The notes under the pieces were generated by a model. The model was not told the DNA's origin, did not search any database, and saw only the letters and a program-made list of their open reading frames with translations. Source: Macrolepiota albuminosa (lineage: Eukaryota > Basidiomycota > Agaricomycetes > Agaricales > Agaricaceae). Taken from it: a DNA stretch of 64,000 bases. The stretch covers positions 1,364,001 through 1,428,000 of the forward strand of contig JAMWFC010000090.1 of NCBI GenBank assembly GCA_027475525.1, given 5' to 3'. Within the stretch, counting starts at the first letter, position 1, and every line of letters begins with the position of its first letter. The translations under genes were made by a program, and so were the position numbers. This document shows positions 1 to 64,000 of the stretch, in pieces.

Positions 1-676
1 ATTCTCATTCAAGCTGGGATATGGAGGTAGGACATCTGCTGTAAGTTTACCTGGGCAACCCATAGCTTCAATGAACATCTGACGAATTAGACCCTAGTGC
101 ATTGATACCAGACTGTGAGCCCTTTCCAATTGAAAAAGAATGAAAGCTAACCTAAAAAATATTACTATTGGCATGTGCAGTGCTGAGCTCCATGGCAAGT
201 TTCGTTTCCTCATCGATCTCATCATCTGAATCACCCTCGATATTAGACTCGTTGTCCTCCTCCTTCGACAAGACCACTGACTTTTCATTCACGTACTTCT
301 TCAATTAACCAATCTCTGTCTTCAAGACTACAGGTTCTTTTCGATGGTTCGCCCTCTCTTCTGCCTCGCTCTTGACCAGTTTCTCAAGTTCTTTCTTCAG
401 CACATTGTTCTCAGCCATCAATCTCACCAAATCCTTCTTGACCGTTACCATTTCACTCTTTAACATTGCCACTTCGCCCACCATAGCAGACCTCGACACC
501 TTTTCACGGGACTTGGGAATTTCGGCAGCAGGAAAGCCATATTCGTGCCAACTGGGTTTATGGGAGTCGACATGTTTGCCCAGGCCACATGTGGAGGAGA
601 GCTCGCAAAGTTGAATTCCAGTTGACGAGAAGAACTCATGTGTATACGTACGTACCAGAGTCCTATAGCTATTCAT
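1..676 (-). pseudogene. Partial coiled-coil protein gene, interrupted
   Basis: Reading leftwards from ATG at 676, a 123-codon frame has a polar N-terminal half and a heptad-like coiled coil over about residues 62-110, rich in Glu, Lys and Leu (for example LKKELEKLVKSEAEE). It stops at TAA near 305. The same frame continues beyond the stop with an acidic segment (DNESNIEGDSDDEIDEE) down to about 155. A plausible donor GTAATATT lies there, so the gene may run on past the window edge. The stop could be a mutation or an unseen intron. No family is recognised; coiled coil plus acidic stretch would suit a nuclear or regulatory protein, but that is a guess. Confidence 0.35.
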
Positions 677-940
677 GTACTTGTCTAGCTGGCGCAGCTG
701 TATACGTATATAGCATTAATATCATCTTTTCTGCCTCAACATCGCGAGCACGCAAAAAGAATTCGAAGCTATTTTGATTCATTACAGGTCAAGTAATCCC
801 ATCGTAGTAATTTGGGGTTATTCTACGGGGAAACTATAGAGTATTGGCAGGAAATTGAGGAAATCCCATAAAAGACTCCAATCGGTGTTTCTCGAGGGTA
901 TTGTAAGGACCATTCGAGGTTTTCTGAAATTGTTCCTACA

Positions 941-2452
941 TTGTCCAGGATGCAAATTTCACGATCTTATGCTGTGATGGCTTACGCCATGAAAAAACTG
1001 CAATTACGCCTTGAAAATCCTCTAACTCGAGTTAAATCTCGCGATTACCTGCTTCAGAAGCTGATTCCTCCTCTTGCCACTCGTGTTGATCTGACCTTTG
1101 AATCGAACCGAGACGAAGCCGTATTTCTTGAGGGACTACTTGTCGTCAGTAGCATGCGAACTATGTACTCCGTTCCGCAGCATCGGGAGTATCTCCGTGG
1201 TGGGTACCCATCCAAACCTTTCTTAGGAGAAGCGGCTGCTCGTGCGATATATAAACACTGTCGAACCAAAGCGTTAGGAGGAACTGAGCCTACGGAATGG
1301 ACACAGGAGAAAATCGACAAGATCATTGCAATATACAAAGACGAAATACCATCTGCCATCTCAGAGTGGTTTCAGCGGGGGCTGATCGACAAAGGAAACA
1401 GAGGAGTTGGTCGCGAGGATGCTCTGCACTCTGGCCCATGACATCGCGATCTTGAAGAATCCTTCTTTTTTTGGCAATGTTATTGACAATAGTCTCTCAT
1501 TCAGCCAGATGATTCCCGTTGTCGACTTTCTCCGCGCCCTCATTTCTGAAGAACACATTGAAAAGTTCGCAAGACACGGCCGAGTAACCTGTCAAGGAAG
1601 ACTCCAAGGCGCCTTTGTTCACTTTACACAATTTGTCAAAGCACAAATCAACAATTACTGACGAAGCTAAGTATGCGCTTTTCACAAGGGGTGGGATAGC
1701 TCAAGGCTATCAGAATATGGCTGACGCAGATATTTGTATTCCTGTATGTGGTGTATGACCACCATAATGTTGCAAATCAGGAATAGGTCCGACGAACAGC
1801 CCATTCTCATTGACATTCAAAAGACTTTCCAATTTTTTACAACACCCGTTGATGAGGAACTCCCAAAACGCCCGTACATTACCATTGCGATGCATCTAGG
1901 GGTGCTAGGACGCGACCAGAAGAAGGCGCCACAGCCAAAGACAGAGCCGACACCCACGACTCCTAAACACGAACCAATTCCACTTGTAGTTGAGTCGCCT
2001 GGTGATGTCCCGTCGCATTCTAAAATCAACGTTCTCTCGAGAGAGCGCGAGGGGGAATTACGAAACCAGAAAAAGATTCATCCGCGCTACGAGATAATTA
2101 TCACGGGATGTTCGAAACGGGTTTATAATGTCGTTGGTGATGTTTCTTATTCTAGTCTCCTGGCGCACAAGGACATGCTGGCAGAACATCCACGGACGGG
2201 CGCGTACTTCAATGTGATTAGAAGCCTTACTGGAAAGCTGACTCATCATACTATTGGGTAGAGATGAAGCAGGGGAGTCGAATAGGTGCTCGCACTATCA
2301 AGCGTGGAGATGACGCTGGTGGTGCGAATGCTCAAAGAAGACTTGATTTTAGCGATAAATCCGAAGTTGATGACTCCGAGGACCAGTCAGATGACGTGTT
2401 TGTGAATGAATATGGTGGTGAAGATGCCGAGGAACAATACCACTCAGTGTAG
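941..2452 (+). pseudogene. Frameshifted agaricomycete gene of unknown function
   Basis: Four consecutive plus-strand pieces read as one decayed gene: 941-1441, 1407-1661, 1734-2261 and 2264-2452. The break near 1400 looks like a one-base frameshift, because the text either side of it joins sensibly (RGLIDKGNRG then LVARMLCTLAHDIAI). Between 1676 and 1734 a third frame carries GIAQGYQNMADADICIP before returning to the second frame. The late part has a Pro/Thr/Lys-rich linker (about 1925-2010), and the tail is acidic (DDSEDQSDD). The first part resembles, from memory only, an expanded agaricomycete family of unknown function that often lies near transposons. At least two frameshifts make a functional product unlikely unless cryptic introns repair them. 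Confidence 0.45.
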
Positions 2453-2690
2453 TGGATCGATCTCAAGACATGTGGATGATCGTCCAGTGATAGATCCAGA
2501 TAGGTAAAGAAAGATGCCGCAGGAAACCCAACCACGGCACAACCGATGAGCCAGACTCGAGGAAGGAGGAGAACATATGAGGCAAGGGGAGGCAGGGAAG
2601 AGACCAAATTCAAAGGTTCAGCCACGTCGGAACGCGAAATCTGCAAAAACTGCCAGCAGGAAATTCTGTTGGGGTACGACTGCTAGACGC
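2320..2690 (+). repeat. Dispersed duplication, copy 1
   Basis: This stretch, covering the end of the decayed gene and its 3' flank, is repeated at about 7990-8640 with roughly 80-85% identity by eye. Shared blocks include GATGCTCAAAGAAGACTTGA, GACCAGTCAGATGACGTG and GATGCCGCAGGAAACCCAAC. In one frame, 2502-2690 reads as a basic peptide ending in a CKNC...C cluster, so it may be a further exon of the gene. Confidence 0.7.
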
Positions 2691-3093
2691 ATGCACCACT
2701 TACAGTGGCAAGTTGAGAGGTACATGACGTGACCTCACGAATGGCCTTCAAATTGTTCAGAGCCAAAATTTGGTAGATAACCGCGTTCACCCATCATGAC
2801 CTTTTGAGTGTGCACCGCCCAACGGAGCTTGGGTCGAACAGTACGCCAAGGTACTTGTAGGAAATGACCGTGTCAATTATTTGCGTAGTGAGAGAGCCGT
2901 CCAAGTTGGTACTCAAATGTAGAGTTGTGCAAAAGTGACCAGGAGAATGCGCCTTGAGCACGTTCCATGACGTCCTTTTGGTAATCAAATGGGTCTCCTT
3001 CAGAGACTTCACGACGGCTAAGATGTCGTCCTCGCAACAATTCCACTTCCTTGTTCGCCGACAGGGCTCTCCAAGGCTCTGCACTGTTTCCAT
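2660..3093 (-). pseudogene. Non-LTR (LINE-like) reverse transcriptase fragment
   Basis: The minus frame 3093-2794 contains ISYKYLGVLFDP. This matches the (E/S)YKYLGV.LD block that follows the RT palm in non-LTR retrotransposon polymerases, where the next residues normally introduce the thumb and connection. Continuing left in shifted frames, residues resembling the following 'HxxKxxA...MS..G.RQLY' segment can be made out, but with stops. There is no catalytic YADD and no endonuclease, so it is a 5'-truncated or internally broken fragment. The family (Tad1-like is common in fungi) is an inference from one motif. Confidence 0.45.
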
Positions 3094-3619
3094 TGATTTT
3101 TACGTATGCAGAAGTGTTAAGATAGGTTTCTGCATCCCTCTTGTTATTTCAAACTCGATCGTATTTCCTTATTTATATTTTTACTTACTAATATTACAAT
3201 TTTCGCCCTAACACACCTCAGTCGCTTACCATTATCTGTGGTCGCTTCTGAGTCAATACTTATTCTATTGTCAACAAGAAGAATAAGACGGATATCTTAT
3301 AGGAACTCTAGGAGTATTCTTGGCAGATATTATATCAAGCAGAGCAAGAAGAGTCCCCCAATATCTCGGCTTTCACGCTTCTTGCGAACAACCTGATAAC
3401 AGCTGTCTACTCTGCACTCTAGATCTATGACTATTCTGATGGGAATTCGGGCCTATGAACCCCCAAGTGCCTGCCGCACAACCAACTCTCGACCTGGCCA
3501 CTCGAAACAATGGAATTGTGGAATGACAATGAAAAGTGGAGGTTAATGGCCATATACAATAAAACGCTCTACATTATCTTGCCTTCATTCTTCATGCCAG
3601 CACATCTCGACACCCAACC
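3094..3619. other. AT-rich intergenic stretch, no gene seen
   Basis: There is no open frame of note and no splice-consistent coding text on either strand. The stretch 3170-3260 is very AT-rich. The right end probably includes the promoter of the gene starting at 3620; a CAATAAAACG-type sequence lies near 3557, but no clear TATA box can be assigned. Confidence 0.5.
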
Positions 3620-4475
3620 ATGTCTCCTGATATTACCCAGCCTATAGATTCGAACAGTTGCGAACTCTTTGATCCCCGGGACATCCCAGTGTTTGTGGTA
3701 AGGCATCCTCACTCCGCGTCCTCGTAACCCATTTCTCCATTACAAACAGCCACCAGACCTCAAGCTGCAGCTCCCAAGTAGTCTCTTCGCCCTCAACCTC
3801 GATGTCAGCCGTCTCTGGCTGACGCGTACGCCACGAAGACCCCATGAACTACCTCAAACAGAACAGGACAACGACCAATTCAGAGCTCGAACTCCGGTGT
3901 TCACCCGCCCATCCGTGCCCGACGCGGAACCCCCCTTGCCAGACTCCATCCTCCCAATGCCAATGCCAATCAAGCTCCCACAACTCCTTTCGCTCAATCT
4001 GACCATGGCGTTGCCTGAGCCAGGGACAATGTACGACGGGGCCGACAATACCTCGGTCCTTTCCAGCACGGTGGGGGATGTCGATTCGGGCAATTCTGCG
4101 ACGAGGGCGTGGAAAGAGAGCGTGGGGATGGAAGTAGGAGATGCGAGGTATGTGGCCCCGCTTTTGCGATCTCTGTCGACCCTTCCGAGGGATGTAGTTG
4201 AACTCCCGGGTTGGGAACGTGAATGGAACTTGATGCGATCGAGGAATGCTGAAGACGATTGGGGAAGTGAGGATGTAGACGAGGAGCTTGATAGTATGTG
4301 ATTTTTTGTGAGGGGAACGTCGGTTGACATTCTCTCTCTATCTCTTGTAGATGACGACGCTTTGCCGTGGCCAGCCGTCGCGTTTGACGAGGCATACCTT
4401 GGTGATGTGGAGGACAATTGGACCGATAATGAAGACGGGACCTCTCAGGGATGCCGATGCTGGACAGCGTCATGA
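3620..4475 (+). CDS. Three-exon gene, disordered acidic protein
   Basis: Exons 3620-3697, 3750-4293 and 4351-4475 join in frame to 248 codons. The introns are 3698-3749 (GTAAGG...ACAG) and 4294-4350 (GTATGT...TGTAG), 52 and 57 nt, typical of basidiomycetes. The product is rich in Pro, Ser, Asp and Glu, with no signal peptide, membrane segment or known domain. It includes a PPLPDSILPMPMPIKLP stretch and an acidic C-terminus (DDWGSEDVDEELD, then DNWTDNEDG). The last few residues before the stop (GCRCWTAS) look unlike the rest. The +1 frame from about 4445 to 4565 continues an acidic text (DAEEYGDCFVWLDVEEFDF), so the present stop may reflect a frameshift near 4445 and the original gene may run to about 4656. 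Function unknown. Confidence 0.6.
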
Positions 4476-4677
4476 CGCAGAGGAGTATGGGGATTGTTTC
4501 GTTTGGCTTGATGTTGAGGAATTCGATTTCTCATCCTCCCCTTCCGATTTCGTTCAATGTTACCAGCAGGTTTGTGGACTGAATTTCACTTGTTCGAAGT
4601 TGCGTCTCGGGCACTGTGTGTTTGTAGATGAGAATTGTATTTGTCCATGTGGATAGCCGTGTGCATTCAATTCATAT

Positions 4678-4774
4678 GGGCACTTGGCACAGTTGGTAGC
4701 GCGCACGCTTCGCAGATCTCTGCTCAGTCACTTGTAGTTGCGTGAGGTCGTGGGTTCAATTCCCACAGTGTCCA
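4678..4774 (+). tRNA. tRNA-Ala (anticodon CGC), intron-containing, copy 1
   Basis: The acceptor stem GGGCACT pairs with AGTGTCC and has a G3:U70 wobble, the classic alanine identity element. The D-loop text AGTTGGTA and the T arm GTGGGTTCAATTCCCAC are canonical. The anticodon stem CACGC/GCGTG closes a loop TTCGCA...T with anticodon CGC, interrupted after position 37 by an intron of about 24 nt. The discriminator A is at 4774. A T-run (4795-4800) follows as a Pol III terminator. The intron differs from those of copies 2 and 3 although the mature part is nearly identical. Confidence 0.88.
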
Positions 4775-4983
4775 GTAATTGTTCGGCACGACCGTTTTTT
4801 ACGTCGCGACGATTTGTGGGACCGACTACCTTGGGAAACTTCCTTTAAGATGAACTCCGAGTCAACCATACGCAGGAACGACTACTCTAGATTTATTGAC
4901 ATACCCACCTTGGTATTCCATGTACTTAGCCGTGTTGACGGCGAGAAGGAAATTGGTCCTCCTAATGAGTCCGGGTTAACCGG

Positions 4984-5266
4984 TATTGCTCTGGCTGAAG
5001 GTGGGCCGAGCATTAGGTGGTTGTTTTCTTGGTCCCTTCCCAGGGTGAAGTCCATTACCCGCGGGCTTCTGGCAAGCATAGTTGTGGAAGCAAAGGTGGA
5101 ATACTGAAGCGCCACAGGTCCGGTGTGCACCTCAGTAGCCGGAATGTGTGCGTTAGAGCCCTTATGGGAAGGGCTCTTGGCACAGTTGGTAGCGCGCACG
5201 CTTCGCATCTCGGTTACAGGATAATGTAGTTGCGTGAGGTCGTGGGTTCAACTCCCACAGTGTCCA
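4984..5266 (+). repeat. Tandem duplication unit 1 (spacer plus tRNA-Ala)
   Basis: About 280 bp starting TATTGCTCTGGCTGAA and ending with a tRNA-Ala gene. It recurs directly at 5292-5570 with about 85% identity in the spacer, including ATAGTTGTGGAAGCAAAGGT and CACCTCAG(T/C)AGCCG. Copy 1 of the tRNA lies upstream without this spacer, so the last two genes arose by duplication of a spacer-tRNA unit. Confidence 0.8.
5171..5266 (+). tRNA. tRNA-Ala (anticodon CGC), intron-containing, copy 2
   Basis: Same fold as the gene at 4678, with a 23-nt intron containing CTCGGTTACAGGATAATG. One acceptor-stem base differs (GGGCTCT), leaving a T:T mismatch at the fifth pair, while G3:U70 is kept. The T arm is GTGGGTTCAACTCCCAC. 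A T7 run at about 5285-5291 follows. The mismatch may make this the weakest of the three copies. Confidence 0.8.
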
Positions 5267-5291
5267 ATGACTGGTTAAGTACACCTTTTTT

Positions 5292-5570
5292 TATTGCTCT
5301 GGCTGAATATGGGGCCGAGCATTAGGTCGTTTTTTTCATAGTCCCTTCCCACAGTGAAGTCCAGGCTTCTGCACGCATAGTTGTGGAAGCAAAGGTGGAA
5401 TATTGAAGTGCCAGAGGTCCGTGATGTCCACCTCAGCAGCCGTTCATATATGTGCGCTAGAGAAGTCTTGGCCAGGGCACTTGGCACAGTTGGTAGCGCG
5501 CACGCTTCGCATCTCGGTTACAGGATAATGTAGTTGCGTGAGGTCGTGGGTTCAACTCCCACAGTGTCCA
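5292..5570 (+). repeat. Tandem duplication unit 2 (spacer plus tRNA-Ala)
   Basis: Second copy of the spacer-tRNA unit at 4984-5266. The spacer has several small indels, such as loss of part of the CCCGCGGGCTTCTGG segment, whereas the tRNA part differs at only one position. That is the pattern expected if only the tRNA is under selection. Confidence 0.8.
5475..5570 (+). tRNA. tRNA-Ala (anticodon CGC), intron-containing, copy 3
   Basis: The acceptor GGGCACT/AGTGTCC pairs fully apart from the G3:U70 wobble. Anticodon stem CACGC/GCGTG, anticodon CGC, and the same 23-nt intron as copy 2. Discriminator A at 5570, followed at once by a T6 terminator (5573-5578). It decodes GCG alanine codons. The gene lies 190 bp upstream of the ERV41 start codon, on the same strand. 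Confidence 0.88.
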
Positions 5571-5760
5571 TCTTTTTTCAGGTATTGCTGATTATTTGGT
5601 GGTCTTTGTGGTCCGCACGTGGCAGTGTATGTATGTGTTAGGATTTCCCCCCGACACGTATACGATCAAATTGGTAAAGCCGAGGATTCAGCTAAAGTTC
5701 TTCTCAGTTTGTGCTCTCTCTCTGGTCTCCGCCTATCCTCTGCGTTCACGGCGGCTAGTT

Positions 5761-7660
5761 ATGTCGTCGGAAGACTCTGATTCCCTCTTAGACAAACTTG
5801 ACTCCGTCGTCCCAGCGCCTCTGGCTCAATTCGATGCCTTCCCAAAGATCCCTTCGACGTACAAGTCGCGCTCGGAGTCGCGCGGGTTCATGACCATCTT
5901 TGTGGCGTTGTTGGCGCTCTTGCTCATGCTTAATGATATTTCAGAGTACATTTGGGGCTGGCCGGATACAGAGTTTAGCGTCGATGATCATAAGCAGACT
6001 TACATGGGTGTCAATATCGATATTGTGGTCGGCATGCCTTGTCGATGTGAGTAACAACCGTTTAGAGTCCGAAGGGTCCTTCATTGCGTTTTCTTTTAGA
6101 CCTTAGTGTGGACCTAAGAGACGCAGTCGGAGACCGTCTGATGCTTACAGGCACTGTGCGCAGAGATGGGGTACGTGTCCGTGTGTTAATTGCTTAGCCA
6201 GTCATTCAATGTCATCTTAGGCTGTTTTTGACACGAAACAAGCGTACCAATTTACTTCCCATTCCAAGGCGCTTTCGGTCGAAGAGGCTGTTTCGCAGTC
6301 GAAAAAGTCACGCGGTCTTTTTGCCTGGTTACGCCGAGCAAAACCAGGGTTCCAACCGACCTACAAGCACGAGGCTTCTGCAGATGCGTGTCGAGTATGG
6401 GGAACACTTGTTGTTAAAAGGGTCACTGGTAATGCCACTCGTCTCCTTGTTCGTTCTGCTATGGCTCATTTCTTGCCAGCTAATTTACATATAACAACCC
6501 TTGGACACGGGTATGCTAGCTACGAACATGTTGATCACAGCAGTCAGTATTGTTTTTCCGTCCATTACCAGCGATACCGAAATTTATCCTTGGGTAGAGA
6601 TGAACCTCTCTCACATCATCAAGGAATTTTCGTTTGGACCCCATTTCCCCGAGATAGTCCAGCCTCTGGACTATTCGTACGAAGTCACGCACGATCGTAC
6701 GTTTCCCTTGCCACTTACTTATTCACTCCCATTCCAACCTATATTCCAGCCTTTGTCGCATACCAATATTTCCTCCACGTCGTTCCCACCACCTACGTCG
6801 CCCCACGCTCCAGGCCCTTGAACACCAACCAATACAGCGTAACACACTACACGCGCGTCCTAGAGCACAACCGCGGTACACCTGGCATCTTCTTCAAATT
6901 CGACCTCGACCCTCTCAGCATAACGATCCACCAACGCACGCCCTCCTTTATCCAACTCATCATCCGGTGCGTCGGCGTCATTGGTGGGATCTTCGTATGC
7001 ATGGGCTATGCGATCCGCATCACCACACGCGCAGTCGAAGTGGTATCCGGCGCAGACGCGACGCCGGGCATCGTCGCTGCTGAAGCTACGGGCGTGAAAG
7101 TGGGACTCCGAGCCAAGTGGGGCGGGTCGGAGCTGCGCTCGAGGGGGAAGATGGTCAGGCAGGGATTAGGCTGGGTGATGGAGGGCGGTGGGGACGCGCT
7201 CTCGCATTCCTCGCATTCGCCTTCGTATGCTAGTACGTCGTACGTCGGCACTCCAGCGTCGAATGGGTTCCCTACGCCTATATCTGCTTCCGCTTCGACT
7301 TCGGGACCGCCGTACTCGGCGACAGCTGTTCCGGGGATAAGCGTCAGTGTGCCGCCTACGCCGCAGAGTGGAGGGTTCCCCAGTCCGACGGTGTTTGGAC
7401 CGCCCTCCTCGGCCAGTGCTAATGTCAATGCTAATGCTAATGCTATCCGCCCTGTGGCGACGTGGACGCCTGCACCTGGGCCGAGGACGCACACGCGTAC
7501 GCCGTCTTTAGCTGCATCGCTGTCTGCGCCGAGTACGCCCGGGTATCCGACGTTGCCGCCGGCGTCTGGTTCGAATGGCAATGGGAATGGGAATAGCGAT
7601 GCGGCTACTACTGCGCCGCCCCCGAAGAGGGTGGTTAATGTGCCGAAAAAGGATGATTGA
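5761..7660 (+). CDS. ERV41: ERV41/ERGIC2-like COPII vesicle cargo-receptor protein
   Basis: Exons 5761-6046, 6100-6170, 6221-6542, 6598-6696 and 6750-7660 join in frame to 562 codons; the four introns are 50-55 nt. The N-terminal text FDAFPKIPSTYKSRS leads into a first membrane span at about residues 44-64, a lumenal domain with LSVDLRDAVGD, NLHITTLGHGYA and EFSFGPHFPEI, then NTNQYSVTHYTR and GTPGIFFKFDLDPLSI before a second span at about 327-350. This order matches yeast Erv41 and human ERGIC2, which cycle between ER and Golgi in complex with Erv46 and return escaped ER residents. After the second span comes a tail of about 200 residues, rich in Ser, Pro, Gly and Asn and far longer than in yeast. 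The start was chosen at the ATG giving the full conserved N-terminus. The gene appears intact. Confidence 0.9.
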
Positions 7661-7990
7661 GTTGAGTTGAGGTAGAGATTGGGCATTTGTATGTACTGTA
7701 TGTTAAGTAGTGTAGTGGTGTATTGGCACAATTAAAGTGTTTTTCTTTTTGTCACAAGGTTTTTTCGTTCTCTGATTGATTGATTAGTTTATGCTTGTGT
7801 TGATGTCATTAGACCAGGGGGGAAAGAGTATACCTGAAGAGCCTTTCATGCAAGTTGTCATGCTCCTCGGGAATCTGGATACAACTAGAGGACTTTACAA
7901 GAATGATTTGTCGCTCATATTAGTTAGCATCAGAGTTCTCGGATGTTGTTGTATCATCAGTGGAGATGCCAAGTTTTCAGGTCTGGAGAT
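7661..7990. other. ERV41 3' flank; no further gene seen
   Basis: An AATTAAAG-type polyadenylation-like sequence lies near 7730, followed by a T-rich run (7739-7752). The open frame 7791-8123 has no recognisable protein text; its second half is an out-of-frame reading of the duplicated segment beginning near 7990. Confidence 0.5.
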
Positions 7991-8641
7991 GGTGCGGATG
8001 CTCAAAGAAGACTTGATTTTAGCGATAAATCCGAAGTCGATGACTCTGAGGACCAGTCAGATGACGTGTCTGTGGATTAATATCGTGGTGAAGATGCTGA
8101 GGATTTATACCAACTCAGTGTAGCCACCGTGAATCCATATATATCTCGTTGATGGCTGAACAATCATTGTCTTCGTGTCCATTGATCAAACGGCATCTTG
8201 ACTTCATATTATCTCGCTTATTACACTTGCGTTGACTTGCTTGATGTGAGGATATCAACCGTAGTTCGCTAAGATGAACATGTTGCAGCGTTGAGGAGAT
8301 GGTAGTTCTAGTGATCGTGAAAACGACAATTTTTAAACTCTGTGTTCATGGCCAAGTTTAATATTCACAAAAATGATGGATCCATTGTAAGACGTGTGTG
8401 GATCATCTTTCAATGGATAGATCCAGAAAGGTAAAGAAAGATGCCGCAGGAAACCCAACCATGGTCACAACCGACGACACCTCGTGCCAATGCGCCAGGC
8501 TTGAGGAAGGAGAAAAGGATGAGGCAAGGCAGGGGAGAAAGGAAAGAAACTAAATTTATAGGTTGAGCCATGTCGGAACACGAGATCTTATAGCTTCGAA
8601 AACTTCCAGCACGAATTTCTGTTGGGCTACGACTGCGCTAG
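7990..8641 (+). repeat. Dispersed duplication, copy 2
   Basis: Diverged copy of 2320-2690, containing in addition about 265 bp (8125-8390) absent from copy 1. In its frame the acidic tail DKSEVDDSEDQSDDVSVD is followed by a stop. The block 8415-8480 reads DRSRKVKKDAAGNPT before another stop. It is a dead 3' fragment of the gene family at 941-2452. Confidence 0.65.
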
Positions 8642-9005
8642 TGTGACGGGAGCCTGCCAATTATGGCTGAGGGTTCACGGCACACTTAGAGTTCACGGTG
8701 AGAACTAGGATAAGTCCTCTGTTGTAAAAACTCTCTGTAACTAAAACATCGGCTACAACTTATATACATAGCTAAGCGATAGGATAGCAATTGAGGTTGT
8801 CGCAGCAAAGCCATGTAGGTTTATTGAAGTACAATAATACAAAGTTAATAGACTGAAGTTCGAAGGTAAGAGATAATTCGAACTTCAGGATACGAATGAG
8901 CTTAAATAGATTTTCAATTGTGAGACATAAGTGGAGCTGAAATAACATAAGAATATGTTTTAGTAAGTATGTTAATTCAAAAGATTATAAAGCATGTATG
9001 GACAT
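8642..9005. other. AT-rich LTR-like remnant with a perfect inverted repeat
   Basis: No coding text. The segment begins TGTGACGGGAGCCTGCC, which has the look of a fungal LTR 5' end, but no matching second LTR is visible. At 8853-8864 and 8877-8888 a perfect 12-bp inverted repeat (CTGAAGTTCGAA/TTCGAACTTCAG) with a 12-nt loop could form a hairpin. Confidence 0.35.
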
Positions 9006-10075
9006 TGATAGACTTCTAGTCGGACTGAGCACATCAAGGGACATTATAGACCAACCAACACTTGACATACTGAAGACTCTAGCGACCAGTTGGGAATATA
9101 GAGCAGCCCTAGCTCTGGCAATCTACTACAGGACTTAGCCATTTACCCTAACCACTAGCTACCAGGCCTTCAGCACACTCCATTCACCTATCCCAAAGAC
9201 AAAGAAGGCTCAGAACATATAGCGCTAACACAACGGTGGGAGGGAACTCTAACTAAACCCCGATCACTTCCAGAAGGAGCCAGCAGCAGGTGCTGCCATT
9301 TGACAAGGCACTTCAATCAGAAGTCTAAAAGGATCAATGACAGCGGCACTGGTTATACTTAAATCTGACATCTGGACCTGTCAGGAACTGGTACAATAAG
9401 TAGCGCTGACATTAGCGCTCATGGCGTCTGTTGAGGATTTTCTGACCATACTCCGGAACAGCCTGGCCAATCAGAGTTACAGTAAAAGTGAGCAGACTCA
9501 TACAATTCTAAGTCAATATAGAGTCGCTGCTGGTCACCGTAGGTCATAACGCCGTTGGTCGCCATTATCCATGTGCAAAAGGTTGCCGTTGACAGGTTGC
9601 CGTTAGAGGAAACCACGAGGAGAGGCGCTAGGAAGTAGCACTGCAGATGGACTTTTATCTTGGCAAACACAGTAGTGCATAGTATATAAAATAGCTACTT
9701 TACATGTATATAACAACAAATTGTAACCTCTTGAGCACACAGTTACACTTAGCGTTCAAATTGTGCTAGCTTTCTTTGACTTCATCACTAAGTCGGGCGC
9801 TAGCCTCGTCTATCTTGTCTTCGTCGTTTATGGTGGCACCTATGGGCACAATACGCTGTGCTATTCATCTTTTCTTCAATATCTTTGTTTAAGCTACGAC
9901 ACTTACCGTCTGCCAGGTAGCCACCAAAGTGCTTAATTTAGCGCATTGTTTTATCACCTCCGCTCGAGCACACTGGGACCCTGTCAGGACTCCTCACAAC
10001 TATGCACGCCAAGCGCTGGAGACAGCGTTATACTGCGTATATGTCCAGCGCACCCAACCACAGTTGGTGTCATCA
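9006..10075 (+). repeat. 5' LTR of element A
   Basis: 1,070 bp, starting TGATAGACTTCTAG and ending CACAGTTGGTGTCATCA. It matches the 3' LTR halves and the inverted copy at 18426-19365. A TATATAAAATAG promoter-like sequence lies near 9681. A small internal duplication (GGTTGCCGTT repeated near 9580-9605) is absent from the 3' copy. The short frame 9419-9670 (minus) recurs in every copy because it lies in the LTR, and is not taken as a gene. Confidence 0.85.
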
Positions 10076-10078
10076 TTT

Positions 10079-10092
10079 TGGAGCCTACCATG
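10079..10092 (+). promoter_or_regulatory. Putative primer-binding site of element A
   Basis: TGGAGCCTACCATG begins three bases after the LTR end, where a tRNA 3' end would anneal (complement ending ...GGCTCCA). The start codon of gag (10090) overlaps it. The tRNA species was not identified. Confidence 0.4.
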
Positions 10093-11366
10093 AGGGGTTC
10101 TTCTGAGACAGAATTCCGCCGGAAACTCAAGCCCAGCAACAGCGCCGCCTCCTGTTGGAGAGCATGTTTGAACCAAGCACTACTGATTCACCACACTTAC
10201 CAGGCACGCTACCAAGACAGACTTTAAATCAGGAGCTTGAGGCCGCCCCAGACAGCCTAGCTGAAAGCTTTTTCCCTTTTTCCCGACTGTTTGAGTACTT
10301 AGCAGGTGAAAACCATATGCCACTTACACCTTTAGAAGAGTTATCTAGGTTATTATCGCCAGAACCTAGCGACTCAGAGCCAACTGAGCCTGTACCTACA
10401 ACATAAACGCTAAGTAACATGAGCACCACCACCCTTCCTACTTCGACAAACACACCTACCGGTATGGATCAGCCAAACAATCAGTGCATGCCACCCAGAA
10501 ATCACTTCTCATCACCAAAATGGGACAAAACAAAGCCCTGTGAACTAACGCAGTATTTCAAAGAGTTGGAGTATTTTCTATGCGACTGCCATGTGACCGA
10601 CAATACACAGATGAGGGAATACGCCGCCAGATACGTCTTATACAATACAGCCAAATCATGGACAGGGTTGAAGGAGTTCCAAGAACTTACCAGTGACGCA
10701 ATGCCAAGGCCTTTTACCTATAATGAATGGAAGAAGACTATCATTCATTTATATTCTGGCGCTGAAGAAGCTACATGTTATATGGTAATGGAAATCCAGA
10801 AGCTAGTACAAGACACCTTTGCGGCAGGGATCTATACTTTAGGAGCATTATCAACTTATTATCGTGATTTCCAGCGGATAGCGAGATGGCTGGTCCAAAA
10901 TGGGAAGTTATATGGGAACAAGGAGCGCCAGTTGTTTCAGCAAGAATTCCCAACCTCGTTATGGACTAAGATTGCGCGACGCTTGGAAATCATTATGCAT
11001 GACCATCACCCTGAGGAACCCTACGACATAGAAAAGGTCTTTGAGGCAGGAAAGTAGGTATTAAAGGGCACAGATACAGGTATACCTTTACAGCGACCTG
11101 GCACGGACCATGGAGGAATGGCACCCAAGCTAGAGTCACCAGTGCCTAGCGCCGTCAATGACTGTAATGGGTACATCAAGAAGGAGGATTTGAAAAATGC
11201 CGTTAACAACGCAGTTGCTAATGTCATGAATAAACTGGAAACCTTGATTCTAACTAGTCTCTCGGCACCTAGAAACAACGTACAGATGGGACTTTGCCAT
11301 TTTTGTGGTGAGGCAGGACATACCATGACCAGGAGTAGATGCGCTACTCTTGAACAGTATTTGTGA
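10090..11366 (+). pseudogene. gag: Element A gag (capsid and zinc knuckle), broken
   Basis: The frame from ATG 10090 shifts near 10150 to a second frame (to 10406), and the capsid-like part is open at 10419-11057. It carries typical Ty3 gag text (WDKTKPCELTQYFKELEYFL, then MREYAARYVLYNTAKSWTGL). 11118-11366 continues with a degenerate zinc knuckle CHFCGEAGHTMTRSRC, spaced C-x2-C-x4-H-x6-C, two residues too long before the last Cys. At least two frame changes and a stop (TAG at 11055) separate the parts. Gag would package element RNA in virus-like particles; this copy cannot make a complete protein. Confidence 0.75.
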
Positions 11367-11555
11367 CAAGGGAAGGCACGCCATGGAATAGATGGGAAAC
11401 TAGTCTTATCTTTAGGCGCTAACATTCCCCTTTACCCTGAGCATAAGACGTTCCAGGGACGCATTGACAAGTAGCACTATTGGAACTCCGGGAACTTAGT
11501 GACAGGCAACTAGAATAGCACGGCGACAACAGAAGCAGAGGCAAATCCTCAACAA

Positions 11556-12880
11556 GTGCTAATTCACGAAGTACTCCAGCTAAACGCTATCAGTGACCGA
11601 CCTACACTGTCCCGCGAGGAGAGAATTGAGACGTTAGAGAAGAAGCTGAAGTTGCTAAAGAATCAGGTCTTCGACGGAGTAGAGATCAAAAAGGGCAAGC
11701 AGCCTTTAAAAGATTATAGACCATCGGGTGTGATGACAGGCCCCACCCCAGCAAAAGCCTCAATCTCTAGCACTAGCAACAAAGTACCCAAAGCAACCAA
11801 AGTGCCAGCCGTTATGGAGCCACCGCTGCATCCTTATGCTGGCCTCAGGGGCAACTATGCCCCACCCCTTAATCACAACTTCAGAGCGCCAGATAAACCT
11901 ATGGGGAGATATTGACCCACAGTGCCTATATACAATCTGGAAAAGTCTAAGGTAGTTTTTGATCGCATCATGCAAAGTCAGGTTACGCTATCCATAGGAG
12001 AGTTATGCAGTGTGGCGCCAGATGTCAGGAACCAGATGCATACCGCGGTTACCCCTTGACAAAATGTAGCTAACAATGTAATGGCAGTGGATGAATGCGA
12101 CGATGCGCTGCCTGGATTCACATGATTCACATACATAACCGAGACGGTAGCACCAGAAATCAAGGAAGAGGCCGCACCATCCAAAGAAGCTACGTCCATT
12201 GACCCGGTCAAAACCTACCTCAAATTGCTAAGATCTAGCGATGATCCTGCCATCCTGACTGTGGCCCAAGACTCTCACACAATTTGCTCAATTATACTGA
12301 CAGTTGATGGGAAAAGCAAAATAGAGTCTATCGTGGACAGCGGATCACAAATTATTTCAATGGCTGCCGACATCGCTAATGAACTGGGCATCATTCATGT
12401 CCTCATGATCATTCTTAACATGCAAAGCACTAATGGCACGATTGATTGATCCTTGGGAATGGCCTGGAACATGCCATGTGCTATAGGCAACCTCACATTT
12501 TATCTGCAAATTCACATACTTAGATCACCAGCATACGACTTACTATTGGGAAGGCCCTTTGACGTGTTAGCTTGATCAATAGTCAAGACAACGTCTGAAG
12601 ACAAAACGATGCTAATTATTAGCAACCCTAACTCTGGGGTCAGGAGAACGGTACCGACATTTCTCTGAGGAAGGTTTCAGAAGCCAGGACCAAGAAAGCG
12701 ACCTTACATTAGTGACGAGCCTTGCAAGTGTTTTTTGGCACCATCGAGGAGATGAGCAATGAGGATCATGGAGATAAAGTGCTTATCTTGGACTATAATC
12801 ATCGGACTGGGCAAGTAACCCTTATATCACATACCTCTTTAGCCCATGAAATTTTGAACACTTCTACGTCGCTTACTAGC
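11556..12880 (+). pseudogene. Element A protease and linker region, broken
   Basis: 11556-11915 is a Lys/Pro-rich linker following gag. 12225-12449 holds an aspartic protease start with the active-site text SIVDSGSQIISM (D-S-G) in a retropepsin-like context. 12722-12880 is the linker normally preceding RT (GTIEEMSNEDHGDK). Stops and frameshifts occur throughout, for example TGA at 12447-12449. Confidence 0.65.
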
Positions 12881-13783
12881 AAAGCTTTATCCTACCATGT
12901 GCTTAGTTTTATCGACGACATAGGCGTTAAGGGCCCAAAAGATTGGTGCCTTGTAAATGGCAAGCCCGAAGTGCACCTAGAAAATCCCAATATTTGCATG
13001 GCGCTATGGGACTTCTTCCAAGTGGTTAACCGAGTGCTCCAGCACATGAAGTATTGTGGCAGAACATTCTCAGGACACAAGCTGGTTCTTTGCGCACTGC
13101 AATTTAAAATTTTAGGGCACATTTGCATGCCAGAGGGCAGGATCTCTGAGGAGAGCCAATTAGCACTTCTGGAGAAGTAAGGAGTCTGCCATAACCTCTT
13201 GGAAGTTCGTGCGTTTCTAGGCATGGTAGGCGTGTTGTGCATGTTCATATACCATTTTTCACATCGGGTGCACGTGCTTAATCGCTTAACTCGTTCTGGG
13301 GTCCCCTTCAAATTCAGACCTGACCAAATTAACGCCCAAAAGGATTTAGTGAAGGCGCTGCAAGAAGCAAAGCCATTGGTACCCATTGACTATACTACTT
13401 CCGATCCCGTTATACTTGCCGTTGACACCTTCTACATTGCGGTCGGCTTCTTTTTATGTTAATATAATGGTGCGAATCGAAAAATCAGACGCTACAATTG
13501 CTTTGGATCAATTACTCTTAACGACAGAGAATCGCGCTATAGTCAGCCCAAGCTGGAGTTATATGGCTTGTTTTGATTGTTTCAGGTGCTACGCATGTAT
13601 CTTATTGGGGTTCAAAACCTAATTGTTGAAGTCAACGCCCGCTACATCAAAGGAATGCTCCAGAATCCAGACATTCAACTTTTGGCTAGCATGAATTGCT
13701 GGGTAGTAGCAATACTAATGTTCCACTTCGAGCTCATGCACATCAAGAGTGCGTTTCACGGATCTGATGGACTATCTAGATGA
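12881..13783 (+). pseudogene. Element A reverse transcriptase and RNase H, N-terminally deleted
   Basis: The text jumps from the pre-RT linker directly to the catalytic palm FIDDIGVKGP, so the RT fingers and first palm part, some 150 residues, are missing. The palm is followed by RVLQHMKYCGRTFSGHKL and GHICMPEGRISEE (to 13180), then the connection VRAFLGMVGVLCMFI and the start of RNase H, VILAVDTFYIAVGFFLC (to 13462). RNase H resumes in another frame near 13500, giving NARYIKGMLQNPDI and FHGSDGLSR at 13783. Three or more frame changes make it non-functional. Confidence 0.8.
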
Positions 13784-15450
13784 CCTAGGCAGCCAGAAGA
13801 TGAGGCGCTAGACAAAAGTGACAATGATGTATTTGATGACTGGGTTGACCGGCTGCACGGTTTTGTACATATTATTCAATTGCCTATTTTGGCTCTTCAC
13901 AAAGATCGACCTATCTTGACATGGCTACACTCTATCATCCCATATCAACCTAAACTGTATCAGGCTCCATCGACTTTTTACACGGCCAGTATCTATAACG
14001 TCACTAAGCCATCTAACGATCTAAAGATAGTCAAGGAACCCAGACCCTTACAGGAAGATAGTTGCAACCTCCCATATTTGGCGGTACCTCATAGCGCCAA
14101 GGCTAAGTCAGAAGACCAACGAGTTGATCAGGTTAGGAAGTGGCTACAGGATTTGTGCCGACCATCAGACCTTACAGATATGGAATACGCCACCTTCATT
14201 CAATATGCAACAACTTTCTTTATGGTGGAGAATCGGCTTTGGCGACAAAATAGGGCTGGCACTCACAAATTGGTAATCAAACCCGACAGCAGAATCAGAA
14301 TTCTGTGCGCTATGCATGACAACTTGGAACACCGAGGACTCTACGCAACACGGGCAAATCTATTGGAACATTTTTGGTGGCCTCAAGTTAGTGCCGATAT
14401 CGCGTGGTATATTCACACTTGTCAGCTCTGCCAAATCCAGCAGACGTGCCAAGTATTATTCCCCCAACAGTAGTGACTCCAGCACCATTGTTTGGAAAGA
14501 TATATATCAACACTATGCACATGCCCAAGTCAGGGTGCTACAAGTACATCATCCAAGGAAGGTGTTCCTTGGTACATTGGCTGGAGGTCCGTATGCTCCA
14601 GCAAGAAAATACCGACACTATAGCTAAGTGGCTCTTCAAAGATGTTATTTGCAGATGGGGAGCCCTTCATGAGATTGTTACAGACAATGGAGCGCCTATA
14701 GTCAAGGCGCTTACCTACCTCACAAAAAAATACAATATACAGCATATTCAAGTCTCAGGATACAACAACCACGCTAACGGTATAGTAGAAAGGCCGCATT
14801 TTGATGTACAACAGGCGCTATTCAAGGCGGTAGACAGCAATGAAAGTCGCTGGAGTGAAGCGACTTATTCGGTCTTTTGGTCGGAACAGGTTACCGTACG
14901 GAAGAGAATGGGCTGTTCTCCTTACTATGTGGCGACTGGCACTCATCCCCTGCTCCCAGCGGATGTTGTGGAGGCGACGTACTTACAACCCCTGCCCAAC
15001 TCGATACTTTCTTCTACCAATTTGATTGCTAGACGTGCTATTGACTTACAACAGCGCATGGAGGATCTCGAGCGTTTATACAAGGTGATATTTCAAGCTA
15101 GACAACAGGCCGCATTGCGATTTGAGAACAAGCATAGCGCTACCATCCAAGACTACAACTTTACAGCTGGCACCTTAGTACTAATGCACAACTCAAGAAT
15201 TGCGACCCCAATACCTAGGTCCCCTCATAGTAGTTTCCCACAAATAGGGGAGGTGCCTACATACTCTGTGAGTTGGACGGCTCAGTTTTGCATCGACTGG
15301 TAGCAGCATTCCAACTCATTCCCTACTTAGCGCGCAAACACATTTCTTTACCATTGTCAACGCTGGATATTGACACGGCCAAACTTTGAGAACTGGAAGA
15401 GACTGAGTTGGTGGACGATGACAAGACCACTTTGGATGAAGATGAGGAGT
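13784..15450 (+). pseudogene. Element A integrase, catalytic Asp changed
   Basis: The HHCC zinc-binding N-terminus lies at about 14305-14445 (HDNLEHRG...CQLCQIQQTC). The core runs 14480-15303. The first catalytic Asp appears as Asn (IYINTMHMP where the family has IDTM), the second Asp is kept (EIVTDNGAP) and the Glu is kept (NGIVERPHFD). One frame change near 14470 separates the zinc domain from the core. The tail 15150-15300 has the GTLVLMHNSRI text of the C-terminal DNA-binding domain, and a short acidic end reaches about 15450. Confidence 0.8.
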
Positions 15451-15597
15451 AATAATGCATATAAAAAACAAGGCACTAGCCGTTAGTGCCCTCCTTGATC
15501 GGACTTAGGCAACATGACAATCATAAAAGAATAAATAAATGGTACTAATATACGATGAACTAGCGATCTGACTACGACTATAACTAATTGAGCTACC
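15451..15597. other. Spacer between integrase and antisense accessory gene of element A
   Basis: 147 bp without coding text. It contains the short repeat CACTAGCCGTTAGTGCC, a near-palindrome at about 15475-15491, where sense and antisense transcription units converge. It may serve as a shared transcript end. Confidence 0.35.
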
Positions 15598-18425
15598 CTA
15601 AAGAAGAAGACCATCGATGTGGACCTTTGACTTGATCTTTAGGTCACCTGTGGGTGGGAGGAGCGCCTGGAGGTGGCGTGTTAGCAGATGGTATTGGAGG
15701 TACGGGAACGCTAGGAGGAGGCGTGGGAGGAGCGCCTGGGTGAGGAGCATGAGGAGTGTCCGGAGGAGCGGCAGAGGGGTTGGGGGATGAGTACCACCCG
15801 TCCCCATCTGGGTGGGACTCAAATGATGTGAAAGGAAAGGCCATGCGTTCAAATATGGCTCTACGCACATCAAGGTTGACGAGAGGAGGAAGGAGGAGCC
15901 AGGAGAGACTCTTAGAAACAGCATGGAGTTAACAACCTCAGGTCAGAAAAAAGTTAAGAACTAACCAAGCTTCCTATTTCACGGAGTAGGCTGGTCAGAC
16001 TCAAAGCGGTACCCGTAACTGGCTTCTACACAACATATGAGCATTACTCAAGACCCACGCTAAGGGGAGATGTACAGTGACCAAGGATGGATTGACGGCG
16101 AGCATCCACTCCTCGGATGCGGCTAGAAGAATTTGGTACCTGCATACCAGGGTCATGGTGTTGCCGTTCTCATGCAGAAAGCCGCCAGTAAGCATTAAAG
16201 CAAGAAATTGCTCCAACCAATCTAGGATAATGGGATGGTAAAGACGTTTGGGCTCATCAAGGAGGAGGGGAAGTTCTGGCATGATGTGATACTGACTGGG
16301 TCAGAACCCATAAAGTACCTCAAGCTACTTGCAGGGTCGCAGATACTTGGGAATTCTTACATGCGCAAAACAATCATGGGGGGGGCGACAACAACAATTC
16401 ATTTCATATATCTACAACAAAAAGAAATCAACTATCCAAAATCTGTCAGCCCGGTGGTGCTACAGAAAAGAAGGGAGCTGACTTACATAAACAACATGGG
16501 AGATGGACAAGCATCAAAAACCAGGCAAAAGGAGAGGTCTGGGAGGCCTCCAGCCTTTGGCAAGACTGCAAAAAAGCCAGCCACCAGTAGACGAGCAGGG
16601 CGCCTAGCGAGGCGACACATTAGAAGGAAGAAAACGAGGTAATAAGGCAACAAACCAGATAGTGACTCTCCTCCAGTAGCAACTCAAGATGCTCTTTTGT
16701 TTCCTTGGTCGTGATTTGCTTTATTTGGCAACTATCAGAAGAGAGAAGGAGGGCAAAAAAGGCAATAGTGCATCTGAAAAATCTGACTCCAGTTTGTCTC
16801 CATACCAAAACAGGTCAATGGCAGGTCGTTGTTCCAAATTTCACAAGCCGCACAAAGTAGCTGGCAGCAACGACCTAACTCAACAACTCCGTCAGTCAGT
16901 CCAGGCACGCCGACTGCCAGGTAGAGGTGGAAGAAGGAGGTAGTGCATTCCAGGAAAGTGGGGGGATCAATCATGACATGAGCATGATCACAGCAGAGAG
17001 ACCACACAATGCCAGTTGGGCTTTTCATCGTGAAGACTGATGAGATGCTGTTGAGGCATGGGCAATTTATAGGACAATAGCGTGGGAGGGCACTTCTCAA
17101 GGGGCTTGGACCCTGATGCAGATACGAACCAATAGAATGTGCTTAAATCATTTTTAGGCCACACAAAGAGGAAGTTAACCTTTGAGATCTAGTGCTTATA
17201 GCCACCATCACTGAATAACCACAAGCAATCAGTGGCACCCTATTTCTTATACATTAAACTTCTTGCATGAATCGACTTATTTTTCTACAGACGATACCTT
17301 TTTCTTCCTAGGCTAGTGTGATATTGGCTATTGGGTCGCGCTGGTAATAGGGGTTTTCTACACTATGATGATTTACTGAGCGTTTCCCCTTTTTCTTACT
17401 TTGTATTTGATTACTTACAAACTGACAATTTTGGAACAAAAGGGGGAGCATTTATTTTTAGTATGGCTATCACAGAACTACGTATCAAAAATTACAAAGT
17501 CCACAAAGTTTGAAGTGCTATGGGCCAGCAACTACGCATCAGACTCGGAGGGAGCAGGATTACCCAAAGAAAGCAAGTCCCCGTCCTGAATGGCATTACT
17601 CGCTTGCCACTCGAGCGCATCAGTGATGTCGTCATGAAGCTCAAGCAGGAGGAGCTCACGGCACGCTAAGGTGGAGACACGAGGTCGTAGGATGGTGAGT
17701 TTGCTACCAATGATGTCGGTTGCATCCTCAACATGGCAAAGTTGGTGGTGGAGATTGGCGGCAGGACAAAGGGGAGTGACAGGATAAGAGAACTTGTCCC
17801 CAAGCCAAGGGTAGGCATCACCAGAAACGTGCATGGCAGGGAGAGGAGTCCAGAAGGGATCGAACTTAGCAGAGGTCAGAGAAAAGGGGAACCAACTAAT
17901 AAATGAAGACTTACTCAAATGGTTATGGGAGCACAAGGAGTCCATTCATAGTGCTCATCGCCTGGGGACATAGCCCTAGTGGAGGAAAGGTGGATGCTGT
18001 AAGAGGGCAAGTACCTCCAGCGGCAATGGCGCTCGCCCTGAGCCACTAAGGTCCCTTCGGACTCAGGCACAATGGAGGACTTGCAAGTACTGGGGAAGGA
18101 AGAGAGGCTGCGAGGAGGAGTAAGAGACGGGTTAATGGGAAGAGTGACGGGGAAGGTGCTAGCCACAACAGGCTCAGGAGCAGGGGTAGCGCCAGCGACA
18201 GACATCACAACATCTTTGGCGGGAGAGATATTCACGATGACGGAAAGTGAAGGAGTAGGGGACCTGGCAACAAAGAGGTTAGCGCTACCAAAAAAGGAAA
18301 CACAAGGACTACGCACCAATTACCACTGGGGCCGCTCTGATAAGGGTTAGCAGCAATAGGGGGAGTAAGGCAAAGCAGAAGAGCGCGTACCGCCAACAGC
18401 GCATTGGTGTCGACTACAGGCCCGG
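15598..18425 (-). pseudogene. Element A antisense accessory gene, distal part
   Basis: Minus-strand pieces 18319-17915, 17945-17532, 16282-16001 and 15924-15598 follow one another as remnants of one gene transcribed against gag-pol. Text includes EGTLVAQGERHCRWRYLPSY, LLLLELHDDITDALEWQASN (helical) and a Pro-rich C-terminus (PSVPVPPIPSANTPPPGAPP). 16300-17500 between them is mostly without clear protein text, with short basic or AT-rich frames on both strands. The gene appears cut from its proximal part (19366-20948) by the inverted LTR. Function unknown. Confidence 0.5.
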
Positions 18426-19365
18426 TGATGACGCCAACTGTGGTTGGGTGCACTGGATGTATATGCAGTACAACACCGTCTTCAGCGCTTGGCATGCGTA
18501 GTTGTGAGGAGTCCTGACAGGGTCCTGGTGTGCTTGAGTGGAGGTGATAAAATGATGTGCTAAATTATAGCGCTTTGGGGGCTACCTGGCAGATGGTAAG
18601 TGTCATAGCTTAAACAAAGATATTGAAGAAAAGACGAGTAGTGCAGCGTATTGTGCCTGTAGGTGGCACCGTAAACGACGAAGACGAGATAGACGAGGCT
18701 AGTGCCTGACTTAGTGGTGAAGTCAAAGAAAGCTAGCGCAATTTGAACGCTAAGTGTAACTGTGTGCTCAAGAGGTTACGATTCGTTGTTATATACATGT
18801 AAAGTAGCTATTTTATATACTATGCGCTACCGTGTTTGCCAAGATACAAGTTCATCTGCGGCACTACCTCCTAGTGCCTCTCCTCATGGTTTCCTCTAAC
18901 GGCGACCTGTCAACGGTGACCTTTTGCACATGGGTGACAGCGACCAATGGTGTTATGACCCATGGCGACCAGCGGCGACTCTATATTGACTTGGAATTGT
19001 ATGAGTCTGCTCACTTTTACTATAACTCCGATTGGCCAGGTTGTTCCGGGGTATGGTCAGAAAATCCTCGACAGACGCCGTGAGCGCTAGTGTCAGCACT
19101 ACTCATTGTATCAGTTCCTGACAGGTCCAGATGTCAGATTTAAGTATATCCAGTGCCGCCATCATTGATCCTTTTAGACTTCTGATTGAAGTGCCTTGTC
19201 AAATGGCAGCGCCTGCTGCTGGCTCCTTCTGGAAGTAATTGGGGTTTAGTTAGAGTCCTTTCCCACCATCATGTTAGCACTATACGTTCTGAGCCTCCTT
19301 TGTTCTTGGGATAGGTGAATGGAGTGTGCTGAAGGCCTGGTAGCTAGTGGTTAGGGTAAATGGCT
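18426..19365 (-). repeat. Inverted, 5'-truncated LTR of the element A family
   Basis: The reverse complement matches the element A LTR from its 3' end (TGATGACGCCAACTGTGG on the plus strand at 18426) up to TAGGGTAAATGGCTA near 19365. The first roughly 135 bp of the LTR are missing. Beyond that point the sequence is accessory-gene text. No target duplication is visible, so it may be an aberrant or recombined insertion. Confidence 0.75.
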
Positions 19366-20948
19366 AGGTGCTTACTAGGACTCTTGCTAGGAGAGGTGAC
19401 AACAGGCTTACGCTTTAAAGGAATGGGATGATGGGGAGAGCAGGCAAAGGGGGCCACCACAGTGGTGCCATCTTGGGTAATGGGAAGCACTAGGCCTGTA
19501 GCGCTAATCACAGTGGGCTGATGAGTAGCTGCCAGATTGTGTTGCTGCAGCACAAAGGCCTGGGCATTACAAACTAAGACTGCGCGCTTGTAATTTTGTT
19601 GCATGATAGCGTCCCTACCACATTCATGAGTATGAATCCCATTGAAGGCACAGCCCCGTTTCAACACATTGCAGCAGTAGCAGGGAAGAGAGGTGGTAGG
19701 AAACCAGCAACCCTCGGGATCGTTCTCAGACCAACATTTATTGCACAAAGAAGGAAGTTAGCAATGTCATCAACCTATCAGGGACAAACAAGCACTGACC
19801 ACGCCAATCTTTGCCCTAAAAGCACAATGCTCCATGGGCGCCACCGTAACCTTCTTCTTAGCACCGAGTACTTGGATACCAGCCGGGAGGCCAGTATCAA
19901 TAACAATAGTATTGCGACGAAGGCATAACAAATCACAAAGCTCCATGTCAGTAAACATAGTCTGGTTGGGCACCTAAAGAGGGCCTGATCAGGCGCTAGA
20001 GCCTAGCGATTTTAAAAGGAAACACTTATGACATACAAAGGGGCAACACAAGCAGGGAGATTAATCTGGGAAGCAAAGTTAGTAGAAGAACTAGAGGCAG
20101 GTAAACCAGGATGCACAGTATGTTTGGGAGGGCTAGCAAAAGCAGGGGGTACACAATTAATAACAACAGCAAAGTTATAGGGAGGGAGGCGAGAAATAGT
20201 ATGGGTGGGTCCAGGCTGGGGCTTACTGGAGGTAACGGCAATTCGTTTGATGGCCAAATGAGGAGGCACAGTACGAGTGGGAGAAGCAACGATGGGCACA
20301 GTATGAGCAGGAGAAGCATCACCATGAAAAGGACTATCAAGAATGGGAGGAGGCAGGACAGAGACAGGAGCAGCAGGAGTGGCCAGATCGGAAGGAACGG
20401 TAGAGGCCAAAGGAGCACTAGGAAGACTGGCAATGGTGGGTGACGTAGCAACTGACTACTCAGGGTTAATATTGGAAACGTGAGGAAGAAGAGGAGAAAC
20501 TTACTTTGCCAACCTCGGTACTAGCCAGCAGGGCGTTGATCTTGTCAGACAGAGAAGGAGCCTAGTATGGGTGCTGAACCTTAGCACCATGAATCCAAAA
20601 TCAAACCTAAAAACTTATGAACAAGTCTGCAAATGGTCGCAACCAATCAGCACCCTCATATTTGCGGTACTGAGCCATGCACCATTCACAAACCTTGATG
20701 CCCAGTGCCCAGGAACTGTCAGAGCCATGGACCACAAGCCACCGCTGATAGAGCTGCATGATTCCAGGGACGGTTTGTGGTGCATCAGCAGGACCAACAG
20801 ACTTAGTGCGATCAAATAAATAGGAGGCCTTAGCCAGGAAATTGTGGAGAGCAGAGGCATCGAAAGTAGTGGACATGCTAGGAAGATGGGAAGAAAAACA
20901 TGAGAAGGTGAAGTGCTGAAAACAACTTTTATAAGGCGCTGGCGGCAT
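19366..20948 (-). pseudogene. Element A antisense accessory gene, proximal part with Cys-rich motif
   Basis: The likely start ATG is at 20876 (minus), giving a well-preserved first part, MSTTFDASALHNFLAKASYL, with LYQRWLVVHG and CEWCMAQYRKYEGADWLRP (to about 20607). A Ser/Pro-rich middle (20410-20012) follows, then VPNQTMFTDMELCDLLCLRR and KKKVTVAPMEHCAFRAKIGV (19977-19770), then a cysteine cluster CNKCWSENDPEGCWFPTTSL followed by CYCCNVLKRGCAFNG (19745-19630). The spacing suggests metal binding. Short gaps between parts may be introns or decay. The coding text runs into the LTR fragment near 19365 and ends there. It lies between integrase and 3' LTR, antisense to pol. Confidence 0.55.
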
Positions 20949-21011
20949 TATACGGACCGTAGCGCAGTCAAGTTAATGACGGCGTTTGACTGAGGACAGT
21001 CAATTTTTCAG

Positions 21012-21022
21012 TTGGGGGGAGA
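21012..21022 (+). promoter_or_regulatory. Polypurine tract of element A
   Basis: TTGGGGGGAGA immediately precedes the 3' LTR start TGATAGG at 21023. This is the expected position for plus-strand DNA priming and fixes the LTR boundary. Confidence 0.75.
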
Positions 21023-21264
21023 TGATAGGCTTCTACTCAGACTGAGCGCATCAAGGGACATTATAGGCCAACCGACACTTGACATACTGAAGACTCTAGC
21101 AACCAGTTGGGAATATAGAGCAGCCCTAGCTCTGGCAATCTACTACAGGACTTAGCCATTTACCCTAACCACTAGCTACCAGGCCTTCAGCACACTCCAT
21201 TCACCTATTCCAAAGACGAAGGAGGCTCAGAATATATAGCGCTAACATGACAGTGGGAGGGGAC
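21023..21264 (+). repeat. 3' LTR of element A, left half
   Basis: Matches 9006-9250. It is interrupted after GGGAC (21260-21264) by element B, and the LTR resumes at 29460 with the same GGGAC. The two halves together give about 1,044 bp. Confidence 0.88.
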
Positions 21265-21667
21265 TGTCAGGTTCTGCTGAGTTGGGGGCTTTCTGGGAAA
21301 GCAACGCCCTTACAATGCGGACTTGATCTACGGATACTCAGGTGTCTGGAACTCTGGGGCTAGGACTCTGGGGTTCAAGATGCGGACAGGGGTGATTCCA
21401 GAAGAGGGGACTTGATCCGGGGGTTGGGTTTCGAGTAGCTGAGGGCCGGGCGGGGGTTGAGTTGTGAACCGGGGGTTCTAAGACGAGACCAGGTTAACAA
21501 ATTATAAGTCGCGAAGTGCGTACCAGTCAAGCAGAGGGCACGCAACAATTCAAGTTATCTTAATATCAAGACTAGCGAATACAACGGGGAAGTTAGGTCA
21601 GAGGGAGGGTCCCAGATGGTGTTCTGGGGGTGTCCCGGGGTGGATTTGGAGGGGAGGGGTCATGACA
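21265..21667 (-). repeat. 3' LTR of element B (short form)
   Basis: 403 bp, TGTCAGGTTCTGCTG...GGGGTCATGACA. It is collinear with the 1,019-bp LTR at 28441-29459 but lacks about 616 bp between ACAACGGGGAA (21583) and the AGGGAGGGTCC block (21603). Confidence 0.85.
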
Positions 21668-21678
21668 TCACCCCCCTT
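21668..21678 (-). promoter_or_regulatory. Polypurine tract of element B
   Basis: On the minus strand the sequence just before the 3' LTR reads GAAGGGGGGTGA, a polypurine tract in the expected place. It confirms that the element is oriented leftwards. Confidence 0.7.
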
Positions 21679-21679
21679 C

Positions 21680-23534
21680 AGCGCCGAGACCCTCCAAGGC
21701 ACGCGTAGCTGGTGGTTCAGACCAGGGTCCAATTGTGGGATCCGGCACCTGACTTGCCACATATCAAAAAAAATTTTACCATCAAATTCAACCATGTCGT
21801 GTATGCCGATGCATTCCCCGACGCCCCCACAAACTAACGAGGTCATGCCCCTCATGGCATGGGAAGCCCAGGACGCACAGTACTGGGTTCACCTCGACCA
21901 GGAGCGCATGGCGGCGCTTGTCCAACAACGTGAGCGCTTTCTGCGCCATCTGCTTATCTCAACTGACCTTCCTTTCCAGGACAACGCAACACTCCTGCCG
22001 CAGAGGCGGGTCCCAGTCAGCTCCCAGAGTCTGCTCCTGGGGCGGGTTTTAGCCGTCCTGTGCCTTCCTTTGCATGGATGACTGTCTGCCCCCCCTGCTG
22101 TCGCCCTTTCCCGCAGCCTTGTCTCATCACTCCCCATTTCCGGTGGTCCAGGATGGGCACAGAGACCATTTCCATGGTCCCAAAGGATCGGCGCGTCCTG
22201 TGGGCAGGCGTGTTGCAAGAACAGTTCGAGCATGCCCTGGAGAGGCCCTGGGGCCTGCCTTCCCACACCTGGTGTGTCAGTAATGGGCCGGTAGGTGGTC
22301 TCGTGCTCCTGATTTTGTAGCTGATTTGAGTGCCTAGTGCCTCCACTGCGCCTGCCGGCAGGTCTCCTGCTTGTTCGAGGCCCCGGCCCCCTCATCTCGA
22401 CGGAACACCTCAGTGTGCGAGGCGTGTCGCCTCAATCATGAGCGGTGTTCTGTCTCGGCGCTGTGGAGGGCGTATGGTGTGTCGCAGGAGCAAGGGTAGC
22501 CATTGGAAGGGGTGACCCGGAGGATGGGGGTGGAGGAGAGGACCTGGGTAGCGGAGCCGGAAGGGGTCTCAGAGGAGGTGCCTGCTGGGGGTCCAGGAGG
22601 GGTGCCCGTGGGAGGGGGGAGTCGTCCGGGTAGGGGGCTGGAGCCGGCCCATGGTGTTGATCACGCGCCAGGTCACTCTGTCCGGCATCCAGGGGCAGGG
22701 GGGTCATGGGAGGCGACCAGACAAGGGGAAGCGGCAGGCGTCGCCCAGCCCCTCCCCGGGGCCCTCTAAGAGGGCGTGTCTGCCTGCGGAGACCCCGTCC
22801 CCGGCTTTCCCAGCATGCCTCTCCCTGGCGACGTTCTCCCCATTATCCGAGTGACCGCTGGATGTCGAGGTGAGGGCTCTGCAGGAGCGCCTTGAGCAGG
22901 CCGACTGGGAGAGGGAGGAGCGCAAGGAGGGGGCGAGGGAGGAGGCGGCGCTCCAGAGGGGGCTGGAGGAGGATTGCGAGACGGCCCTCTGGGAGCTGGA
23001 GGAGGCAAGGGTGGCCTGGGGAGAGCCGAGGCTCAGCTGGACGCCATGAGGGCCAGGCTGGAGCAGGGGGTAGGGCTCCTGGGGCAAGGTCCCTCAAGCC
23101 TAGGGTTGGTCAAGGCCTTGCGCCGGGACGTGGTCATTGGACGCATGGCCTCCTTGAGTGAGTGTCCCTCCTTTCTTGTGGTTGGATCAGTACTGATATC
23201 TTTAGGCTGGGCTCAGGAGCATCGCCTGCTCCTAGATGGGGCTGCTGCAGCATTTGCGTCCCTGCAAGAGAGATTACGGTCGGAGGCAGGGAACCCTGGA
23301 GTGGAGTGGGGTCTGGACTTGTTGGGGAGGTTGGTGATGGCGCACCGCCGGAGGAACGTCCCGGCCCCAGGATCGTGGTTCAAGTGGGTCTTGGACGAGG
23401 GCAAGCAGCTCCCGTCTTGAGACCAGCTGGCCGAGGAGGTGTGGCGGGAGCACGGTCTGGAGGGGGTGGAGGAGGATTTCTGGGGCTGGCTGAGGGGAGG
23501 GGAGGGTGAGGGTGGTTCGGGGCCCCAGCTCTAG
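21680..23534 (+). pseudogene. Element B antisense accessory gene with Cys motif and coiled coil
   Basis: Plus-strand coding text runs opposite to pol. From ATG 21794 it reads MSCMPMHSPTPPQTNEVMPL and MAWEAQDAQYWVHLDQERMA with a helical LVQQRERFLRHLL. After a frame change, 22419-22500 carries CEACRLNHERCSVSALWRAY (C-x2-C-x6-C). 22861-23040 is a coiled coil (LQERLEQADWEREERKEG), which shifts frame into QLDAMRARLEQGVGLLGQ and ends near 23420 with RRRNVPAPGSWFKWVLDEG. Frameshifts at about 22070, 22510 and 23040 break it. The organisation (short helical N-terminus, Cys cluster, coiled coil) resembles a DNA- or RNA-binding dimer, but no function can be assigned. Confidence 0.5.
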
Positions 23535-23790
23535 GGGTCCCCATTTTCTTGCTGTTGTCTACTTCTTGGTACCGCTAACTATAAAATCGTGTACGTATAG
23601 AAATGTATATAATTGATCTCCCGGAGTCAAGAGATAGTGTAAGTAAGGTGGCGGGGAAACTGGAGAGAGTACCTTGTCCAGACTCCAGGGCGCTACTGCA
23701 GAGAAGTACTAAAAAAAGGTGAATTATAGAGGGGAAACAGGAAATATACATGGAAGTTGAATCCCTACTGGGCCCAGAGGTGGGGGTTAC
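23535..23790. other. Spacer between the convergent genes of element B
   Basis: AT-richer than its surroundings, no coding text. It lies between the end of the plus-strand accessory gene and the end of minus-strand pol, so transcripts of both probably terminate here. Confidence 0.4.
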
Positions 23791-24530
23791 GCCCACTATT
23801 GCTGTCTGTGAGTTCTGCGCCTGGGAGGATCGTTTCCCGGGTGCCGTTGCTGGAAGTCCCAGAGTTTGTCGAGGGCGCCTTCAAGGTTTCGGCGTGGTTC
23901 CTAAGTGTCATCCTCTGGGCTGTATCCCTTCCATTGTACGAGGAAGTGGGGTCGTCCACGAATGTTCTGGGCGTCGAGGATGTCTTCAACCTCATAGTGG
24001 TACTCGTCCTCGACCTCGACTGGGGGAGGGGGTTCGGGGCGTCGTTCGGAGAAGGGATCCGGGGGGTGTTGTTCCAGGAGGCGGATGTGGAATACTGGGT
24101 GCAGACCCTTAAGTCCCGGGGGGAGCTCGATCTTGTAGGCGTGGGATGAGACCCTCTTCAAAATTTTGAATGGGCCGAGGCGCTTGTGATCGAGTTTTGA
24201 GGAGGGCCGGCAGGTGCGGAGGTGGCGTCGATCTAACCATACCTTTGTCCCAGGGGTCCAGTTGGGGGTGTCTTCCTGTTTCTGGTCGGCGTGTTTTGCA
24301 TAGGCCTGGTTCGCAGTGTTGATCTCTTCCCAGAGAAACTTGTGAAGGGACTAGAGATCCTGGGCAACCTCATGGGTGGCATGTGACGGGATGTCCTGGA
24401 GCAAGAGTGTCAGTCGGGGGTGGTATCCCTTGTTGGCAAAGAAGGGTGATATCCTGGTGGCAGAGTGCGGCATGTTGTTGTAGGTGAACTCGGCCAGAGG
24501 GAGCTCAGCGCGCCAGTCGTCCTGCAAGTA
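23791..24530 (-). pseudogene. Element B integrase C-terminus and chromodomain
   Basis: Continuing in frame from the RT fragment, the text ELPLAEFTYNN and SPFFANKGYHP marks the end of the integrase core, followed by [18 protein letters not shown] and the [19 protein letters not shown] module. A chromodomain follows at about 24000-23870: [20 protein letters not shown] then [11 protein letters not shown]. The next residue, normally the Trp of WEP, is TAG (23901), after which EPRRNLEGALDKL continues in frame. Chromodomains of chromoviruses direct integration towards marked heterochromatin. Another CAG-to-TAG stop lies at about 24352. Confidence 0.85.
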
Positions 24531-24929
24531 GTTGATGTACAGTCGGAGCGAACCGTCCTTCTTCTTGACAAATAGAACCGGGGCTCCAGCGGCGGAGGTG
24601 GAGGGTCGGATGAATCCCTTACCGAGCATTTCATCGAGGTAGTCCTTGAGGGCCCGGAGTTCGACTTCTGACATGTTGTACACCTTGCCAAAAAGGGGGG
24701 TGGCTCCCTCCTCGAGGTTGATAGTGTGGTCATAAGGGCGGTGAGGGGGAATCTCCTTGGCGTCTCCTTTGGAGAATACGTCAGCAAACTTGTGGTACTT
24801 TGGGGGAACTACTTCTCGGAGGATCTGTTTCTCGGTTTTCTTTTCCAGGGGGATAGCGTCCCCTTGTAGGTGTTCTTCTGGGAGAGATGGTGAGGTGTGC
24901 AGCTGAAATGTGGGGGTTCCGTCTTTCAT
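24531..24929 (-). pseudogene. Element B RT N-terminal fragment fused to integrase by deletion
   Basis: The text KYHKFADVFSKGDAKEIPPH, RPYDHTINLEEGATPLFGK and APVLFVKKKDGSLRL is the start of a Ty3 RT. It then jumps in frame to YINYLQDDWRAELPL, which belongs to the integrase core. The RT palm with YxDD, RNase H, the zinc finger and the DDE residues are missing, some 700 codons. Both partner sequences normally carry LRL at this point, so the deletion probably used that short homology. Confidence 0.85.
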
Positions 24930-25059
24930 GAGGCGGGCAAAGGAGGCGGCTCCAATGATTCTAATGTTGAGTGCATTTGGGTTGATCAGGGTCGCGGATG
25001 CGTTGGCCGGAGCGGGTTGAACGTGTGTCTGAGACCAGCCTGGGTAGTTCGGCCCTTTG

Positions 25060-25570
25060 TACTTGTTCCGAGGAATGTTTGAGGGTCAATCAGGGGCCTT
25101 GCAGGCTCAGACGGGCGTGGGTGGCATATGTGTGGGGGGCGCGGTTGCTGTCCCGGGGGTGTCAGGCATCGGGTTGCTCCCCAGGGCCCGGAGGTGCACG
25201 GCGGTTGAGGGGTGGTCCTCGGATCCCGGGAAGGTCATGGTGAGTGTCCTCCAATCGATGTCAGGGTTCGTGTTGCGCAGCCAGGGTAGTCCTAGCACCA
25301 TCGGGGTTGATTCGTGAAGTCGCATGACCAGGAAGTTGGAGGTGAACTCGTAGTCATTGTCCAGGGTCATGTGTCCCGAGTGAGACTTCTGGATGGGGCC
25401 AGAGGAGGAAGGGGTGCCGTCGAGGCATTGCAGGCAGAGGGGCTGGTCGAGGGAGTCGTGGGGGAGGTCAAGGGTGTCACTGATGAAAACTCCGGTGGCT
25501 CCGCTGTCAATGAGGGCTGATATTGGTCCTGGGGCGCCGTCCAGCCTGGCATTGATGATAAAGGATCAGG
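25060..25570 (-). pseudogene. Element B aspartic protease module 2 (active-site Asp kept)
   Basis: Minus-strand text ISALIDSGATGVFISDT gives the D-S-G-A-T flap-proximal motif of retropepsins. Downstream it has VMRLHESTPMVLGLPWL then RNTNPDIDWRTLTMTF, the usual C-terminal half. It directly follows a second, related module (25571-25990). A TAG stop separates it from the RT part near 25104. Confidence 0.75.
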
Positions 25571-25990
25571 ACAAGCGGGACTGGAGTCTGGGAGGTGGTG
25601 GGGGCCCGTCCAGGGGGTCCTTCGGGGTAGGGTCTGGAGAGCGGGAGATGTCATCGGGTGTCGGGTCCCAGGTCAGGCAAAGGGTAAGATGTCGCCAATC
25701 AATGCGGGAGTTGGTGTCTTGGAGCCATGGGAGCCCTAAGACCAGGGGTGTGGAAGAGTGGAGTTTGGTTATCAACATCCAGAGGGTGTGAGTCTGTCTG
25801 TTGGCAAAAGTAATGGGCATACGCACAAAGTGAGTGATGTCCCCCATTGTAGAGGCATCTCTGTCAAAGAGGCAGAGCCACACTGGGACCGGGAGTTACT
25901 GAGCGGGTTCCAGGGCTAAGGTAGACCATGCCTCATTGATGAAGTTGTCTGTGGCGCCACTGTTGACGAGGGTGTCAAGGGGAGTTCCAG
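25571..25990 (-). pseudogene. Element B aspartic protease module 1 (Asp changed to Asn)
   Basis: The text TLVNSGATDNFINEAWSTLA has Asn in place of the catalytic Asp. It continues with WLCLFDRDAS and TKLHSSTPLVLGLPWL then QDTNSRIDWRHLTL, so it is a complete second copy of the protease fold's key blocks. TAA (from CAA) near 25898 and TAG near 25566 interrupt it. Two tandem protease modules are not usual in this class. Confidence 0.7.
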
Positions 25991-26154
25991 AGGGGGTGAG
26001 GCGGGTTTTGAGGAGGAGGGAGTGCAAGGAGTGGGAGGGTAGATAAGCCGTGAGGGTGTCCTGTGCGAGTGCCATGGAGCGAAGATGGGAAACCGGGGCG
26101 GAGAAGACGTCGGGGTCGATTCCGCGATTTAGGGTGTCTTCCGGGTCTAAATCG

Positions 26155-27291
26155 CCGGGTTGTTTTCCGAATACTCAAAGGTGGCATCCTCTCCTTCAAA
26201 GGTCCAGGTGGTGCGTCCCATAACTTGTTGTTGGGGACACTCAGAGATGAAATGGTCTTTCTCACCACAGAGTATGCAAATGCCTTCCCTTCTTCGTCAT
26301 TCCTGCACATTCTTCAGAACTTCGATCCAGGGTCGTCTCTTCTTTTGAAGCCAGTTGGCCCAGAGGGCCTCCTCATCCCGTTTGTTGGCAAAGTCAAGGT
26401 CTTCAGGGTCTTCCAGGGGTTCCTCGGGGCTTGGCACGTTGCCCGGGGTGTGGGTGGCCACGGCAGCGTTGAGTTGGGCCTGGGGGCAGGCGCTGCTGCC
26501 GGGGTTAGTATTGGGTGGGCCGCGACTCACTGGGGTTCGACCGCCGGGGAGCGCAGGGGGACCGGGGTTTCGATTTTGGGGGTTGGGGGTTTCACCGGAG
26601 GGCCATGGGGGTCCTCCCCTAGGGTTTCAGGGGGGTCGGGAGTTTGAATACTCGCTGCGGTCTTCCCAGTAACATTGGTTGATCTGCATGACAAGGGCCT
26701 TGTATCTGTCGTAGGAGAGTTGTTTCGGGGCTAGTCGGAGGACATCCTTGATACGTTGTGGCAGGGCTCGGCGGAGGGCGTACCAGAGCTGTAATTCCAA
26801 CCTGTCTCATAAGCTTCCTTCTCAAAACGTACAATGAAGGTGGTGAAACGTTCTTCAGAGCGCATCCGGAGGTTGAAGAGGTTGTCCTCAGCCTCGGCCA
26901 TGGTGTCGTAAATCCCAAACTTCCTGGAGAACTCGTCAATGAAGGCTTGCCAGCAAGCGAGTGCCGGGTTATTGGGGTCGAACTGGATGAGGGCCGTGTA
27001 GTGGTCAAAGGCGATCCCCTGGAGGTACAAGGCGGCAAAGGCCACCTGGGAGCTGTCAACCTGAAAAGTGAGTGGCTTTGCCTAAAACGTGTTAAGACAT
27101 TGGGTGAGGAATGTACGCCATTTCCGGGGGTCCCAGCCCGTGAATGCATCAGGCTTTTGAATGTCTAGGTGTCCTTCACGGGCGAGGGCGTCGCGAGCGT
27201 TGTCCGATCTGGCAGTGTTGCAGGGAGGGGGGCCGGCATTGTAGTAGTAGTAGTAATGGTTACCCTCCCCCTCATTGTGGAGAAAAGGCAC
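26155..27291 (-). pseudogene. gag: Element B gag capsid and zinc knuckle
   Basis: Minus frames 27291-27082 and 27045-26731 join across a CAG-to-TAG stop. They carry DAFTGWDPRKWRTFLTQCLN, then FAALYLQGIAFDHYTAL and WQAFIDEFSRKFGIYDTMAE, typical Ty3 capsid. The C-terminal capsid end LSYDRYKALVMQINQCYW lies near 26690. A CCHC knuckle CILCGEKDHFISEC is encoded at about 26240-26285. Frame changes occur near 26810 and 26620. Confidence 0.8.
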
Positions 27292-27819
27292 TCAGGGCAG
27301 GACCCCACCTGCCTGGAGGGCCTCCTCCAGGTGGCTCACTTGGGGGTCTGCGCCCAGGAGGTCCGTTGTCCCATGGGGGTTTGTTCCTGTCAGGGGGAGG
27401 CCTGGGTCTCCATGCAGGGGGTGGCAGAGGTGGGGAGGGCGTGGGACGTTGTTTGTTGTTGCCGCATGTGAGCTTGTCGATGTAGCACAGCGTGTTGTCT
27501 GTGCTAGAGGTGTCTGTGCAGGGTCTACTGGGGTTTGCTGGGGCCAGGGGTTGGGCGTTGTCTGTTTGCGGAAGTGGTTCCAGGGGTCTGGAACTGTGGA
27601 GGCCGCCAGGGCCAGTTCTGGGGGTTTCCGCTAGATGTGAATCAAGCGGCCCGGGTCTGCGGGGTTGTTGAGGAGTCGAGGGGAGGGGGACACGTGGACT
27701 TTGTTGAGCAGTTGTTGCAGTTCTTCGTGGAGGATTGTGTTACATCTATACTTTACCATAGTCTGCTCTGGGAGTTCTCCTTATGTGAGGCGATCTCCGA
27801 ATTCAACCAAGCAATGGGC

Positions 27820-28407
27820 CTAGTCCTCCGGAGTGCCTGCAAAGTCGTCGTGTCCAAATTCTGTGAGTAGCGCCCTTGCCCATTGCACGAAGTCCTCTGG
27901 CGAGATCCTGAGCAAGCGAAGCACTTCGTCCTGTTGCTGTTTGTAGTTCTTGAGGCATCGTCGTCCCATTGGAAAGGGAGGGGTCTGAGCAGGTGTTGGG
28001 TAGTGTCCAGGGGGATAGTCGTAGTTGGGAGGTCCCCAGGGTTGGGGGGCAGGGCGCTGGTAACCGTAGTAGGGGGTGGGTGCAAAGGGGCCCTCGCTGG
28101 GGGGTACTGGGCAAGGTCCACTGGGAACTGGTGGTGTCTCTGGCAGGCCCCCAGGGATGCTCCAGTATGAGGAGACCTCCACAGGTTGCGCCATGGCTAG
28201 GTTGGGCGGAGGGGCCCAGCTGGCTGAGGGCTCCAGATCATAGAGAGATGGGTCAGGGGCCCAGTGGCGGTGGAGGTATTGGGGTTTGTATGGGAGGGGT
28301 GGGTAGGCAGGGCGGGGGGTCTGTGCAGAGTAGTGATTAGGGACCGGGCACCCATAAGGGTCGGTCTGGTAGCCTGTGGGGTAGTAGGTATGAATATACG
28401 TAGCCAT
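27820..28407 (-). CDS. Element B gag N-terminal region, Pro/Tyr-rich
   Basis: ATG at 28407 (minus), 34 bp inside the 5' LTR, opens a frame to 27820 rich in Pro, Tyr and Gln (YPTGYQTDPYGCPVPNHY...), with a short helical end RCLKNYKQQQDEVLRLLRIS. Such disordered leaders precede the capsid in many fungal Ty3 gags. The frame ends before the capsid, and 27300-27800 between them has only Pro/Gly-rich text with stops, so the intact gene was probably longer. No primer-binding site could be identified in the 33 bp between LTR and ATG. Confidence 0.55.
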   Translation of the reverse strand: MATYIHTYYPTGYQTDPYGCPVPNHYSAQTPRPAYPPLPYKPQYLHRHWAPDPSLYDLEPSASWAPPPNLAMAQPVEVSSYWSIPGGLPETPPVPSGPCPVPPSEGPFAPTPYYGYQRPAPQPWGPPNYDYPPGHYPTPAQTPPFPMGRRCLKNYKQQQDEVLRLLRISPEDFVQWARALLTEFGHDDFAGTPED

Positions 28408-28440
28408 CAAGAACGGTGTAAGGAGGGAGTCTTGATATTA

Positions 28441-29459
28441 TGTCAGGTTCCGCTGAGTTGGGGGCTTTCTAGGAAAGCAACGCCCTTACAATGTGGACTT
28501 GATCTACGGATACTCAGGTGTCTGGAACTCCGGGGCTAGGACTCCGGGGTTCAAGACGTGGACAGGGGTGATTCCAGGAGAGGGGACTTGATCCGGGGGT
28601 TGGGTTTCGAGTAGCTGAGGGCCGGGTGGGGGTCGAGTCATGAACCGGGGGTTCTAAGACGAGACCGGGTTAACAAATTATAAGTCACAAAGTGCGTACC
28701 AGTCAAGCAGAGGGCACGCAACAATTCAAGTTATCCAAGTTAATATCAAGACTAGCAAATACAACGGGGAACTACGCTATAAGTACTACGGGACCAAGTC
28801 TCGGGGTTCCAGGGTGTCTGAGATGGGTTCCGGGAGTCATTGAGTAGCGGGCAGAGACTGTATACTTGGATCGTGTGTGTGGGGCGTGCGATCAATTGGC
28901 ATGGAGGGAGCTGTGATGCGTGATGTGTGATGGCTGAAAGCAAGTCGTGTGATCCAATTGTTGATTGGGGCTGGTGGTGGCTGATAGCGGCCCTTGATGC
29001 ATGTGATGGCGGTGTTGGTAGTCGTAATGGCAGGGCGTGTCCTGTGGGGTTGGAGGTGTTGGCCCATGTGTGGCCACCGTCATCTCGCTCCTATCACACG
29101 TATCACACATATCACATCGTATCCTTTGTACGCATTGTCTCTTTGATTTCCTCTTTCTTTGTCCCTATACATATATATATAGCTACACACATAGACGCAC
29201 CCTCAGTCACTTATTCTGGACTGAGGGTACGTCAATATGCTTACCTACAGACTGCCGAACTATCTAACGTCGTACCGATAGACTTGAATACTCACGTACA
29301 TACTAGGTACGACATAATATCAGTCACTTATTCTGGACTGAGGACTTGAATACTCACGTACATACTAGATTGGTGCTCTTTAGTTCTAACAGGAGGGAGG
29401 GTCCTGGATGGTGTTCTGGGGGTGTTCTGGAGTGGATCTGGAGGGGAGGGGTCGTGACA
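28441..29459 (-). repeat. 5' LTR of element B (long form)
   Basis: 1,019 bp. The extra internal part relative to the other LTR includes a TATATATATA promoter-like run (29170-29180), a hairpin CCCTCAGTC...GACTGAGGG (29200-29227), and two duplicated blocks (CAGTCACTTATTCTGGACTG; GACTTGAATACTCACGTACA). That inner block resembles the copia LTR of element D and may itself be a nested solo LTR. Confidence 0.8.
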
Positions 29460-30266
29460 GGGACTCTAACTAAACCCCGATTACTTCCAGAAGGAGCCAG
29501 CAGCAGGCGCTGCCATTTGATGAGGCACTTCAATCAGAAGTCTAAAAGGATCAATGATGGCGGCACTAGATATACTTAAATCCGACATCTGGACCTGTCA
29601 GGAACTGGTACAATGAGTAGCACTGACATTAGTGCTCACGGCGTCTGTCGAGGATTTTCTGACCATAACCCAGAACAGCCTGGCCAATCAGAGTTACAGT
29701 AAAAGTGAGCAGACTCATACAATTCTAAGTCAATATAGAGTTGCCGCTGGTTACCGTGGGTCATAACACCATTGGTTGCCGTCATCCATGTGCAAAAGGA
29801 AACCATGAGGAGAGGTGCTAGGAGGTAGCACCGCAGATGGACTTTTATCTTGGCAAACACGGTAGCACATAGTATATAAAATAGCTACTTTACATGTATA
29901 TAACAACGAATCGTAACCTCTTGAGCACACAGTTACACTTAGCGTTCAAATCGTGCTAGCTTTCTGTGACTTCATCACTAAGTCGGGCGCTAGCCTCATC
30001 TATCTCATCTTCATCATTTACGGTGCCACCTACGGGCACAATATGCTGCACTACTTGTCTTTTCTTCAATATCTTTGTTTAAGCTACGACACTTACTGTC
30101 TGCCAGGTAGCCCCCAAAGTGCTATAATTTAGGGCACTGTTTTATCACCTCCACTCAAGCACACTGGGACCCTGTTAGGACTCCTCACAACTATGCATGC
30201 CAAGCGCTGGAGACAGTGTTATACTGCGTATATATCCATCACACCCAACCACAGTTGGCGTCATCA
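29460..30266 (+). repeat. 3' LTR of element A, right half
   Basis: Resumes with GGGACTCTAACTAAACCCC, matching 9241-10075, and ends CACAGTTGGCGTCATCA. It completes the LTR split by element B. Confidence 0.88.
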
Positions 30267-30653
30267 GCATATGCAATAAATAATGAGAATATGACGCATG
30301 TTACCAAAGTCAGACATTGTTTCCTTTGACGGAGGTTATATTAAATGATACTGTGGGTGGTTGTGCTCCGTCACAAAGTCACAGAGACGCTACATACGCC
30401 CTCCAGCCAAAATAAAGGTTCATGCTCAGCTCACCGAACAAGATAGACTGCAATAAAAGGTATAATAACTCGAGGTCCAAGTCATGAGTGTTGAAAGGGA
30501 TGGTTAAGGAATGGAGTCGAGTTGGTCTTGAAATCAGATATAATGCAACTAAAGATAGTGAGCTGCTGTATAGCAGAAAGAACAAGCAACAGATGATAGC
30601 GAGAACATAGAGACAAATATAGCTGTAATTGGTGAGGTATTTAGAACCAGGCC
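30267..30653. other. Non-coding; probable LTR or 3' region of element C
   Basis: AT-rich with no protein text. It lies where the 3' LTR of the leftward element C is expected, but no second copy exists in the window to prove it. Confidence 0.3.
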
Positions 30654-31568
30654 TCAAACTTGGTTGAGGTCAAAGAACTTGCCCATCAGGTCAAAGTTGG
30701 CCATCATAATGTCTTCACCAGTGGATTTAACTGAGGTCTTAGGGTTAGACTTGCTGGGGTCTGCTACAGCTCCAGAAGGACAGTACAGGCTCTCAGATGC
30801 ATAATGATTATCAATGATTGAGCCGTATGCAGCATGTATTACAGGGCTTCCATGTGCGTTGCACTCTACTGATGTCCCATCAGTGGCTGGATGCAATTTC
30901 ACAGCAGGGGGGGAGTGGGATCAACGACAAGGAGGATTTGGAGATTCAAACTTGTAGTGTGCAGAGGCTTTAGATGATTTGGAGGGAGTTTCTTGGTCAG
31001 AATCATAGTCAGAGTTGGAGTAGTCTCCTTCCAAATCAGAAGAATCATCTCCACTTTCAGCCTGCCTGAACTGCATATCGCGATGCCTCTGATAATAATA
31101 GTTTCAGGAGTTGTTGTCCTGATGAGGCTGACGGATTGCAGACATCATCAGCTCAAAGTTATGAGAGTCCACGTAACCTTGCTCAGTGATTACTCCCATA
31201 GTAATAAGGGATTGATAGTGCTTTCGATTAACAAATTCCATGTGAATGTGGCCAGATTTTACATGATGCTGGGGAGTGATCCACTTCTTGGTTTTGGCGT
31301 TGAAGGTAGTGAACCAATACTTGTACTGATTCTTGGAAACCAAATTGAAGAGCTTGGCAAACTTTTTATTGAACTGGAGGTAGTCCTTCATCTGGTAGGG
31401 GTGGACCTTAAAACTCGGTTGGTCCCCAGGAGGAGTGAAGTGAATGATGTAAGAGTGTGAATCTTGCCAGATCCATGGGTGCTGAGAGGAGGTGTGCTTC
31501 TGAGAGGATCCCATTTTTCTGTCAGAGAAGCCACTATAACGAGAGCAGAAAGGACATCCCATGTTCAT
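30654..31568 (-). pseudogene. Element C accessory ORF downstream of integrase
   Basis: Minus frame 31568-31104 opens with MGCPFCSRYSGFSD (after MN) and continues YIIHFTPPGDQPSFKVHPYQ and SKNQYKYWFTTFNAKTKKWI. After stops near 31100 and 30920, the same strand carries an acidic Ser-rich stretch (ESGDDSSDLEGDYSNSDYDS) and a C-terminus ending MMANFDLMGKFFDLNQV at 30654. It is in the sense of pol and is not gag-like. No domain recognised; the CPFC pair near the N-terminus is the only metal-binding hint. Confidence 0.5.
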
Positions 31569-31639
31569 CTAGTCATCCTGAAAACAATCAATCATCATTG
31601 GGCTTGTGAATTCTTAACAATGATGCATGAAATACATCA

Positions 31640-33480
31640 TGTATACCACACTGTCTCATCTTGGCAGGTATTTTCACCTAAAAAGAACTATTTTTATAAT
31701 CAGTAGTTATCAGATAAGGCCCTACATATTTGGGGATTAACTTTTGTGCAAGTCCCTTTGGGAAACTCATGTTTTCAGTAGAAATATACACCATATCGTT
31801 GACTTGGAATGGTGCCAGTTTTTGTTGGCGGTTGGCATCACATGTCTGCTTAACACAAGCAGCAATAATACAATTATGTGCTGCCATGATAGCCATGCGT
31901 AATCTTTGCGCAAAAACACAAACTCTGGGAAATTCTGATTGTGGAGCTGGACTCCAGATCATTGGTCTAGGCATCCTTCCTGTGTTCAAGAAAAAAGGTG
32001 AATAACCGGTAGTCTCCGACCTTGCAAAATTGATTGCAAACTCTATTGCTGGTAACTTAGATATCCAATCACACTGATTGGGGCCAATACATTGTCAGAT
32101 CATCTGTATGACTGTTCTATTAGCTCTCAGTCAAACCATCTGACTCTGGATGATAGGCTGATGACATCCATAACTCAGTTCCAATAAGAGAATGCAGATG
32201 TGACCAAAAAGTACTAGTAAAGTATGTATCTCGATCACTGACTATTGCTCTGAGTAACCCATGATACTTATAGACTTCCAAAAATACTAGTTCAGCCACA
32301 TTTCGTGCATTGTAATTAGTTCTGCTTGGTACTGTATGTCAGGGGACTCCTCATTTCTTCCTTTTCTCACTCCTTATCTCTTCACTCTCCTTCCATTCAT
32401 TCTCTTATTTCTTCTGACATTATTTCATTTCACTGTTTCTATTCTTTCAACACTATCTGTTAGTACTACTCTCAGCCCTTGAGATGCTCTGGTTCTTTAG
32501 CCACCATTCAGACAAGTGTGGGCCACTCAGCACCGCTTCCAGACCACTTATATAAGCCAGAGTTTGCCAGAGTTTGCCCCTTATTTGTACAAGTGTTTGT
32601 GTAGGCAATTTTCGAGTTTTTAAAGTTTTGTTGTACTGTACAGTTGTTTCCCATGCTTCAGAGGCCCCAGAAGCGTCCAACCTGGCATAGGGAATCCCTA
32701 GACTTGTTCTCTTTGGATCTCCCTCTGCCAGGTGAGTAGCTACCTTGATATTGTCAGTATATATTCTAATACACTTTGGATCTCCCTCTGCCAGCTGTGT
32801 GACTGAGCCACAGCCTCTAGAGGTCGCCCTTACACTGTATGTACCATTCCTGTCAATAGATCAATGATTACAGTAATTGAATCATAGGTTGCATCTTGAT
32901 CCTTTGATTCAGGCAATGGTCCAACAAAGTCTATGCCAATAACTTTCCAAGGCTGTGTAGGTAGTTTTAATGGGTTGAGCAATCCATATGGGGAATGGTT
33001 AGCTGGCTTACTGCACATGCAAGTAGTACATGTTTCACAGTATTTTCGAACATCCTTTTCTATGGTTTTCCACCAGACTGTCTCATGTAAGTATGTGTAA
33101 GTCTTTCTTGCTCCTAGATGAGCTAATATTGAGTAAGCCTCTGATATTACTATTTCCTGAATACTTTGGCTATTTACTATTATAGCTGGTATGCATAAAT
33201 ACCTTACTCATAGCTGTCTTTAAATAGATTATACCTTTGTTATATTCAAAGTTTTTGCAAGCTTTCAGATTGTCTATAATCTTCTTCAATAGCTGATCTT
33301 CGCTATACTTGTCTTTAATCACAGCTAATAAGTTGATTGGCTCTTTCCCTCCACTGAGCATTTCCATTATTGAAATCGGAGGTAAATCTTTAAATTGTTC
33401 TTGTAGAGCTTGTGCTCTAGCTTTTATAGCCTCATCTTTCTCAAGTTTGGCTTCATGTGGGTCTTTTCTGGCCCCTCTAG
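31640..33480 (-). pseudogene. Element C integrase, split by a solo LTR
   Basis: Minus text in order: linker KARALQEQFKDLPPISIMEM, HLGARKTYTYLHETVWW with KYCETCTTCMCSKPA (zinc domain), GIDFVGPLPES (first Asp), SITVIIDLLTGMVHTV, then after the solo LTR PSRTNYNARNVAELVFLEVY, IVSDRDTYFTSTFW (second Asp), HPESDGLTERANR (Glu), AIEFAINFARSETTGYSPFF and VPKY-like LIPKYVGPYLI. All three catalytic residues remain. One stop (near 32095) and a few others, plus the LTR insertion at 32337-32834, inactivate it. Confidence 0.85.
32337..32834 (+). repeat. Solo LTR, copy 1, inside element C integrase
   Basis: 498 bp, TGTCAGGGGACTCC...CGCCCTTACA, flanked by a 5-bp duplication CTGTA (32332-32336 and 32835-32839). 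Removing it plus one CTGTA restores the integrase frame ...GMVHTVPSRTNYN. It matches 47579-48077 at about 98%. The orientation sign is arbitrary. Confidence 0.9.
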
Positions 33481-33983
33481 CTGGTATTCTGATGGTCAGT
33501 TTTTCCCTTTCCGATACTGTTTCCCCATTCTCACCCTCCTTTTGTTTCTGAGGGCCCTGAAGGACAAATGTTTAGCCATCTGGGCTGCAAATTCTCTCAA
33601 AGTCTCAGGCCTTCCTGTTTCAGCTAGCAAGTCCTTATTCATGTCTTTATCTTTACTTATTCTGGCCAAAATCAGGTCTGTTGCTTCTTCTTGATTGCAA
33701 CTATCATTCTTAGTCAGGGCTTCACTCTTGCCCTCTATTCCAACAAGCACTAGCATAGAAATGAGATGCCTTTCCAGATAGTCATTGTCAATCATATCAT
33801 GGTATGTATATTCACTTCAAGACCTCACAGTTCCTGGCTCATCACTTGAATAAATTTATGATAAGGCATCAGACAAGATATTTTTGGTGCCTGGAAGTCT
33901 TGATGTGTTGGTGTCATCCATTTAGCTAACAAGTTGACCTTATTAGGGTACATCCTGCACCCCTGGTAGGATGGTATATGCTT
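33481..33983 (-). pseudogene. Element C RNase H end and RNase H-integrase linker
   Basis: Minus text LPGTKNILSDALS then IYSSDEPGTVRS and SEYTYHDMIDNDYLERHL is the end of RNase H (normally ADALSR) and the start of the linker. Frame 33795-33496 continues with charged helical text (EEATDLILARISKDKDMNKD). Stops have replaced expected Arg codons. Confidence 0.65.
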
Positions 33984-35526
33984 CTTGATGGCACTTTAGG
34001 GGGGTTTCTCTTGCTGACAGTAAGTACTCTAAGTATACCAACCATCTCAAATCTGAGATCAATGATCTGGCCTGGTCTAGAACTGCTGAGGTTGATAGGA
34101 AGGTCCCAGCAGTATAGAGGTCAGGAGGTTTCAGGAGAAGTTTGGAGATTATGAGGTCTTGAACTTCTTGACCAGATCAGAGTTCCATGAATATTTTAGA
34201 TGACCATTAGATTAGTTTGTTCTCGTGGAATATCTTGACCAGACCAGAATTTCATGAATATTTTGGATGACCGTTGAATTAGTTTATTTTTGTGGACTAT
34301 CAAATTCATTTGTTTTTATGGAATATCAGACATTTATCTGTTGAATTAGTTTGTTTTTATGGAAAATTAGTGTGTGATGCCAAGAAAAGAATAACATTTG
34401 TACATGAAACATTATAAAAAAACTCAGCTATGATCAGAAAGCTACAAGAAATGTTGACTTCAACTGAGAATGTCTGGGTCTATGTTATTGTCCTCTCATA
34501 TATACCAGTCCAACAGACCTCAGAATAGTTCACTAGCCTATGGCACATGTGATGAACTTGCATTGTATGCTCCACAGCTCTGGGGTGGTGGTGGTGGGCA
34601 CATGTTGTGGGAAAGCAAAATAGTACCAGGACAAAAAAGGTCAGACAAAATTAAAAAGGTAAGATAGAATTTGGCAAATACTTTCAACTTGAGCTAAACT
34701 TTGATCCACCAACTTCTGTTTTGCTTCCTCAAGTATGGGATGCCAGTGTCTCTACAACACCAAAGAAGAGAGTGTCAGAATAGACTTATTGCTGTGGCAG
34801 CAGCATGTTGGTTACTTCCTGGCATCTCAAGTTTTTGTATTTATTTTCTTTGTTTTACCTACTTATATTCTTCTCTAGGATGATCATGGTCAACTGTCCT
34901 ATATAGTTATTTAGCCACTATCCTCCCTTAGTGGGAGGGACTCCTTTTACTAGCCCTCAGTTCTTTTACCAAAGACTAAGAGTATGTTACTTTACCTCCT
35001 GCTTACTCTAGCCCATACTTACATTTGACCTGTAGCATTAAGACTTACTTTGTATTACAGGTCAAACAGAGTTCTTTTAAGACTGAGGCATTAAAACTTA
35101 CTTTGTATTACAGAGAGGAGGCTTGCAGCAAATGCTAAAAGCTGTAGAAGCTACTATAAGTGAGTCTTCTAGTCCAATAGTTTGTAACATATACTGAATT
35201 TATAAATATAGAAATAAGTCAGTCATTAGTACATGAAATCCAAAGTACAATAACAATAATCTCAGACTTATGAAATGTTCCTTTAAGGCCGTAGTTGGGG
35301 CTGCATATTGAGTACTTGGGTAGGGCTATTGAATATCTATGTTCATTGTCAGGGAGGAGGTTGATAAGTATGAAGGTATAAAGGTATAAAGGTATGGCGG
35401 TACAGAGGTATGGAGCTATGGAAGGTGCTATTTTGGTAAATAGAAGCATGACTATACAACCTCCTGATGTCTTAGAGTACTTACTATAAGCACAGATAAC
35501 CTCTCTAAAGTGCCATCAAGAAGCAC
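33984..35526. mobile_element. Probable 1.5-kb inverted-repeat element within element C
   Basis: The outer ends are inverted copies: GCTTCTTGATGGCACTTTAG at about 33988-34007 and its complement at about 35505-35524. The similarity extends inward for another 30-35 bp (AGTAAGTACTCTAAG on both sides). The interior is AT-rich and has two direct copies of a roughly 85-bp block (TTGACCAGA...TTCATGAATATTTT, near 34180 and 34245). There is no transposase text. It sits where RT thumb and most of RNase H of element C should be, so part of the host element was also lost. No clear target duplication. Confidence 0.4.
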
Positions 35527-36052
35527 GAAGTGTCCTGCCTTAGATGCCATCCTGATCCCCTTGTCATCAACAATACAGCCAAGAATTTTCATTTCCCTGC
35601 AAAGGAATAGAAGCTTACACTTACTTAGGTAAAGTTTTTCTCTTTTCAATATATCGAGTACAATTTTAATGTGTTTAACATGATCTTCCAATGAGTTGAA
35701 ATAGATTATTATATCATTTAAATATACATCTAGAAATCAGCCTAAGTAAGGTGCAAAAAGGTGGTTCATCAATGCCTGGTAAGTTGCCAGTGCATTACAA
35801 TCACCTTGCTGGACAACATGACTAACCATGTTTTTATCTGGGGTGGTAACTGTTATTTGAGGTACATTCTCAGGTTTAATCCTTATTTGCTCATAGGCAT
35901 CCTGACCATCAATAATAGACCTGTACTTTGCATTGACTACACACCTCAAGATGCCATCAATATCTGGCAACAGCAATGACATCTTGTGAGTATTTGCATT
36001 TCTTGCATATAGATCTACTATGCTCTGGAGTCAGACAGGGTCTCCTGGCTTT
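35527..36052 (-). pseudogene. Element C reverse transcriptase, C-terminal part
   Basis: Minus text from 36042: LQSIVDLYARNANTHKMSLL, RSIIDGQDAYEQIRIKPENV, QQGDCNALATYQALMNHLFA, then the palm motif VYLNDIIIYFNSLEDH, where the second Asp-pair is Asn-Asp instead of Asp-Asp, and KREKLYLSKCKLLFLCREMK. TGA and TAG stops occur near 36025 and 35737. The upstream half of the same RT is at 44283-44640, separated by the transposon at 36053-44272. Confidence 0.85.
36043..36052. repeat. Left 10-bp target duplication (TCCTGGCTTT)
   Basis: Identical to 44273-44282. Joining the flanks at one copy restores the RT reading FLQKPGDPV...SIVDLYARN on the minus strand, which is the family's expected order. Confidence 0.75.
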
Positions 36053-36205
36053 CCTGGCAGGGTAGGGCATCACAACGGTACGTGTCATACGTTGTACGGG
36101 AGCCCGCTTTGTGCCGTACCATACGTGTCCAGCGGAGTCCGCTACACTGGAGCGGAGCAGTCCCCACAGTGCCGTAGAATACAGAGCCGCAGACGTGTCA
36201 CAATG

Positions 36206-36360
36206 TGCTGTATGACACGGTCCAGTGGATCGATAAAAGGCGGGCACACACATGCGCACGCAGGCCCGGCAGATGCCAGCTGTGCTGTATGACACGGTCC
36301 AGTGGATCGATAAAAGGCGGGCACACACATGCGCACGCAGGCCCGGCAGATGCCAGCGGA
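36206..36360. repeat. 77-bp tandem duplication in the left arm
   Basis: Two copies of the unit running from GTGCTGTATGACACGGTCCA to CAGGCCCGGCAGATGCCAG. The right arm has one copy, at 44044-44127. Confidence 0.85.
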
Positions 36361-36766
36361 CACTAGCGGACGTCAATGTGCATCAGCGGCCGCCGGCGGG
36401 CATCAGCACACGAGTGAAAACCTCCTCCATTGGCGGACTTCATGGCATGAATAAACCCTCCTCGAGGTTCCCCATTTCCCTCCCCTCTCCATTCCCCCCC
36501 GCAATAACTCGAGGCTGCGCGTCTCCCCTTCCATCCTTTTCCCACCCCCGACGCCAGCGTACGTCCACGAAAGGGCCCTGAAAATCTACGCAGGCCTACG
36601 CAAGCCACCAGCGGACATGGACGCAGACGTACGTCGACGGACTCAAACCTACGCGGGCCCTCCCAGGCCTGCGCAGGACACCAGCGGACATCCACAGAGG
36701 CCTACGCAGGTCCACGGGGTCTGGTTGGACCAAGAAAAAAGGTAACGTCGACTTGCCCGTCGTATG

Positions 36767-36844
36767 CCTGTGGGGGGGAATCGAACCCCCGGCCTTGGGA
36801 AAGCCTCCAGCAACGGAACGCACATTTAACCGTTGCACCACAGG
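36767..36844 (-). tRNA. tRNA-like sequence in the left arm (class unclear)
   Basis: On the minus strand CCTGTGG pairs perfectly with CCACAGG (7 bp), and GGGGGTTCGATTCCCCC forms a T arm with consensus box B GGTTCGATTCC; the 5' part TGGTGCAACGG fits box A. The middle does not fold into a regular anticodon arm. GGCTTTCCCAAGGCC could be a long variable arm as in tRNA-Ser or tRNA-Leu. No anticodon is assigned; it may be a pseudo-tRNA. The exact mirror is at 43564-43641. Confidence 0.5.
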
Positions 36845-37067
36845 TCCGTTACTAACGGATAGATTCAAAGGTCGGATAACACAATGAACGGACGCCCACC
36901 TATGTTTCTGCAGGTTCCCGTATGGATTTTTTGAGGTGGAAGGGGGGTGGCATACCTCCCAAAAGAGTTTTCGTGGCCTGAAAGGGGCGTTGGCATCAGC
37001 AGCCATCAGCTGGCCATCAGCTGGCCATCAGCTGGCATCCGTCGGAGTTCGCCGGCAGCCGTCGTGA

Positions 37068-37178
37068 CCCGCTGGCATCCGTTGGCATCCGTCGGCATCC
37101 GTCGTGCATCCGTCGTGCATCCGTCGGCATCCGCCGGATATCCGCTGGTATTCGTTGGAATCCACGGGAATCCGTCGG
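37068..37178. repeat. GGCATCCGT(C/T) short tandem repeat, left arm
   Basis: About ten imperfect 9-12-bp units (GGCATCCGTT, GGCATCCGTC, GTGCATCCGTC, GATATCCGCT) in a row. The same array in mirror orientation is at about 43240-43350. These fit a clustered subterminal binding site for a transposase, as known for several DNA transposon classes; that role is inferred. Confidence 0.7.
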
Positions 37179-37579
37179 CAACCCCCAGCATCGTCCGGCA
37201 TCAGGGCGGGAGAGAAGGAAACGGGGTGCGTGGGTGTCCGCCGCATGGGGTGGCGTCTCGGAGAGCGTGGGGGGTGGCGGAAGAGGGATGGGGGTGGGGA
37301 GAAAGAGGGGGAAGGGGGAAGGGGAGGAGCGTGGGTGTCCGCTGGTACCCCAGCGGACGTCAGGTCAGGGGGGAGGAGGGAAGCGGGGTGCATGTGGTGG
37401 ACGGGGGTGGCGTGTGAGGTAGTGTGGGGAGTGGAGAGGATGGCACTGGGGAGAAAGAGGGGGAAGGGCGGAAGAGGGTGCGTGAGTGTCCGCTGTCCGC
37501 TGGCATGCCAGCGGACGGTAGCAGACGGTAGCTGACGTCGGCATGTGAGCCAGCTGATGTCAGCGGTGCAACCAGTCCC

Positions 37580-37655
37580 AGTGGTGCAGTGGAATATTCA
37601 TTTATTGATATTCAATATTGTGTACAGTGGTGGGTTCTACTCCTACTTCACCTTA
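37580..37655 (+). ncRNA. tRNA-like module 1 (box A and box B), left arm
   Basis: GTGGTGCAGTGG (box A-like), an AT-rich stem GGAATATTCATT...ATTCAATATTG, then GGTGGGTTCTACTCC (box B-like with one change). The acceptor ends do not pair, so it is not a normal tRNA. Mirror copy at 42776-42830. Confidence 0.45.
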
Positions 37656-37744
37656 ACAGGGACTAATGCTGTGTTTTTATATGGGTGCATTTTTGCTCTA
37701 CATATACATCGCACTGACCTGGAGTATGCGCCTGTGGTAGTGGA

Positions 37745-37998
37745 TCTGACCAAAACTCTAGGAATTACTGAAGCGGGATAGGATGGAGGAGTTGACACAT
37801 GAGATCATTCCAGCGCTCATGACAAGTGACGATACACCAGGGCTGACTACTTTTTTTTTACAAAGATCAGCACAGAGGTAGTCAGCCACAGTGCATTATC
37901 AACTTGTCATGAGCACTGAAATGAACACATGCGCGAACTCGTCCATCTTATGCCACTGCAGAAATCTCTGGAGTTTTCAACGGATCAAATTCATGACG
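37745..37998. repeat. Fold-back (MITE-like) segment, left arm
   Basis: Two arms of about 110 bp are inverted copies of each other, from GATCTGACCAAAACTCTAGG on one side to CTGGAGTTTTCAACGGATC on the other. They meet at GGGCTGACTAC and GTAGTCAGCC around a T-rich centre. Similar units lie at 41838-41975 and 42420-42670. This part differs between the two big arms far more than the rest. Confidence 0.6.
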
Positions 37999-38035
37999 CT
38001 AGCGGACGTCAGCGGCCTGCTGCTATTATATAATG

Positions 38036-38112
38036 TGAACTAGTGGGAGTCGAACCCACTTCTTGTGCACAATATGAAACATCAATTGATGAATATTCCA
38101 TTGTACCACAGG
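38036..38112 (-). ncRNA. tRNA-like module 2, left arm
   Basis: Minus strand: box A TGGTACAATGG, stem AATATTCATCAATTGATG, then CACAAGAAGTGGGTTCGACT and CCCAC completing a perfect T arm with consensus box B. The acceptor is not paired. Mirror copy at 42297-42372 (+). Confidence 0.5.
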
Positions 38113-38294
38113 CGCTTGCTACAAGTCAGGACGGTGTTCATGTAGTGCACAAACGGACCCATACAGAATTTGAACGGATAGAGATTTTACTGCAACTGGT
38201 GCATATGTATTGAATTGACAATATTAGACTGATATTTATTTACACCATAGAAGTATACAGGAAAGAGGAAAACCATGCTGGTTCATCAAGGATC

Positions 38295-38697
38295 AAGGTA
38301 TCTTGGATATGGCACTCTAATTCTGATGCAGAAAATGAATCTGCAACTATTTCTGAATGTGAGTCCTCTTGTTAACATTTCCGTTATCATTACATCCGTT
38401 TGTGAACATATCTCTTCAGTTAATCGTGTTCATTATCTACGTGCTAGAGCACAACGCAGCAGATGGACAGAGGAATGTCAGCTTGTCACGAGTGAAATGG
38501 AGTGGACAGTTCGGTATTTCTTCAACCAGGCAGATATTTGGTCGAAGCGTGGTATGTCAGTGAAGAAAAGAGGTCTCCAGTCATATGCCCACAAAAAGGT
38601 GGCCATGTGGCAAGAATTGGCCTCGATGGCAATTGATAAATTTAGGCGGGTGCTTCCTGATTTTATTCCCCCCCAAACTGCAAGAGATCCGCTGTGA
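38295..38697 (+). pseudogene. KDZ transposase C-terminal remnant
   Basis: Exon text about 38298-38358 (VSWIWHSNSDAENESATISE), an intron 38359-38419 (GTGAGT...TTCAG), then 38420-38697 (RVHYLRARAQRSRWTEECQL and YFFNQADIWSKRG). KDZ (Kyakuja-Dileera-Zisupton) transposases of basidiomycetes end with such an SWIW...W.K.RAR..RW.EE..LL..EM block; this is from memory of the family. Everything upstream, including the catalytic core, is missing, because the exon begins just inside the inverted-repeat boundary. Confidence 0.6.
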
Positions 38698-38699
38698 AA

Positions 38700-38790
38700 A
38701 TGGTGGATGCAGAGACGGATTGATGTGACGGATGCAGAGACGGATTGATGTGACGGATGCAGCTTGCTGCCATCAGCGGATGATCGGAAC
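38700..38790 (+). repeat. GACGGAT(T/G) direct repeats after the KDZ remnant
   Basis: Two 25-bp direct copies beginning CGGATGCAGAGACGGATTGA at 38706 and 38731, then further CGGATG words. They lie between the two genes and may be regulatory or binding repeats. Confidence 0.6.
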
Positions 38791-38895
38791 GGATTTGTGA
38801 CAGTCACGTGCAATGGAATTGTTGAAAATCACTTTTGTTTACAAGGCACAAAAATCTGATACATAGCAGTATCCGCTTCTACAAGCAAGAGTGCA

Positions 38896-40987
38896 ATGGC
38901 GTCTACCTCTGTACCACACAATGTCATGTCCCAAGCTACTGTACTAGAAAATTTGCAAGAGGTTGTTGACTACATCGAGTCACGCCTCATTGCAGCACTT
39001 TCCATATTTGGCAATCTTGCGCCAAGTCTTGAAGCGGAAGAGGCATGGATTATCCAGCATCTAGACAAGGAGTTGGTAAGATGACTTCAAAATGTGTAAA
39101 TATATTAGGATCTGACTGTGTGCCATAGAACTTTGTATTGTCATATCTGGGGGCTGCATCACTGAATAATGTGGTCTGCAATGTCCCAGACATTATCAAA
39201 AGCATGAGCCGATTTTTCCCTCTCCAAAATCAGCAAACTTTGCCCACAGAGATCCTGGAGTTTGTTGATGGCCGTCAAGGTCTTATTAGAAATCTGTATG
39301 GCTGTGATTGGTGGAACCACATTGGCCGAGAGGATGTTCAGGTCTTAAGCAATGAAACGCTGGAGCATTGCCTTCTCGTACATCAGCAAGGCTTCCACTC
39401 TCTTGAAAGCTTCTTGGCATGCAACCGCCGGCCGCCCATGACATTGCCATCCGATGGATTGGTGTCCGTCCCAGCACCAGATGATTTGCTCCGTGTGTTT
39501 GCAGGTAGCGGATCCACCAGGGGCCACCAGCAGACGCTTCTAGCCCTAGACAAGTGGCGGTCGCTGGATAGGACGGAACATGTGCCAACGGCCAACGATA
39601 TGATCCGCCTGTTTGCTGGCAGCAAGTCCGTTGCTGCTTCCGTTGTCAGTTCCGTTGCCAGGTCCGTGGATCCTGCTTGGACGGGCCAATTGACAGGCAT
39701 CGAGTCCCATACCAACAGTATTGATGGTGAGCAGCCTGATCCTCAAGACTGCCTCTCCATGGCGCATCCTACCACTCTCCCTGATGTCGACTCTCCCCAA
39801 TGGCCATCCTTGACACATATCGAACCCTCGAACGCACAACATCCATTCCACCACCTCTACAGTCAGAGTAAACCTGGACTGGTGTATGGCCCTACAATGG
39901 AAAACTCTCGCGTTGTGGTTCAACCGGCATCCCAACTTCCTTCCGCCCCAGCAGCTCATGTCCGTGGGACATTCAGGGAGCTGGGGGAAACTGACGATGA
40001 CCAGGTGGATATCCCTAATCCATCCATTAGTGACCCTGACTTAGAGGGTATCCCTCCTTTGTTCATTCCTGCGGAAGAGGAGACGGAAGACGAATCTTTG
40101 CCGCCTTTGTTCATTCCTGCGGAAGAGGAGACGGAAGACGAATCTTTGCCGCCTTTGTTCATTCCTGCGCAAGAGGAGATGGAAGACGAATCTTTGCCGC
40201 CTTTGTTCATTCCTGCGCAAGAGGAGATGGAAGAGGATTCTTTGCCTCCTTTGTTCATTCCTGCGGAAGAGGAGACCAAAGACAATGATTTGCCCCCTTT
40301 GTTCATTCCTGCGGAAGAGGAGATGGACGTGGAGACCGTGGTGGCCGGTGACGGCGGACAAACGGAAGTCCGGAGCGGCGGACGTATGGCGACCGAGAAC
40401 GAAGAAAACCTTCCGCCGCTATTTCTTGTGACGGCAGAAGAGACGGATGGAGGCATGGCAGCCGATGACGAACAAAATCTTCCACCGCTTTTTGATGTAA
40501 CGGCTCTTCAAATCCCATCTTCCCCCTTCCAACAATCTCCTTCTCCAACCCTACCTACTGGTAACAATGTCCAGGAGTGGGAGGAATATGAGACACGTAT
40601 GACTCGACGTGAGGATCAGAGAAGAATTAACGAATTGTATCAACAACGTGAGTATAATTTGGCACTGGTAATCATAGTTAATTTATTTCAACAGAACAAG
40701 AATTTCGCGCTAGAGCAAAACATGGTCGATGTAGGCCCATTGGCCCTTTCAATCAAGCTGGTCGTACTGATGATGTGTCTGTTGATATGTCAGAGTCACC
40801 CTCACCATCTTCATCGTCAGGCCTGATAGCAAACTATGAAGACATCACACTTCCCAGACCTCAAGGGCCATATACACCGGACGACTTTGCATTTTTGACA
40901 GCAGACTACCTGCTTGATGAGGATTTGTTCTATTCAGACACATTACATGAATCTAATGAAGAGGAGGAATACACATCGGACGAGTAA
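38896..40987 (+). CDS. Transposon second gene: repeat-containing protein of unknown function
   Basis: Exons 38896-39075, 39129-40647 and 40695-40987 join in frame to 663 codons. The introns are 39076-39128 (GTAAGA...CATAG) and 40648-40694 (GTGAGT...AACAG). The N-terminal third is helical and Cys-poor (EEAWIIQHLDKEL; WWNHIGREDVQVL). Two related blocks, APDDLLRVFAGSGSTRG and TANDMIRLFAGSKSVAA, look like an internal duplication. Residues about 370-465 are six 16-residue repeats of the type PPLFIPAEEETEDESL, plus two degenerate ones. A charged helix (EEYETRMTRREDQRRINELY) and an acidic C-terminus follow. No transposase or nuclease motif. Open and spliceable, so possibly functional; a role in the element's transposition or silencing escape is only a guess. 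Confidence 0.65.
40053..40340 (+). repeat. 48-bp coding minisatellite, six units
   Basis: Units of 48 bp (start CCTCCTTTGTTCATTCCTGC) encode PPLFIPAEEE-type repeats. Units 1-2 are identical and 3-4 nearly so, showing recent expansion. Repeats 7 and 8 (NLPPLFLVTAEET, NLPPLFDVTALQ) lie further on and are separated. Confidence 0.85.
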
Positions 40988-41810
40988 TTTAATCCTTAGT
41001 TACTATAATTCTTGGCTTTTCCGTTGGTTATTTTTCGTCAAGATTAACCGTCCCGTTGTGCCGCTGACGAATCCATTATAAATCCGTTTGATCCGTTACC
41101 TCCAGTTGTGCACTAGAAGGAACATAAACTGACAATATTCTGCTAGACCACAGGACATTCTGTGGATTATACATAAATATCACTCTAGTATTGTGTACTA
41201 GGCTACAGCACTTTACTACAGACATTTCAATTAGTTTGGACAGGACTCAGGTCCACTAAGATTAACCGTCCCATTGTTTTGTTCCGTTATGCCACTCTCA
41301 TGAACGCAAAAAACAACACACTCTTCAACGATTACACAAGGGGGACTCGAACCCTCGAATTGGGCAGTAGAAAGAATATAGACGTAAATAACAATTAGTA
41401 AAACAAAGTTATGTCATGTCTAATGATGTGCATGAGTGGGATTCGAACCCGGCTCTTGTGCACAATATTAAATATCAATGTATCAATATTCCATTCGACC
41501 ACAGGTCCTTACCAAAAATTAGTACAGTTTACATCTAGTGCAGAAATGCAGCAGTATAAAAAGACACCATTATACGTCATTATGGTGGACTAGGGAAGTC
41601 TGGACTAGGGGAGTCGAACCTGCCACTCCACACAATACTGAAAATTGAGTGGGTCAGATCAACTACCATAGGCCACTGACAGGCAGGTTTGACCCCCTTC
41701 TAAGTAAGCACCTGTGGTACAATGGAATATTGATAAATTGATATTTCATATTGTGCACAAGAGGTGGGTTCGACTCCTGCTAGTGCATATTAGAGCAGCA
41801 GGCCGCTGAT
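40988..41810. other. Central non-coding region with several tRNA-like sequences
   Basis: No protein text. Box B-like segments occur at about 41338-41355 (minus), 41430-41507 (minus, box A TGGTCGAATGG), 41600-41680 (minus, GGTTCGACTCC) and 41709-41787 (plus, TGGTACAATGG and GGTTCGACTCC). They share the AATATTGTGCACAAG middle and all have broken acceptor stems. Confidence 0.5.
41709..41787 (+). ncRNA. tRNA-like module 6, centre of the transposon
   Basis: CCTGTGGTACAATGG, then ATTGATAAATTGATATTTCA and ATTGTGCACAAGAGG, then GGGTTCGACTCCTGC. Box A is perfect, box B is perfect, and the T stem has one mismatch. It is followed by a fold-back unit (41838-41975), as in the arms. Confidence 0.45.
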
Positions 41811-41837
41811 GTCCGCTAGCATCATTAATGTGATCCG

Positions 41838-41975
41838 TTTAAAACTCCAGAGATTTCTGCAGTGGCATGGGTTGATCGTCTTTGCGCATGTGGTCATTCC
41901 AGATCTCGTGACTATGCGCAACTTCGGCCAACCCATACCCGCTTCAGTAATTTCTAGCGTTTTTAACGGATCAAC
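41838..41975. repeat. Fold-back (MITE-like) segment, centre
   Basis: Arms from GATCCGTTTAAAACTCCAGA to TTTCTAGCGTTTTTAACGGA, related to 37745-37998, with the centre GACTATGCGCAACTTCGGCC. Shorter than the arm copies. Confidence 0.5.
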
Positions 41976-42296
41976 TTGATGATGCTAGCGAGTGATGAAC
42001 GGATATTTTATTAGGGCTTACAGGCCCTATTAAAATATTTGTCACTAGCAGGAGTCCAACCCGCCCCTCAATATTCCATTGTCACTATTAGACCCCATTA
42101 AGGTGGAGTAGAGGGAGTAGAACCCACCGCTGTACTTTTCCTCTTTCCTGTATACTTCTATGGTGTAAATAAATATCAGTCTAATATTGTCAATTCAATA
42201 CATATGCACCAGTTGCAGTAAAATCTCTATCCGTTCAAATTCTGTATGGGTCCGTTTGTGCACTACATGAACACCGTCCTGACTTGTAGCAAGCGC

Positions 42297-42372
42297 CTGT
42301 GGTACAATGGAATATTCATCAATTGATGTTTCATATTGTGCACAAGAAGTGGGTTCGACTCCCACTAGTTCA
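42297..42372 (+). ncRNA. tRNA-like module 2, right arm
   Basis: Mirror copy of 38036-38112. TGGTACAATGG and GTGGGTTCGACTCCCAC are intact. Confidence 0.5.
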
Positions 42373-43563
42373 CATTATATAATAGCAGCAGGCCGCTGAC
42401 GTCCGCTAGCGTCATGAATTTGATCCGTTGAAAACTCCAGAGATTTCTGCAGCGGGATAAGATGGACGAGTCGACGCATGTGGTCATTCCAGTGCTCATG
42501 ACCAGTTGATATTACACTGTGGCGGGCTACCTTTGTGCTGGCCTTTGTAAAAAAGGTAGTCAGCCCTAGTGTATCGTCACTTGTCATGTGAACTGGAACG
42601 ATCTCATGTGTCAACTCCCCCATCCTTTCTCGTTTCAGTAATTCCTAGAGTTTTGGTCAGATCCACTACCACAGGCGCATACTCCAGGTCAGTGCGATGT
42701 ATATGTAGAGCAAAAATGCACCCATATAAAAACACAGCATTAGTCCCTGTTAAGGTGAAGTAGGAGTAGAACCCACCACTGTACACAATATTGAATATCA
42801 ATAAATGAATATTCCACTGCACCACTGGGACTGGTTGCACCGCTGACATCAGCTGGCTCACATGCCGACGTCAGCTACCGTCTGCTACCGTCCGCTGGCA
42901 TGCCAGCGGACAGCGGACACTCACGCACCCTCTTCCGCCCTTCCCCCTCTTTCTCCCCAGTGCCATCCTCTCCACTCCCCACACTACCTCACACGCCACC
43001 CCCGTCCACCACATGCACCCCGCTTCCCTCCTCCCCCCTGACCTGACGTCCGCTGGGGTACCAGCGGACACCCACGCTCCTCCCCTTCCCCCTTCCCCCT
43101 CTTTCTCCCCACCCCCATCCCTCTTCCGCCACCCCCCACGCTCTCCGAGACGCCACCCCATGCGGCGGACACCCACGCACCCCGTTTCCTTCTCTCCCGC
43201 CCTGATGCCGGACGATGCCGGGGGTTGCCGACGGATTCCCGTGGATTCCAACGGATACCAGCGGATATCCGGCGGATGCCGACGGATGCACGACGGATGC
43301 ACGACGGATGCCGACGGATGCCAACGGATGCCAGCGGGTCACGACGGCTGCCGGCGAACTCCGACGGATGCCAGCTGATGGCCAGCTGATGGCCAGCTGA
43401 TGGCTGCTGATGCCAACGCCCCTTTCAGGCCACGAAAACTCTTTTGGGAGGTATGCCACCCCCCTTCCACCTCAAAAAATCCATACGGGAACCTGCAGAA
43501 ACATAGGTGGGCGTCCGTTCATTGTGTTATCCGACCTTTGAATCTATCCGTTAGTAACGGACC

Positions 43564-43641
43564 TGTGGTGCAACGGTTAAATGTGCGTTCCGTTGCTGGA
43601 GGCTTTCCCAAGGCCGGGGGTTCGATTCCCCCCCACAGGCA
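43564..43641 (+). tRNA. tRNA-like sequence in the right arm (class unclear)
   Basis: Identical mirror of 36767-36844: acceptor CCTGTGG/CCACAGG, T arm GGGGGTTCGATTCCCCC, irregular anticodon region. Confidence 0.5.
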
Positions 43642-44282
43642 TACGACGGGCAAGTCGACGTTACCTTTTTTCTTGGTCCAACCAGACCCCGTGGACCTGC
43701 GTAGGCCTCTGTGGATGTCCGCTGGTGTCCTGCGCAGGCCTGGGAGGGCCCGCGTAGGTTTGAGTCCGTCGACGTACGTCTGCGTCCATGTCCGCTGGTG
43801 GCTTGCGTAGGCCTGCGTAGATTTTCAGGGCCCTTTCGTGGATGTACGCTGGCGTCGGGGGTGGGAAAAGGATGGGAGGGGAGACGCGCAGCCTCGAGTT
43901 ATTGCGGGGAGGAATGGAGAGGGGAGGGAAATGGGGAACCTCGAGGAGGGTTTATTCATGCCATGAAGTCCGCCAATGGAGGAGGTTTTCACTCGTGTGC
44001 TGATGCCCGCCGGCGGCCGCTGATGCACATTGACGTCCGCTAGTGTCCGCTGGCATCCGCCGGGCCTGCGTGCGCATGTGTGTGCCCGCCTTTTATCGAT
44101 CCACTGGACCGTGTCATACAGCACATTGTGACACGTCCGCGGCTCTGTATTCTACGGCACTGTGGGGACTGCTCCGCTCCAGTGTAGCGGACTCCGCTGG
44201 ACACGTATGGTACGGCACAAAGCGGGCTCCCGTACAACGTATGACACGTACCGTTGTGATGTCTCTATGTGTTCCTGGCTTT

Positions 44283-44700
44283 TGCAAAAACATTATCAGA
44301 ACTGCATTATCATTTGCAGTAATTTTCTATTGACCTAACTTGATGTACGCTGCTCTTTTTTCATCCCATTGGGGTCTCAATGCTTCAGGGCATTTAGATG
44401 GGCACCAAGGGTACACCTTACTCTCATCAATAATAGGAATTTCATGGTTTATGACACGAAGGGGAGACAATGGTGTGTCTTCTGCAGACTTACAGATTGG
44501 ATGCACATACTCACATAGTTCTTGCCAAATACATTTTAGTTTCTCTTTGACTTATTCCATAGCATGCGACAATAACTTCAATACTCCCACACCCTCATTC
44601 ATTGGTTGTGGAGCAACACTTCCAATTACTACACATGGATGTTAGATGCTGATGATTAGAGATTATTGTAAGTGCCAAGTTTGATGACCAAGAAGGTCGA
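44283..44700 (-). pseudogene. Element C reverse transcriptase, N-terminal part
   Basis: Minus text VVIGSVAPQPMNEGVGVLKL, then LKCIWQELCEYVHPIC, HEIPIIDESKVYPWCPSKCP, EALRPQWDEKRAAYIKLG and ANDNAVLIMFLQKPG. This is the protease-RT linker and first RT block of the Ty3 polymerase whose remainder is at 35527-36052. Two or three stops are present. Gag and protease of element C are not seen; the copia LTR begins at 44710. Confidence 0.8.
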
Positions 44701-44709
44701 TAGATAAAA

Positions 44710-44936
44710 TGTTATTCTCAATATTATTAACTACCTTCACCCCTAGACATATTATTAACTACCTTCACTCCTAGACATGAATATATATATATATTTACCT
44801 ACAACAGATACACCCTCAGTCAAATATACAAAGACTGAGGGTGAGTAACCACATACCTTTACTATACCGTTACCTTACTCATAACCTACCTAGTGCACGT
44901 ACTTACTTGTGTATTATCTAGGCTCTAAAATTAACA
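44710..44936 (+). repeat. 5' LTR of element D
   Basis: 227 bp, TGTTATTCTC...AAAATTAACA. Contains an ATATATATATATA promoter-like run (44781-44793), the hairpin CCCTCAGTC...GACTGAGGG (44813-44841) and a direct duplication of ATTATTAACTACCTTCAC near its start. The other LTR is outside the window. Confidence 0.65.
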
Positions 44937-44937
44937 G

Positions 44938-44952
44938 ATTATGGGAGAGTGC
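44938..44952 (+). promoter_or_regulatory. Copia primer-binding site (initiator-Met half-tRNA type)
   Basis: ATTATGGGAGAGTGC starts two bases after the LTR. It resembles the Drosophila copia site GGTTATGGGCCCAG, which pairs with the anticodon region of cleaved initiator tRNA-Met. The match is partial. Confidence 0.45.
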
Positions 44953-45138
44953 TGCTCCGTACACTAAAGTACTGTGTTTTTTTTTCTTTGGACCACATGC
45001 TCAATATTAGTAGACAGACTGCCCTGACTTTATTTTCTGATTACCAAGCACATTATATCATATATTGCTTTACTCTAGATCTGAGAACACACATTGCCCT
45101 TAGTGATCCCTATCTTATCTCTACTCTTGATCTTCACT

Positions 45139-46350
45139 ATGGCTCCAACTGTTGAAGCTACTGAGAGTCCAGAAAACCCTGCTACAGACATTATGGATGC
45201 TGAGGCACAGGAAATGTGACGGGTTGATGGGTACTATATCTGTGATCTTGCAGATCAAGATTTCAATTCACTATTTTGGAGAATTACTAATGAAAGATGA
45301 TGGCAAATGAACACTCTGGTTGAAGTTCATAAAACTTAAATTCACTATGTCTGGCCTGTATAAATATGTTTTCAATCCTCCTGATCTTCCCCACAAGTCC
45401 TTTGAGCTGAGAGCACACCGTAATTAGCAGTCAAACAATTGTCTTGCCCACTTTTTTTGATGTTGGAACTATCTGAATCAGAACGTAACCTGGCTGATGA
45501 GTCTGCTAATGCTAAGGCTTTGTGGGACTACCTACAGGCAAGGCACAGTGGAGCAGGACTGGTCCAACAAGTTTGCCTTCTGCAGGAGACACTCACCATG
45601 AAGTCTTCCCCAACTGAGCTGCTCACTAAGACAATCAACCAAATCTATGAGAAGATTAACTGGGCATTTGATGTAGGAGAGGTGACCAAAGACCTCTTAC
45701 AATCTATTGCCGCACTGTCCTCCTTGTCTGATAACTCACTATATGTGAGTGCATGATTGATCATTTCGAGAGATTTGGCAGTGGTGACTGTGATGGCACT
45801 TTATGGCCTGGACAAGATTCACTGATTCCTGGAAAACAAGCAGATCCTATATTCTGCTGACAAAGGCCTCCAGGATAGTCATACTGCTGTAATAGCAGCC
45901 CAATCAATGGCTTGGAGAGATGACCTAATCTGTAATGTGTGTAGGACAAAAGAACGCATGAACTACACAGGACACACCAAACCGTGGTGCATCCTGGAAG
46001 CAGGTGGCATGGCTGGGAAGATACTGGATGAGGCTAGGACTACTCATGTGGCATATTACAAAGCTAAAAAAGACAATCATGACAAAAAGAAGACCACCAC
46101 AAAGCTTACCTTTACGCCAGCTGGCAGCTCAGCATTTACAGTAGAAGAGGATGCAAACACCCTTGCTGCATACCTTGCCAGTCAGACAAGTAAGACATCA
46201 GATGGGATACTGAAGGCAAAGTTTGCGGGATTGGCAGCAAATGGGACCTTCGACCTCCTCACAGATACCAAGAGCCTTAAAATTGATGCATGGCTTGTGC
46301 TGGAGAAGAAGTCAATGGCAGGTGTTGACTGGGAAAGCCACACATTATAA
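45139..46350 (+). pseudogene. gag: Element D gag with zinc knuckle
   Basis: From ATG 45139 (MAPTVEATESPENPATDIM), with TGA at about 45217 and frame changes. The capsid text SANAKALWDYLQARHSGAGL and QQVCLLQETLTMKSSP (45490-45610) is typical of copia (UBN2) gag. A degenerate zinc knuckle CNVCRTKERMNYTGHTKPWC is at 45937-45996 and a basic Ser/Thr tail reaches 46350. Confidence 0.75.
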
Positions 46351-47155
46351 ATCACAGCTGACACTGCACTGTCCAGCACCACCACGATGCTCAACACATA
46401 TCTCTTTTATCTAGACTCAGATGCAACCATGCATATCTCCTCAAATGCCACCAACTTTACCTCTTTGAAGCCTATTGCAAACAGGTCAATTTGAGGCATA
46501 GGCAGATCTACAATTTTTGCTACTGCCATTGGAAAAATCAACCTTTGCCTCACTGACAGTTCTCATTTAGTACTTGATGACACTCTCCTTGTTTTCAAGG
46601 CTACAGTCAGACTCCTTTCAGTCAGCTCTATGGCAAAAAGGAATGGTATATTCACCATGTTCAGTGATACAAGCACAATACTGTTTGAAAGAACAGTGAA
46701 AGAACCAGTAGTGAGCAGAATCCTGATTCCTATGAAAAATTTGTATGTGATTAACCTCTATGCTGAATCTGCTTTTAGCATTCACTCATCACCTAATATT
46801 GTTACATGGCACCGACGTTTGGGCCATGCCAACTACCAAACTATCATGGAGATGGTGAAAAGAGGCATGATTGAAGGTATGCTATGCACCTTAACTACAA
46901 AACCACTGAAGTGTAATGAATATATCACTGGAAAACAGACTAGAATACCTGTCCCAAATGTTAGAGAAGAAGGTGTTGGATACAGAGCAACACACAAACT
47001 TGGGATAGTGTGGGTGTATCTGACAGGGAAGCAGGATATTACATCAAGGACTGGAAATAATTACATCATGAATATTGTCAACAATTATACAAATAAACTA
47101 TGGTACATACTTCTGAAATTAAAGAGCGACGCTGTAGTACTTGGCTGCAAGTAGT
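46351..47155 (+). pseudogene. Element D protease, GAG-pre-integrase and integrase start
   Basis: YLDSDATMHISSNATNFTSL has the copia protease site with Gly changed (DSD for DSG). WHRRLGHANYQTIMEMVKRG (46807-46866) is the H-x(3-5)-H pre-integrase zinc motif. The integrase begins at VWVYLTGKQDI, where the first catalytic Asp (normally D-L/V-x-G) is replaced by Tyr. The frame ends at 47154 and the next integrase text is at about 48540. Confidence 0.75.
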
Positions 47156-48535
47156 ACTAATAGTTCTGGGGCTTTCTTGAAGTCTTAGAAAGTGACCTCT
47201 GATCCACACTAGTGCTGGATAATAAGGTTGATGTATTGGGTGCTTCACAGAATATCAAATACTCTGCAAGGCAGAAGAAGGTTCTCAATAAACTCCAGCC
47301 TAAGTAGTTCACTCCCTGGGAACCACCAAGCCTTTGTCTACCAATAGACTTCCAATAAAAGGTGTTCAATAAACTCTAGCCTAGGTGATTCACTCTCTGG
47401 GAACCACTGAGCCTTTGCTTATCAAATGCCTGGTTATTCTCTACTCTACTTGGACTATTTATACTGATTTTCCAGTGCACAGACCACCAGATCACAGACC
47501 TCCCAGCATTTCTGATTTAATTTGTTGTTCCATTTTCTATTTTGGTGATGCATGTTTTAGTGCCACCATTCTATTCATTGTCAGGGGACTCCTCATTTCT
47601 TACTTTTCTCACTCCTTATCTCTTCACTCTCCTTCCATTCATTCTCTTATTTCTTCTGACATTATTTCATTTCACTGTTTCTATTCTTTCAATACTATCT
47701 GTTAGTACTACTCTCAGCCCTTGAGATGCTCTGGTTCTTTAGCCACCATTCAGACAAGTGTGGGCCCACTCAGCACCGCTTCCAGACTGCTTATATAAGC
47801 CAGAGTTTGCCAGAGTTTGCCCCTTATTTGTACAAGTGTTTGTGTAGGCAATTTTCGAGTTTTTAAGGTTTTGTTGTACTGTACAGTTGTTTCCCACACT
47901 TCAGAGGCCCCAGAAGCGTCCAACCTGGCATAGAGAATCCCTAGACTTGTTCTCTTTGGATCTCCCTCTGCCAGGTGAGTAGCTACCTTGATATTGTCAG
48001 TATATATTCTAATACACTTTGGATCTCCCTCTGCCAGCTGTGTGACTGAGCCACAGCCTCTAGAGGTCGCCCTTACATTCATCTCTTCCTTCCTCTATTC
48101 AATGCATGTTTTAGTGCCACCATTCCATTTATCCCTTCCTTCCTCCATTCAATGCATGTGCCACCATTCCATTCATCTCTTTTGACATCCCTCCATGCTT
48201 CTTTCCCTTTTCCCTTTTAGTCATATCAAATTGGGCATTGTCAGATCAGATCTTGATCTAGATCATCACAATTTGATCTCATTTCATCACCTCTGCCAGC
48301 TCCCATGCTTCTCCTCTCCATAACAGTGGTTGGACTATTGTTGAGTTGATAGCTTGAGCTGGTCCCTGCCCTTTGTTCTGTACTGTCTGTGTATTTATTG
48401 GGGTGTTTTTGGAGATATAATTTGTTGAGACTGCTATCAGGAGGCTTACAGTTTTCAGCCTTATGATTAAATGTTTATTTTGACTTCTGATGCATGTTGT
48501 GTCCCTGACTGCTGGTACATCATTGTATCAATGCA
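47156..48535. other. Repeat-filled insertion in element D integrase
   Basis: No protein text except out-of-frame scraps. Contains two direct copies of a roughly 75-bp block (CTCAATAAACTCCAGCC at 47280 and TTCAATAAACTCTAGCC at 47366), the solo LTR 47579-48077, and copies of CATGTTTTAGTGCCACCATT on both sides of it (47551 and 48106). Whether it is one inserted element or several cannot be told. Confidence 0.4.
47579..48077 (+). repeat. Solo LTR, copy 2
   Basis: 499 bp, TGTCAGGGGACTCC...CGCCCTTACA, flanked by TTCAT (47574-47578 and 48078-48082). Nearly identical to 32337-32834. Contains the direct repeat CTTTGGATCTCCCTCTGCCA twice near its end and GCCAGAGTTT twice in the middle. Confidence 0.9.
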
Positions 48536-48751
48536 TTCAAAGAACTTCAAGCATGGGTCCTGGCTTGACAAGTTGAAACAGGGCTAAAAGTAGGCATACT
48601 TTGCTCAGGAAATGATTCAGAGATCATAGCAAAAAAGAATGAAGAGTGGTACAAGTCTCAGGGAATAACAACACAACAAGGAGTTATATACACATCAGTG
48701 CACTTGGGATGCATGGAACAGATGCATAGGACACTCATGGGGAAGAGTATA
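48536..48751 (+). pseudogene. Element D integrase, middle part
   Basis: The text KKNEEWYKSQGITTQQGVIY and TSVHLGCMEQMHRTLMGKS matches the copia integrase block around the catalytic Glu (normally GRVERMHRT; here C-M-E-Q). It is interrupted by the Tc1/mariner element and continues at 50371. Confidence 0.65.
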
Positions 48752-50368
48752 CACTGGCTCAAAAAACTGCTCCAATGTTTGGCCCTTTTGGAAAGATTCA
48801 CATGGTGTGCAACAATTACATAAGTGAAAAATCGTAGAAAATCACATGACATACAACTACATCTTGGCTTTATAATGACATATAAATCATGTGATTTGGA
48901 CAAGACCTCGCTGATTAATAAATCAAACAAGGTATTCAATCATTAGGGCAGTTTTTTGACCCACTCTAATTTACTCTAATTTTCATATCTAGTACTTGGT
49001 ATGGCCTCCATTTGCCTTTATAACTGCCTTGATCCTTCTAGGCATGCTCTCTATGAGGCTTTGGCATACTTCTGATGGTATTTTATTCTACTCCTTGACC
49101 ACTCTATCACACAACTCATGCACTTCTTTAGGAAGTACCTCATACTCCAAAGGTTTGTGCTTGATATAAACCCAGAGATGTTCAATGAGATTGAGGTTAG
49201 GGGATTGGGCAGGCCAGGATATTACAATGATGTTGTTATCAGAAAACCAGGTTGTTGCCTGTTTGGAGGTGTATTTTGGATCATTGTCCTGCTAAAAATA
49301 TTGTCCTTCCTCCTCCATTTCCAACTTCTCAAAGCTTTCCACCACTCCCTCATCCAAAATCTCACAATACTGTGCAGCATCCATCTTCTCCTGAACTTCT
49401 ATGAGCTTTCCAACTCCATTCCAATCCATGCAGCCTCATACCATTAAATTGTTTCCTCCTCCATGCTTGACAGTTGGTGTAGTAGTGTGGTCAGATAGTG
49501 GTTCTCCTGGAATTTTCTATACATATACCTTCCCATCTGATCCACTCTGATTAATCTTTGTCTCATCACTCCACAAAACCCTTTTCCAATCCTCCACTGT
49601 CTAGTTTTTATGATACTGAGCAAATTTGAGCCGGTTTGCACAATGAGCAATCTTGAGCATAGGAACTTTCTTCTTTGTTGCTGAACAAAAGCCTGCCTTC
49701 TTCAATGCATTTCTGACTGTCTGAGGATTGACAGGATTAGAGATGACATAATTAATGAACTATGTAGCTTGAACAGCATTATCCAGCTTTCCAGTAGTAA
49801 TTTGACGAATAATAGACTGTTTGTTATGTGCTGTAAGCTTGGAAGGATGACCTCCAGGATAATTCTCTTTGTTGCTCTCCAGCTCTTTGCTGATTCTCCT
49901 CACAGTGCCCTTTTTCAGGCCAGTTTTTGCTTGGATTTGACACTGAGAATACCCCTCATTAAGAAGAAAAGCAACAGAAGAGCAATTGGCAGCAGAAACA
50001 GATTGCATGATTGTGGTAGAGTATCAAAAAGGTGATTGATTGAAGTTGAACATGTCAAATTAGTACAAACAAGGTCACATGACATTGTTTATACTTTCCA
50101 CAAAGTGTTTCCATCTTCTACTGCTGAAAAGTATTGAGAAAATATGAAAATTAAAGTGAGTCAAAAAACTGCCCCAATAATTGAATATTTTGTTCAGTTT
50201 ATTAATCAGCGAGTTCTTATCCAAATCACATGACTTATACGTCATTATGAAGCCAGGATGCAGTTGTATGTCATGTGAATTTCTACAATTTTTTGCTTAT
50301 GTAATTGTTGCACACCATGTGAATTCTTCCAAAAAGGCCAAACATTGGGGCAGTTTTTTGAGCCAGTG
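48752..50368 (-). mobile_element. Tc1/mariner element with about 230-bp inverted repeats
   Basis: Ends CACTGGCTCAAAAAACTGC and its complement GCAGTTTTTTGAGCCAGTG, flanked by TA on both sides (48750-48751 and 50369-50370). The inverted repeats run 48752-48990 and 50140-50368. Each also carries an inner inverted copy of the terminal motif (GGGCAGTTTTTTGACYCAC). Length 1,617 bp. It sits in the copia integrase frame. Confidence 0.88.
48989..50008 (-). pseudogene. Tc1/mariner DD34E-type transposase with in-frame stops
   Basis: One continuous 340-codon minus frame from ATG 50008 to TAG 48989. N-terminal helix-turn-helix text (SQCQIQAKTGLKKGTVRRIS), VLWSDETKIN (first Asp), FxQDNDPKYTSKQAT (second Asp) and SPNLNLIEHLWVYIK (Glu). 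Stops replace residues at about six places (QAT*F, KN*TVEDW, YV*KIPG, MV*GC, YF*QDN, KE*NK), mostly where Trp or Gln is expected. There are no frameshifts. Confidence 0.88.
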
Positions 50369-50370
50369 TA

Positions 50371-50967
50371 GCTATGAGACCATATGCAAAGTGCCTGCCA
50401 TTTCTCTGGGATGAATTCTATCTGACAGCAACTCACCTACATGGAAAGACAAGAATATTGGCTGTAAACAACATCACACCAGATGAGCTATGATATAACA
50501 AGAAACCAAACTATTCTTATATTTGTGAGACAGATTGCTGAGTATTTATCCTTATATTGAGCAAGCACAACCCAAAGATCTATGAGAGAGTGATCAAATG
50601 TACACTGATAGGCTATGATGCCAAATTAAAGGCATACAGATGCTACGATAAGGCAACAAGACAGGTATACAGCACATATCATGTCAAGTTTGTTGAGCAT
50701 CATGATGATTCTCCTGCAACTAGCATGACAATGCCATCTTTGGTTCCAGATGATGCTGCAACCGATCTACATATACCTACATCAACCTTGGGCCAAGAGG
50801 ATATCCCAACTGTCAATACCATTACAAGAAGAGTAAGGGATCAACTATATATAATTCCTGACAATGAGGAAGATGATATACCAAACAGGAACATTGAAGG
50901 GGGACCTAACAATGCCCCATTAAAGATGCCTGCAGACCCAATTTCCCAAGATCTTCCTGAAGTTTAG
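50371..50967 (+). pseudogene. Element D integrase C-terminal part
   Basis: AMRPYAKCLPFLWDEFYLTA and ITPDELWYNKKPNYSYI, then LSKHNPKIYERVIKCTLIGY and TRQVYSTYHVKFVEHHD, the standard copia integrase end, followed by an acidic linker to TAG at 50965. One frame change near 50555. Confidence 0.8.
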
Positions 50968-51945
50968 GTTCAACCAGCCAAACATATCCTAGATTAACCT
51001 TAACAATCAGCACAGATCTCAGTACTAACAGCCAGAAGCAGACCAGATGATATACAAAAAACACTGGTGGAATATGCTGTAAAAGAATCAAGGAAGTCAG
51101 CAGATAGAATTTGTGAGGCTAAAGCTAACTGTTGGCGTGCAATTGAGGAACTATATCACTACAATGATCAAAATCCTCAAGTTCCATCAGCAATCAAAGG
51201 TGAAGATGCAGACTTGGACCATATATTAGCAATGCTCAACACAACAGAGGATAATTTAAGCATAAATACCAAAGATGTTGCTCCAGAAGTACTGAAGACA
51301 TGGAAACAAGTGCAAGATTCTCCTGATGCTGAAAAATGGAGGTTAGTCTATAAAAACAAACCCAAGTCCTTGAAGGATATGGGAGTATACCAACTGATTC
51401 CTAGGTGCAAAGTACCTATAGACCATCAAATACATTGAGGTTGACTAGTATTTGCACTTGAGTGCAATGAGAAAGGTGATATTGTATGGTTCAAAGTTTG
51501 ACATGTCTTACAGGGATTTAATTAGGTATATAGGCAAGAATACACAAAAACAACCTCACCAACTGCATGCGTGGAATTGTGGAGGATCTTGCTGCACCTT
51601 GCAGCAATGCAGAATTGGGATGCTATGCAGATTGACATAAAAACAGCATTTTTATATAGTGTACTATCAGAGGAGGAAACTACATACATGGAACAACCAT
51701 AAGACTTTAAGGAACCAGGCAAGGAGGACCATGTCTGTAAGTTAGAAAGGGAACTCTATGGGATGAAGCAGGCAGGAAAGATTTGGAACTATACCTTGAA
51801 CAAAAACATAGTAAAACAATGGAGGTTCATGAGATTGGCCTGTGAGTCCTGTGTCTATTACAGGAAATCTGATCATGGAGTTGTCATTGTGGCTGTCCAT
51901 GTGGACAATTTTCTATTGATTGCAAGTACAAAATGTGCAAACAAA
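50968..51945 (+). pseudogene. Element D copia reverse transcriptase, truncated
   Basis: 51067-51438 (ESRKSADRICEAKANCWRAI; LKTWKQVQDSPDAEKW) leads into RT. Across a frame change at about 51440 come KTTSPTACVEF, WDAMQIDIKTAFLY and ERELYGMKQAGKIW. The catalytic site reads VAVHVDNFLLIAS, with the second Asp replaced by Asn. The coding text stops at 51945 where element E starts. Confidence 0.82.
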
Positions 51946-52209
51946 TGTTGAGGTTGGACTGGTCTCGGGGGATCTTGGATAACTGTAGTAACAAAGAGAT
52001 AACCTCAGTGGTTGGAAACACTTTGCAATATATTGGGTATCTACCTGTAGTAACAAAGAGATACTACAGACTATCAGTAATATATTAAGTGTGATATAAG
52101 GATTGACTTACACCTCAGTGGTTGGAAACACTGAGGTGTCACAAGTAACGACCGATTGAAAAACATACAATTGTCCAAATTAGAAAGTAGTCAGCTGTTG
52201 TACTCAACA
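51946..52209 (-). repeat. 3' LTR of copia element E
   Basis: On the minus strand it runs TGTTGAGTACAACAG...CCAACCTCAACA, 264 bp. A purine tract (GAGGAGGAG, 52210-52218) precedes it on that strand. Internal direct copies of CCTCAGTGGTTGGAAACACT occur (about 52002 and 52112), as does GTAGTAACAAAGAGATA (51984 and 52048). Its partner LTR is outside the window. Confidence 0.75.
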
Positions 52210-52218
52210 CTCCTCCTC

Positions 52219-52488
52219 GATGTGAACATGGATTAGGCGACGCCAAGTAGTTTGCAGAACTTCTCGAACTTGACACGACTTAGCAATTTTGTAAATGCAT
52301 CCGCAATCATATTGGCAGTGGGAAGGTAGTGAATGTGAATGTGACCAGAGGATACAGTCTGACAAATGAAATGGAAATGAACATTGATGTGTTTTGTACA
52401 TGTGTGAAACGTTGCGTCTTTTGAGAGCTGAATGGCACCTTGATTGTCACAGTATAAGTCAGTAGGTAAAGAGAAAGAATTGAAGAAG
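52219..52488 (-). CDS. Copia element E RNase H, C-terminal half
   Basis: Minus text DLYCDNQGAIQLSKDATFHT, KHINVHFHFICQTVSSGHI and TANMIADAFTKLLSRVKFEK is the end of a copia RNase H, open with no stop until after LLGVA. It continues upstream at 63439-64000 once element F is removed: LLQDLSF joins to FNSFSLPTDLYCDN. Confidence 0.88.
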
Positions 52489-52753
52489 TGTAACAGGGGG
52501 ACCTCTTCAAGGTCCCTATTCATTATTTCACCATATCCGCACCCTTAGGGGTGTGGGAAGCATATCGTATTAGAGGACATAATTACAGTAGTAATTATTT
52601 CTCTAATTAATTTACTTTAATTAATTTACTTTAAATTATAGTGTATTTACTCGTATTTGGGTAGATACTTTTTTACTTACACTACGTACAGAGAAATCTA
52701 CCGATTTGGCAGATTCTGTGTCTTGTGTGAGTAAGCCAGTAATATCTCTTACA
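52489..52753 (+). repeat. 5' LTR of element F
   Basis: TGTAACAGGGGGACC...AATATCTCTTACA. AT-rich middle with the direct repeat TTAATTTACTTTAA. Followed by CTTTTTTGAATCGTCG; no convincing tRNA-type primer site was recognised. Confidence 0.93.
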
Positions 52754-52897
52754 CTTTTTTGAATCGTCGAACGACGATAATCTGTACGCGAACATACAAG
52801 AATTATACATTCTAGAACTTAGTTCTAGAATCTCGATTGACAGCGACATCAACCATCAAGCTTCTTGAGCGCCGAACGCAAGCCGATTGATAGTGGA

Positions 52898-55800
52898 ATG
52901 GATCACGAACCTCTGCCACCAGAACGGAACGACAATGTCGCCCCGGTGCAGAAGGACGAGAATGCCACACCAGTGGCAGCACACACTCAAGATCAGCAGG
53001 TGGCAAATTGGGAAGAGGCTGAGGTCGAGCTGACCCCAGCCCGAACAGATATGCCGGGGAGCTTGCTCATGACAGAGCAGAGACGTCCAGTCCAGCGTAG
53101 AGTTGGAAGAGAGGTTGGGGTGGCTAGTGAGTCACCGCCGATCATACAGGTACCTCAAAGGGCACCGGTGCGATTCTCGGGCTTAAGGACGTCGGGCGGG
53201 GGTGTGGCCACACACGAAGAAAAAAAACCATCCCCGTTTAGGGCAGGGGCTCCTGGAACGGCAGGAGAGGCTTGGACAAGTTCGGAAGGTAGACGAGAGG
53301 ATGCTGTCCATGAGACACCATGGAGGAATATACCGGAATCGACGCCATTGAGTCAACGGCCTGGAGGGCAGCGGCCAGCAGTACCGGTGCAGACTACGGG
53401 GACAAGAAGACGTCAGCCCACAGTGGCTGATGATACGTCTGATGAAGACGAGAACGGACGCTATGAAGCGACCCTCGACGTTCAAATAGCTATGCTCTGG
53501 GCAAGGTTCCCAGAGATAAGTAAATTGTCGACGAGGGCTAGGTTGAAGTTGTATGTGAACAAGCACATGCAATTGATAGAGGCTAGAGGTGAGGCGCTTC
53601 CAGAAGTGGGAACAGATGAGTATATTTCGGCATATATGCAGATCTTGGACCTGGAAGCTCAAAGCTACCTTGACCGTAAAAGTCGCCGAGGGTCGGCTGC
53701 ATCCACCCCAGCGGAGGCGGAGCTAATCCCTACGATTCCTGCAGGGAGAGGGAGTTCTCCTCACATTGAGGAGGCGTTTAGCAACATATTTGCCCCACAA
53801 CAGGCGGGGGAGACTCAGGAGCAATACCAGACGCGAGTAGCGGCTGGGCAGAGGCAGCAGCGGTTCGTAGGGTACCGACCTACAGCTATGTCCGTGGCCG
53901 AGACGGTGACGTCCAGACCGGCTACACATGTACTGTTGGAAACAGTACCGGAGGAAGTGTTGTCACCTCAGGTGAAACGAGAAGCGGAGGACCCAGTGGT
54001 GCCGGCTAGGGTACCACTTGCCGACACGTTTCAGGACCGAGTCGCATTCCAAAGAATGCGGATCCAGGATTTACGGGGGCAAGGCTACTCTCGTATTGAT
54101 GATCAGGGAATCAGTTTCAATGGGTCCCAACCCATTGATGAAATGAGGCGAGAATTTGTGGAACGTGCGCAGAACAGTCGTCGAAGTAAGCACGGGAGCG
54201 ATATCAGCAGTCGAGAGGAGCCGCGGGAGTTGGGGCCGGATAGACGGAATGGAGGGCAGGGCCCTCGGGACGACAGATCTCACAGCCCCAGAGGACCGAT
54301 GACTCGGTCTGTGCGAGCCTTCTCGACGTTCGTCCCCGCCGAGGGACGCAACAAGACACCTGGGATGAATGAGGCCACCAGAGCCTACACTGATAGCATG
54401 CATCGACGATTGGTGAGCATAATCGATGACGCGGTTGGGATTGCGTTGCGATTACCTGAAGGGATCAAACCACGGAGGGCTGATCCAAAGCATATTCTGC
54501 CCTATAAGGGGGGAACAAAGTTCAGCGAGCTGGAGGATTGGACCATGGATGTATGCTACCATCTGGCAGCATGTCTGTACGGTGGAGATCGTATGGACAA
54601 GGAGCGAGTGTTTGTGCTGCCCGAGTTTTTGGAAGGTCCGGCAAAGAGGTGGTTTCGTCATCACGTTCTTCACCATAATCGGGCGAGGCAGCACTGGACG
54701 TTCAAAGATGTGATCCTTGAACTGTACAATCGATTTGTAAGTGCATCCACAATGCAGGATGCACGAGAGGCGTTTTACTCGGCAGTGTACACCGAGGCCC
54801 TCGGAGTACAAGGGTTCTATGATACCCTTGTTGACCATGCTCAAAATATGGCCATTTATCCCGACGCATGGACAGTGTGCGAGACCTTTCTTAAGGGCAT
54901 CCCCGCTGAGATGAGGCGAGTGCTAATCCGGGATGACGGATTATCTCCAGAAATAAATGAAGTTGAGGAATTCGTAGCGCATGCCATACGTTACGAACAG
55001 GCGTTGAAGACGGCACGCCACTTTGATCTGCATAGCTCGCGAGTAAAAGCTGCGGGGCCGATGGAGGCACGCCAGTCACGAATGATCGGCACTTTCCTGG
55101 TCAGGAAAGCGGACATGGAACGTAACCGAAACCCTAGGTTCGTATTGAGACGAACGTTGTCGAGGCCTCATCGACCTAAGCCGATTGAGCCAAAACTTGT
55201 GGCTGAAGAGCGTGGTCACCATCCGCCAAAACCTGAGGCCAATCGTGACCCGCGGAAAGAGCGGGGAACAGGCCCGGGTGGGACGGGTGAAAAACGCATA
55301 GTAACATGCTATGCGTGCGGTGAGAAAGGACATTTCGCGAGTACTTGCCCTAAAAGGGGGCAAATAGCAGGTAAACCACGAGCATATGTACGCGCTGCGC
55401 ACACTGAGGCAGAGGAGTCTGCAAATGACGCAGATGAGGAGCTAGACGCGGAGGAGGAGGATGAGAGCTCCCAGTCTGGCGAGGAAGGCCCAGTTGATGA
55501 CGAGGTAGGGACAGTGATGATCGATGGGGATGAGTATGTGGAAGTGGATGTGTACGACTCGGAGCTCTACGCTAGTTCCGCAGAACAAGAGTTCTTGATG
55601 GCGTTAACGGACTTTCCTGAGGATGAGGAAAGCATGCAGCTGGGCGCGGGTCGAGTAAAGGTTCACAAAGTGAAACTTAGAAAGGCAGCGCGCAAGTTGA
55701 CCCGGCCGCAACTGCGCCGTGAGGATAAGGAATGTTTGGCTACCTACGTCAAGGTTGGAGGTCACGAAGCATGGACTTTGTGGGATTCGGGAAGTACAAC

Positions 55801-56167
55801 CACTGGAGTAACGCCCCAGTTCTGCCAGGTCCATGACTTGGCGGTGCATCAGCTGGAGCGGCCCATAACTCTGCAACTTGGTACTGTCGGCAGTCGCGCT
55901 GCAGTACAGTTTGGAGCAAACCTCGAGCTAACCGTCCCGGGGTCAACAAGTGTTGAATACGTGGACGTGGCGAACTTCGACCGGTACGACATGATTGTAG
56001 GGACGCCGTACATGCGCAAGCATCAGGTGGTACTTGACTTCTGCAATAACAAGGTTATTGTGGCGGGTACTGAGATTCCAGCAGTGCGGGTCGCAGTGGA
56101 GGAAGCTGGGGAGAGAGTTCACCGCCAACGCGCGACGAAGAGGAAGAGAGCGGTGGGCACCAACTGA
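52898..56167 (+). CDS. gag-pro: Element F gag-protease
   Basis: The start was taken at ATG 52898 (MDHEPLPPERNDN), the first in the frame, which is open from 52865. The N-terminal 500 residues are disordered. The capsid is at about residues 527-710 (KFSELEDWTMDVCYHLAACL; GPAKRWFRHHVLHHNRARQH; FVAHAIRYEQAL). The CCHC knuckle CYACGEKGHFASTCPKRG is at about residue 803. An acidic linker follows, then a retropepsin with LWDSGSTTTGVTPQF (D-S-G at about 963) and FDRYDMIVGTPYMRKHQVVL. It ends in TGA at 56165, after which the same frame continues into pol; the context is UGA-CUA-C. Gag forms particles and the protease cleaves the polyprotein. Confidence 0.9.
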   Translation: MDHEPLPPERNDNVAPVQKDENATPVAAHTQDQQVANWEEAEVELTPARTDMPGSLLMTEQRRPVQRRVGREVGVASESPPIIQVPQRAPVRFSGLRTSGGGVATHEEKKPSPFRAGAPGTAGEAWTSSEGRREDAVHETPWRNIPESTPLSQRPGGQRPAVPVQTTGTRRRQPTVADDTSDEDENGRYEATLDVQIAMLWARFPEISKLSTRARLKLYVNKHMQLIEARGEALPEVGTDEYISAYMQILDLEAQSYLDRKSRRGSAASTPAEAELIPTIPAGRGSSPHIEEAFSNIFAPQQAGETQEQYQTRVAAGQRQQRFVGYRPTAMSVAETVTSRPATHVLLETVPEEVLSPQVKREAEDPVVPARVPLADTFQDRVAFQRMRIQDLRGQGYSRIDDQGISFNGSQPIDEMRREFVERAQNSRRSKHGSDISSREEPRELGPDRRNGGQGPRDDRSHSPRGPMTRSVRAFSTFVPAEGRNKTPGMNEATRAYTDSMHRRLVSIIDDAVGIALRLPEGIKPRRADPKHILPYKGGTKFSELEDWTMDVCYHLAACLYGGDRMDKERVFVLPEFLEGPAKRWFRHHVLHHNRARQHWTFKDVILELYNRFVSASTMQDAREAFYSAVYTEALGVQGFYDTLVDHAQNMAIYPDAWTVCETFLKGIPAEMRRVLIRDDGLSPEINEVEEFVAHAIRYEQALKTARHFDLHSSRVKAAGPMEARQSRMIGTFLVRKADMERNRNPRFVLRRTLSRPHRPKPIEPKLVAEERGHHPPKPEANRDPRKERGTGPGGTGEKRIVTCYACGEKGHFASTCPKRGQIAGKPRAYVRAAHTEAEESANDADEELDAEEEDESSQSGEEGPVDDEVGTVMIDGDEYVEVDVYDSELYASSAEQEFLMALTDFPEDEESMQLGAGRVKVHKVKLRKAARKLTRPQLRREDKECLATYVKVGGHEAWTLWDSGSTTTGVTPQFCQVHDLAVHQLERPITLQLGTVGSRAAVQFGANLELTVPGSTSVEYVDVANFDRYDMIVGTPYMRKHQVVLDFCNNKVIVAGTEIPAVRVAVEEAGERVHRQRATKRKRAVGTN

Positions 56168-56689
56168 CTACGCTCGGTGGCGCGACCGGCTACCGTGGAG
56201 GATGAGCCAGAGGAGGTAAACCCTATCGGAGGCTTACCCGAGGAGTGTGGAGCGATCCTGATGTCCACGGAAGAATGGGCTAAGCATCAGAGTGTGCAAC
56301 GGGAGGAACTCACCGCAGGTGCGGTGGGTGGTCAGGATGTGCATTGCACTCGGCCAACGCGGCCGCAGGAGCGGGCTGTCAGAAGGGAATGCCAACCTAC
56401 ATCGTCAAAGGTAAAGGTTGAAGAGCTAGTTTGTGGGGATCCTCCGATGGAACCATTGAATGGGGACTGGGAGGATGATGTAGCGTATAGCGAACAATCG
56501 CACCGATCCTTATGGGACCAGCCGGTACCACCACCAGCGTTCGATTGGGCGTTCGATCTGCGAATGCCTAGAGAATGGAACGAGCTGGTGGCATCCATGT
56601 GTGCCTGGGAAGGTTGACCGTGGATTCGGCAGACCGAGGTCTATCGACAGGCGAGGGATGACGAGATATCCTTTCCGGAGGAGATCCAG
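56168..56689 (+). CDS. Element F protease-RT linker between two in-frame TGA codons
   Basis: In the same frame as gag-pro, open from 56168 to TGA at 56615-56617 (text ARPATVEDEPEEVNPIGGLP to LVASMCAWEG), then PWIRQTEVYRQARDDEISFP leads straight into pol. The first ATG in it (56261) has no special context. It is best read as part of one gag-pol polyprotein. Confidence 0.75.
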
Positions 56690-59600
56690 GTGGACGGGGC
56701 GTCGATTTCGTCGCGACGAGTCAGGAAGGAGAGACCGACCCGTCTACAGGTGCCAGACGACAGTGAGGAGAGGTTGCGAGCTCTACGGGAGAAATATACT
56801 ACTACCCAGGTAGTGGGCAGTAGTGGGAAGTGGCTAAACAAGCCGCCACGAGCCAAGGACAAAGGCAAGATCAGGGCAACTGGGTTGTCCCGAGAGGATA
56901 TCCCGGAGCTCCGCCGGCAGTGGCAGGATGAGTTTGCGGATATGGTCAATGGCACTAAGGAGGAGTTGCCTCCGTGGCGTGAGGTTAACCATGAGATTAA
57001 CCTAGTCGATGATACAAAACAGTACAAGTACCATCTACCGCGGTGTCCCATGGCCTTACAGCAACAGCTGCGGGATAAAACGAACCGTTACCTCAAGGCT
57101 CGGTGGTGGGAGGCGAGACCTGCGTCGCAGGCCGCGCCATTGCTGTGCATTCCGAAGAAGGATGGGACGTTGCGCACGGCACTGGACGCACGCCAGCGCA
57201 ACGATAACACCATTAAGGATGTGACGCCGCTTCCTGATCAGGAAGTGATTCGTGAAGATGTGGCTCGGGCAAAAATCAGGTCAAAAATCGATCTGACGGA
57301 CGCATACGAACAAGTTCAAATACGGGAGAGTGATGTCGGGAAGACCGTGTTTTCATCGATTACCGGCACCTATGTCAGCAATATAATGCAGATAGGTGAC
57401 TGTAATGCCCCAGCAACCTTTCAGAGGTTGATGACGTCGATTTTTCGTGACGTTATCGGACGATTCATGCACGTATATCTTGATGACATCTTCATTTACT
57501 CGGACTCCATTGAGGAGCACGAGAAGCACCTTCGTGTGGTGTTCGAGCGCTTACGTTCGAACCTATTGTACTTGAAGTGGAAAAAGTGCGAGTTGTATGC
57601 GGACCGGGTGGACTGCCTGGGACATGTTATCGACGATGAAGGTATTCATCCTGACCAGGATAAATTGGATCGGATTCGTGACTGGAGGACGCCACGAAAC
57701 TACAACGATGTGCAGCGGTTTGTTGGGCTGGTAAACTACGTATCAACGTTTCTGCCGGATGTTACAACATTCACAGGGCCGCTGATGGCCATCACACAAA
57801 ACGGGGCGCCATTTGTATGGCGGCCACTGCACCAACGCTGTCTGGACATGATTAAACGAATATGTGATCGCACGCCGATCATACGTCCCATTGATCCGCG
57901 ACAAAATGAACCAATATGGCTCATTTGTGATGCATCGAAGACGGGAGTGGGAGCAATGTATGGGCAGGGACAGTCCTGGCAAACTTGCCGCCCGGCCGGG
58001 TTTATGTCGAAGAAGTTCACGAATGCGCAGCAGAATTACGCTGTGCATGAGTTGGAGACATTGGCTATATTAGAGGCCCTCCTGAAATGGGAGGACAAGC
58101 TGATGGGGTATGATATTCATATCATAACCGACCACAAAGCGCTTGAGTTCTTCAAAACCCAGGCGAACTTATCTCCGCGTCAGCGGCGATGGATTGATTA
58201 CATGTCGCGGTACAAGTTTGACATAACATATGTCAAAGGGGAGCTTAACAAGGTAGCGGACTGTTTGTCGCGCTACTTTGAGAGTGACCGACTAGATGAA
58301 GCCCATGAAGCTCATCACTATGTCAATGCGGATATACGTATTGATCCAGAAGGGGACGACATCCCTTACCAACGGTATCGGGAGATTAAGGACCACGTGG
58401 TAGAAATTCGAGCCATGCAGGTTCGAGAGCGTCGGCGAAGTAAGCGGTTGCAAGAGCGGCAGGAGGCCCGCGATAGCGAGGCGGAACGTCTCAAGGTCGC
58501 AGACGCTGGGACCGAGATAGGACCTAGCGGACACACTGCGAATGCGGGCGACGGGGATATGCGGTTGGCAGACGCACTACGTGCGCCTGCGGAGACGAAG
58601 TCTGCCCCTCGGGACTACCATCGATCTGAGTTTCGAAAGGCAGTGATACTGGGGTATGCAGAGGATAGGCTGTGTACGGAGGTGTTGACGCGGCCCGAAG
58701 ATCACCCTAGTTTTTCAGTGCGTCAAGAGTTGATCTACACTGTTAGCGCTAGTGGCCAGCAGGTTCTGTGTTTGCCCCGGCAGCGTGCATTGATCACAGA
58801 GGTGATCAATCAGGCACATGGGGTGGTTGGGCATTTTGGGTCACAGAAAACGCTAGAATATGTGCGACATTGGTATTGGTGGTCGAAGATGCATGCTGAT
58901 GTATTTGCGTTCTGCACAACTTGCGAGTTGTGCCAACGGGCGAAAGGGGCCAACCGTAAACCGGCTGGCAAACTGCATTCGCTACCTGTGCCCACGAAGC
59001 CGTGGGACTCCATTGGGATGGACTTTGTTGGCCCGTTTCCCGAGTCCAAAGGGTTCAATTACTTGTGGGTAGTAATATGCAGGATGACGAGTATGGTACA
59101 CTTGATACCGGTGTGCACCACAATGAAAGCCTCGGAGCTTTCATGGATTTACTTGAAGGAAATCGTGCGGTTGCATGGGTTGCCGAGCTCGATCGTTAGC
59201 GATCGGGATTCAAAGTTCACGTCAAAGTGGTGGCGAGAGCTTCACGCGATGATGGGCGCAAAGCTGCTGATGTCAACTTCGTTCCATCCGCAGACGGATG
59301 GACAGACGGAGCGAGCAAACCGTAACGTGGCACAGATACTGCGCACGGTAGTGCACCCCGACCAGCGGGACTGGGTAGACCGAGTACCCCTGACAGAGTT
59401 TGCGATAAACGCTAGTGTGTCGGAGACAACAGGGTATGCGCCGTTCGAGTTGAATGGGGGGTTCATGCCCTCCATGCTTCAGGAGTTGCGCGCCGATACA
59501 GCGGTGCATAAGGGAGTTAAAGACTTTGCGTGGACTGCCCTGGAGAATTTAGCAAACGCGCATGATGCGATCATTGAAGCACGCGTGTTTCAATCGAAAT

Positions 59601-60121
59601 ACGCGAATAAGAGGCGAGCGGAGGAGCCATCGCTGGCCGTAGGGGCGCTGGTATATCTATCAACGCAGAATTTGAACCTACCCAAGGGCAGGGCGAGCAA
59701 GCTATGCCCGAAGTATATTGGTCCGTATAAAATCATACAGGCTGAGCCAAAGACGTCGAACTATGTACTGGAGTTGCCTACGGCGCTGCAGGCACGACGC
59801 ATTGTACCGAAGTTCCATGTATCACTGCTTCGACCCTTCAGGCCGAATAATGATGCATTGTTCCCAGGACGGGTGGTCCCAGAAGCTTATGACTTCGGGG
59901 CGAAGGATGATCAGGAGTGGTTTGTCGAGGACCTAGTAGGCCATCGGTGGAACGAGGCTGGGGGTCTGGAGTATGAGGTACGGTGGAGCCTGGGTGATAC
60001 GACATGGGAGCCGCATCGGGAGTGTGCCAAGTTGGCCGCCTTGGATCGGTATTTGGAGTTGCATGGCGTGAAGCGCCCTGCACAGTTGCCGAGGAAGGAC
60101 AGGGCTCGGGGAGCCATGTGA
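56690..60121 (+). CDS. pol: Element F pol: RT, RNase H, integrase, chromodomain-like
   Basis: 1,143 codons; no ATG until 56942, so the open frame probably depends on the upstream frames. RT: PLLCIPKKDGTLRTALDARQ, SKIDLTDAYEQVQIRESDVG, MQIGDCNAPATFQRLM and the active site HVYLDDIFIYSDS. RNase H: WLICDASKTGVGAMYGQ, NYAVHELETLAILEAL, IITDHKALEFF. Integrase: H-H-C-C domain (CTTCELCQRAKG), MDFVGPFPESKGF, IVSDRDSKFTS and HPQTDGQTERANRN, all D, D and E present. C-terminus: LPKGRASKLCPKYIGPYKI, then a chromodomain-like VEDLVGHRWNEAGGLEYEVR and WSLGDTTWEPHREC. All catalytic residues look intact. Confidence 0.93.
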   Translation: MDGASISSRRVRKERPTRLQVPDDSEERLRALREKYTTTQVVGSSGKWLNKPPRAKDKGKIRATGLSREDIPELRRQWQDEFADMVNGTKEELPPWREVNHEINLVDDTKQYKYHLPRCPMALQQQLRDKTNRYLKARWWEARPASQAAPLLCIPKKDGTLRTALDARQRNDNTIKDVTPLPDQEVIREDVARAKIRSKIDLTDAYEQVQIRESDVGKTVFSSITGTYVSNIMQIGDCNAPATFQRLMTSIFRDVIGRFMHVYLDDIFIYSDSIEEHEKHLRVVFERLRSNLLYLKWKKCELYADRVDCLGHVIDDEGIHPDQDKLDRIRDWRTPRNYNDVQRFVGLVNYVSTFLPDVTTFTGPLMAITQNGAPFVWRPLHQRCLDMIKRICDRTPIIRPIDPRQNEPIWLICDASKTGVGAMYGQGQSWQTCRPAGFMSKKFTNAQQNYAVHELETLAILEALLKWEDKLMGYDIHIITDHKALEFFKTQANLSPRQRRWIDYMSRYKFDITYVKGELNKVADCLSRYFESDRLDEAHEAHHYVNADIRIDPEGDDIPYQRYREIKDHVVEIRAMQVRERRRSKRLQERQEARDSEAERLKVADAGTEIGPSGHTANAGDGDMRLADALRAPAETKSAPRDYHRSEFRKAVILGYAEDRLCTEVLTRPEDHPSFSVRQELIYTVSASGQQVLCLPRQRALITEVINQAHGVVGHFGSQKTLEYVRHWYWWSKMHADVFAFCTTCELCQRAKGANRKPAGKLHSLPVPTKPWDSIGMDFVGPFPESKGFNYLWVVICRMTSMVHLIPVCTTMKASELSWIYLKEIVRLHGLPSSIVSDRDSKFTSKWWRELHAMMGAKLLMSTSFHPQTDGQTERANRNVAQILRTVVHPDQRDWVDRVPLTEFAINASVSETTGYAPFELNGGFMPSMLQELRADTAVHKGVKDFAWTALENLANAHDAIIEARVFQSKYANKRRAEEPSLAVGALVYLSTQNLNLPKGRASKLCPKYIGPYKIIQAEPKTSNYVLELPTALQARRIVPKFHVSLLRPFRPNNDALFPGRVVPEAYDFGAKDDQEWFVEDLVGHRWNEAGGLEYEVRWSLGDTTWEPHRECAKLAALDRYLELHGVKRPAQLPRKDRARGAM

Positions 60122-60230
60122 ATGTGGCGGATCGTCGGCTGAAAGAGGAAGTGATGATGTAAGCAAAGGCGGTGTACGGCTGACTTGGAATTTTTGTCTT
60201 GCCCCTGGATCTTTTGTACACCTCACCGCT
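60122..60230 (+). other. Short spacer before the third ORF of element F
   Basis: 109 bp with stops in all frames, rich in G then T (TTTTTGTCTTGCCCCTGG). The third ORF starts at a true ATG right after it (CACCGCTATGTCG), so it may be translated from a separate or spliced transcript. Confidence 0.4.
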
Positions 60231-63116
60231 ATGTCGTCGTCGCAACAAGACCAACGTTACTCGAGAGATAACCAGAGCTCGCGGAGCTCTGGTGGTGGGG
60301 GAGAAGTGAGAGAACAGCAGCAAATGCCGCAGCAGCAAGGGGGTATGGGGAGCTTTTTTGCGTACCCTCAGGCGCAGCAGGGGTACGGGCAGGGGCAGAT
60401 GCCCATGTTCTTTATGCCGATGCCGGTACCAATGGGTCAGCAGGCGGCGGGGGCAGGATCGAACTGGGGAATGATGATGCCCCAGGGAGCGATGATGCCG
60501 CCGCTGCAGCCCTGGCAGCAAATGGGAGGAATGGCACAAGGCCAGGCGCAGAGTGGAGGAAGTCATCAGCCTATGGAGGTTGATGGGGAAGCGAGAGCGA
60601 GTAGACCAGGAAGAGAAAGTTCGCCCCCAAGAGAAGGACGACGTAAGGTGCAATACGAGAGAGAGGTACCTCGGGGATCTCCCTGAGAGAGGTCACAGGA
60701 GGATCGGAGGTCGAGCAGACGAGGCCCACAGGAAGGGTCGCGTCGAGAGACAAGGCAGCGGTCTCCTGAGCGGGAGACAACTCAGGATAAAGGAAAAGGG
60801 AAGGAACGGGTGACAGAAAGAGATCAGTGGCGGGATGAGCCACACGCAGAGGCGTTGTGGAGGCGTTTATTACAGGCGGGTCACCGCGTGCCGCCTGAGA
60901 CCGAGTTCCTCCGAGATACAGTGGCCCAAGTAGTGGTCACTGGGTTGTTAGACGAGATAGCGCTGTTGCAAGAGCGGCAGCATAATACTATTGCAACCTT
61001 CAACAAGGCGCTGAAACGTCGGGCGGCCACGCCCGAATCTGCCCTGGAGTCAGAACCGAAGAGAACCCGGGCAGATCGACCACGGGCGGAGGACAGCGCT
61101 CGACCTCGTGAAGGTCGAGTAACGGGGGTGCTGCCGTTGGAGCAGCGGATAGAGAGAGAAAGTGGTCCGTCAACGTCGTCGGAGTTGTCCAGACAAGGGT
61201 CGGTGAGGAGTGCGATATCTTCGACGCAAGCGCCGAAGAGGAAAGAGAGAGCAGCGAAGCAGGTGGATGAATTTTTGGTGCAAACGGTGACGTTTGCAGC
61301 AGATGTGCCACAAGGAGCGCCGGGAGGAGTGCTGAGGTTTCAGCCCCCGGTAGAGTATGAACCGCCAGCGGAAAGCTACCCCGAGAAGTGGCTGGACGCC
61401 GATCCTCGAACGGAGAACGAGGCAGAAAATGTGGTGCCCTCAGGTGCACCAATGGTTGTTGCAGGAGTATCAACGGTAGCCTATCCCCACGGGGATAGTG
61501 AAGACGAGGATGCGAACTATATCAGTTCGAATGAGGCCACTCCTGACGAGGAGGAGTCGAAGCATGAGCGGGGAGTGCGGGTCGCTCGCAATATGAAGAA
61601 GAACAAACGGAGGAAGAATGAACAGGCTGAGTTCGAGCGGAATAAGCAGAGACGAGCCGAGGAAGCTATGGGGATTATCCCCCCGAGCCTCGGTGTTCGA
61701 ATATTTGCGGACCACACTGTGGAACGCCTCAACTCGTTCTTCAATGGAGGGTTGGATCGACACTTTTATTATTCGTCCGCGAATAATACCGTATATGTGG
61801 GATCGGAGGCTCGACAGGCCTACATCCACGAGTCCAGCCATGTGAGTGGGTATGGTGGATCAAAGGGAACCCTCAGTAAGGTCGTGCCTAGAGGGTTCCC
61901 CATGAATCCCCTCCAATTACGCAAGCTGGTGGAACTAGTTCGTAACCGGTACGCGCCAGCCGACGACAGGATCGCCGGCTATCAATTGTTTCGAGAGTTC
62001 CGCCGAGTGAGCGATGCTTGCGACGTCAGCGCCCGTGACAAGACCATGAAGCTGGTCTTGACCCATAGTGATTACAGCCAGGTGGACCCCCCATTTGAGG
62101 CGCGATCGGCGGTGATGAGGATGATGCCCCTACCTGTCCCGGATGGGATAGTGCGCACGAAGGAGTGGGGGAGCCACCAAAACACGACGCTCGCAGGCGT
62201 CAGCTTCGAGCAGATTGAGAAGACGCTGGACCTGGAGAAATGGGCCCAGAATGCACTGTACTTCGGGCGACCAGGCATGCCAAATGCCATTCCTGGGATC
62301 GCATTTGACACCGCATATTGAATGCACTGGAGGACCATCTTTGGCCATGCCCTGATTAGGTCCTTGTCCCCCCAGGGCAAGGCTCGATCGACGTTTGCCC
62401 GGCAAATGGCATTAGTGTTGGCCAAGCCGGGATTGTACCGCGAGGCGGTACAAGACTTTAATACGGCCCATCCCAACGAACCGTTCGTTCCAGCTCCATG
62501 GAATATCGTGTCCATCATGACGCCCGTCTTCCCGGATGAGGCCGCGAGCACCATTACTGAAGACGACGTGATCCGGGTGATGCTTCACAACTGCATCCCC
62601 GTGGAGTGGGCTGACCATGCATATACGTATGGAGTGGTGTTCCTCGAACACCAACTTTTCCATCCTACTCCGGCCATGCCACGCTACGTTCATGTTGATA
62701 ATGAGCGTCATGTTCGGATGCATCGTTATGGGGCACCGGCGGCTATACCGGATTGGGATGGGTGGAGAACACCAACCACCGAGGACGTTTACCGTCTTCG
62801 GGTATTGTTGGCAAAGGAGGAGGAAGAGCAGCGCCGGTTTTACGCTAACCATGGGTTGCATTACTACATTGGGTCAGACCCCAATGTGCATCATCTGTGG
62901 AAGAGGCAGGAGCAACATGGGCCCTTGCCCACGAGTTGTCCGACCGCAAGCGCTGGCCCAGCACAGGAGCCCGACACGTCGGGTCGTCCACTTGCCTTGG
63001 CGCCGCCATCAAGGCCGCCATCGGTCGATGAGCGTATGCAGTCCCCCCAGTTGGAGGACTACCCGTCAAGCCCACTGGAGCCAATTGCATCGCCTATCGC
63101 ACCTACCATGGACTGA
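60231..63116 (+). CDS. Element F third ORF, unknown function, two in-frame TGA
   Basis: One reading frame of 962 codons from ATG 60231 to TGA 63114, interrupted by TGA at 60684 (PRGSP*ERSQEDRRSSRRG) and 62319 (FDTAY*MHWRTIFGHALI). The N-terminal 150 residues are Gln/Met/Gly/Pro-rich (MPMFFMPMPVPMGQQ). A basic Arg/Ser stretch follows, then a helical segment and an acidic region (EDEDANYISSNEATPDEEES). A better-ordered C-terminal part carries MNPLQLRKLVELVRNRYAPA, GYQLFREFRRVSD and HPTPAMPRYVHVDNERHVRM. No membrane segment, so not an envelope; no known enzyme motif. It is in the sense of pol, between integrase and 3' LTR. Confidence 0.7.
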
Positions 63117-63173
63117 TAGCGCGGGTCACAGAGTCGAATGTTGCAGACCGTACAACGGTCTGAAAGGGGGGCG
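63117..63173 (+). promoter_or_regulatory. 3' leader and polypurine tract of element F
   Basis: TGAAAGGGGGGCG (63161-63173) lies directly before the 3' LTR. Just upstream, CAGACCGTACAACGGTCTG (63145-63163) is a hairpin with 7-bp stems (CAGACCG/CGGTCTG). Confidence 0.75.
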
Positions 63174-63438
63174 TGTAACAGGGGGACCTCTTCAAGGTCC
63201 CTATTCATTATTTCACCATATCCGCACCCTTAGGGGTGTGGGAAGCATATCGTATTAGAGGACATAATTACAGTAGTAATTATTTCTCTAATTAATTTAC
63301 TTTAATTAATTTACGTTAAATTATAGTGTATTTACTCGTATTTGGGTAGATACTTTTTTACTTACACTACGTACAGAGAAATCTACTGATTTGGCAGATT
63401 CTGTGTCTTGTGTGAGTAAGCCAGTAATATCTCTTACA
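63174..63438 (+). repeat. 3' LTR of element F
   Basis: 265 bp, same ends as the 5' LTR. Differences seen: TTTACGTTAAA versus TTTACTTTAAA and CTACTGATTTG versus CTACCGATTTG. Followed by AGAAG, the target duplication. Confidence 0.93.
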
Positions 63439-64000
63439 AGAAGGAAAGATCTTGAAGAAGCTTGTGTATCCATATTATTTCCTTGGCAGAGTGCATCAAG
63501 GCAACATATTCAGAATCTGTGCTGGAAAGCGTGATGATTGGTTGCTTTTTCAAACTCCAGGAAATAGCGCCATGCCCAATAAAAAATGCAAAGCCGGAAA
63601 TTGAATGCCGATGAAGTTGTGAGGCCCAGTCAGCGTCAGAATAGCCAGAAATCTCGGCTTCTGATCCACCGAGCATGAGCTTCATGTTCGATGTGCTGTG
63701 GAGGTAGCGGAACACATGAGTGACAGCTATCATGTGGGTAGAGTGAGGCATGTCGAGAAACTGAGACAGAATCAATACTGCATAAGCAATGTCAGGACGC
63801 GTCATTACAGCCGCATACATGAGTAATCCAATCATCTCTCGATAGCGTGTTTTCTCTGTGGTTGACAGCATCATTGGGGAGACTGAAGGGGAACCTGGCG
63901 TGAAGTCGGCTGCAGGTTCCATAGGTGTTACGGCAGTACGTGACTCCTCAAGGCCAAAGCGTTTGACGATCTGTTTGATATAGGCCTGCTGGCCAAGACA
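63439..64000 (-). CDS. Copia element E RT end and RNase H, N-terminal half (runs off the window)
   Basis: The minus frame is open from the window edge: GQQAYIKQIVKRFGLEESR, EKTRYREMIGLLMYAAVMTR, PDIAYAVLILSQFLDMPHST, DADWASQLHRHSISGFAFFI and SLKKQPIITLSSTDSEYVAL. These are the copia RT end and RNase H with its acidic residues (YSDADW, STDSEY). No stop up to the element F insertion. The open state on both sides of F suggests E was intact until F inserted. Confidence 0.9.

Follow-up and report, generated by a model that had tools for sequence, protein, structure and literature searches.

A DNA transposon of 8,214 bp occupies positions 36058-44271 of the window, the 64,000-nucleotide stretch of Macrolepiota albuminosa contig JAMWFC010000090.1 analysed here (Table 1). 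These limits follow from a 7-bp target duplication, TTCCTGG, which replaces the 10-bp duplication of the preliminary description: the length is set by the element tips in other copies, with exact 7-bp duplications flanking 17 of the 18 tip pairs read and no match at the remaining one, and paralogs that match the 7-bp join over equal lengths also fit 7 bp. The 10-bp TCCTGGCTTT reflects coincidental overlap, the target being repetitive, and it appears because the target already read TCCTGGCTTTCCTGGCTTTT. The joined flanks of the window copy match an empty paralogous site with 86% identity at the DNA level. A host RT frame that had been said to read through once the element is removed was not reproduced; when the 7-bp join was examined in six frames for open stretches spanning it, the longest was 54 aa. 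The identity of the locus as a real transposon can be stated with high confidence.

Near-identical inverted arms of 2.13 kb begin 10 bp inside the tips, are 96-99% complementary in three blocks, and enclose a centre of 3.9 kb. Both the centre and the collinearity of the arms, which lies far beyond chance, agree with the first account. The outer ends of the element are indeed unlike, and the unpaired ends measure 10 and 10 bp, not the 15 and 11 bases given earlier.

Table 1. Features of the transposon and its target site (window positions)
Feature	Position	Strand	Remarks
Left target duplication, TTCCTGG	36051-36057		7 bp, set by tips of other copies
A tip, unpaired outer 10 bp	36058-36067	+	CAGGGTAGGG, next C common to arm; 207 A tips genome-wide
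A-side arm of inverted repeat	36068-38272	+	2,205 bp in the assembly; 2,128 with 77-bp scar removed
Two exact 77-bp copies	36204-36357		Left (A-side) arm; read as assembly join scar
B box, tRNA-like module 1, A arm	36777-36787	-	A box 53 bp upstream
B box, second tRNA-like module, A arm	38046-38056	-	A box 52 bp upstream
Deletion junction	38277-38278		L039 bases 2158-10814 (8,657 bp) absent here
Remaining C-terminal end of KDZ transposase gene	38278-38697	+	Same reading as L039 5836-6288, minus strand
Accessory open frame, 562 aa (from listed ORF start)	39138-40826	+	48-bp repeats at 40056-40327
Four exact B boxes, core beside B arm	41343-41777		41343 -, 41439 -, 41610 -, 41767 +
B-side arm of inverted repeat	42136-44261	-	2,126 bp
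B box, tRNA-like module 1, B arm	43619-43629	+	Followed by T6
B tip, unpaired outer 10 bp	44262-44271	-	CACATAGAGA read inward, next C common to arm; 212 B tips genome-wide
Right target duplication, TTCCTGG	44272-44278		7 bp, set by tips of other copies

Unlike tips and full-length relatives

The two tips differ in sequence (A, CAGGGTAGGGC; B, CACATAGAGAC) and give the element CA..TG termini, the A tip beginning CAGGG and the B tip, read inward, CACAT. Genome-wide there are 207 A and 212 B tips, and these further copies exclude the two outcomes that had been named as fatal to the preliminary description, namely that the arms occur only here or that the element has no other copies. Among the tips listed, 48 of 49 distinct pairs join an A to a B tip, and one is a B-B pair. 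Some A-B pairs lie only 249-410 bp apart and likely represent a minimal substrate.

Full-length relatives share these tips and arms, span 15.6-18.3 kb and carry a CxC2+KDZ transposase gene. In the copy L039, of which nine open frames were scanned, the gene matches KDZ (PF18758, 1.4e-40) and CxC2 (PF18803, 4.2e-15); none of the nine frames contains a hAT or P transposase domain or Tet_JBP, and a genome search for the latter also found none, though the control genomes were silent too. Because both domains are present in these relatives, the link to KDZ no longer depends on the C-terminal remnant alone, and the full-length, transposase-bearing copy that had been proposed as a check does exist. 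The window copy lacks 8.66 kb of the full-length element, including the catalytic exons, and it is inside this deleted part that the domain-bearing transposase exons fall. One remote relative of the accessory frame was found, in Termitomyces. The dense CGGA-type motifs reported at first sight are borne out, with 245 in L039 (14.6/kb) versus 4.1/kb elsewhere in the window and a maximum of 8.5/kb in any one 4-kb stretch there.

Core orientation and the path through the arms

Of 10 copies compared, 4 have the core turned round with respect to the tips; judged by coordinates, 10 of 35 copies are flipped and 25 are standard, with the A tip upstream of the transposase gene, and both orientations are therefore present in the assembly. 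A plus-strand comparison had given the appearance of two unrelated cores on the same arms, which was rejected when the minus strand showed the inversion. That the arms travel with the gene side, as a first arm tree suggested, was likewise rejected because the columns serving as markers fell outside the arm, within the core. Across scar-free arms, tip and gene side occur in all four combinations, as do mid-arm haplotype and gene side. Inversion of the core relative to the tips implies exchange between the arms, and the matching duplications retained by flipped copies argue that the exchange takes place inside one copy. We conclude with moderate confidence that the core flips between the tips by arm-arm exchange.

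Our preferred reading, to which we assign a probability of about three in four, is that the copy in the window derives by internal deletion from a KDZ DNA transposon of roughly 17 kb, likely of Kyakuja type, was probably moved in trans, and has arms that probably recombine and flip the core. The KDZ transposase would act by cut and paste and would need the asymmetry of A and B; that of the full-length relatives likely moved the window copy using one A and one B tip, and homologous exchange between the 2.1-kb arms of a single copy likely inverts the core between them. Counted against this reading are the description of published Kyakuja elements as free of TIRs in the part of that source drawn on here (PMC12730594), the scars and N gaps discussed below, the failure to reject one common origin for the flipped copies with CpG sites masked (p-AU 0.159), the one B-B pair, the one pair in 18 without a duplication, and the unequal split of 10 versus 25. 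A more speculative version, which we consider possible though improbable, makes the element an invertible cassette and its arms a recombination switch that would keep flipping the transposase core while the tips stay fixed, with the tRNA-like modules helping to organise chromatin or arm pairing.

The flips could instead be assembly errors, contigs having been misjoined through the 2.1-kb arms of an element whose single true orientation has A upstream of the gene. The ten fetched copies contain 48 exact 77-bp tandem duplications, for which a biological origin was rejected because the period is exactly the same at many separate positions; they are read as contig-join scars, and 100-N gaps are also present. 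Such scars or gaps render the path through the arms doubtful in many copies, so that the earlier worry about an assembly artefact holds for that path but does not extend to whether the arms exist. The copies L043 and L051 are scarred in both arms, and the state with A upstream is the commoner one (25 of 35). Against this, two copies show the flip at both ends although L053 is free of scars throughout and the arms of L047 contain none. Given the scars elsewhere, these are the only two flips on scar-free arms, and with them in hand we think misassembly an unlikely source of the inversions.

It is somewhat less likely still that the arms were made or kept alike not by reciprocal exchange but by copying from one end to the other during post-transposition gap repair, with the change of orientation a rare by-product. 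Internally deleted transposon copies such as that in the window are typical of gap repair, and mid-arm haplotype Y in both arms of L051 and X in both arms of L055 are what conversion would give. One-way copying, however, cannot invert a core between unlike tips, which needs an inversion event or the exchange of both tips at once. This proposal was made for Galileo, whose repeat extension is explained in this way in the part of the account drawn on here (PMC3573991).

tRNA-like modules and known transposons

The presence of tRNA-like modules, which sit in the arms and the neighbouring core, is confirmed by counts of B boxes with at most one mismatch: 14 in the window element and 20 in L039, versus a mean of 0.8 and a maximum of 3 in 50 shuffles of L039. 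An A box lies 50-53 bp upstream of 11 of the B boxes in L039, and module 1, which has T6 after it, folds better than every one of 200 shuffles. No tRNA gene was called in the element at ARAGORN or Rfam thresholds; lowering the ARAGORN threshold produced 30 candidates in L039, a number too large to be meaningful, and matches to MIR161 were set aside as weak, directed to an imperfect palindrome and present on both strands. The excess of B boxes, the paired A boxes and the folding of module 1 with its T6 would suit arms kept for a function, with TFIIIC binding to the modules or polymerase III transcription starting from them, and the element thereby shielded from silencing. We doubt this explanation, against which stand the absence of tRNA calls at normal thresholds, the A-B pairs of 249-410 bp that leave no room for arms, and a CpG decay suggesting that copies are methylated anyway.

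By duplication length, termini and domains, compared as sequence features with the published description, the family probably adds a new variety to the known KDZ transposons of Kyakuja type. The founding paper on KDZ is reportedly that of Iyer et al. 2014. In Pleurotus, CxC2 lies ahead of intact KDZ transposons. Kyakuja-1_LB and Kyakuja-2_LB of Laccaria bicolor share the 7-bp duplications, CA..TG ends, KDZ transposase and Agaricomycete distribution, and are described without TIRs in the part of the source drawn on here (PMC12730594), which would make the present family a structural variant. The initial view that no class could be named thus gives way as to duplication and termini but stands for the giant arms: here the outer 10 bp are unpaired, with the inverted arms directly inside. 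The family further differs from Kyakuja in having its core in both orientations and tRNA-like modules; a TET/JBP gene, which only TET+ Kyakuja families carry, was not found here in a weak search.

Cryptococcus KDZ1, KDZ2 and KDZ3 have the same KDZ transposase, large size (about 9-11 kb) and inverted repeats, but, in the portion of their description used here, their TIRs are 139-241 bp, they carry CxC1 where this family has CxC2, and their duplications are 8 bp (KDZ1) or vary from 4 to 8 bp (KDZ2 and KDZ3), so that duplication length is an imperfect guide (PMC12810828). Galileo of Drosophila, a member of the P superfamily, shares long, internally repetitive inverted repeats, 7-bp duplications, exchange between repeats and deletion derivatives; it differs in its P-type transposase, and no conserved pair of unlike tips is reported in the part of its account consulted (PMC3573991). 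In the Wolbachia element ISWpi1 the interior likewise inverts by recombination between terminal inverted repeats, although this is a bacterial IS with 23-bp repeats in which, as far as the excerpted description goes, end asymmetry is lost, whereas A and B are kept here (PMC3004938). Within the open-licence PMC literature, searches on long inverted repeats in KDZ elements and on DNA transposons with tRNA-like modules brought up nothing closer than these systems. Assignment to Zisupton, Dileera, hAT7 or a Galileo-like P element is very improbable, since the transposase matches Pfam KDZ, hAT and P domains are absent from the nine frames scanned, and Zisupton and Dileera make 8-bp duplications where 17 of 18 pairs here have 7 bp, even though hAT7 and Galileo also make 7-bp duplications, Galileo typically has long terminal repeats, and duplication length varies in Cryptococcus KDZ2 and KDZ3.

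Implications for end recognition and recombination

For anybody reading repeat structure off this assembly, the 77-bp scars are a warning. No published account was found of how the Kyakuja transposase recognises its ends. Here, A is paired with B on otherwise near-identical ends in a family with more than 200 copies of each tip, and this pairing, together with the very short A-B pairs, makes end recognition directly testable. Were the arms a switch acting between fixed tips, tip identity and gene orientation would be uncoupled. If flipping of the core holds, the family would offer a natural system in which to measure how inverted repeats of a eukaryotic transposon recombine with each other.

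Ends, arms and target site

Copy-to-copy comparison gives the transposon an A tip that starts CAGGGTAGGGC and an unlike B tip that starts CACATAGAGAC, the last C of both being the first base of the common arm. The collinear inverted arms noted in the preliminary description are real, with 96–99% complementarity in three blocks, and the A arm seemed the longer because it holds an exact 77-bp tandem duplication (a likely assembly scar). An exact 7-bp match lies at the flanks of 17 of the 18 tip pairs for which both flanks were read, the window included; the sole pair without one is a 29.9-kb pair on contig C114. Two of the 17 (at 2.88 and 3.24 Mb; G000:C114:2883955-2900613 and 3235437-3252095) are of equal length with equal duplication and are therefore taken as a single duplicated locus; they lie 351 kb apart, are also identical in core orientation, and are a segmental or assembly duplication. 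The 10-bp target duplication TCCTGGCTTT first described is thus not borne out, being a chance overlap because the target already had TCCTGGCTTTCCTGGCTTTT.

Coordinates of the window element (WIN) and other features, in window positions
Feature	Position	Length	Remark
Window element	36058-44271	8,214 bp	ends set by comparing copies
A-side arm	36068-38272	2,205 bp as assembled	2,128 bp without the scar
Scar in A-side arm	36204-36357		period 77
Mid-arm imperfect palindrome	37807-37925		weak MIR161 match, both strands
B-side arm	42136-44261	2,126 bp	
Target duplication	36051-36057, 44272-44278		TTCCTGG, flanks the element
tRNA-Ala(CGC) genes	4677-5570		three, with introns, + strand

A 500-bp query made by joining the window flanks, with one 7-bp copy taken out, has 21 matches in the genome, two of which are the window's own flanks. 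One place (C78:1570884-1571381) matches over 498 bases at 86% and equal length, and ten more span the join over 472–488 bases at 68–74%, also without any length difference, the remaining matches being either shorter or weaker. The matches of equal length represent the empty site, and the host sequence at the insertion is a decayed repeat. The host RT frame said to read through the join did not hold up, the longest open stretch being 54 aa. CpG observed/expected is strongly depleted at window 32000-36000 and 44000-52000 (0.08–0.30 per 4 kb) compared with 0.6–0.9 in element copies, a contrast that reads as a younger insertion amid old methylated repeats.

Copies, transposase and decay

A 36-bp stretch immediately interior to the tips has 214 matches with ≤3 mismatches (116 forward, 98 reverse) across the genome searched (100 Mb, 129 contigs). 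Other copies with the same ends, by which the preliminary description would recognise a transposon, are present: there are 207 A and 212 B tips (≤3 mismatches), a few of them doubled by scars. Among the first 100 A and the first 100 B tips, 52 pairs converge at a spacing of up to 30 kb, or 49 once three that share a partner through doubled tips are discounted; 48 of these 49 are A–B, one is B–B and none is A–A. The smallest pair spans 249 bp and the largest 29.9 kb, with 22 of the 49 at 15.5–18.5 kb, and four pairs are spaced just 249–410 bp and therefore have no room for arms. The B–B pair (G000:C122:2144461-2151345; 6,885 bp) may reflect tip conversion, rearrangement or misassembly.

Ten copies were retrieved, nine of them complete (15,557–18,349 bp). 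The KDZ link, made originally from a C-terminal remnant, is supported by a full-length copy: exons of the spliced gene of L039 match CxC2 (PF18803, 4.2e-15) and KDZ (PF18758, 1.4e-40). A frameshift at one exon start is common to some copies and not present in others. The window element keeps L039 bases 1-2,157 and all from 10815 on; the 8.66-kb deletion includes the catalytic exons. Of the transposase, just the C-terminal end is left, and after it comes an accessory open frame that contains 48-bp repeats. Among 3,877 candidates, 120 transposase relatives were found at E ≤ 1e-10, the best of those named being from Blastosporella zonata (50%), followed by Lyophyllum and other Agaricomycetes, which makes a mushroom-forming fungus the likely host. 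For the accessory frame, scoring of the best 7,998 candidates gave a single remote relative, from Termitomyces (34% identity, 3.5e-29).

Scored against the per-column majority of ten cores, changes are mostly CpG to TpG/CpA. CpG accounts for 461 of 551 C-to-T changes (both strands) and 1,070 of 5,689 C positions, an excess that fits cytosine methylation of the copies.

Orientation of the core between unlike tips

When every copy is placed with its A tip on the left, two sets of cores emerge, which match each other on opposite strands only: a standard set with the A tip upstream of the transposase gene (WIN, L039, L041, L049, L055, L057) and a flipped set (L043, L047, L051, L053). The opposite-strand match of L039 and L053 runs from base 11 to 16770, and therefore all but the tips is inverted. 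L045, with an incomplete B end and outside the ten cores compared, has the standard arrangement at its A side. Of 182 candidate transposase matches, 40 were scored by coordinates, with a listed tip within reach in 35; the upstream tip is A in 25 and B in 10, or A in 11 and B in 6 of the 17 with both tips in reach, counts in which duplicated loci on C114, and perhaps on C25, are included. On a tree of ten cores (WIN left out), orientation must change three times when all sites are used (p-AU 0.035 for a single clade of flipped copies) and twice when CpG sites are masked (p-AU 0.159); together these results suggest, rather than prove, repeated flipping of the core. Mid-arm haplotypes X and Y, defined by 23 sites, occur with tip and gene side in seven of eight combinations among arms typed for all three; several other arms are without this segment or escaped placement. 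The mid-arm palindrome falls within the X/Y stretch and could be a recombination-prone hairpin.

A scan for tandem duplications of periods 25–200 found 48 exact period-77 duplications in the ten retrieved copies and 97 after adding 38 smaller, partly overlapping loci; 100-N gaps are present at several loci. Periods 25, 48 and 78 were found too; each of these is seen in several copies at one and the same place and looks genuine. Period-77 duplications stand at many positions in the loci examined across the genome, for example in the window's A arm, L051 and L057; they are likely to mark contig joins at which k-mer overlaps stayed unmerged, an artefact general to the assembly. The early suspicion of an assembly artefact is partly justified: the arms themselves are real and the tips and target duplications, on unique flanks, are little affected, whereas the path through the arms is affected by scars and gaps. 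Twelve arms from eight elements are free of scars and gaps from tip to core; eight show standard linkage (WIN B; L039 A and B; L041 A and B; L045 A; L049 A; L055 A) and four flipped linkage (L047 A and B; L053 A and B). They hold all four combinations of tip with gene side, all four of mid-haplotype with gene side, and three of four of tip with mid-haplotype, B–X occurring in scarred arms only. The WIN A side has no gene-side typing because of the deletion, and the L047 A arm lacks ~1.1 kb, mid-arm segment included.

Arm modules and relation to known elements

L039 holds 20 B boxes (≤1 mismatch; 12 are exact), whereas 50 shuffles average 0.8, and an A box lies 50–53 bp upstream of 11 of the 20. 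Arm module 1, followed by T6, is predicted to fold with a T arm and a closed acceptor-like stem (−36.4 kcal/mol; z −3.24), a fold that none of 200 shuffles equals; folding z is −2.1 to −2.7 for three further modules. With ≤2 mismatches allowed, the first 25 bases of module 1 have 299 genomic matches. ARAGORN and Rfam gave no tRNA call in the element, the tRNA-like modules first noted included, at normal thresholds. The window's tRNA-Ala(CGC) genes (Rfam tRNA, 47–53 bits; ARAGORN with introns) include two, the last, in a ~304-bp tandem repeat. The dense repeats also noted are CGGA motifs, 14.6/kb in L039 versus 4.1/kb in the remainder of the window, which may be transposase sites.

The core would flip through recombination between the inverted arms, a mechanism with precedents in the reported inversion of a bacterial IS by recombination of terminal repeats (PMC3004938) and exchange between the long repeats of Galileo (PMC3573991). 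The literature searched yielded no KDZ element combining such a flip with two conserved unlike tips. CxC2 precedes KDZ here as it does in the intact KDZ transposons described from Pleurotus ostreatus (PMC7641404). Zisupton and Dileera differ, with 8-bp duplications in the account of PMC12730594. Cryptococcus KDZ1 is reported with 241-bp TIRs and 8-bp duplications, and KDZ2 and KDZ3 with TIRs of 139 and 169 bp and duplications of 4–8 bp (PMC12810828), a variation that makes duplication length alone an imperfect guide. Kyakuja, as described in PMC12730594, shares the 7-bp duplications and CA..TG ends but is given no TIRs, in contrast to the giant inverted arms here. By its duplications and ends, the family is likely to belong to the Kyakuja-type KDZ transposons, as a structural variant that is new among them.
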